Below are positions 1 to 27,913 of a stretch of 27,913 nt of DNA, piece after piece (within the stretch, counting starts at the first letter, position 1; each line of letters starts with the position of its first letter). The DNA lies in IMG/VR virus record IMGVR_UViG_3300020171_000106, positions 1 through 27,913 of that record, one strand, 5' to 3'. Below the pieces are notes generated by a model that searched no databases, was not told where the DNA came from, and worked only from the letters and a program-made list of their open reading frames with translations. The translations under genes and the position numbers were made by a program. This DNA comes from a virus.

Positions 1-127
1 TGCCGTTAAAATCAATGGCGGAGATTACGCCACCCGTGATTGGTTCTTGCCCCCATAGATAGATAGCCCCTCCAATAAGGGTTGCTACGATTAAAATTGT
101 AGATATGATTATTGATTTGTTGGTCAT
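1..127 (-). CDS. Membrane-anchored hypothetical protein (partial, N-terminus)
   Basis: Only the first 42 codons lie in the window; the gene runs off the left edge. It begins MTNKSIIIS and continues with a hydrophobic stretch of about 20 residues (ILIVATLIGGAIYLW), so it is a signal anchor or signal peptide with the rest outside. A Gly/Ile-rich stretch follows. The gene is the next member of the minus-strand structural operon after the 494-aa fibre-like gene, separated from it by the inserted HNH gene and a hairpin-rich spacer. N-terminal anchors recur in this operon, so another surface or virion-associated protein is plausible, but function cannot be assigned. No strong Shine-Dalgarno (SD) sequence is seen before the ATG at 127. 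Confidence 0.6.
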   Translation of the reverse strand, partial: MTNKSIIISTILIVATLIGGAIYLWGQEPITGGVISAIDFNG

Positions 128-162
128 TGACTTAATTTATAATTTTGCTATACTTATAGCAT

Positions 163-224
163 ACCTGCTCGGTATTATCGTTTATCTATGTCCCCTCCTA
201 CCGAGCAGGTTTGAGGGGGCTTTT
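163..224 (+). promoter_or_regulatory. Interleaved inverted repeats, attenuator-like, before the HNH gene
   Basis: A perfect 12-bp inverted repeat ACCTGCTCGGTA (163-174) / TACCGAGCAGGT (199-210) encloses CCCCTC (192-197), which is complementary to GAGGGG (213-218). The second helix is followed by GCTTTTAATT, like an intrinsic terminator. The linker between the two 3' strands is only two bases, so both helices can hardly form together. They look mutually exclusive (antiterminator/terminator). The HNH ribosome-binding site starts at once afterwards. Function is inferred. Confidence 0.5.
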
Positions 225-241
225 AATTGAAAGGAAAATTT

Positions 242-724
242 ATGATTAATTCAAAAGGACAATTTGTTAAAAGAATGGCTCCGTGGAATAAGGGTAAAAA
301 AATGATTCATTCAGGTAGTTTTAAGAAAGGTCATCCTCAATCTAATACTGGGAAAACTCATTTTAAGAAAGGACGAATATCAGAAAATAAGGGTAAAAAA
401 CTTTTATGTATTAGTGGGTATAAAAATCATAATTGGAAGGGTGGAACATACAAACATTCAAGCGGTTATATTATGTTATCAAGACCAAATCATTCACGAG
501 CAAGAAAACGAGGATATGTGAATAGAAGTATTTTAATAGCCGAAGTGATATTAGATAGAAAATTAAATAATAAAGAAATAATTCATCATATTGATGGAAA
601 TAAAACTAATGACAACCCTGATAATTTATATCTATTTTCTTCCAACTCAACACATATTAGTTATCATATGTTAAAAAATAAACCTCTATTAAAGAGCAAC
701 TTAACGACCCAGCTGCAAAGTTGA
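242..724 (+). CDS. HNH homing endonuclease with NUMOD-like N-terminal repeats
   Basis: A free-standing endonuclease of 160 aa. The start is set at ATG 242 because AAAGGA lies 6-7 bases upstream; a TTG at 227 would overlap that SD. The N-terminal third is very basic and repeats a (F)KKG / NKGKK pattern (NKGKK, FKKGH, FKKGR, NKGKK), like NUMOD3-type DNA-contacting modules. The HNH_3-like core is EIIHHIDGNKTNDNPDNL: the His pair near residues 115-116, Asp118, then Asn residues, with further His near 138 and 142. It nicks or cuts DNA at a homing site. It lies head-on in the structural operon, and its 3' end overlaps the end of the fibre-like gene by 24 bases, as expected for an invading mobile gene. 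Orientation and higher A+T set it apart from its neighbours. Confidence 0.88.
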   Translation: MINSKGQFVKRMAPWNKGKKMIHSGSFKKGHPQSNTGKTHFKKGRISENKGKKLLCISGYKNHNWKGGTYKHSSGYIMLSRPNHSRARKRGYVNRSILIAEVILDRKLNNKEIIHHIDGNKTNDNPDNLYLFSSNSTHISYHMLKNKPLLKSNLTTQLQS

Positions 725-2185
725 TGTGCCTACCCCCGTGCAAGATGTTTGACTCCAAGTTATAGCACCATCTAAAAGTGTTCCATAACTCCACCCCGCT
801 TTGTCTATATCTCTCACAACAATACATCCAGCTTGTGCCGCCCCGTCCGACCCCACAACAACATTCCCTGTTGTGGTCGCGTTGCCGTCTGTTGTTAGGT
901 TGCCCCCAATATGAGTATTGCCCTGAATATACATCGCGGTTGTGGTTACATAGCCCGTCACATCAAGAAATCCCCCAATATACATTGTATCGGTCGTTGT
1001 CGCCGAACCCATCGTCAGCCCAAAGGCGGTTGTGTCGGCGGCGGTATTAACCAAGAAAGCGTCGTCTACATTAAAAGTTGTTCCAACTAATGTTAAATTA
1101 GTCCCGCCTAAATATGTCGTGTTGTTGTCTACATAGTTAGTGGCGTGAATTGTCCCTGCTGAAGCACCCGTCCAGTCAATTACTTGACCAGCGGATAAAC
1201 CTATATCTGAATAATCTAAACTATGTGGATTGCCTGTGGTTACTTGTGAGTGAGTGTAAGCAGTATTCCAGTTTGTTTGATTATTAGTAAAACCGCTTAA
1301 TGTTGTTGTGGCATTATAAGTTGAAGCCCAATCAGTGGCGAAACTTGCCGCCGCATAATATCCTGCGATGCTGTGGTCGCCCCAGCCGTAAGCGGTATCA
1401 GCATAATTAAAATGTGTTTGAATTGTTGTAGAAGCGTTTATGTAATCCCGAACACGATTGTCTGTATAGTAAAGGTTAGTTCCTTCGGTTAAATCGCCTG
1501 TGTCTTGAATAGTCAACCAATAATCAAGCGAACTGGTGGCTCTTAAATCATCTACTTTTAAGGTAGTAATTGAAGACGAAGCGGTTAGCATTATTCCTTT
1601 GGTAGAAGTGGTAACCATAGCGTCTGCGGCAGCGTTGTATTCCCAAGCGGCTCCTCCGCCACTCCCTGATTGAGCGTTCCAAGATAAAACCCCCGAGCCG
1701 TCTGTTGTTAAAACATCGCTTGCGTTGCCGTCTGTGTTGGGGAACTGGTAAGCCCCGATTGTAAGAGAGTCCGAGATATAGAGGAATGTTGAACTGGCTT
1801 GCCTCATATTTACATTGTCCATTTCCGAAGTCCCGATAACTTCAAAGATTGCCGATGAGGTTGTTGCCGAACCGCCGATAAGTGTTTGTTCGGTTGTTGT
1901 TGAGCGGGTGAGGAGGGTGCTTTCGGCGCTATAAGACCAGCCCAACGCTCCGCCTGAACTTGCTGACCCACACGCCGCGGTTGTGATAGCCCCTGTTCCA
2001 TTTCCAATCAAACATTGACCACTTGTAAAGGTTGAAGCCCCAGTGCCACCATAGGGGACGGCTAATGTTGTTCCTGAAAGTATTGGTTTAACTGGTTCTG
2101 TTCTAAAAAAATCAGACCAAAAACCAGCACTCGCTGTTCCTGCTAAAAGTAATCCTAAAATTGTAATTAAAAAGTATTTTTTCAT
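701..2185 (-). CDS. Secreted, Thr/Ser-rich tail-fibre-like protein
   Basis: This 494-aa protein starts with a classic signal peptide (MKKYFLITILGLLLAGTASA, cleavage expected after ASA). The mature part opens with a phage-fibre-type module (AVPYGGTGASTFTSGQ, then GNGTGAITT) and continues with low-complexity beta-rich repeats such as TSTKGIMLTASSS and GNATTTGNVVVG. The C-terminus carries two Cys (AGCIVV, TSC). The overall style matches fibre/adhesin-like proteins common in Parcubacteria genomes and their phages (established pattern; the link here is inferred). Residues around 135-205 are paralogous to the 368-aa protein at 10964-12070, sharing YISDSLTIGAYQ and DAMVTTSTKG. A role in host adhesion is likely. 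An export signal in a virion gene is odd: the protein may instead go to the host surface. Its 3' end overlaps the HNH gene. Confidence 0.75.
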   Translation of the reverse strand: MKKYFLITILGLLLAGTASAGFWSDFFRTEPVKPILSGTTLAVPYGGTGASTFTSGQCLIGNGTGAITTAACGSASSGGALGWSYSAESTLLTRSTTTEQTLIGGSATTSSAIFEVIGTSEMDNVNMRQASSTFLYISDSLTIGAYQFPNTDGNASDVLTTDGSGVLSWNAQSGSGGGAAWEYNAAADAMVTTSTKGIMLTASSSITTLKVDDLRATSSLDYWLTIQDTGDLTEGTNLYYTDNRVRDYINASTTIQTHFNYADTAYGWGDHSIAGYYAAASFATDWASTYNATTTLSGFTNNQTNWNTAYTHSQVTTGNPHSLDYSDIGLSAGQVIDWTGASAGTIHATNYVDNNTTYLGGTNLTLVGTTFNVDDAFLVNTAADTTAFGLTMGSATTTDTMYIGGFLDVTGYVTTTAMYIQGNTHIGGNLTTDGNATTTGNVVVGSDGAAQAGCIVVRDIDKAGWSYGTLLDGAITWSQTSCTGVGTSTLQLGR

Positions 2186-2187
2186 AG

Positions 2188-2988
2188 TTATAATCTACAT
2201 TTATATCTTATTTTTTCATTAAGAGGAGGGGCTATCGTAAAACTAATAGTTCTGGTACTTTCGGTATAAGTATAGTCATCTGTTAAGAAAAGATTTGCTC
2301 CGCCAACTTTTAATTCTAATGATACTGGAGGATTTGGTTTTTTAGGTAAAACAAAATCTGTCGTTGTTCCATCTCCCGTATCTAATAATGTCCAATCCAC
2401 AAATTTTGCTTCTAATGCTAACTTGCCAACACCGCCTCCCGCCATTCCTCCTACTCGTCGTTGACCTAATTCGTTTATCTTTTCATCTAAACCCATAATG
2501 GCTGATATTTTAAGTCGTGCTTTACCTTTAAGCGTTTCAAGTTTGTCGGCTATTTGTTCGGGGGTGTCTAAAATTGTTTCCTTGTATTCGGGCAACTGTC
2601 CCAATACATCTTGAACTATCTTTTCCTCGTCAGCGTCTTTTCCATTTTCAATGCTTCTAACTTTATCCCTGATAAAATTCATTCCAACCTCTTGTTCTCT
2701 TAACGCCTTATCAATCGTTGAAGAAAATTTAGTTTCAAGTTTTGATAAATCGTTTATTAGTTTGTCTTTTAGCCCTGAAAGATTTTCTTCGTTGCTTCCT
2801 TTTAACTTATCGGCTAAATCTGAAACTATACCTCTGAATGAAGTAAACTCTGCTTGGTTTTTCTCTTTGAGGTTTTTGAGGAATTTAAGAACCTTCGCAA
2901 AGTTATCGGTAAACTCTTTGCGGGTAAGTGAGTCCTCATCCATTGCTTGGAAAAGTCTATTTAATTTTTGTAAATTTTTTTCATTCAT
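2188..2988 (-). CDS. Coiled-coil fibre-stalk protein with C-terminal phage beta domain
   Basis: The 266-aa protein has a long charged alpha-helical/coiled-coil N-terminal part (about residues 1-170, rich in K/E/L heptads), a Gly-rich hinge (GGMAGGGVG near 180), and a C-terminal beta domain. The C-terminal pattern (TDFVLPKKPNPPVSLELKVGG ... DDYTYTESTRTISFTIAPP) is the common phage module 'F.LP..PNPP.SL.L.VNG ... DYT....TI.F..APP' found at fibre tips. It is probably a trimeric stalk or fibre connector. It ends 2 bases before the start of the 494-aa fibre-like gene, so the two are co-translated. It has no SD, but a TATAAT lies 6 bases before the ATG, suggesting its own, nearly leaderless, transcript. 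Confidence 0.7.
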   Translation of the reverse strand: MNEKNLQKLNRLFQAMDEDSLTRKEFTDNFAKVLKFLKNLKEKNQAEFTSFRGIVSDLADKLKGSNEENLSGLKDKLINDLSKLETKFSSTIDKALREQEVGMNFIRDKVRSIENGKDADEEKIVQDVLGQLPEYKETILDTPEQIADKLETLKGKARLKISAIMGLDEKINELGQRRVGGMAGGGVGKLALEAKFVDWTLLDTGDGTTTDFVLPKKPNPPVSLELKVGGANLFLTDDYTYTESTRTISFTIAPPLNEKIRYKCRL

Positions 2989-2994
2989 ACTTTT

Positions 2995-3000
2995 ATTATA
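2995..3000 (-). promoter_or_regulatory. Candidate -10 box for a near-leaderless transcript
   Basis: TATAAT on the minus strand ends 6 bases before the ATG at 2988, with no SD between them. The expected transcription start falls at or next to the start codon. The -35 region is weak (CAAGCA at 18 bases). This could be a secondary promoter for the two fibre genes. Confidence 0.4.
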
Positions 3001-3071
3001 CTACAAATTGATATTATTTGCTTGTGGATAAATAACTTGACAAGATTAAAATTTTATGATAGATGTTAGAT

Positions 3072-3158
3072 ATGAGACCTGAAAATATTGTAAAGTTAAT
3101 CTATTTTATGTTTGTCGCCAGTTGGTTTATCTTGGCTGGTCTTGGGCTTGGATATTAA
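3072..3158 (+). CDS. Possible 28-aa transmembrane mini-protein
   Basis: A plus-strand ORF in the 166-base gap between two minus-strand genes. It begins MRPENIVKLIYFMF and ends ASWFILAGLGLGY, with one hydrophobic segment across most of its length. A TTGACA at 3037-3042 lies upstream, but no good -10 or SD accompanies it. The last bases overlap the stop of the 1456-aa gene. It could be a small membrane protein or chance. Confidence 0.25.
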   Translation: MRPENIVKLIYFMFVASWFILAGLGLGY

Positions 3159-6100
3159 AGACCTAAATCAAGGTCTAATCCTAAATCAAGGTCTAAGTCC
3201 AATCCTAAGTCCAAATCAAGTCCCTTAATTGTGGGCTTTTTCTTTTCTATCTTCTTGAACTGACTAACAGCGACAGGAGTAAATTGTTTTTTTAATCCTT
3301 CAACTCCAACTAACCCTTCTTTTGTTTTATATTCTTCCCATAATAAAATTGATGTTAGGTTGTCAGCTAAATCAAAAACAAATGACGCTACTCTTGGAAT
3401 TTGGAATAACATATTAGGGCTTAACGCTTGAATTAAAGTTGTTGCTTCTCTGTATGCTTTATTAATCATCTTGCCTATAAAACTATTATCGTCTTCATCT
3501 CTAATCATTCCAAATATCAACATCATAAACGCTGTAATTTCAACTAACCGATATAATTCTAACGCTGATTTTTTCCACGCTTCTGAACTAATCTTTTGTC
3601 CTGTTATTTTCTTTCCTACATTACCAAGATTTTTAATAGTGGTTCTCAAAATAGGAATAGCAAATTTTTTATATTGAGTATATATTTTTCCTTCTGGGGT
3701 TGCTCCAATAATAGATTTCATTCCCTCAACTATTCGGTATCTTCCAAGTTCTGTTCTTAAAGACGCTAATCTTTCTGGGATGATAATTCCTGATTGAAAT
3801 TCTTGTTTAGACAATGAGCCAAGTAAAAATGTTTTATTTGCTCTCGTTGAGGCGTCCCTAAATAATATAAAAATACCTTCCATTAACCTGTCGCCTGCTT
3901 CTTTTGCTGGTTCAACAAGTTCTCTCCACGGACTTTTACCAATAAAGTTGCGATACTTTTCTATGATTGCTTTTCCTTGTTTGGTGTTTTGTCTGATTTT
4001 ACCAAGTGCGTAATTCTTTTTACCAAGTAATTGATATGTTGTAATTTGTTCTCCAATTTCTGTCGCAACGCTAACTGGAATGTTAATACCCAAATCTCTT
4101 AATGAAGTAAACATTTTAATCGCTCTCAATGCTGCGTCTATTTTGCCGTTCTGCTTCGCAACCAATGTAATATGCCGTCCTTTTTGCGTATTGAGCCATT
4201 CCTTTGTAAATCTAATAAGGTTGCCGTGGAGTAGAAGCCCTTTTTTAGTTGTTCCTTTGGGAGTTAGTGAATGAGCATAAATATCAATCAACGGGACAAT
4301 CTCGTCCAGTGCTTGTTTCTTTTTAAATATCCGCATATAAGTCAGGAACGCTTTGACGGCATTCTCGGTTGGTTTAATTCCTCCTGTCCTTTTCATCGCA
4401 AACTTGAAAAACTTATCCATTGCCAAAACTTCGCCTGTCTCTCGGTCTAATATATTAAAGGACTGCTCCTCTAACTTATACGCTTCAAATACTTCTTTGA
4501 CCGCTTTAACAAGTCCGTCTTCTTTAATTGCTTCTAAAATCCCTCTCCTGATATGGGTAAAGTAATTTTGCTTGCCCATTTTCATCGCTTCAATTTGAAT
4601 AAGATAATTTCTGGCATTATCAAATTCTTTTGTCATATACTTAACAAGTTTTAACTCTGGGTCAGTCAGTTTAATTTCAAGTTTCTTTTCTGGCGTTGCT
4701 TCCATAAACTGCATAATTTTTTTATATTGTGGAATTAGTTTTTCTACAATAGTTCTTCCTTTAATCTTTTTAGCCAAAGCGAAAATTTCTTTTTCAATTT
4801 TAAGATATTCCGCTTCCGAGATAAGCATTCTTTTGGCTGGTTCTTCAACCATCATTTTATAAAAAGGATTGCGTTCAGCCAGTCCTGTGTCATATCTAAA
4901 CCTGTCAAATTCTGATACTTGAATGTTTTGTAATTCTTTAATAGATACGCCTAATTTTTTAGCCAATCGCTCTCTTGCTTCTCTCCAAGTTCGTATTCCT
5001 GCTAATTCTGTTCTATCAACTGTCTCTAATTTTCTAACTGATAAAAACTCATCGCCTTTTTGGAATGGTTTTAACGCTTCGTCAAGTGCCTTAATATCTT
5101 TGATTGTCATATTTGGCATTGTCGGAAGTTTCATCGCCTTGCGTAAATTCTCAACATTTAATTCTTTATCTCTGATTTGCTGGACTAATTCGTTCATTGC
5201 TTGTCGTCTCTCGGCAAATTTCTCTGCTTTTAATCTTATATCATCAATGAATTTCTTAAATTCAAAATTATCCATAAAACGAATATCGCGTTTGGTAATA
5301 CTTCGCAAATCTGTATCTGATAATCCAAAATGCTCTTTGACTGCTCTTAAACTCGCGCGGCGTCTTTGTAGAATATCTTTTGCTGTTTGTATTTTAGATA
5401 ATTTTGCTGATATGGTTTTTATCTTTGCTTCCAGTGATTTCACTTTGGCGGCGTCTGTCTGGACTTTTCTAATTTTGTTTAGATAAGATAAAGTTTTAGA
5501 TTTTGATGGTTCGCCTCTGACTGGTGCTTTGAATTTTGTTCTTGCTCCTTTTAGGTTTGAAATTGCTTCAAGTAATTCGTTTGTGCCTTCAAAATGAAAT
5601 CCATAAGGTTTTAATTGGTCAACCATTTCATCAAGAGCAGTCCCTTTCGTGTTAAGAAGATGTAAAGGAACATCGGTTTGAATTTCTTCTGCTATTCCGC
5701 CAGTTATTTTAATTCCGCCCTCTGCTTTAATTGCTCTTGTTAAATCACTTGTAAATTCTTTCTTGATTGCTTCCACTTCTTTTCTAACTTCAAGAGGAAT
5801 TTCTTCTGTTTGTAATACTTCAACAGGTTTTACCTTCGGCAACACTTCCTTAACTCCCTTAACTGCTTGGGTGTAGATGTCTGTTAGTTGGGATTTGGTT
5901 TTGATAGCATTTTTATTCCATATACCTATATTTTTAGCATACGGGATTTCTGCTGTGATTTGTCCATCATAACCTAATTTTCTTAAAACATTTTTTACTT
6001 CTGGAAGTTCAGCAAATAGTGCCTTACCGTCTTTGATACCTTGTATTATTCTTTCATTTGAATAAACAGCGTTAGAATTTGCTCCTTTAATTTCTGGAAT

Positions 6101-7525
6101 TTTAACAAAAGAACCATCTGGTCTTTGTATTTTTATTATTTTACCTGTTTTTTCTCCACTGATTGCTTTTTCAATTTTAGACACTAATTCTGGAGACGGT
6201 TTTCTCATATCAGCCAGTTTAGTTTTAGTATCAAGAGTAAATTCGTTTAAGATAGATTTATTTCCGCCAAACGACTTAGCGTAAACTGGGTCATCGCTTA
6301 AATAAAATGTCTTATCGTATTTACCCTTTCCAAGTTTTATATTATCTATTTTATCTCCACCGTGATATAACTTTGGTTGTGCCTTCACAAACTCCTCCGC
6401 ACTCTTATACTTACGGGCTTCCTTTGCGAGAGGGGCGTCTGGGAGGGCTTGGGCTGCTTTTGGCGTTAATAGTTTAGATACTGGGCTTACAGATGGAATT
6501 TTCAAAAATCCTGCTTCGCCTGCTTCTTTGTTAATTCTTTTAATCTCTTCGCCAATTTGTTTTGCTTCTGGTGATATAACAAACTCAACACCTCCACCCA
6601 TAAACCCACCAGCAATCATTCCTCCGACTAATGCCTCCATTACCCCGTCAAATAATCCTCTGTTTTCGTCAAATTCTTGTTGAAAAGCGTTATTAACCAC
6701 TTCTTGAATTGCTTCTGTGCTTCCTTCTGTTATTCCTTGTTTGACAAATTCTTTAGTTACTCTTTTAAAAATGTTTTGCTTAATTACCTTACCTCCTGGA
6801 ATTTTATTAAATAATCTTCCTATTGGTAGCATTTCTAATAATCCGTTGATTGTTCCAACAACACTTGATACTTTTTGGGCTTGTTGTTCTGTTGCTCCTG
6901 CATCTCTTGCTTCTTGATAAGCAAAACCACCCTCTAACATTTTAGAGTATCCAAAACCAGCAATAAGACCAGCAGGAACATTTCCACCAGTGGCAACAGT
7001 GACTGCCGCACTTGTGCCAAACGCGCCTGCTATGCTTGGGACTATATTACCGACAAGTCGTGCGTAAAATTGAGGGTCTTTCCATTTCCCCATATCTGTT
7101 GGAGCTTGCCATTCTGGATTTTGAGCTAATATGGTTTGAAAATCTTCGGCAAAGCCCCTGCCCGCTTTTTTAATTTTCTCGCTATCAACTTTCACTCCAT
7201 ACGCCTCAACAGAACTGCCAAAAGCAGATATAGCTCTAACACCACTCTCTTTAAGCGCTTCTCCAAATTGACCAATCACTCCTGGCTCTTCATACTCGGG
7301 CGAAATAGGGCGTCCATATTTTTCAGTAAAAGTTGGTTCTTGCCCAAACATTCTAATTGGTTTTTTACTAATCAATGGTGTCTTAAGCGACTCGGGAAAC
7401 ATAACAAACGGCTCTTTACTTATAAGAGGCGTTGTTAGCGACGGCGTTTCCTTTTTTTTGAGCAGTGAAGATACGATATTTTGTATCGGTGAAGTAATTT
7501 TTGATTTTAGAAAATTGATAGCCAT
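3155..7525 (-). CDS. Giant internal virion / polyvalent protein with ADP-ribosyltransferase-like domain
   Basis: The start is placed at ATG 7525 (MAINFLKSK), one base past the stop of the upstream gene and behind GGTGG, giving 1456 aa; the longer frame overlaps that gene. Domains in order: a basic N-terminus; a Gly/Ala-rich amphipathic region about 156-330 (AGAFGTSAAVTVATGG, GGMIAGGFMGGG), typical of membrane-active internal virion proteins; an ART-like domain about 386-552 (LYHGG, then FYLSDDPVYAKSFGG, then LRKLGYDGQI); long charged helical parts; a hydrophobic segment near 1329-1341; and a tail of LDLDLGL repeats. ART-type folds in large multi-domain phage 'polyvalent proteins' are established knowledge. 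The ART call here rests on motif spacing. Position after the 515-aa coiled-coil gene fits an ejected protein that forms a channel or modifies host targets. Catalytic activity is unproven. Confidence 0.75.
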   Translation of the reverse strand: MAINFLKSKITSPIQNIVSSLLKKKETPSLTTPLISKEPFVMFPESLKTPLISKKPIRMFGQEPTFTEKYGRPISPEYEEPGVIGQFGEALKESGVRAISAFGSSVEAYGVKVDSEKIKKAGRGFAEDFQTILAQNPEWQAPTDMGKWKDPQFYARLVGNIVPSIAGAFGTSAAVTVATGGNVPAGLIAGFGYSKMLEGGFAYQEARDAGATEQQAQKVSSVVGTINGLLEMLPIGRLFNKIPGGKVIKQNIFKRVTKEFVKQGITEGSTEAIQEVVNNAFQQEFDENRGLFDGVMEALVGGMIAGGFMGGGVEFVISPEAKQIGEEIKRINKEAGEAGFLKIPSVSPVSKLLTPKAAQALPDAPLAKEARKYKSAEEFVKAQPKLYHGGDKIDNIKLGKGKYDKTFYLSDDPVYAKSFGGNKSILNEFTLDTKTKLADMRKPSPELVSKIEKAISGEKTGKIIKIQRPDGSFVKIPEIKGANSNAVYSNERIIQGIKDGKALFAELPEVKNVLRKLGYDGQITAEIPYAKNIGIWNKNAIKTKSQLTDIYTQAVKGVKEVLPKVKPVEVLQTEEIPLEVRKEVEAIKKEFTSDLTRAIKAEGGIKITGGIAEEIQTDVPLHLLNTKGTALDEMVDQLKPYGFHFEGTNELLEAISNLKGARTKFKAPVRGEPSKSKTLSYLNKIRKVQTDAAKVKSLEAKIKTISAKLSKIQTAKDILQRRRASLRAVKEHFGLSDTDLRSITKRDIRFMDNFEFKKFIDDIRLKAEKFAERRQAMNELVQQIRDKELNVENLRKAMKLPTMPNMTIKDIKALDEALKPFQKGDEFLSVRKLETVDRTELAGIRTWREARERLAKKLGVSIKELQNIQVSEFDRFRYDTGLAERNPFYKMMVEEPAKRMLISEAEYLKIEKEIFALAKKIKGRTIVEKLIPQYKKIMQFMEATPEKKLEIKLTDPELKLVKYMTKEFDNARNYLIQIEAMKMGKQNYFTHIRRGILEAIKEDGLVKAVKEVFEAYKLEEQSFNILDRETGEVLAMDKFFKFAMKRTGGIKPTENAVKAFLTYMRIFKKKQALDEIVPLIDIYAHSLTPKGTTKKGLLLHGNLIRFTKEWLNTQKGRHITLVAKQNGKIDAALRAIKMFTSLRDLGINIPVSVATEIGEQITTYQLLGKKNYALGKIRQNTKQGKAIIEKYRNFIGKSPWRELVEPAKEAGDRLMEGIFILFRDASTRANKTFLLGSLSKQEFQSGIIIPERLASLRTELGRYRIVEGMKSIIGATPEGKIYTQYKKFAIPILRTTIKNLGNVGKKITGQKISSEAWKKSALELYRLVEITAFMMLIFGMIRDEDDNSFIGKMINKAYREATTLIQALSPNMLFQIPRVASFVFDLADNLTSILLWEEYKTKEGLVGVEGLKKQFTPVAVSQFKKIEKKKPTIKGLDLDLGLDLDLDLGLDLDLGL
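3159..3228 (-). repeat. Tandem repeats encoding an LDLDLGL tail
   Basis: The last ~65 coding bases of the 1456-aa gene are degenerate tandem repeats of units such as GACCTTGATTTAGG, two of them exact with their flanks. They encode alternating Leu with Asp/Gly at the extreme C-terminus. Such tracts can change length by slippage. Confidence 0.8.
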
Positions 7526-7526
7526 A

Positions 7527-9074
7527 TTAAAATTTCCACCAAGGTCTTTCTTCTGCTTGGATAGCTTTAATTTCAGCAATAATCGCTTTTCTTGCTGTTT
7601 CTGTTATTGTTTTTTTATCAATTGTTGAGGCAGATTGTATTGAAGCAATTGCTTCGTCGTAATTGTTATCAAATTTATTTATTACGGCTTCAGAAATTCT
7701 TCTTACTTGGTCTGGTTGGATTAAATCTTCCTTTGCTGTTCCATACGCCTCATCTAATAATCCATCAATAGACCCAACTGTTAGTTTGGTATTTTCATCT
7801 AAGAAACTTTTCATATCTGCTCGCGATACTGGCTGACCTTTTTCTTGACCAATTTCAATTGTTCTTTTAATTCCAGCAACTGTGGTAATATCAATTTCTT
7901 CTCCATTGTCGGTTTCAAAAAGAGGTTCGCCACCAGATGTCGTCCCACCGCCACCCGTTCCGCCTGTATCCTTCCACCTCGCTGGCGTAATCCCCATTGC
8001 TGCCGCTTGGGCTTCTGTCGTGCCGTAAGGAACTCCAAGAGTTGCCGCTTCTGTTGGGGATAAAACCTTGTCTTCCGCTACCGCCTCCGCTAAAAATGGG
8101 CTGGCTAATTGTGTCGCTTCTAAAACGCTCCCTGCCGCTGATATTTGAGCCAAGACATCATTAGGGGCAAGACCCGCAACGCCTAACATAATCTGCTGAA
8201 TTTGTTTGTCTTCGGCTTCTTTTTTCGCCAAGTCGGCTTCTTGTTTTTTCACAATATCTTCTTGGATTTTTAATTGTTTTGCTTCTGCTGCGGTAAGGTC
8301 TTCTCTAATAGCGTCAAAAAGGAATTTCTTTGTTTCAAGTTGTTGTCTTAATCCGCTGTATTTAAGGTCTATGGCTCGGTTGACGGATGCTTGGGCGGCG
8401 GCTTGCTTGCCTTGTATTGCTAAACCTTGGGCTTGTAATACGCCTATTTGAGCCGCCAATGCGTTCTTTTTGTTAATAAGTTTATCTTGGGCTCTGGCTT
8501 TTAATCCCATAAAGTGTCCCATCAACATTCCTGGTTGTTCTTTGAGGGCTTGTTCTTGTTGGTCGTATTGAGATTGAAGTTCCGCGTATTCTGCGTTTAA
8601 TACGCCTATCTGTCCGCTTATATCTGCTATTTGTGTTTCCATTCCTGGGATGCCTGCTGCTTGTTCTCCTGCTAATTGTTCTCCACCCTCTCCCTCTAAT
8701 TGAGTTAGAAGTCCTGTAATATCTTGGGTGGCTGCTTCTTTCTTTTTGGCGGCTTCTTCTACTAATTTAGCGGCGGCATCAGCGTCTTGTTTTTGTTGAG
8801 CCGTTACGCCCGATACAAACACATCAGCCGCTCCTGCGTCCCCTGTGGGGGCTTCTGAGAGGTCAATGGGGGTTTTTGGGGCTAAACTGTCGGGGGTGAT
8901 AGTAGTAATGTTTGTAGCCGCTCCTGCTGGCTTCCAAGACGCTTCCCAGTCGGGAATAACGCCTAATTGCTGGGCTTGCTCTTCGCTACTAATCCCGCCA
9001 CTAAATTGTTGGGTTGCTGGGTCATAACCCTGATATACTGTTTGGTCGTCTTTTTTACGATAAAATTGTGCCAT
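7527..9074 (-). CDS. Coiled-coil internal virion (ejection) protein candidate
   Basis: This 515-aa protein is Ala/Gln/Glu-rich. Residues about 95-300 form long coiled-coil helices (for example QKQDADAAAKLVEEAAKKKE, later KKQEADLAKKEAEDKQIQQI). A Gly-rich linker (GGTGGGGTTSGGE) leads to a compact helical C-terminal domain ending RPWWKF. It has no enzyme motif and no signal peptide. The start is supported by GGAG 12 bases before ATG 9074. It precedes the giant polyvalent gene with a one-base gap. In podoviruses such pairs are internal virion proteins ejected with the DNA; that role is inferred from composition and position only. Confidence 0.55.
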   Translation of the reverse strand: MAQFYRKKDDQTVYQGYDPATQQFSGGISSEEQAQQLGVIPDWEASWKPAGAATNITTITPDSLAPKTPIDLSEAPTGDAGAADVFVSGVTAQQKQDADAAAKLVEEAAKKKEAATQDITGLLTQLEGEGGEQLAGEQAAGIPGMETQIADISGQIGVLNAEYAELQSQYDQQEQALKEQPGMLMGHFMGLKARAQDKLINKKNALAAQIGVLQAQGLAIQGKQAAAQASVNRAIDLKYSGLRQQLETKKFLFDAIREDLTAAEAKQLKIQEDIVKKQEADLAKKEAEDKQIQQIMLGVAGLAPNDVLAQISAAGSVLEATQLASPFLAEAVAEDKVLSPTEAATLGVPYGTTEAQAAAMGITPARWKDTGGTGGGGTTSGGEPLFETDNGEEIDITTVAGIKRTIEIGQEKGQPVSRADMKSFLDENTKLTVGSIDGLLDEAYGTAKEDLIQPDQVRRISEAVINKFDNNYDEAIASIQSASTIDKKTITETARKAIIAEIKAIQAEERPWWKF

Positions 9075-9078
9075 AGTT

Positions 9079-9531
9079 TTATTCTCCTCGATAAACTCCC
9101 TTTAATTGATATTCAATTACTAAAATAACTTCTCCTGTTCCTGATTTACTTCCAGCCGAGTAGAGGGTAACTGTGTCGCCTTTGGTAATATCTTTTTTGA
9201 GCAGGGTTAATTCTTTGGTATACCATTGGGCTTTGCTTGCTTCGCTTGTGCCTGAAAAATAATAATCATTGTCTGACTCCTTGCCTACTCTAATACCTAC
9301 TCCTCCATCAGCCGAACTTGCTTCGGTGTAGAGCAAGAAAGCCCTGACTAATTCAGCGTCTAATTCGGTGTGGAGGCATACAAGCGTGGTAGCCCCCCCT
9401 GAAAGGTCTGCTGCGACAGAAGTCCGAGCAATAAAACTTGGCTTGGTCTTTAATTGCTCATAGTCAATTTCCTGAACTTCTTGTTCTTTTTCTTCTTCTG
9501 GATATACAATTTTTCCTTCTTTAATTTCCAT
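9079..9531 (-). CDS. Small beta-rich virion protein, unassigned
   Basis: A 150-aa protein with an acidic Glu-rich N-terminus (about 1-28) followed by alternating hydrophobic beta strands (SFIARTSVAADLSGGATTLV, then VTLYSAGSKSGTGEVILVIE). No catalytic motif is seen. Its ATG overlaps the stop of the beta-propeller gene (TAATG), so the two are translationally coupled. The pattern fits a decoration or small tail protein. Function is not recognised. Confidence 0.6.
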   Translation of the reverse strand: MEIKEGKIVYPEEEKEQEVQEIDYEQLKTKPSFIARTSVAADLSGGATTLVCLHTELDAELVRAFLLYTEASSADGGVGIRVGKESDNDYYFSGTSEASKAQWYTKELTLLKKDITKGDTVTLYSAGSKSGTGEVILVIEYQLKGVYRGE

Positions 9532-10967
9532 TATATTGCGTTTTTATATGGTGTTCCCCAAACTTCAATCCTTCTAATTTTTACATTTCCAGCGTCAAAG
9601 TTAAGAACCAACTGGACATCTTCAACATCAAATGTGCCGTCTAATGTAATCCTGCTAACCGCCCCGTGTGTTGCGTAAGCGGCTGTTCCCCAATCAGTCG
9701 GAGCATCGTTGTAGTCGGAGTTAATATCTATATTAAGCGAGTCGCCTGACGCCAAATCTCTGCCTAAAATAAGTTTAATCATTTCAATTTTGGTCTTGTC
9801 TTTTAATTGAATAAAGTTTGTTTTTGCTGATAGTCCAGTCGCTCCGCCCGTGACCAAGTCCTGTCGGTAAAGTTTGTTGTCGTTTGTTGAAAAATAAACA
9901 GTGCCTCTCTTGGCGTTAGCGACTAATGCGTGAACGCCTTGTGAAGCCGCCCAACCAGTAAAAGGATTAAAAACAGCGTTTGAATATCCTGGAAGTGGAG
10001 AGCCGTAAGATGTGATTGTATTTCCTCTCCTGCCTACCAGTAATTGAGTGCCTTCTAAAACATCAACCGCGGAGTGTTGCCCATATAGGCAGTCCACGCC
10101 TTCCGCAACTTTAACTGGCGATGAACCATAACTAAATCTATAAATCCCCCCGCTTGTGACGGCATAGTTCCAACCGCCCATTTTTTTAATTGACGATATA
10201 TGGGCTTCTGGTATTCCAAATTCCCTGCTTGGATAATTAGAATAAGTATCCCAAAAAATAACTTTTGTTTTGCCCATCAACGAAACATCGCCCAAGTTTT
10301 GAGTAATCCCAGCGATTAAGAATTGTCCGTCATCAGAGAGGCAAGTTAAATTATATTCCGATTCAAGTGTTAAAACTTCTTGCGTAAAAACTGGGTTTAA
10401 GTTGCCCGAAATCATACTTATTCTATTCACATCTCCGACAAATAATCTCCCAGAGAATAAGTGGAGCGGGTGATAAGGAGAGTCGTTTAATGATGAACCC
10501 GTTGACCAATCATTATCCCACGATGAACTTGTATCAAAAGGGGCTGCTCCTGTTTCGGTGCACATTCCAATTTGAGTTGTTTGGGTGTAAAACAAATAAG
10601 TCCCATAAATCGCAATTCCGTTGGCGGGGTTGGCAATCTTGTTAGCCCCGCTTCGTTCGTTTGTAATGGCGTTCGTAAAGAGATTAACCACATAGAAATT
10701 TCCTTCATTGCCAAATAAGTAAAGATACCCAGTATTTGAAGCGGTTATTTGCGTAGCCCACGCCTTTATAACATCAACAACTACTGCTCCTGTCATATCT
10801 GTTGGTGCGGCGAATGTTTGAAGTAGTCCGAAGTCGTTGCTTGCTCTGCGAGGTGAAACACAAGGCGATACTCCATCAGCTGAAAAGAAAAGTCCCCGTA
10901 AGCCGTGCGATACCTCGCTTACTCCTGAAAGAAAATCTTTTGTGGTTAGTTCAAATAGTTTAATCAT
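9531..10967 (-). CDS. Beta-propeller-like tail/stabilisation protein
   Basis: The 478-aa protein consists of repeated short beta units of the kind found in propellers: GNEGNFYVVNLFTN, GIAIYGTYLFYTQ, GGWNYAVTSGGIYRFSYG and GTVYFSTNDNKLYRQDL. A C-terminal jelly-roll-like part carries strands such as VSRITLDGTFDVEDVQLVLN. There is no signal peptide. Podoviral tail hub or stabilisation proteins (P22 gp10-like) share this design and sit just behind the adaptor genes, as here. It starts in an ATGA overlap with the 368-aa fibre-like gene. The propeller call rests on repeat pattern alone. Confidence 0.6.
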   Translation of the reverse strand: MIKLFELTTKDFLSGVSEVSHGLRGLFFSADGVSPCVSPRRASNDFGLLQTFAAPTDMTGAVVVDVIKAWATQITASNTGYLYLFGNEGNFYVVNLFTNAITNERSGANKIANPANGIAIYGTYLFYTQTTQIGMCTETGAAPFDTSSSWDNDWSTGSSLNDSPYHPLHLFSGRLFVGDVNRISMISGNLNPVFTQEVLTLESEYNLTCLSDDGQFLIAGITQNLGDVSLMGKTKVIFWDTYSNYPSREFGIPEAHISSIKKMGGWNYAVTSGGIYRFSYGSSPVKVAEGVDCLYGQHSAVDVLEGTQLLVGRRGNTITSYGSPLPGYSNAVFNPFTGWAASQGVHALVANAKRGTVYFSTNDNKLYRQDLVTGGATGLSAKTNFIQLKDKTKIEMIKLILGRDLASGDSLNIDINSDYNDAPTDWGTAAYATHGAVSRITLDGTFDVEDVQLVLNFDAGNVKIRRIEVWGTPYKNAI

Positions 10968-12070
10968 TTAATTATTTGAATATCTACTGCTTGAAGTGAA
11001 GCAGCAGAGCCAGCACTACTTCCATCCGCAACTATTTCAAAAGTTTTATTAATAGCCGTATTTATTGTCATAGCAGTTGTAGAAGCAATGATTGGGTCTC
11101 CTGTTCTATCGGGCGAGCGGAATAATCTATAACTGATAATTTGAGCAGAAGAATTGTTTCTATTTCTAATATCTATATCAACTTCGTAGTTATTAGTGCC
11201 AGTAGTGTTAAAATCGGTTGTGCTGGCTATTGTTTCGCCACCAAATCTAAATCCAATAGTAATCCATCCACTTGACCCACTCACAGTTCCAATTGCTTTA
11301 ATTCTCGCAATTCCATTAACGCCCATATCTCCTCCTGTAATTGTCCTTGAAAATAAGGATGACTCAGATGTTCCTATATGTGTATCTGGTGTATTTGTAG
11401 AATAATAGGAAGTCAATCTGAATGTCCCGCCAACAGTTAAATCTCCTCCGAGATAAAGCGAACCTGTTGTGGTAGCAGAGCCGTCCACTCTAAAACTATT
11501 ATGAACTGTTGAAGAAGCAGTCATATAAAATCCTTTGGTAGAAGTGGTGACCATTGCGTCCGCTCCACTATTATATTCCCAAGATTGAGTGACCGTAGCC
11601 CCTAAATCTTCTTGCCAAGTTATTAGTCCACTACCATCTGTTTTGAGAACATAGTTAGCCGTTCCGTCTGTGTTTGGCAACTGGTAAGCCCCAATTGTCA
11701 AACTATCAGAGATGTAAAAAAATGTCGTTGTGGCGTTAGTAGCCGTAGCATTGCCAACTACATTCAAATTTCCTAACATTTTCAAACTCCCAATCGTTGA
11801 AGATGAAGTATCGCCTAAAATAATCCCAAAAGTAGGGCTTGATGAAGTGTAGAGATAATCAGACCCTGCCGACCAGTGGATAGCGTTGTTGAGATTAGCA
11901 AAGTTATTGTTGATAGTCGTTCGGCTGTCAGATATTTGGTCGGTTGATAGGATAGTGGTTACTGTCGCTCCGAACTCTTCTTCAAATTGATATTGATTTA
12001 TAAAAACAAAAAGTCCTAACGACAGACCAACCGATATTGCTACTAAACTTAAATACTTAATTATGTTCAT
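10964..12070 (-). CDS. Membrane-anchored fibre-like protein, paralogue of the 494-aa protein
   Basis: The 368-aa protein has an N-terminal hydrophobic anchor (YLSLVAISVGLSLGLFVFI), then DQISDSRTTINNNFANLN, a motif typical of phage fibre or appendage N-termini. A low-complexity Thr/Ser region (GNATATNATTTFF, GSATTTGSLYLGG) and a C-terminal beta sandwich with GWITIGFRFGGETIASTTD follow. Residues about 118-190 are paralogous to the 494-aa fibre-like protein (YISDSLTIGAYQ, then DGSG, then DAMVTTSTKG). It is flanked by ATGA overlaps on both sides, so it belongs to the operon. A membrane anchor in this position is unusual. It may be a host-surface or receptor-binding component. Confidence 0.7.
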   Translation of the reverse strand: MNIIKYLSLVAISVGLSLGLFVFINQYQFEEEFGATVTTILSTDQISDSRTTINNNFANLNNAIHWSAGSDYLYTSSSPTFGIILGDTSSSTIGSLKMLGNLNVVGNATATNATTTFFYISDSLTIGAYQLPNTDGTANYVLKTDGSGLITWQEDLGATVTQSWEYNSGADAMVTTSTKGFYMTASSTVHNSFRVDGSATTTGSLYLGGDLTVGGTFRLTSYYSTNTPDTHIGTSESSLFSRTITGGDMGVNGIARIKAIGTVSGSSGWITIGFRFGGETIASTTDFNTTGTNNYEVDIDIRNRNNSSAQIISYRLFRSPDRTGDPIIASTTAMTINTAINKTFEIVADGSSAGSAASLQAVDIQIIK

Positions 12071-12261
12071 TTTTTTGTTTGATTAGACCATTCCAATTCT
12101 GTTTCTAACTCGTCCCAAGTTTCGTCCACATCGTCCCAAGTTTTAGGTTGCGACTCTTTCCAAGTAAGTCCCGAACCGCTCTTAAAAGGTGTGTCAAAGT
12201 CAGTGCCTTCTACTTTTGTGGCGTTGGTTACTGTGGTTGTGTTTTTAGTGGAATTTGCCAT
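12067..12261 (-). CDS. Trp-rich acidic mini-protein
   Basis: A 64-aa protein with a Thr/Asn-rich N-terminus and a C-terminal half containing regularly spaced Trp residues (LTWKESQPKTWDDVDETWDE). Similar 'TWDDV..TWDE' proteins occur in phage tail operons (family knowledge, without a function known to me). The ATG follows GGGAAGATAG, which encodes the end of the adaptor gene and serves as SD. It ends in an ATGA overlap with the 368-aa gene. Confidence 0.6.
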   Translation of the reverse strand: MANSTKNTTTVTNATKVEGTDFDTPFKSGSGLTWKESQPKTWDDVDETWDELETELEWSNQTKK

Positions 12262-12262
12262 A

Positions 12263-12970
12263 CTATCTTCCCATTGGGACTTTCATTTTTATAATACTTT
12301 TTTTATCTTTTCCTCTATTGGCAAAATACTCTTTAATAAGTTGTTCGTCTTCTCTAATCATTGCCGCTATATCTCCCCTTTGCGGGAGGTTTTTTTCTAT
12401 GAGATATGGAAGCGAAGCCATACGACAAATATACGGGTGAAAGATTGATGGTATCCCGCATTCGGTGCTGGTGTCGGTGGATACAAACTTGACCACATTT
12501 CGCTTGAAGACGACTTTTAATCCAGCGGTTGAGGCGTAGTTTGGAATTGGGTCAAGCAGGAACGAGTGAGCAAACTTCTGATACCTTATTGGGGCTCCAC
12601 TGTTGCTTGAAGGAAGCGTCCAGATATTCTTGGCGTCATCGTCCATCATTCCTACTGGGACAAGTTCAACCCAATCACCTGCTGCCGCGTTTTTAGCGAG
12701 AACCTTTTGGACGACTAAAATCTCATCAGCAAACTCATAGTCCTGTTGTCCTGAAACAATATCGGCTGTTCCAATAGGTAGGTCGCCTTTATTGAGGTCG
12801 TCAAATGTCCAATTACCGTCTGCTACCAAAGCGATAGAGGCAAATCTATCTAATGCTTGGTTTATTCTGGCTGTCTTGGCTAATAGAGAATAGTTGTTGT
12901 TGTCAACTCCGCAAATGCGGTTGACTTCCTCTACTAACCCATCACTTGTTGCTGCGGCTGAAAAATACAT
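12263..12970 (-). CDS. Head-tail adaptor protein
   Basis: The 235-aa protein starts with helices (TARINQALDRFASIALVADG), followed by the layout typical of podoviral adaptors: NWTFDDLN, then QQDYEFADEILVVQKVLA, PIRYQKFAHSFLLDP, GLKVVFKRNVVKF and a C-terminal helical part with PSIFHPYICRMAS. Such proteins dock under the portal ring and form the start of the tail. Position just after the capsid gene agrees. Its leader carries no good SD but holds the interleaved inverted repeats behind the capsid stop, so expression may depend on that structure. Confidence 0.78.
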   Translation of the reverse strand: MYFSAAATSDGLVEEVNRICGVDNNNYSLLAKTARINQALDRFASIALVADGNWTFDDLNKGDLPIGTADIVSGQQDYEFADEILVVQKVLAKNAAAGDWVELVPVGMMDDDAKNIWTLPSSNSGAPIRYQKFAHSFLLDPIPNYASTAGLKVVFKRNVVKFVSTDTSTECGIPSIFHPYICRMASLPYLIEKNLPQRGDIAAMIREDEQLIKEYFANRGKDKKSIIKMKVPMGR

Positions 12971-12990
12971 AGTTTTATAGTTAAATTACT

Positions 12991-13033
12991 TTCAAGCCAT
13001 ATCGGGTTAAGCGGCTTGAACTGCCAACCCGAT
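12991..13033 (-). promoter_or_regulatory. Two interleaved perfect 8-bp inverted repeats after the capsid stop
   Basis: On the minus strand, ATCGGGTT pairs with AACCCGAT (13033-13026 with 13008-13001), and TTCAAGCC pairs with GGCTTGAA (13020-13013 with 12998-12991). The helices interleave. The first begins 8 bases after the capsid TAA. The linker between their 3' strands is 2 bases, so a full pseudoknot is strained and two alternative hairpins are more likely. This may set the capsid/adaptor ratio, protect the mRNA 3' end, or promote recoding. Confidence 0.6.
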
Positions 13034-13041
13034 AGGAGCAA

Positions 13042-13920
13042 TTACGCTACTGCTACATCAAACAAAACTGGTTTGTTCAGCGCCCAGCACTTGAACTCCC
13101 AATCCAACCTTGAAACAACCGCTACGCCAGAGATTGCTCCCTCGGCTGTCGCGGGTTCGTTGTCGTAAACGATTTGACCGTATGTGTCTTTGAGAACTCC
13201 CAAGTGGAACAACTTCTTCACACCTGCGAATAAGTGGTTTGCTGTGTGAGAGTTAGAAACATAATGGTCAACTCCCATATAGCGATAACCTTCGTCAATG
13301 CCGTTTTTAAGGGCAATATCAGCCAAGTTAAAGCCATTGGCCTGTGCAACTTGTTCCAAAATCTCGAAGTCGGCTGCTCTCCAAAGAATGAACACGCCCT
13401 TGCGAGCCATTAAATCTTTGCCGTTTGCTTCTCTGATTTCTCTCTTAATCCCGCGAATAATGTCGTCAATGTTAGACGCGTCAACTGTGATGTTTCCAGC
13501 AGACCCTCCAATAGAGGAGTTGTCAAAATCTGTCCACATCGCGTGGTTGGCTAACATATCGGTTTCAAGATATTCGTTGATTAACTGACCTTGAAGAACC
13601 GCCATATCCATCTGCTTGACATACTTACACTGAGCCAAATCTGCCCTGTCAATAATCATAGGAACAATCCTTGATTGATTGATGGTCACATATTCATTGG
13701 TAAGAGTGAAAAGTTGGTGGGTATAAACAGAACCTCTGGTGTGCGATGCCGCAGTTGGGATACTGGACATATACGGATTGTTGAAAACTCTCTCATTCGT
13801 ATATTCTACCCGACAAACTTCTTTCCAGTTTGTTGGATAGCCAAGTCGCTCCTGTAACTTCACAGACCAATCTTCTAAAAACACAGAACCTGTAAATGTA
13901 TTTGCAGCTTCTGATGCCAT
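13042..13920 (-). CDS. Major capsid protein (HK97-like fold, probable)
   Basis: The 292-aa protein is of typical capsid size. It opens with MASEAANTFTGSVFLEDWSV and has segments common in HK97-like capsid proteins: an early beta strand region (EVCRVEYTNERVFNNPY), YVTINQSRIVPMIIDRADLA (P-domain entry), the spine-helix-like region INEYLETDMLANHAMW, and a late IVYDNEPATAEGAISGVAVV leading to a beta C-terminus. AAAGGA 7 bases before the ATG is one of the best SDs in the operon, fitting high expression. It directly follows the scaffold gene and precedes the adaptor. I rely on order, length and pattern; no N-terminal propeptide cut is evident. Confidence 0.85.
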   Translation of the reverse strand: MASEAANTFTGSVFLEDWSVKLQERLGYPTNWKEVCRVEYTNERVFNNPYMSSIPTAASHTRGSVYTHQLFTLTNEYVTINQSRIVPMIIDRADLAQCKYVKQMDMAVLQGQLINEYLETDMLANHAMWTDFDNSSIGGSAGNITVDASNIDDIIRGIKREIREANGKDLMARKGVFILWRAADFEILEQVAQANGFNLADIALKNGIDEGYRYMGVDHYVSNSHTANHLFAGVKKLFHLGVLKDTYGQIVYDNEPATAEGAISGVAVVSRLDWEFKCWALNKPVLFDVAVA

Positions 13921-13970
13921 ATCTATATCCTTTCGTTATAGACAGAGGCATAGATTACCGACCTACTGCG

Positions 13971-14528
13971 CTATTTAGGCGCTCCAACAATAGGATTGCT
14001 GGAAAACGGATTTCCGTCCGTTTGAGATTTCAGTTTAGCGTTGACATATTCCTGACGAAGTTTTGGCTGGTCAGCGGGAGGCATTTCGCCTTTTGCTGTC
14101 CAGTATCCAACCTCATCTCGCGGAGAGGATGAAGGACTTCTTGTAGAAGATGGGGGAGTGGCTTCTTCTAACGCCTTTGTATCTCTCATCTTTTTTAATC
14201 CGTCCATAAAAAGTGTATCTTCTATTGTTTCATCCAAATCCTTGCCTAACGCTTTGGACACTTTTAATGCCCACTGATGCTCTTCTGTTCCCTTAATTCC
14301 GTTGGAAATAAGGAATGCCTTTTGCGCGTAATCAAGTTCGCCTTTGTCCGTCTTTGCCTTTGCTGGCTTTGACTCTTTAACCTCTGGCTTAACCTCTACT
14401 TTTTCAAGTTTGGTCTTTAAGCGTTTAGCAATGCCTTGGTTTTTAAGAGCCAATGCTTTCCAATCTGTATTTTCGTCTTCCTCTACTGGAAGTTCCTCAA
14501 TTACATCTTGGTCATTTTTTTCGTCCAT
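13971..14528 (-). CDS. Capsid scaffolding protein
   Basis: A 185-aa protein. The N-terminus is very acidic (DEKNDQDVIEELPVEEDEN), the middle is Lys/Glu-rich coiled coil (AKRLKTKLEKVEVKPEVKES), and a Ser/Pro-rich linker leads to a short C-terminal helix (QPKLRQEYVNAKLKSQT). This composition and a position directly before the major capsid gene are typical of scaffolds, which fill the procapsid and leave on DNA packaging. No protease gene is seen nearby, so it probably exits or is cut by host enzymes. Confidence 0.8.
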   Translation of the reverse strand: MDEKNDQDVIEELPVEEDENTDWKALALKNQGIAKRLKTKLEKVEVKPEVKESKPAKAKTDKGELDYAQKAFLISNGIKGTEEHQWALKVSKALGKDLDETIEDTLFMDGLKKMRDTKALEEATPPSSTRSPSSSPRDEVGYWTAKGEMPPADQPKLRQEYVNAKLKSQTDGNPFSSNPIVGAPK

Positions 14529-14623
14529 AAATGATAATGGTAATCAATTTCTAAAATTGAGAAATCGCAATTTTAAATGGATTGAGAACCACGAATTAAT
14601 TTTTAATGGGAATAATAACCCAA

Positions 14624-15430
14624 TTACTTCTGATAAATTACATCACCGTAAAACATACCTTTGAAGTTTATCGCGTCTCCTGTGGTAAGAGCATCTGATG
14701 ATGTCGCTCCACCTACTCCTGATGCGGAAATAACTAACGCTGTCCCAGCAGGAATAAACAACGGGCTGGTTGTTGACCTTCTGGTCGTTCCTCCGCCAGC
14801 CAGAGTATCAAAGAATGAACCGATAGTTGTAGTCGCTTTATTTCCTTCTACTCCTGTGCCAACATAAACTCGGTCTGCATAACCCCAAACATCAAAGGAA
14901 ACATTATCTGTGCTTGTAGCAATTTTTGAATTAGCAACCATAGTTCTGGTGGTGGTGTTTGTTAAGGAACTGACTCCTGGTGAAAATCTTGAACCGCTTG
15001 TTAAGGTAGTTGTTCCAATCCCAAAATCACCAAAACCAGAGTCATCGTTCTGTTCGGTAATTGCCCATCCCCAGTTATAGAGGAATACATCTTCTGCGAA
15101 CAAATGTGTTCCGAGAACTAAATCTGTTTGAGCGGTTGATGTGGCACTTTGGTATCTTAATGGGATACTAAGAGATGCTCCAGTATATCCATCGTGAAAT
15201 CTTATTGCCTCATAAATATCTGGACCTGAAAACACTCCGACTGTTAAATCCTCAACCTCATCGCTCATTACTTCTGCGGTAAGATTATCAGCTAATTTCT
15301 CGCCTGCGTATTTGCCGATGATTTCTTTTAGAGACAATCCTGCGTTAGCCACAAAGACACCCGCTAAAAGAACGCATAAAACTGAAACTGCTAATACTGT
15401 ATATTTACTTACTGACTTTTTTTTAATCAT
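14624..15430 (-). CDS. Secreted Thr/Ser-rich protein of unknown function
   Basis: The 268-aa protein carries a clear signal peptide (basic start MIKKKSVSK, core VLAVSVLCVLLAGVFV, cleavage after VANA). The mature part alternates beta strands with Thr-rich turns (IGTTTLTSG, TNTTTRTMVA, KATTTIGSF), a style common in Parcubacteria secreted proteins. Its ATG overlaps the stop of the 48-aa basic gene (TAATG). It lies between portal and scaffold genes, where phages do not usually encode secreted proteins. It may coat the host surface, block superinfection or form part of a membrane-assembled virion structure. None of these is proven. Confidence 0.65.
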   Translation of the reverse strand: MIKKKSVSKYTVLAVSVLCVLLAGVFVANAGLSLKEIIGKYAGEKLADNLTAEVMSDEVEDLTVGVFSGPDIYEAIRFHDGYTGASLSIPLRYQSATSTAQTDLVLGTHLFAEDVFLYNWGWAITEQNDDSGFGDFGIGTTTLTSGSRFSPGVSSLTNTTTRTMVANSKIATSTDNVSFDVWGYADRVYVGTGVEGNKATTTIGSFFDTLAGGGTTRRSTTSPLFIPAGTALVISASGVGGATSSDALTTGDAINFKGMFYGDVIYQK

Positions 15431-15576
15431 TATTTCTTTCCTTTTTTCTTTCCTTTTATCTCGACCTTTACAAAGGTTTTTGCCTTTTTCAATTTTTTAA
15501 CTACAACTTCCTTAACCGCTTCTGCTCTTGTCTTGAACTTTTCCTTGAATGAACCTGACATTTTTGGTGGTAACAT
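15430..15576 (-). CDS. 48-aa strongly basic protein
   Basis: A small gene found by reading the gap between two longer genes. It starts MLPPKMSGSFKEKFKTRAEA and ends KVEIKGKKKGKK. About 17 of 48 residues are Lys or Arg, so nucleic-acid or membrane-phosphate binding is plausible. It is sandwiched: its ATG lies one base after the stop of the 137-aa gene, and its TAA overlaps the ATG of the secreted 268-aa gene. Such packing makes it very likely real. Function is unknown. Confidence 0.7.
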   Translation of the reverse strand: MLPPKMSGSFKEKFKTRAEAVKEVVVKKLKKAKTFVKVEIKGKKKGKK

Positions 15577-15577
15577 A

Positions 15578-15991
15578 TTATTTGTAAGTTATTACTACTT
15601 GACCATTGAATCCCGACGAAGATTCAATTATTAAACCCCTACTTGCCGCTAAATCAAACGAATATGTCATTTCATCTGCCGCTGCTGGGAAACTTACAAT
15701 TGTGGTTGAAGCGATGTCAGTGGTTGAAGTTGCGTTCTTTAACTGGAATGACGCAGCCGATGAACTGGCAATTGTGACATATCCTAAAATCGTTTGTCCT
15801 GTCTTGACTTGTGAAACCTTCGTTGAAGCGAAAGTGGTAGAACTGGCAATAGCGTAAGAATAGATTGAATTTCCTCCTAAATCTGGCTCAACTGGATACT
15901 CATTCTTAAAAGCTCTGTAAGTGAAGATGCTTACCGCAGAGATGACTATTACTAATACTATGATTATTGTTCCTAATGATATTTTATTCAT
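15578..15991 (-). CDS. Membrane-anchored Ser/Thr-rich small protein
   Basis: The 137-aa protein has an N-terminal transmembrane anchor (GTIIIVLVIVISAVSIFTY) and an outer beta-rich part (TILGYVTIASSSAASFQLKN, TEDI-free Thr/Ser turns, then GLIIESSSGFNGQVVITYK). The start has GAAAGGA about 7 bases upstream. The topology resembles small pseudopilin-like or surface proteins, but no prepilin cleavage motif is seen. It lies just after the 113-aa gene and is coupled to the 48-aa gene. Unknown function; possibly part of a set with the secreted 268-aa product. Confidence 0.65.
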   Translation of the reverse strand: MNKISLGTIIIVLVIVISAVSIFTYRAFKNEYPVEPDLGGNSIYSYAIASSTTFASTKVSQVKTGQTILGYVTIASSSAASFQLKNATSTTDIASTTIVSFPAAADEMTYSFDLAASRGLIIESSSGFNGQVVITYK

Positions 15992-16014
15992 ATATTTTCC
16001 TTTCTATTAACAAG

Positions 16015-16356
16015 TTACCGACCTGGATTGCTCTTTAACTTGTTGGGTTCTTCCTTTTCTTTAAACTTTTCTAATTCCTCAAACCCTAATCCGACAAGGT
16101 TAGTTCCTTCCCATACCGCGCATAAATCCGCTCCTATTTGTTCGTTGGTTAAATGAGTAAATCCGGACATCCTGCGTCTGGCGGCTAAACCAAAAGCGTA
16201 ATTCATATCTGGGTCAATTGGCTCGCCTTCTTTGAGCGTGCCTTGTGTGTAAACCATTTCCATTAAAACCTTTTTAACTGCCTCAAAGAGAACTTTGTTT
16301 GATACAAACTTCATTATTTCTTTTTCTTCTACTTCGTTGAGATATTTTTTTATCAT
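16015..16356 (-). CDS. Hypothetical 113-aa protein next to portal
   Basis: A mostly helical soluble protein with a charged N-terminus (YLNEVEEKEIMKFVSNKVLF), a central GEPIDPDMNYAFGLAARRRM and an acidic Lys/Glu end finishing NPGR. It starts in an ATGA overlap with the portal stop, so it is translationally coupled. Small portal-adjacent genes are often head-completion or connector proteins, but nothing specific is recognised. Its last residues NPGR are the same as those of TerL. Confidence 0.6.
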   Translation of the reverse strand: MIKKYLNEVEEKEIMKFVSNKVLFEAVKKVLMEMVYTQGTLKEGEPIDPDMNYAFGLAARRRMSGFTHLTNEQIGADLCAVWEGTNLVGLGFEELEKFKEKEEPNKLKSNPGR

Positions 16357-18107
16357 AATTGTTTAGTTGGTTGATTAGTTGGTTGTTGAATTTGTTGTTG
16401 TCCTGTTAAATCCGTAAAGTCCATTGGCTCTAAATCGCTGGTAGTGAGAATTTGATTGAAAAGTTTATTCATAGACGGGATTTGGAGGATTTGAGGATTT
16501 GAGGCGATTGTCCTAAATACATTTGAAAGTTTGTCGGCTTGCTCTAAGAGATTTTTCTGTTTTCCAGCGACATTGATTTTAATCTTAACGGAAATATCTT
16601 TAAGTTCGTCTTTTAGTATCTCAATAAATCTCTTGTTGCCGCCTTTCATAAACTCTTCTTGTTTGAGTAATCCGTATGCTTCTGCTTGTTCTTGGGTAAC
16701 TGCCTTGCCGCTTAAAATCTTTTCTTTGATGTATTTGTTGCGTTCAATGATTGATACATTTTCAGCAATCATTTGGAGTTCTTCCAGTGATAATTCTGAT
16801 AAAAACTTCGCTCCCTGCGTAATCTGCTTGACGATATAGGGGATAATCCAATCCTTGTAAACCTCTTCAACCCATTTGGCGAATTTGCCTCTGCGATATT
16901 CGTGGATGCCCTTACCCTCCATTACGACTCTTTCTTGTAATCTAAATGGCGTTCCAGCAGTGGGCGACTCTCCAAGTAGTGGGTCGGTGGCTGAACCTAA
17001 CCTTTGAGCGTGTGCTTCCCAATCAGCGACTGACCTTTCAAAGAGAGATATATTTCGCGGGTAAGTGTCTAAAACCTGAACCTGACTGCCTTTTTCGTAT
17101 TCAAGGAACTCCATATTGTCCATATCTTTCATTCCTGCGGGGTGTTTGGCTGCGACTGTCGGGTCGTCTGTGATGATAATTGTCTTGGAGGCAGAGTCCA
17201 AAAACTCTTTCTTTACGACTTCTCCGTAATTAGTCCAGATTTGGGGCTCCATCATTTCCTCTATTCCTCCCCAACCTAATGACCTGTTAAAGATTTCTTC
17301 GGTCGTTGCCATCTTGAATGGGTCTTTTTCTTCTTTGCGGTAAAGGATAAGTCCTTGTCTTTCGTCTTTTTCGTCCTTGTAGAATGTGGCAAGAACCATC
17401 TGTTGCTTATATTCGTCGTGTTCTTGGCGTTGGTCGTCTAAATACTCTTTCGGCAATACTCCGTGGACTTCGTAAACTTTAATATCGGGTCCTGGAATAT
17501 CCCCCTTGTCGTTGGCTACAATGCGGATAAGTTCGTCAATCGTGGTTGTCGCTCCATTCTCTGGACTTCCCCAGCCCTTCTTTTCAAATTCTTTTAGTTG
17601 CGATGGCGAGTATTTGTGGAGAATTCCAATCGGGGCGTTAAGCATATCTGATTGGTCGCAAAAGGCGATACTCTCTAATGGCACATATTCGGGCTTGCCT
17701 TTGCCGATACTCTTGGCTAATCCTCCTCCTAAGTCAATCTTGGACTCTTTTACTTTGTCAAAGAATGTGTCTAAATCGTTTTCAATCACATAAACATCAT
17801 CGTGGTATTTCTTGACGAGAAATGAGAGGTGATAGAGTTCTGGGTCGTCTATGTAGAGGACGATGTCTTTAATGTCTATGTCTTCCGCCCTGTATTTCAG
17901 GTTGAGAATGGGTCGCATTATATTCTTGACGGGGACTTCGTTGATTGTGCCCTTCTTCTTGTCGCCTCGGATGTTGGAGTTCTTGTAAATAGCCCTGTCC
18001 TCAATGTGTTCTCGCATACTCCACCACCACACATCGTTGATTTGGATTTGTTTTTTATATTTATTTTCCTCTTGGGTGATAAATTCAAAGATATCTTTTG
18101 CTCTCAT
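16353..18107 (-). CDS. Portal protein (podovirus-like)
   Basis: The 584-aa product is of typical portal length. N-terminal helices (FEFITQEENKYKKQIQINDV) lead to a region with VPVKNIMRPILNLKYRAED, then a stem/crown architecture with SVADWEAHAQRLGSATDPLL, GTPFRLQERVVMEGKG and the helical C-terminal part FAKWVEEVYKDWIIPYIVKQ. It ends in a Gln/Pro/Thr tail, as many portals do. Portals form the dodecameric DNA entry ring that binds TerL and the adaptor. Its ATG overlaps the stop of the 90-aa gene and its own TGA overlaps the next gene. Location between TerL and capsid genes confirms the call. Confidence 0.85.
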   Translation of the reverse strand: MRAKDIFEFITQEENKYKKQIQINDVWWWSMREHIEDRAIYKNSNIRGDKKKGTINEVPVKNIMRPILNLKYRAEDIDIKDIVLYIDDPELYHLSFLVKKYHDDVYVIENDLDTFFDKVKESKIDLGGGLAKSIGKGKPEYVPLESIAFCDQSDMLNAPIGILHKYSPSQLKEFEKKGWGSPENGATTTIDELIRIVANDKGDIPGPDIKVYEVHGVLPKEYLDDQRQEHDEYKQQMVLATFYKDEKDERQGLILYRKEEKDPFKMATTEEIFNRSLGWGGIEEMMEPQIWTNYGEVVKKEFLDSASKTIIITDDPTVAAKHPAGMKDMDNMEFLEYEKGSQVQVLDTYPRNISLFERSVADWEAHAQRLGSATDPLLGESPTAGTPFRLQERVVMEGKGIHEYRRGKFAKWVEEVYKDWIIPYIVKQITQGAKFLSELSLEELQMIAENVSIIERNKYIKEKILSGKAVTQEQAEAYGLLKQEEFMKGGNKRFIEILKDELKDISVKIKINVAGKQKNLLEQADKLSNVFRTIASNPQILQIPSMNKLFNQILTTSDLEPMDFTDLTGQQQIQQPTNQPTKQL

Positions 18108-18376
18108 TTCATCATTAATTCTAAGTTCTTGGCGACTATTATTCTTAATACTTTGTTGCTTAAAAGTCGTTTTAACTTAAAAATGGTATTAAATTTGCGT
18201 TCTGCTGTTAAATTGCCCTTTTTGACTATTAACAGCCCTGATGTCCTATATTGGTCAACTTCAAGGGCGTTGAGAGCATCAAGAAGTGTGTCTCCTTGCG
18301 ACTTATACTCTCTGTTGTTGAGTTTTAGGATAACTTTATAGGGGGTTTTAACCTCTTTTTTAGTGTTTTTAGTCAT
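18104..18376 (-). CDS. Hypothetical 90-aa basic protein
   Basis: A small basic protein between TerL and portal genes. It reads as a beta-alpha-beta layout (TPYKVILKLNNREYKSQG, then DTLLDALNALEV, then SGLLIVKKGN) with a Lys/Arg-rich helical end. No known motif. It is coupled to the portal gene by an ATGA overlap. Confidence 0.6.
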   Translation of the reverse strand: MTKNTKKEVKTPYKVILKLNNREYKSQGDTLLDALNALEVDQYRTSGLLIVKKGNLTAERKFNTIFKLKRLLSNKVLRIIVAKNLELMMK

Positions 18377-18391
18377 TTTATTGAAATTTAG

Positions 18392-18475
18392 TCATTTTTT
18401 AGGGCTTGTATTAGACAAATATGCTCGGAAATACGGGGTTATATCAATTAGAAAACTGAATGGCTTATCTATCAT
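18392..18475 (-). CDS. Possible 27-aa peptide behind TerL
   Basis: An ATGA overlap with the TerL stop opens a short frame starting MIDKPFSFLIDITPYFRAYL and ending SPKK. GGAAG just upstream could act as SD. It fills an otherwise empty 95-base gap. The tight coupling supports it, but the length makes chance possible. Confidence 0.35.
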   Translation of the reverse strand: MIDKPFSFLIDITPYFRAYLSNTSPKK

Positions 18476-19686
18476 CTTCCTGGATTGGGCTTTGATTGTT
18501 TTTGAAATAATGGCAGTTTATTGATAAAATCTCTTCTGTTGATAATAGGGGCTAATGATGTGATAGCATATCTGGCAGCATCTAAGAAGTGTCCCGCTCC
18601 GTCTGTGTCGCTGTTGTCTATTCTGCCGTTCTTATCTACTAACCATAGATAGTTTCTATACTCTTTAATTCCGTTGACGCTTCGCTTAGTGATGCTTATC
18701 CTTTGTTCTTGTAAGACGCTTATTCCATACTTCTTTGAATCTCTTCCTTTCTCGCAAGGGAAGATTGATATGCCATAACCTTTAATTTCGTCTATGCTTT
18801 TAGGTTCAGCGCTATCAGCAACTGTCATTGCTGGTTTGAGGTTTTTAAGTATATCAACTATTCCTTTGTTTAATAGTCCTTTTTGGTAAGTAATTTCATC
18901 TAAAATATAACCTCCGTTGTAGTAATAGATTGCCGTAATGGCTGTTGGGTCTCCTGAATATCCGAAATCAACTCCATATCGTTCTAACCTTGCTTCGTGG
19001 GGTATTTCATTAATTATCTTCCAATCCCTAAATATCTTGCCTTCTACTTCGCCCAATAGCCCTAATCCATATACTTTCCACCATCCTTCTCTGTTTTTTC
19101 TTTGTTCTATACTATCAACAACTCTTTGGTCTAATGCTTCATTGTCTTTGTATGTTAGGATTAATTGCTCGCAATCGTTTCTGTTTGGAATTACTTCTGT
19201 AAATACCCAAAATTCGTTTGTTGGGTTGTAGTCAATAAATATAAACTCTTTGGTTCTGACTTCTAACTGTTCAAAAGCGTCAAATGGGATATTGTTGGCT
19301 TCGTTAATGAACAATCTATCTCTTCTTGCTCCTCTTAATTTGTCTGGCTGGTCTACTGAAAAGAACTCTATCTTGCTTCCTGTTTCAAATGTGTAAGTAA
19401 ATTCTGTCTTGCTCCATAATCTATCTTTGAAATAGTTTAACTCTTTCATTATCAGCAAGAAATCTTTCATTGCTCCTCGTCTTAAATGGGGGAATGACTC
19501 GGAACAAATACTTGTTAAGGTTGGTTTTTTGTCTCTTAACGCGGAGTCAATTAAATAAAATACAATACTGAATGTCTTACTCGCTGATGTTCCGCCTTGT
19601 ATTATTCTAATTCGTTTCTTTAGTTTGCGTATTTTCTCCGTCCCCGTCGTTATTCCTATTTTTCCTTGTTCGTTTGACATAATCAA
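18472..19686 (-). CDS. terL: Terminase large subunit
   Basis: The 404-aa packaging motor couples ATP hydrolysis to DNA translocation and cuts concatemers. Visible motifs: Walker A variant GGTSASKT at 31-38; Walker B RLFINEAN at 124-131 with the catalytic Glu; coupling motif IDYNPT at 151-156; RNase H-like nuclease with Asp in VDFGYSGDPTA (239-249), Asp291 in VADSAEP and Asp369 in FLDAARYA. It is compact compared with many TerL proteins (about 420-550 aa) but all parts are present. The ATG lies 80 bases inside the TerS candidate gene. A GGAGGT occurs about 20 bases upstream, rather far for an SD. C-terminus NPGR. Confidence 0.93.
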   Translation of the reverse strand: MIMSNEQGKIGITTGTEKIRKLKKRIRIIQGGTSASKTFSIVFYLIDSALRDKKPTLTSICSESFPHLRRGAMKDFLLIMKELNYFKDRLWSKTEFTYTFETGSKIEFFSVDQPDKLRGARRDRLFINEANNIPFDAFEQLEVRTKEFIFIDYNPTNEFWVFTEVIPNRNDCEQLILTYKDNEALDQRVVDSIEQRKNREGWWKVYGLGLLGEVEGKIFRDWKIINEIPHEARLERYGVDFGYSGDPTAITAIYYYNGGYILDEITYQKGLLNKGIVDILKNLKPAMTVADSAEPKSIDEIKGYGISIFPCEKGRDSKKYGISVLQEQRISITKRSVNGIKEYRNYLWLVDKNGRIDNSDTDGAGHFLDAARYAITSLAPIINRRDFINKLPLFQKQSKPNPGR

Positions 19687-19999
19687 ATGGTGCTATTGGT
19701 TGACCTCCGCTCATTAAATCTAAATCTTGTCTGTCTCTATAACCGAACGCATTCTTTAAGTAAAATATAATCCCTGCTACATTGTTTAGTTTAAGTCTTT
19801 GAACCCAAGCGTTCTCTATTTCTTTATCAACCTTTTTAATGGCGTCACTTTTCTTTATCCATCTTGAATAGGTTTGTCTTGTAATGTCTAAAACTCCTAA
19901 CCATAAGTTTTTAGTTGGTAACCAATCTTTGGCTTCACAATGCTTTAATAGTTTTAACCATAATTCGTATATTTTTTCTTCTGTCGGCAGTTTAGACAT
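19607..19999 (-). CDS. terS: Terminase small subunit candidate
   Basis: A 130-aa protein. The N-terminal half looks like a helix-turn-helix DNA-binding domain (WLGVLDITRQTYSRWIKKSD), followed by a helical segment and the sequence VAGIIFYLKNAFGYRDRQDL. This last motif ('...I F.LKN..G..DRQ') is common in small terminases and related phage DNA-recognition proteins. It overlaps the TerL gene by 80 bases. It would recognise the packaging site and recruit TerL. Confidence 0.75.
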   Translation of the reverse strand: MSKLPTEEKIYELWLKLLKHCEAKDWLPTKNLWLGVLDITRQTYSRWIKKSDAIKKVDKEIENAWVQRLKLNNVAGIIFYLKNAFGYRDRQDLDLMSGGQPIAPFDYVKRTRKNRNNDGDGENTQTKETN

Positions 20000-20066
20000 A
20001 GTTTCATACTTGTTTACTTTTTAACTGGGCTTGTAGGGGATTGTGTGGTGTTGAAAATTGGGGTTT

Positions 20067-20252
20067 TTACAATTCGTCTATTGTTTTGCGGATTTCTTTG
20101 ACTATTTTATCCGCTTCTTTAATCAATGTGTAAGTTCCGCGCAAATCTATTATTCTTTGGGTGTCCCATAAAACCTCTTCCGCTAACATATCGCAGGAAG
20201 AATTAGTTGTCTTTATTTTAAGTGGTGGTCGTATGTCGTAGATTAGTTTCAT
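20067..20252 (-). CDS. Hypothetical 61-aa protein, first gene of the late operon
   Basis: A small mixed-charge protein (MKLIYDIRPPLKIKTTNSSC ... DKIVKEIRKTIDEL) with a helical C-terminus. It has no SD but lies about 50 bases downstream of the best late promoter candidate. No motif is recognised. Confidence 0.45.
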   Translation of the reverse strand: MKLIYDIRPPLKIKTTNSSCDMLAEEVLWDTQRIIDLRGTYTLIKEADKIVKEIRKTIDEL

Positions 20253-20301
20253 AAAAGGGGATAACTTATTTGGTCTATTTTTTAACCTGCTTTATTTGGC
20301 T

Positions 20302-20330
20302 ATGCTATGCGGTTATTTACTATGTGCCAA
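20302..20330 (-). promoter_or_regulatory. Candidate late-operon promoter
   Basis: On the minus strand TTGGCA (20330-20325) is followed after 17 bases by TAGCAT (20307-20302), five and four matches to sigma-70 consensus. It lies upstream of the first packaging gene in a 199-base gap between genes. No other feature is clear in this gap. Confidence 0.4.
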
Positions 20331-20451
20331 TAAACACTTGACGGGCGTTTTGTTTGGTGATAAGATTGGGATAATCCTTAACTACTCATTAATCCGACCA
20401 ACCATTTTATATATAAGCGTTAAACCGTGATTGGTGGGCAATTAAAGATGA

Positions 20452-21135
20452 TTAAGTGCTCTTTAAAATATGAATAACATAAGATAATAATGTCTTTAAT
20501 GGTGCTTTGTCTGATTTTTGTAAATTATCTTTTCTTGATAGGGGTTGTAAGTTATTTAAAGACCAACACATTTTAAAATCTGGACTTTCTGAATTATTAA
20601 TACTAAACCAAGATTGAGGGATAATGTGGTCTATGTGCCAGTAAGAGCCGTGATTATTCCAAGACATTTTGGGAGTAAATTGCTTTTTGAGATGAGATTT
20701 TAATTCTTGTAATGTATAACCAACTAAATCCTGCCATCTTAGATTATTCTTGTTTTCTTTAAGTGCGGCGTAGATACTACTGCTCATAGTGTGATTTAAG
20801 CGATATTTTTTCCTGTATTTCTTAGCATATTCTCTATTCCATTTTTTTCTCTTTGCTGTTTGGTTGTGTTTTATCCTATTTATTCTGCGTTTTTCTTTAA
20901 CATCATCTCTTTGACTATAACTTTTATGATACTCTTGACCAACTACTGTATTATACCACTCTCTATTACTTTTATTTTTCTTTTCGCGGTTAATCGGAAT
21001 GCTATAATATAATCTTTTACATTCTTTCCGACAAGATTTACACCAACAACACAAACCGTCTTTAGTTCTACTATTTTTAACGAATAAATCAACAGATAAA
21101 TTACTATGGCATCTTGAACAAAATTTATATTTCAT
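20452..21135 (-). CDS. HNH endonuclease with N-terminal zinc ribbon
   Basis: A 227-aa protein. The N-terminal domain has CSRC at 6-9 and CC.C..C at 29-35, a zinc-binding finger. A very basic middle (about 75-115, many Lys/Arg/Tyr) should bind DNA. The C-terminal HNH core is WHIDHIIPQSWF (His167, Asp169, His170), WSLNNLQPLSRKDN (Asn194/195, Asn204). HNH proteins next to terminase genes are often needed for packaging-related cutting, or are homing endonucleases. The Lys-rich finger plus HNH layout is shared with group I intron/free-standing homing enzymes. It sits upstream of the packaging genes in the same direction. Confidence 0.88.
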   Translation of the reverse strand: MKYKFCSRCHSNLSVDLFVKNSRTKDGLCCWCKSCRKECKRLYYSIPINREKKNKSNREWYNTVVGQEYHKSYSQRDDVKEKRRINRIKHNQTAKRKKWNREYAKKYRKKYRLNHTMSSSIYAALKENKNNLRWQDLVGYTLQELKSHLKKQFTPKMSWNNHGSYWHIDHIIPQSWFSINNSESPDFKMCWSLNNLQPLSRKDNLQKSDKAPLKTLLSYVIHILKST

Positions 21136-21146
21136 ACAATTACCAC

Positions 21147-21194
21147 TTATCTGCTTTATAGGTTTTCTCGTTAGATTTCCTATAGGGCAGATAA
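21147..21194. repeat. 16-bp inverted repeat in the divergent control region
   Basis: TTATCTGCTTTATAGG (21147-21162) faces CCTATAGGGCAGATAA (21179-21194). As plus-strand RNA it forms 16 pairs, two of them G-U, with a 16-base loop. The loop and the right flank each hold TCGTTAGA (21168-21175, 21199-21206). It lies between the minus HNH gene and the plus-strand genes, so an operator or leader hairpin is likely. Confidence 0.65.
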
Positions 21195-21223
21195 ATGGTC
21201 GTTAGATTATTGAATAAAATTAT

Positions 21224-21238
21224 TATAAATTAAGGGGG
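21224..21238 (+). promoter_or_regulatory. -10-like box and SD for the first plus gene
   Basis: TATAAA (21224-21229) is followed by AAGGGGG, 8-9 bases before the ATG at 21246. No convincing -35 is seen at 16-18 bases, where the second TCGTTAGA copy lies, so an activator site is possible. Confidence 0.35.
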
Positions 21239-21245
21239 TAAAATT

Positions 21246-21431
21246 ATGAAAACTTTTATTACAATCTTACTTTTAGCGATGGCGATGGTGTTTCTATTCC
21301 TGTTTGCTTTTGATAAATCTTTTGATGATAGATGCGATTATTGGGAGAGTTTGCCGTATCCGACCGAAACTATGAAGTCGCTTTGTCCAGAACATTTTGA
21401 AATAGTGGAATGGTCTTTTGAAAAGAACTAA
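21246..21431 (+). CDS. Small single-pass membrane protein
   Basis: A 61-aa protein with a hydrophobic N-terminal segment (TFITILLLAMAMVFLFLFAF) followed by an acidic tail with two Cys (DDRCDYWESLPYPTETMKSL, CPEHFE). It could be a signal anchor with an outer domain held by a disulfide. Strong Gly-rich SD. One of only two genes on the plus strand in this part, so it is likely expressed at a different time from the virion genes. Exclusion or holin-like roles are possible but not shown. Confidence 0.65.
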   Translation: MKTFITILLLAMAMVFLFLFAFDKSFDDRCDYWESLPYPTETMKSLCPEHFEIVEWSFEKN

Positions 21432-21436
21432 TCATT

Positions 21437-21513
21437 TCTAACTCCTCAATTCAATCCCGAATTAAATAGTGGCTTTCGCCTAATATGTGTTTTAGTTTGA
21501 TTGGGGGGTTAGA
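21437..21513 (+). promoter_or_regulatory. Structured leader sequestering a G-rich SD
   Basis: TCTAACTCCTCAAT (21437-21450) can pair over 14 bases with ATTGGGGGGTTAGA (21500-21513), with two G-U pairs. The enclosed 49 bases contain a small GGC-TTTC-GCC hairpin (21471-21480). The G run is the only SD-like element before the ATG at 21524, so this helix could control translation. Confidence 0.5.
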
Positions 21514-21523
21514 GATAACTAAT

Positions 21524-21877
21524 ATGAAAAAAGGAATAAACAAAAATCTTTATTATAATAACAGAAACTATTACTGGGTGAAAATAACTCCTAAAAAGAT
21601 ATTCGTGGAATGGATACCGCGTTATTCTGGCGATACTGAATTAGACCAAAATGTTGATTACAAAGAACTGACAATTAAAAAAGATAATACCTCAAAACAT
21701 TGTCTAAAAGATTATTGCGAGGGTGATAAAGAACTTTTAATTTATCCTTACCGCAGTGGAACTCCGTTTTATTTAGAACCAGCGACCATTGAGCATCTGA
21801 AAAAAGAAATTAAATATTGTGAAGATTGGGGAGTTAGCAGTCAATACTATAAGAATTTAAGAATTTTTGCCGAATAA
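21524..21877 (+). CDS. Hypothetical 117-aa protein
   Basis: The start at ATG 21524 (MKKGINKNLYYNNRNYYWVK) is preferred; an in-frame ATG at 21485 would put the leader helix inside the gene. The protein is Tyr/Lys/Asn-rich, with probable beta strands (YYWVKITPKKIFVEWIPRYS) and a late helix (EHLKKEIKYCEDWG). No known motif. It is convergent with the minus-strand operon and its 3' end abuts that operon's terminator. Confidence 0.6.
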   Translation: MKKGINKNLYYNNRNYYWVKITPKKIFVEWIPRYSGDTELDQNVDYKELTIKKDNTSKHCLKDYCEGDKELLIYPYRSGTPFYLEPATIEHLKKEIKYCEDWGVSSQYYKNLRIFAE

Positions 21878-21899
21878 AAAAGACAACCAAAAAGTTGCC
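21876..21899 (-). terminator. Intrinsic terminator
   Basis: On the minus strand GGCAAC - TTTTTG - GTTGTC forms a 6-bp stem (one G-U) followed by TTTTTT. On the plus strand the stem has a mismatch and no U run. It closes the small-gene operon and the short transcript described next. Confidence 0.7.
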
Positions 21900-21941
21900 T
21901 AACCGACACGCCTAATTTTGTGAAGGTGATTTTTCATTTCT
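21876..21941 (-). ncRNA. Putative 66-nt small transcript
   Basis: A perfect -35/-10 pair (TTGACA 21975-21970, 16 bases, TATAAT 21953-21948) predicts a start near 21941, and an intrinsic terminator ends it at 21876. The product would be about 66 nt. It contains a 12-codon ORF (ATG at 21937, MKNHLHKIRRVG, stop at 21899). It could be a small regulatory RNA, an antisense RNA to the 3' end of the convergent gene, or a leader-peptide mRNA. Confidence 0.5.
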
Positions 21942-21947
21942 GTCCTT

Positions 21948-21975
21948 ATTATATCAAACTACTTTTTCTTGTCAA
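21948..21975 (-). promoter_or_regulatory. Consensus sigma-70 promoter
   Basis: TTGACA (21975-21970), a 16-base spacer, and TATAAT (21953-21948), both matching consensus at all six positions. It lies inside the 3' end of the 55-aa gene and points at a terminator only about 70 bases away. Confidence 0.7.
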
Positions 21976-22126
21976 CCAAATTCTTCCACAGGTCTTTCTT
22001 TAACTGGTAAATCCTTTGCGTTGTGTATCCTGTAAGTTTGGCGATGAACTTATTATCGTAGTTTTTGAGTAAATCTTTGATGATACTTATAAATCTTATT
22101 TGTTCGTAGGTTTTCAGTTTCGGCAT
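21959..22126 (-). CDS. 55-aa helix-turn-helix-like protein
   Basis: A small gene read directly from the sequence. It begins MPKLKTYEQIRFISIIKDLL and continues KNYDNKFIAKLTGYTTQRIY, then LKKDLWKNL. The part FIAKLTGYTTQRIYQLKKDL has the layout of an HTH (helix, turn at TGY, recognition helix TTQRIYQL), as in small Cro-like or sigma-region-4-like proteins. It starts 12 bases after the zinc-ribbon gene stop, with GAAGAA before the ATG. It may regulate phage transcription. A consensus promoter is embedded in its last codons. Confidence 0.65.
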   Translation of the reverse strand: MPKLKTYEQIRFISIIKDLLKNYDNKFIAKLTGYTTQRIYQLKKDLWKNLVDKKK

Positions 22127-22138
22127 TTCTTCATAAGT

Positions 22139-22402
22139 TTATTTTCGGCATTTTGGACATCTTATATTATCAAATTTTGTCCTGTCCTCTAATGGGTCAA
22201 AGTCAAGTTGCCAACGATGTCCGCAATCACAAATATATTCTGGGAACTTTTCACCTTCGGGACTGAAGCGATAAAGCGTTCCACATTCAGGTCGGCAATA
22301 AAGTTGGCGGGCGCTTGTGGGCTTGTAGAGTTTATGACAATATAAGCATTTTCGTTTGGGGAATTTGGCGATAGTTGCTTTTAGGGTTTGGGCTTGGGTC
22401 AT
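22139..22402 (-). CDS. Double zinc-ribbon protein
   Basis: An 87-aa protein with two Cys clusters. The first is CLYCHKLYKPTSARQLYC..EC (about 19-40), like the small zinc finger of phage and FPG-type DNA-binding proteins. The second is CDCGHRWQLDF ... CPKC (about 58-85), a rubredoxin-like ribbon. DNA or RNA binding is likely. The gene abuts the 74-aa gene by one base and ends TAA-ACTT-ATG, a junction repeated elsewhere in this operon. Confidence 0.65.
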   Translation of the reverse strand: MTQAQTLKATIAKFPKRKCLYCHKLYKPTSARQLYCRPECGTLYRFSPEGEKFPEYICDCGHRWQLDFDPLEDRTKFDNIRCPKCRK

Positions 22403-22403
22403 T

Positions 22404-22628
22404 TTAGATTTTTTGTTTGTAATGCTTAGAACCCATAAAAGTCGTTCCTTCTTTAAAAAAATAACGATATGTGCCAGTAAAAAATTCTAATGTATCCCAT
22501 TCTTGCTCATTCCAATAAAACCCTAAACCATTTAACATTTTAATACCGCCCATTTTAACTAACCTTTTTCTTTCTTGGCGAATATAATTATCTATGTTTG
22601 ATGCTACTATGTCTTTTCTTTTAATCAT
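22404..22628 (-). CDS. Hypothetical 74-aa protein
   Basis: A basic N-terminus (IKRKDIVASNIDNYIRQERK) followed by a Trp/Phe/Tyr-rich part (GFYWNEQEWDTLEFFTGTYR). No motif is recognised. Its ATG overlaps the stop of the VRR-NUC gene, so it is part of the same transcript. Confidence 0.55.
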   Translation of the reverse strand: MIKRKDIVASNIDNYIRQERKRLVKMGGIKMLNGLGFYWNEQEWDTLEFFTGTYRYFFKEGTTFMGSKHYKQKI

Positions 22629-22942
22629 AGTTTTAGGAGTTCTTCTAATTGTTCTATTGACCTGACAATTCCAGCCAATCCGTTATTTCGGGATATTTCA
22701 GCGATAAATTCTGATTGTAATTCTGTGGGCTTGCCTTTGTCTGTTTTGACCTCTAAACAAAGTATCCTTCCGTTTGGGAGGCAACCAATAATGTCTGATA
22801 CTCCCGCCTTGCCCATTCTGATTGCACGCTTTCCGTATTTTTTATCTTTAATAAAAATCATTCCTGACTGATTTCTCCAAGCAGGGATACGCTTATAGTG
22901 TAAATATTCTAAAATTGTTTTAACGATTTCTATTTCTTTCAT
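22625..22942 (-). CDS. VRR-NUC domain nuclease
   Basis: A 105-aa stand-alone VRR-NUC protein of the PD-(D/E)XK superfamily. Active-site pattern: GVSD with Asp50, ECK-like LEVK with Glu64 and Lys66, and Gln76 in ELQSEF. N-terminal helix (EIEIVKTILEYLHYKRIPAW) and the end GIVRSIEQLEELL match the family. Phage members act on branched DNA or in recombination/replication. Its ATG overlaps the stop of the HNH gene (ATGA). Confidence 0.88.
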   Translation of the reverse strand: MKEIEIVKTILEYLHYKRIPAWRNQSGMIFIKDKKYGKRAIRMGKAGVSDIIGCLPNGRILCLEVKTDKGKPTELQSEFIAEISRNNGLAGIVRSIEQLEELLKL

Positions 22943-23208
22943 CTTAACCTTTTAAATACTTCTCTTGTTAATTCCCTATCATTTTCAATTTTTTGATGGC
23001 AACTAACACAACAGAGTATTGTTTCATTAAAATAACCAATCCTTTCGGGACAACCATAATATTCTATTCGTTTTCTTTTATGGTGGAAACTCAACCCATT
23101 GTTTATCCAACAGCCCTTAAATCGCAATTCGCAAACAACAATACCACGATTTTCATACTCAATCTTTAACTTTTTGCGGGCTGTTTCCCATTCCTTTATT
23201 TTACTCAT
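22939..23208 (-). CDS. Small HNH endonuclease
   Basis: The 89-aa form starting MSKIKEWETARKKL at 23208 is chosen because a promoter and a palindrome lie directly upstream; an in-frame ATG at 23349 would place both inside the gene. Core: VVCELRFKGC, LSFHHKRKR (catalytic His pair), NETILCCVSCHQKIEND. The paired Cys motifs suggest a zinc site, as in small HNH enzymes of phages. It is followed by the VRR-NUC gene in an ATGA overlap, so two nucleases are co-expressed, possibly for replication intermediates or host DNA breakdown. Confidence 0.8.
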   Translation of the reverse strand: MSKIKEWETARKKLKIEYENRGIVVCELRFKGCWINNGLSFHHKRKRIEYYGCPERIGYFNETILCCVSCHQKIENDRELTREVFKRLR

Positions 23209-23213
23209 AATTT

Positions 23214-23227
23214 TATAACGCGTTATA
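23214..23227. promoter_or_regulatory. Perfect 14-bp palindrome, operator candidate
   Basis: TATAACGCGTTATA reads the same on both strands. It lies between the predicted transcription start (about 23239) and the ATG at 23208, a position suited to a repressor. Confidence 0.55.
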
Positions 23228-23245
23228 CGCCTCTCTAAGGGCTGT

Positions 23246-23273
23246 TTTATATAGGAGTGGTATGTTGGGTCAA
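23246..23273 (-). promoter_or_regulatory. Promoter for the nuclease operon
   Basis: TTGACC (23273-23268), a 16-base spacer, TATAAA (23251-23246) on the minus strand; five matches each to consensus. It supports the start of the HNH gene at 23208. Confidence 0.6.
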
Positions 23274-23323
23274 CTTTGGGGGCTCTCAAAGAGATAAAGG
23301 GAATAGAATAATGTAGAATTGAT

Positions 23324-23641
23324 TTAATGTGGTAGTTTAGAGTCCTCAATTCCGCTGAATATCTTTTCTAACCATTTTGCGACCTCCTGATGTATCTCTA
23401 TAATCTTTTCCATATCCTTTTTTCTACTTCTAACAAGTTTGCCTTTTACTTCTTCTTTGAATAAGTCCACAAACAAATCTTCAAGCGTTCCGAAATAAGT
23501 TTTATTATAACCCTTAACGAGAACATATTGATACTTATCCGCATATATTTCAGTGTCTTCGTCTATTTTTAAGACAAGCCCGTAGAGTTCTTTTGCTTTT
23601 ACTCTACCTTCCGCCATAAGTTTTAATTGTTTTTGGTTCAT
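23324..23641 (-). CDS. Hypothetical 105-aa protein
   Basis: The start MNQKQLKLMAEGRV at 23641 follows the upstream stop by four bases (TAA-ACTT-ATG). The protein has a beta-rich middle (YADKYQYVLVKGYNKTYFGT) and a long charged C-terminal helix (KKDMEKIIEIHQEVAKWLEK). No motif is recognised. Confidence 0.55.
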   Translation of the reverse strand: MNQKQLKLMAEGRVKAKELYGLVLKIDEDTEIYADKYQYVLVKGYNKTYFGTLEDLFVDLFKEEVKGKLVRSRKKDMEKIIEIHQEVAKWLEKIFSGIEDSKLPH

Positions 23642-23645
23642 AAGT

Positions 23646-23936
23646 TTATTTATATTCCTCAATTCCAACCGCCTTGTATAAATCCGACATTGTTTTGTTT
23701 AGGGCGACAGTGCCTCCGACCTTTTTTCCTTGCTTCTCATAATGGACTTTGGCTTTGGCGAGGAGGGCGTAAGCGTGTCCTTTGCCTGGGTCTGTGCTGA
23801 CGATGTTGTAAAGTGTGGCGTATTCTTCCCCGTTCTCTACTCCAACGCCGAAATGGGCTTCACAACTCTTGTTTTTCCAAAAGTCCAACAACATTCCCAT
23901 CATATTTATTTGTTTTGGGGTTGATGTTTTATTCAT
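23646..23936 (-). CDS. Hypothetical 96-aa protein, weakly GNAT-like end
   Basis: Mixed alpha/beta protein. The stretch DPGKGHAYALLAKAKVHYEK followed by MSDLYKAVGIEEY recalls the acetyl-CoA loop and final strand-helix of GNAT acetyltransferases, but the protein is too short for a full fold and lacks other motifs. I treat it as unknown. SD GGAGAT precedes the ATG and overlaps the stop of the transglycosylase gene. Confidence 0.5.
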   Translation of the reverse strand: MNKTSTPKQINMMGMLLDFWKNKSCEAHFGVGVENGEEYATLYNIVSTDPGKGHAYALLAKAKVHYEKQGKKVGGTVALNKTMSDLYKAVGIEEYK

Positions 23937-23942
23937 AAACTC

Positions 23943-24491
23943 TTATCTCCAACATTTTTCCGATTGACTCCACCGCCAAAATTCTCCTTCACTCATCATC
24001 CAAATTGCGGCATTTATATTATCTTGGATATTATGTGGAGAAAATATAACTGGCGAACTATTTGAGAAATGAACAGCAATACCCTCATCTGGAAAAGTTG
24101 TTAAGAATATACCGCCTCGTTCTATAACCATTCGTTCTATTGTTTCTCTAAAAGTTCCCATAACTATCTGATAAATTCCTATCCCAGCGATACAGCCATA
24201 CTGGTAATTACAAACATTCTTAAACTGACTTTCACATTCTGCTATTTTTAGGGCAAGATTTGGGTCAACTTCATAAAATCTTGCTGCTCTTATAATATAT
24301 TCTTTTATATCTTCGGTTGTCATCTCGTTGTATTCTTCAACGGGCGGTTCTACCACTTTCGCCTGCTTCTCTTTTAAGATGTTAGCATATTCAAAATCAA
24401 AACTGTCCGCGGCTTGATACGCTTGGAAGATGAGGTAGGCGTTGATTAGGGTAAGGATTAGGCAGATGGTGATTAGGATTTTGTATTTCAT
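23943..24491 (-). CDS. Membrane-anchored lytic transglycosylase (SLT-like)
   Basis: The 182-aa protein has an N-terminal anchor (ILITICLILTLINAYLIF), a linker, then an SLT-type lysozyme-like domain: FYEVDPNLALKIAECESQF with catalytic Glu87 in the ES motif, GIGIYQIVMGTFRETI (the 'G..Q....T' strand), and DNINAAIWMMSEGEFWRWSQ near the end, with Cys pairs. It would cleave peptidoglycan for lysis, or for entry if packaged. The 33-aa TM peptide gene overlaps its start, giving a compact lysis set. Its C-terminal pattern is common in CPR transglycosylases (inference). Confidence 0.85.
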   Translation of the reverse strand: MKYKILITICLILTLINAYLIFQAYQAADSFDFEYANILKEKQAKVVEPPVEEYNEMTTEDIKEYIIRAARFYEVDPNLALKIAECESQFKNVCNYQYGCIAGIGIYQIVMGTFRETIERMVIERGGIFLTTFPDEGIAVHFSNSSPVIFSPHNIQDNINAAIWMMSEGEFWRWSQSEKCWR

Positions 24492-24589
24492 ACGCCTATC
24501 CTATTATTGAACGCCACCCACGCTATAATCCCGATGATGAGAGCGTAGAGGGCGATTATAATTAGGTTATTTTGAGTGTTTAGTTTCAT
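24488..24589 (-). CDS. 33-aa transmembrane peptide, holin-like candidate
   Basis: A small gene read directly. It begins MKLNTQNNLIIIALYALIIG and ends WVAFNNRIGV, with one transmembrane helix. Its TGA overlaps the ATG of the transglycosylase gene (ATGA), and its first 23 bases overlap the end of the previous gene. Coupling to a wall hydrolase suggests a holin, spanin-like or pinholin role, which is inference. Confidence 0.6.
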   Translation of the reverse strand: MKLNTQNNLIIIALYALIIGIIAWVAFNNRIGV

Positions 24590-24830
24590 TTATTTTTTTA
24601 ATATCTTCTAAAACTGTCCATCCGTTTGGTCTTCCGTCTATTTGTTTATTGGCGTATTCTTGCTTGTAGAGGGTTAGCGCCTCGTCTATGTGTTGCTGAT
24701 AATGCTTTACTCCTGCGTCATAACCTTTGTCGTATTGAAAGCGAAGTTTCTCTTGGATTATTTCGTTAATCTCTTGGGAATGCTTTTGGGTTATTTTTCC
24801 TTTGAGATTTAGTTTGGTTATTATGTTCAT
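24567..24830 (-). CDS. Hypothetical 87-aa helical protein
   Basis: Charged, mostly helical (QEINEIIQEKLRFQYDKGYD, HYQQHIDEALTLYKQEYANK) with a GRPNGWTVLED turn. No motif is recognised. It overlaps the TM-peptide gene by 23 bases. Confidence 0.55.
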   Translation of the reverse strand: MNIITKLNLKGKITQKHSQEINEIIQEKLRFQYDKGYDAGVKHYQQHIDEALTLYKQEYANKQIDGRPNGWTVLEDIKKINETKHSK

Positions 24831-24836
24831 AGGGGT

Positions 24837-25160
24837 TTATTTGGTTGGTTTTTTCGTATCGTTTGCGAGTGCTTCATCTATAAAATCTTTGACTTCCTGT
24901 ATTTTCTTTTTATTCTGTGTTTTTATGGTTATTGGAACTCCGTGATATATTCCAACAAATTTTTCTTTTTCTTCTTGATTAATTCTTGGCTCATCTAAAA
25001 CAATATGCCAATATAATCCGCCAAGTTTTTCTAAAACACAATGGGCACATAAATATCCTTGACTTTTGTCAAACTTTTTTTTGCTAACCGCTTTTTTCCA
25101 ATACTTCTTGTTAATATAAAAGCAGTAATTTATTTCTCTTTTGCAAATATCACATTTCAT
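24837..25160 (-). CDS. Zinc-ribbon protein, 107 aa
   Basis: CDIC at 3-6 and CAHC at about 38-41 form a four-Cys zinc site; the rest is Lys-rich with a C-terminal helix. AAAGGAGAG gives one of the strongest SDs in the operon, directly behind the 26-base junction repeat. Probable nucleic-acid-binding accessory protein. Confidence 0.6.
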   Translation of the reverse strand: MKCDICKREINYCFYINKKYWKKAVSKKKFDKSQGYLCAHCVLEKLGGLYWHIVLDEPRINQEEKEKFVGIYHGVPITIKTQNKKKIQEVKDFIDEALANDTKKPTK

Positions 25161-25171
25161 ACTTACTCTCC

Positions 25172-25197
25172 TTTCTGCTCGTTAGAGCGGGTTAGTT
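25172..25197 (+). repeat. 26-base junction repeat with hairpin, copy 1
   Basis: Contains CTGCTC-GTTA-GAGCGG (6-bp stem) followed by GTTAGTT. An identical 26-base copy lies at 26997-27022. It sits between two minus-strand genes, just before the SD of the zinc-ribbon gene. Confidence 0.75.
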
Positions 25198-25198
25198 T

Positions 25199-25459
25199 TT
25201 ATTCAATCCAAATTATCCAAGGTTTTTCTTTTTTATCTTCACTATCAACATTCAAAAAAGAAATTTCATCTTGATTTTTTATATCAGGAAAATTAAATTT
25301 CATTCTTGTAGCACCATCTCCGTCAATCCAAAGTTTTAATGTTCTTGTTGAACCAACATTTCCAAGATGTTGTATGGTTCTTAAAAAACTTGCCAATTTC
25401 TTTAACTGTTTTTTTTCTCCAAACGCTTCTATTTTTAATCTCATTTTTTCTTTATTCAT
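25199..25459 (-). CDS. Hypothetical 86-aa protein
   Basis: Starts NKEKMRLKIEAFGEKKQLKK and has a beta-rich second half (TRTLKLWIDGDGATRMKFNF) ending PWIIWIE. No motif is recognised. One base separates it from the preceding gene. Confidence 0.5.
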   Translation of the reverse strand: MNKEKMRLKIEAFGEKKQLKKLASFLRTIQHLGNVGSTRTLKLWIDGDGATRMKFNFPDIKNQDEISFLNVDSEDKKEKPWIIWIE

Positions 25460-25460
25460 A

Positions 25461-25652
25461 TTATTTTTTAATTGGTTTGTGTGATGTCATAAAATATCCA
25501 TCTCCTCTTCTACATAAAATATCAGCATTTTTAAAAACTTCTTTTTGTGGTATCGGATTAAGACATCTATCACACCACAAAAACTTTTTACGCCAGAATA
25601 AAAACTTAACTTCAAACCACCATCCTCTATGTTTACACTTTTCTTTATCCAT
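25461..25652 (-). CDS. 63-aa zinc-finger-like protein
   Basis: Contains CKHRGWWFEV, CDRC and a later Cys (ILCRRG), a possible small zinc site with many aromatic and basic residues. SD GAAAGG eight bases before the ATG lies in the junction repeat shared with 27157-27177. Confidence 0.5.
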   Translation of the reverse strand: MDKEKCKHRGWWFEVKFLFWRKKFLWCDRCLNPIPQKEVFKNADILCRRGDGYFMTSHKPIKK

Positions 25653-25669
25653 ACTTATTACCTTTCGTT
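25649..25669 (-). repeat. NER-stop junction repeat, copy 1
   Basis: A 21-base sequence identical to 27157-27177. It holds the codons for the last residues (NER), the stop, the SD and the next start codon (AACGAAAGGTAATAAGTATG). Confidence 0.75.
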
Positions 25670-25951
25670 AAGTTTGTTCTTTAAATTTTCTAACGCATTT
25701 ATTACTTGAATAGAACCAATACTTAGATTTGTTCCTTCCCAATTTTCTATTTCCTTATCTATCTCCTCCACAATCTCCTTGCGTTGGTTAGAGATGGCTT
25801 TTTCTTTTTGCTCGCAAACAAAATCGTAAAGTTTTTGATAACATTCGCTCGTGGGATAAATTCCACATTCATCTGGTTTATTTAACATATCGCTCACAAT
25901 TTTCCACCCGCCCCATTCTTCTTTGTTGTAATTGTTTTGTTCTTTATTCAT
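25658..25951 (-). CDS. Hypothetical 97-aa protein
   Basis: Helical and acidic/basic mixed (NYNKEEWGGWKIVSDMLNKP, then REIVEEIDKEIENWEG), ending LKNKLNER. Two central Cys. It starts within a copy of the ACTTATATG junction repeat. Unknown function. Confidence 0.5.
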   Translation of the reverse strand: MNKEQNNYNKEEWGGWKIVSDMLNKPDECGIYPTSECYQKLYDFVCEQKEKAISNQRKEIVEEIDKEIENWEGTNLSIGSIQVINALENLKNKLNER

Positions 25952-25965
25952 ATAAGTATATTATT
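25947..25965 (-). repeat. Junction repeat AATAATATACTTATATGAA, copy 1
   Basis: Holds the stop of the 38-aa gene (TAA) and the start of the 97-aa gene (ATG). There is no SD. Confidence 0.8.
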
Positions 25966-26077
25966 GTTTTTGATTGTATTTACTACTTAAATGTTTGATA
26001 TTTTTAGTTCGCCAAACTTTTCTAAATTTCAAATACCAGATATAAATAAATTCTTTGATTTTCTCTTGGTGTTTCAT
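25961..26077 (-). CDS. 38-aa basic protein
   Basis: Begins MKHQEKIKEFIYIWYLKFRK and ends SSKYNQKQ. Very basic, aromatic, probably one amphipathic helix. It is framed exactly by two copies of the junction repeat, which supports it as real. No function recognised. Confidence 0.5.
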   Translation of the reverse strand: MKHQEKIKEFIYIWYLKFRKVWRTKNIKHLSSKYNQKQ

Positions 26078-26091
26078 ATAAGTATATTATT
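26073..26091 (-). repeat. Junction repeat AATAATATACTTATATGAA, copy 2
   Basis: Holds the stop of the 46-aa gene and the start of the 38-aa gene. Confidence 0.8.
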
Positions 26092-26227
26092 GGTCTTTTA
26101 TTTTATCTTGAAATAATAACTCAAAAATCTTATCTTCTATTTGTGTTCCTCTTAATTCTCTACCATTGCCGTTGTTTATCCACCAGATAAATAATTTTTT
26201 TAATAAATATAGTTTTAGTTTATTCAT
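26087..26227 (-). CDS. 46-aa protein
   Basis: Begins MNKLKLYLLKKLFIWWINNG and ends LLFQDKIKDQ. A hydrophobic/basic N-terminal helix with two Trp, then a charged end. Framed by junction repeats on both sides and directly behind the methyltransferase gene. No function recognised. Confidence 0.5.
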   Translation of the reverse strand: MNKLKLYLLKKLFIWWINNGNGRELRGTQIEDKIFELLFQDKIKDQ

Positions 26228-26241
26228 ATAAGTATATTATT
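26223..26241 (-). repeat. Junction repeat AATAATATACTTATATGAA, copy 3
   Basis: Holds the stop of the methyltransferase gene and the start of the 46-aa gene. Confidence 0.8.
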
Positions 26242-26773
26242 TAAGGGTTTTTATCTCATAACCAATATATTTTCTTCCTAATCTTTTTGCCATTTTACCA
26301 ACAATTCCACTTCCAGCAAATGGGTCAAAAATAGTGTCGCCCTTATTTGTATGGACAAGAATAAATCTTTCAATTAAAGTATCTGGTTTTTGCCATTTAT
26401 GTTTTCTTTCGTATCCAATTACCACATCTTCAAAAACACTATTCATTAAGTTCCATAAAAGTTTGTTAAAAGTATAATCTTCATAGGCATACCAAGCAAT
26501 AATATCAAAAAACTCTCTATATTTTTTTCTTATCGGTTTCGGACTATATGGCTCTTTCCAAATAAGGACTTGTAATGGTTTTTCTGGTAGGTCATATAAC
26601 TCGGTTGGCTGAACAAACCATAACATTTGTCCATTGGGTTTTAGTTTTTTCTTAAAATCTTCAAAGTAATCAGTAAATCCTTCCATATATGGTGGGTCAA
26701 GAATTATTAAATCTACGCTTCCTTTTTTAATTTTAGGAAGTTCTTTAATTATGTCTTTGTTTAGTATCTTCAT
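26237..26773 (-). CDS. DNA methyltransferase (N6-adenine or N4-cytosine, beta-type order)
   Basis: A 178-aa enzyme transferring methyl from SAM to DNA. Catalytic DPPY at 26-29 comes before the SAM-binding FDPFAGSG at about 149-156, the order of beta-class (N6_N4_Mtase) enzymes. It is short for the family (usually above 220 aa), so the target-recognition part is minimal. No restriction partner is seen, so an orphan enzyme for protection from host restriction or for timing of replication is likely. It follows the 66-aa gene by the TAA-ACTT-ATG junction. Confidence 0.9.
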   Translation of the reverse strand: MKILNKDIIKELPKIKKGSVDLIILDPPYMEGFTDYFEDFKKKLKPNGQMLWFVQPTELYDLPEKPLQVLIWKEPYSPKPIRKKYREFFDIIAWYAYEDYTFNKLLWNLMNSVFEDVVIGYERKHKWQKPDTLIERFILVHTNKGDTIFDPFAGSGIVGKMAKRLGRKYIGYEIKTLK

Positions 26774-26777
26774 AAGT

Positions 26778-26978
26778 TTATTTTTTATTAGGGTTGATTA
26801 GTTCATTAAGAATAATTAAATCACTATTAGAAAGAGTTGAAGTTGATGTTTCAAAAAGATATGAACATTTTACTTTTAACTCTCCTATTTCTTCTTCTTT
26901 TTTTATATTTATAAAAAACTGAATGCATACAAGGATACATATACATATAAAGGCTACTGTTATTTGGTTTTTATTCAT
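26778..26978 (-). CDS. Small membrane protein, 66 aa
   Basis: An N-terminal hydrophobic helix (ITVAFICICILVCIQFFI) rich in Cys, then a charged KKEEEIGELK and a Ser/Thr part. Single-pass topology. It starts at a junction-repeat copy without SD. Function unknown. Confidence 0.55.
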   Translation of the reverse strand: MNKNQITVAFICICILVCIQFFINIKKEEEIGELKVKCSYLFETSTSTLSNSDLIILNELINPNKK

Positions 26979-26992
26979 ATAAGTATATTATT
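26974..26992 (-). repeat. Junction repeat AATAATATACTTATATGAA, copy 4
   Basis: Provides the ATG of the 66-aa membrane protein gene; in this copy no upstream gene ends inside it. Confidence 0.8.
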
Positions 26993-26996
26993 TAGG

Positions 26997-27022
26997 TTTC
27001 TGCTCGTTAGAGCGGGTTAGTT
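26997..27022 (+). repeat. 26-base junction repeat with hairpin, copy 2
   Basis: Identical to 25172-25197, with TCGTTAGA inside. It overlaps the stop of the 47-aa gene. Confidence 0.75.
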
Positions 27023-27160
27023 AAATGCTATATCTAAAACTATTTTAAGAAACAAGCCGCAAATCATTGCCGCGCCAAAAAACAAAACTCCGAGAACTAT
27101 ACAAAAACCGATAGCAGTTATTATCGCGCCAAACCAATGTTCTTTCTTTTCTTTACCCAT
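27017..27160 (-). CDS. 47-aa transmembrane protein
   Basis: Begins MGKEKKEHWFGAIITAIGFC and ends LFLKIVLDIAFN. The polar N-terminus is followed by about 35 hydrophobic residues, enough for one or two helices. SD GAAAGG lies eight bases upstream in the NER-stop repeat. Together with the 33- and 66-aa proteins it adds to a set of small membrane proteins that may act in lysis or exclusion. Unproven. Confidence 0.6.
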   Translation of the reverse strand: MGKEKKEHWFGAIITAIGFCIVLGVLFFGAAMICGLFLKIVLDIAFN

Positions 27161-27177
27161 ACTTATTACCTTTCGTT
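27157..27177 (-). repeat. NER-stop junction repeat, copy 2
   Basis: Second copy of the 21-base sequence at 25649-25669, again spanning the final NER codons, the stop, an SD and the next ATG. Confidence 0.75.
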
Positions 27178-27438
27178 TAATAAAATATCTTCAAGGAACT
27201 TTCCTAATTTTGGATTAGCTTTGATTTGAGTTTCTAAATTGTTTTCTTTCAATAAATCCCACATTCCAATTATTAACATAGGATTGTGATGTTCTTTTGT
27301 TTTATTCCAAGCTAATAATACATCAGCTAAACGGATAGGCACATCATCAGAATATTCCTCACCACCATAACATCTTGTTTCAACCCATTCTTTTTTTGGA
27401 TTTACCTCTATTATTTTTTGTTTTAGTTTTTGGTTCAT
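27166..27438 (-). CDS. Hypothetical 90-aa protein
   Basis: Mostly helical with one beta-rich part (VETRCYGGEEYSDDVPIRLA, then HHNPMLIIGMWDLLKENNLE), ending ILLNER. First protein gene of the operon, directly after the tRNA-like elements. No motif is recognised. Confidence 0.55.
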   Translation of the reverse strand: MNQKLKQKIIEVNPKKEWVETRCYGGEEYSDDVPIRLADVLLAWNKTKEHHNPMLIIGMWDLLKENNLETQIKANPKLGKFLEDILLNER

Positions 27439-27471
27439 AGTTTCTGCGGATAATAATTTTAATTCCTCTTT

Positions 27472-27652
27472 CCTGAGCGGTAGGGATTTGACGAGATGGA
27501 TTTACGATTATAAGTAGCAATTTAATGCTTGAGGAACTTAATAAAAAACCACAGCAAACTCGTATAGTCACCCTACATAGCACTCACATTACCTACACAC
27601 AGTTAGCGTGAGCATCTGTGCTGAGCGTCTACCTATTTCCGCCACGCTCAGG
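27472..27652 (-). ncRNA. Structured RNA resembling a tRNA-Leu with insertions
   Basis: The ends pair perfectly (CTGAGCG at 27651-27645 with CGCTCAG at 27479-27473). Next on the minus strand comes TGGCGGAAATAGGTAGACGC, close to the D-arm of bacterial tRNA-Leu. At the other end GTAGGGT (27576-27570) and TCAAATCCCTAC (27491-27480) would join to a perfect T-arm, GTAGGG-TTCAAAT-CCCTAC, if the 78 bases between them were removed. The middle folds into AGCAC..TCAC / GTGA..GTGCT, and a clear anticodon arm is not found. On the plus strand GGATTTGACGAGATGGAT recalls the 5' part of tmRNA, so that reading stays open. Either way a folded RNA is likely. Confidence 0.45.
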
Positions 27653-27674
27653 AAGGAAGAATTAAATTGTTAAT

Positions 27675-27745
27675 GGGAAGCGTCAAGGAATTGAACCCTG
27701 ATAAGCAACATTGTCAAGAGGTTGCCTCACAAACCTGTCACTTCC
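27675..27745 (-). tRNA. tRNA-like element, irregular
   Basis: A 71-base element with a 7-bp acceptor stem (GGAAGTG / CGCTTCC, one G-U) and a canonical T-arm (CAGGG-TTCAATT-CCTTG). One extra base lies between T-stem and acceptor. The middle is unusual: either GCAAC / GTTGC with an 11-base loop and almost no D-arm, or an AGGT / ACCT D-stem without an anticodon stem. No CCA is encoded. The anticodon cannot be assigned. It could be a degenerate phage tRNA, or one with an altered anticodon loop. Confidence 0.45.
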
Positions 27746-27789
27746 AAATTGTTAAAATCCTATATCCACTACATTGACTACTTAATTAT

Positions 27790-27820
27790 AGAGGGATAGA
27801 AGTTTGTCTCCTATCCCTCT
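27790..27820. terminator. Hairpin behind the right-edge gene
   Basis: AGAGGGATAG (27790-27799) and CTATCCCTCT (27811-27820) form a perfect 10-bp stem with an 11-base loop. It lies 16 bases after the stop of the partial gene on the minus strand. The U run is poor (TATAATTAAG), so it may be a processing or stability hairpin between that gene and the tRNA-like elements. Confidence 0.5.
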
Positions 27821-27835
27821 GGTTATAGAGGAAAA

Positions 27836-27913
27836 TTATTTTTTCTTCCTGGAAGAATGGCGGTCTTTTGGAACGCCGTGTCCTCCTGCCTTAGCCGCAT
27901 CGTTTCTGGCATC
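27836..27913 (-). CDS. C-terminal end of an Ala/Gly/Lys-rich protein (partial)
   Basis: Only the last 25 codons are inside the window: DARNDAAKAGGHGVPKDRHS followed by a Lys-rich end. The composition (Gly/Ala/Lys, polar, no hydrophobic core) suggests an exposed, perhaps nucleic-acid-binding tail. The rest is off the right edge. No identity can be given. Confidence 0.55.
   Translation of the reverse strand, partial: DARNDAAKAGGHGVPKDRHSSRKKK

Follow-up and report, generated by a model that had tools for sequence, protein, structure and literature searches.

In the appendage slots of their virion operons, a short-tailed phage and its relatives encode proteins with N-terminal signal peptides or membrane anchors, and we conclude that these are virion-appendage-type proteins turned exported, not unrelated surface genes. 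The phage is represented by the virus record IMGVR_UViG_3300020171_000106, a stretch of 27,913 bases that was analysed over its full length (hereafter, the window). A preliminary description of this DNA had ascribed a signal peptide or anchor to each of the 137-, 268-, 368- and 494-aa products, and all four open reading frames proved to be as described; the range in which it placed them (10964-15991) is correct for the first three and not for the 494-aa gene, which lies outside it (Table 1). The fifth such protein that it placed at the left edge was also found, starting at base 127 and running out of the window.

The minus strand of the window has a short-tailed-phage gene arrangement, in the order TerS, TerL, 90 aa, portal, 113 aa, 137 aa, 268 aa, scaffold-like 185 aa, capsid 292 aa, SU10-type connector 235 aa, and then 64, 368, 478, 150, 515, 1474, 266 and 494 aa. 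TerL, TerS and the connector were assigned by family matches, and the portal, scaffold and capsid by position and conservation; neither portal nor capsid has a Pfam match, and the two are co-conserved across 83 loci. TerL carries a nuclease domain (PF04466, E 1e-10; PF17288, E 3e-10; phrog_2, E 3e-30), and by this large terminase the phage is classified as a predicted tailed dsDNA phage (Caudoviricetes). We refer to the space between the 113-aa and scaffold genes, which holds the 137- and 268-aa genes, as slot A, to that between the connector and the 478-aa gene, which holds the 368-aa gene, as slot B, and to the tail-fibre end of the operon, which holds the 494-aa gene, as the tail slot. Capsid-protein searches led to 80 viral loci and one species-genome locus, and no relatives were found among 50,697 deposited phages in searches with the capsid, portal, 85-, 87-, 368- and 494-aa proteins. 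The C-terminus of the giant 1474-aa internal protein (window 3155-3300) is a run of Gly-Leu-Asp-Leu-Asp repeats (GLDLDLGLDLDL...). Two HNH-like ORFs of homing endonuclease type, recognized by eye, lie on either side of the virion region (227-724, plus strand; 20452-21135, minus strand), the former beyond the tail-fibre gene and on the opposite strand.

Table 1. Features of the window, in order of position.
Feature	Coordinates	Strand	Remarks
Fifth anchored protein, N-terminus only (MTNKSIIISTILIVATLIGGAIYLWG...)	1..127	-	cut by window edge
494-aa exported tail-fibre-like protein	701..2185	-	cleavable-type signal peptide, GGTG motif
478-aa cytosolic tail protein	9531..10967	-	ATGA overlap with 368-aa gene
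368-aa anchored fibre-like protein	10964..12070	-	anchor, linker and FGATVTTI...DSRTTINNNFANLN N-terminal domain
64-aa cytosolic partner gene	12067..12261	-	directly upstream of slot-B fibre, ATGA overlap
235-aa head-tail connector	12263..12970	-	SU10_adaptor PF24175
292-aa major capsid protein	13042..13920	-	by position and conservation; without Pfam match
185-aa scaffold-like protein	13971..14528	-	by position
268-aa exported protein	14624..15430	-	slot A, second gene; family signal-bearing in all relatives found
137-aa anchored jelly-roll protein	15578..15991	-	TM helix 6-29, flexible linker, 8-strand domain 48-136
113-aa cytosolic protein, upstream border of slot A	16015..16356	-	
584-aa portal protein	16353..18107	-	by position and conservation
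Terminase large subunit	18472..19686	-	PF04466, PF17288
182-aa signal-anchored transglycosylase (SLT)	23943..24491	-	exported but not appendage type

Signals were called with a hydrophobic-stretch heuristic, controlled with shuffled sequences and reference phages. All four window proteins have a positive n-region followed by an N-terminal hydrophobic stretch with a core of at least 13 residues, which makes them putative Sec-exported proteins, with translocation and cleavage predicted. The N-termini of the 494-aa (MKKYFLITILGLLLAGTASA/GF) and 268-aa (...VLCVLLAGVFVANA/GL boundary) products are of the cleavable type, those of the 137- and 368-aa products look like uncleaved anchors, and no lipobox was seen by eye in any of the four. 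Across 83 related phage loci, the heuristic called no signal among approximately 560 core virion proteins (among them TerL 0/28, portal 0/68, 113-aa 0/74, scaffold 0/83, capsid 0/83, connector 0/75, 478-aa 0/41 and 515-aa 0/37). The observation extends beyond the window to the slots of related phages, where signals were called in 97 of 158 slot-A ORFs (4/158 after shuffling) and in 13 of 73 slot-B ORFs. The virion operons of lambda, T7, SU10 and P-SSP7 gave a single call among 66 proteins, lambda Lom, which is a known exported protein, and the earlier statement that virion proteins of tailed phages normally have no such signals is therefore right for these controls. Since calls are absent from the core, rare after shuffling and limited to Lom in the reference phages, we consider the signals specific to the appendage slots. 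In two relatives (L021 and L023) slot A is expanded and holds some nine ORFs with signals, of small or large size.

Two of the four proteins can be traced to cytosolic homologues. The AlphaFold2 model of the 137-aa protein (mean pLDDT 83) consists of the N-terminal helix, a disordered linker and an eight-stranded jelly roll. A profile of this protein, iterated within the slots only, matched cytosolic slot-A proteins of 84-92 aa from sister phages (E 1e-20 to 1e-33), the reverse search with a profile begun from a cytosolic slot-A protein recovered the 137-aa protein (E 1e-19), and in the alignment one domain is common to both forms, with or without anchor and linker. Loci in which a homologue was found have one form each and none has both, and whole-record searches gave mostly a single match per phage; because each locus holds one or the other, the exported form replaces the cytosolic form and is not a duplicate of it. 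Fold comparison of the modelled ectodomain with VIA-align gave matches at Z 6-8 to viral turrets, cement proteins, Ena pili, XepA/YomS and carbohydrate-binding modules, middling scores that identify a fold but no function; turrets and cement proteins reached Z 7.3-8.3, with carbohydrate-binding modules and nucleoplasmins just below. Foldseek gave no PDB match to the model below E 0.001, PDB sequence searches gave chance-like matches only, and with Z values only middling we do not claim the protein as a member of the STIV turret or Ena pilus families. The model is that of a small jelly roll encoded in the head module, as in turret and cement proteins, and a presence in the virion is putative. 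Jelly rolls of this kind (HFTV1 turret base, KHP40, BPP-1 cement) resemble the 137-aa protein in the fold of its ectodomain (HFTV1 8qpg_TD: Z 7.4, rmsd 2.8, 89 aligned, 21% identity) and in the place of its gene in the head module, and the sister-phage homologues of the window protein are cytosolic; the window protein differs from them in its membrane anchor and linker. The HFTV1 turret base protein inserts into capsid hexamers (PMC12494034), and binding of the 137-aa protein to the capsid is putative.

The second homology is that of the slot-B fibre. Cytosolic slot-B fibres (L009, L040, L077, L081) start at MSTITTI or a close variant and read MSTITTI...SRxxINTNFxNLN, and anchored ones (window, L014, L015, L059, L045 and others) read [anchor]-linker-LGATITTI...SRxxINTNFxNLN, with [LF]G[AS]TITTI after the anchor, so that the 368-aa fibre is, as judged from its sequence, a cytosolic fibre with an added anchor. 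Exported and cytosolic types alike have a cytosolic gene of 62-88 aa immediately before the fibre gene. Instead of a docking end, the INTNF domain could be an element for trimerisation. The slot-B alignment yielded no conserved stretch usable for scanning. The 368-aa gene shares a module with the 494-aa gene (window 1595-1789) at 69% DNA identity, which suggests that these two exported fibre genes are linked by exchange or by duplication.

The 268-aa protein belongs to a family with a short signature, LGAxPGPDxY, after the anchor, which a scan of viral contigs detected at 51 loci, and a signal or anchor was present in all 33 distinct relatives read. These relatives include phages whose capsid is remotely or not detectably related; in seven of them (whole or partial records) exported proteins adjoin the capsid gene, and in most of the seven a further exported protein, a long one, is encoded in the tail-fibre region or close to it. 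For the family itself no cytosolic counterpart was found, and the cytosolic second proteins of slot A, considered as homologues, gave no match by profile comparison; the structure model (mean pLDDT 47.7) was unusable. In the tail slot, the 494-aa product and several counterparts elsewhere are long, exported and provided with GGTG motifs, and no exported proteins of tail-fibre kind were found in the cytosolic-type records G006, G011, G016, G017, G020 and G021 contig 165. The 494- and 368-aa proteins resemble GGTG-repeat tail fibres (phrog_31660 and similar) in sequence type and position, to which they add the N-terminal signal peptide or anchor.

Of 104 non-redundant exported proteins, 27, a minority, have a short motif, [LFV]G[AGS], no more than 20 residues past the hydrophobic stretch; among background windows it was found in 58 of 775 (p 1.6e-7). 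The motif likewise follows lipobox-like N-termini, and in slot B its position is exactly the start position of the cytosolic homologues. It may be a processing site on one reading, or the conserved start of the folded domain on another. The idea that translation also starts at the motif and yields a cytosolic isoform was rejected because few motif codons could serve as start codons (TTG makes up only 4 of the 44 Leu codons there) and Shine-Dalgarno sequences are not enriched. LGA- or FGA-like motifs after lipobox-like N-termini were seen in a 525-aa protein of L003 (13403-14980) and in 527- and 430-aa proteins of G005 (200-1813, 3403-4695).

On the capsid tree, the state of any export in slot A requires nine changes; taken for the 137-aa homologues alone, the anchored/cytosolic label requires four changes, at least two of them forced by well-supported branches, and is strongly clustered. 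Export in slot A was compared with export downstream (11/4/0/11), giving a Fisher p=0.0002 before any relatedness correction, and p=0.125 once corrected for the tree, where only four independent pairs put significance out of reach; phages with export in the head slot tend to have it downstream as well. The gene arrangement argues against a lysogenic-conversion moron of the Lom/Bor type, that is, an autonomous and separately transcribed insert in a temperate phage, because the genes have ATGA overlaps with their operon neighbours and lie in conserved slots, and integrases are scarce: the window gave no match to an integrase or resolvase, and a tyrosine integrase exceeded the cut-off in 4 of 22 records.

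The CPR (Patescibacteria) host assumed in the preliminary description is putative. A pattern search of limited reach through 84,980 species genomes led to a single relative, a cytosolic-type contig of a Methylococcaceae MAG, with a GC of 0.38 for the phage contig vs 0.43-0.46 in three other contigs of the same MAG. TGA is the stop of 6 of the 29 window genes, and the UGA=Gly code used by some CPR lineages is therefore not in use here. Shine-Dalgarno sequences are not enriched in the clade, where they precede 17 of 378 starts of the genes for capsid, scaffold, portal, connector and the 113-aa protein, compared with 15 in shuffles, and the host lineage may be one without Shine-Dalgarno use. tRNA genes, sought as a host hint, numbered one across 20 loci. 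Two relatives, L161 (IMGVR_UViG_2710723508) and L083 (IMGVR_UViG_2811995110), have genome-type IMG identifiers.

The preliminary description had proposed display on the cell surface, and export to that surface, as predicted from the signals, is well supported. The proteins do not come from foreign surface genes brought into the operon, the 137- and 368-aa proteins being anchored homologues of cytosolic slot proteins; because of this homology, and because the 494-aa protein is tail-fibre-like, the exported set leans to phage appendages over mimics of host pili or link proteins. Our tentative preference, at somewhat below an even chance, is that a whole appendage set (jelly roll, second head-module protein, side fibre and tail fibre) is exported and meets virions outside the cytoplasm. 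From the N-terminal signals, the conserved slots, the homology of the 137- and 368-aa proteins, the operon position and the co-occurrence, we infer a course of export, anchoring and docking in which the host Sec machinery would export the appendages late in infection, anchors would keep them on the outer face of the membrane of the infected cell, and their virion-docking ends would be retained; with docking ends kept and capsids built in the cytoplasm, contact would be possible only at release. Progeny might then pick up the appendages, either after cleavage near [LFV]G[AGS] or with the anchor still attached, or the appendages might hold progeny at the cell remnant. A meeting with virions is favoured by the replacement of cytosolic forms by exported ones, by the conserved fibre N-terminus and by the common small partner gene, and the viral turret and cement proteins among the best-fitting folds of the 137-aa domain also count for appendages. 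The literature searched gave no precedent for a tailed phage or a CPR phage that exports virion proteins. That several tailed-phage lineages, perhaps with ultra-small CPR hosts in common, finish their virions outside the cytoplasm through Sec export, anchoring and cleavage near [LFV]G[AGS] at release is a broader claim that we regard as unlikely.

Close behind, and almost as likely as a meeting with virions, is pure surface display, in which the proteins would never be in virions and would coat the cell for receptor masking, exclusion, prevention of sticking to debris or a change in adhesion. No tailed phage is known to us to complete its assembly outside the cytoplasm, which favours a coat alone, as do the uncleaved anchors of the 137- and 368-aa proteins, which have no obvious signal-peptidase site, and the precedent of XepA; the lipobox-like N-termini of L003 and G005 also fit. 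Lambda Lom, an exported product of the tail region encoded among virion genes and caught by the same heuristic, is a further parallel, but it is a single gene, whereas several slots are exported together in the window, and we know of no cytosolic virion homologue of Lom. T5 Llp-type superinfection-exclusion lipoproteins are exported and encoded near receptor-binding genes as well, but the window proteins are without a lipobox, much larger and fibre-like. Against display alone, anchored forms take the place of cytosolic ones in the same slots, so that the virion would lack them, and the N-terminal fibre domain and the partner gene are conserved. XepA of the Bacillus prophage PBSX, which like YomS of SPbeta has a fold similar to that of the 137-aa protein (Z 7.3-7.5), is exported as the phage develops and does not occur in the particles (PMC6834076). 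This resemblance and the late-operon position could also point to XepA-type lysis or envelope-weakening factors, expressed late, a role that we hold to be very improbable: XepA is cytotoxic and belongs to a lytic cassette, whereas the window genes occupy head and tail slots common to cytosolic homologues and have signals or anchors, the 368- and 494-aa sequences are of fibre type, and the same genome encodes a separate anchored transglycosylase. Slightly less improbable is that the hydrophobic N-terminus serves a virion lipid layer or membrane-tethered head assembly, as would suit slot-A genes lying between portal and scaffold, or adjoining the capsid gene, in several lineages, and the TM helix retained in 33/33 members of the 268-aa family; cleavable-type signals (494- and 268-aa proteins of the window; L008, L018, L043) would, however, leave no anchor, and no precedent was found in the literature on tailed phages.

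As far as is known, tailed phages assemble their virions in the cytoplasm, and a virus that is built inside the cell and yet ships parts of itself outside is a puzzle. Appendage genes that all have export signals would mean either that the rule of cytoplasmic assembly is broken, or that a late programme coats the cell with phage adhesins. Assembly outside the cytoplasm, if true, would amount to an extracellular last step of tailed-phage assembly, and for testing the question directly the sister phages offer natural pairs of homologues, one exported and one cytosolic.
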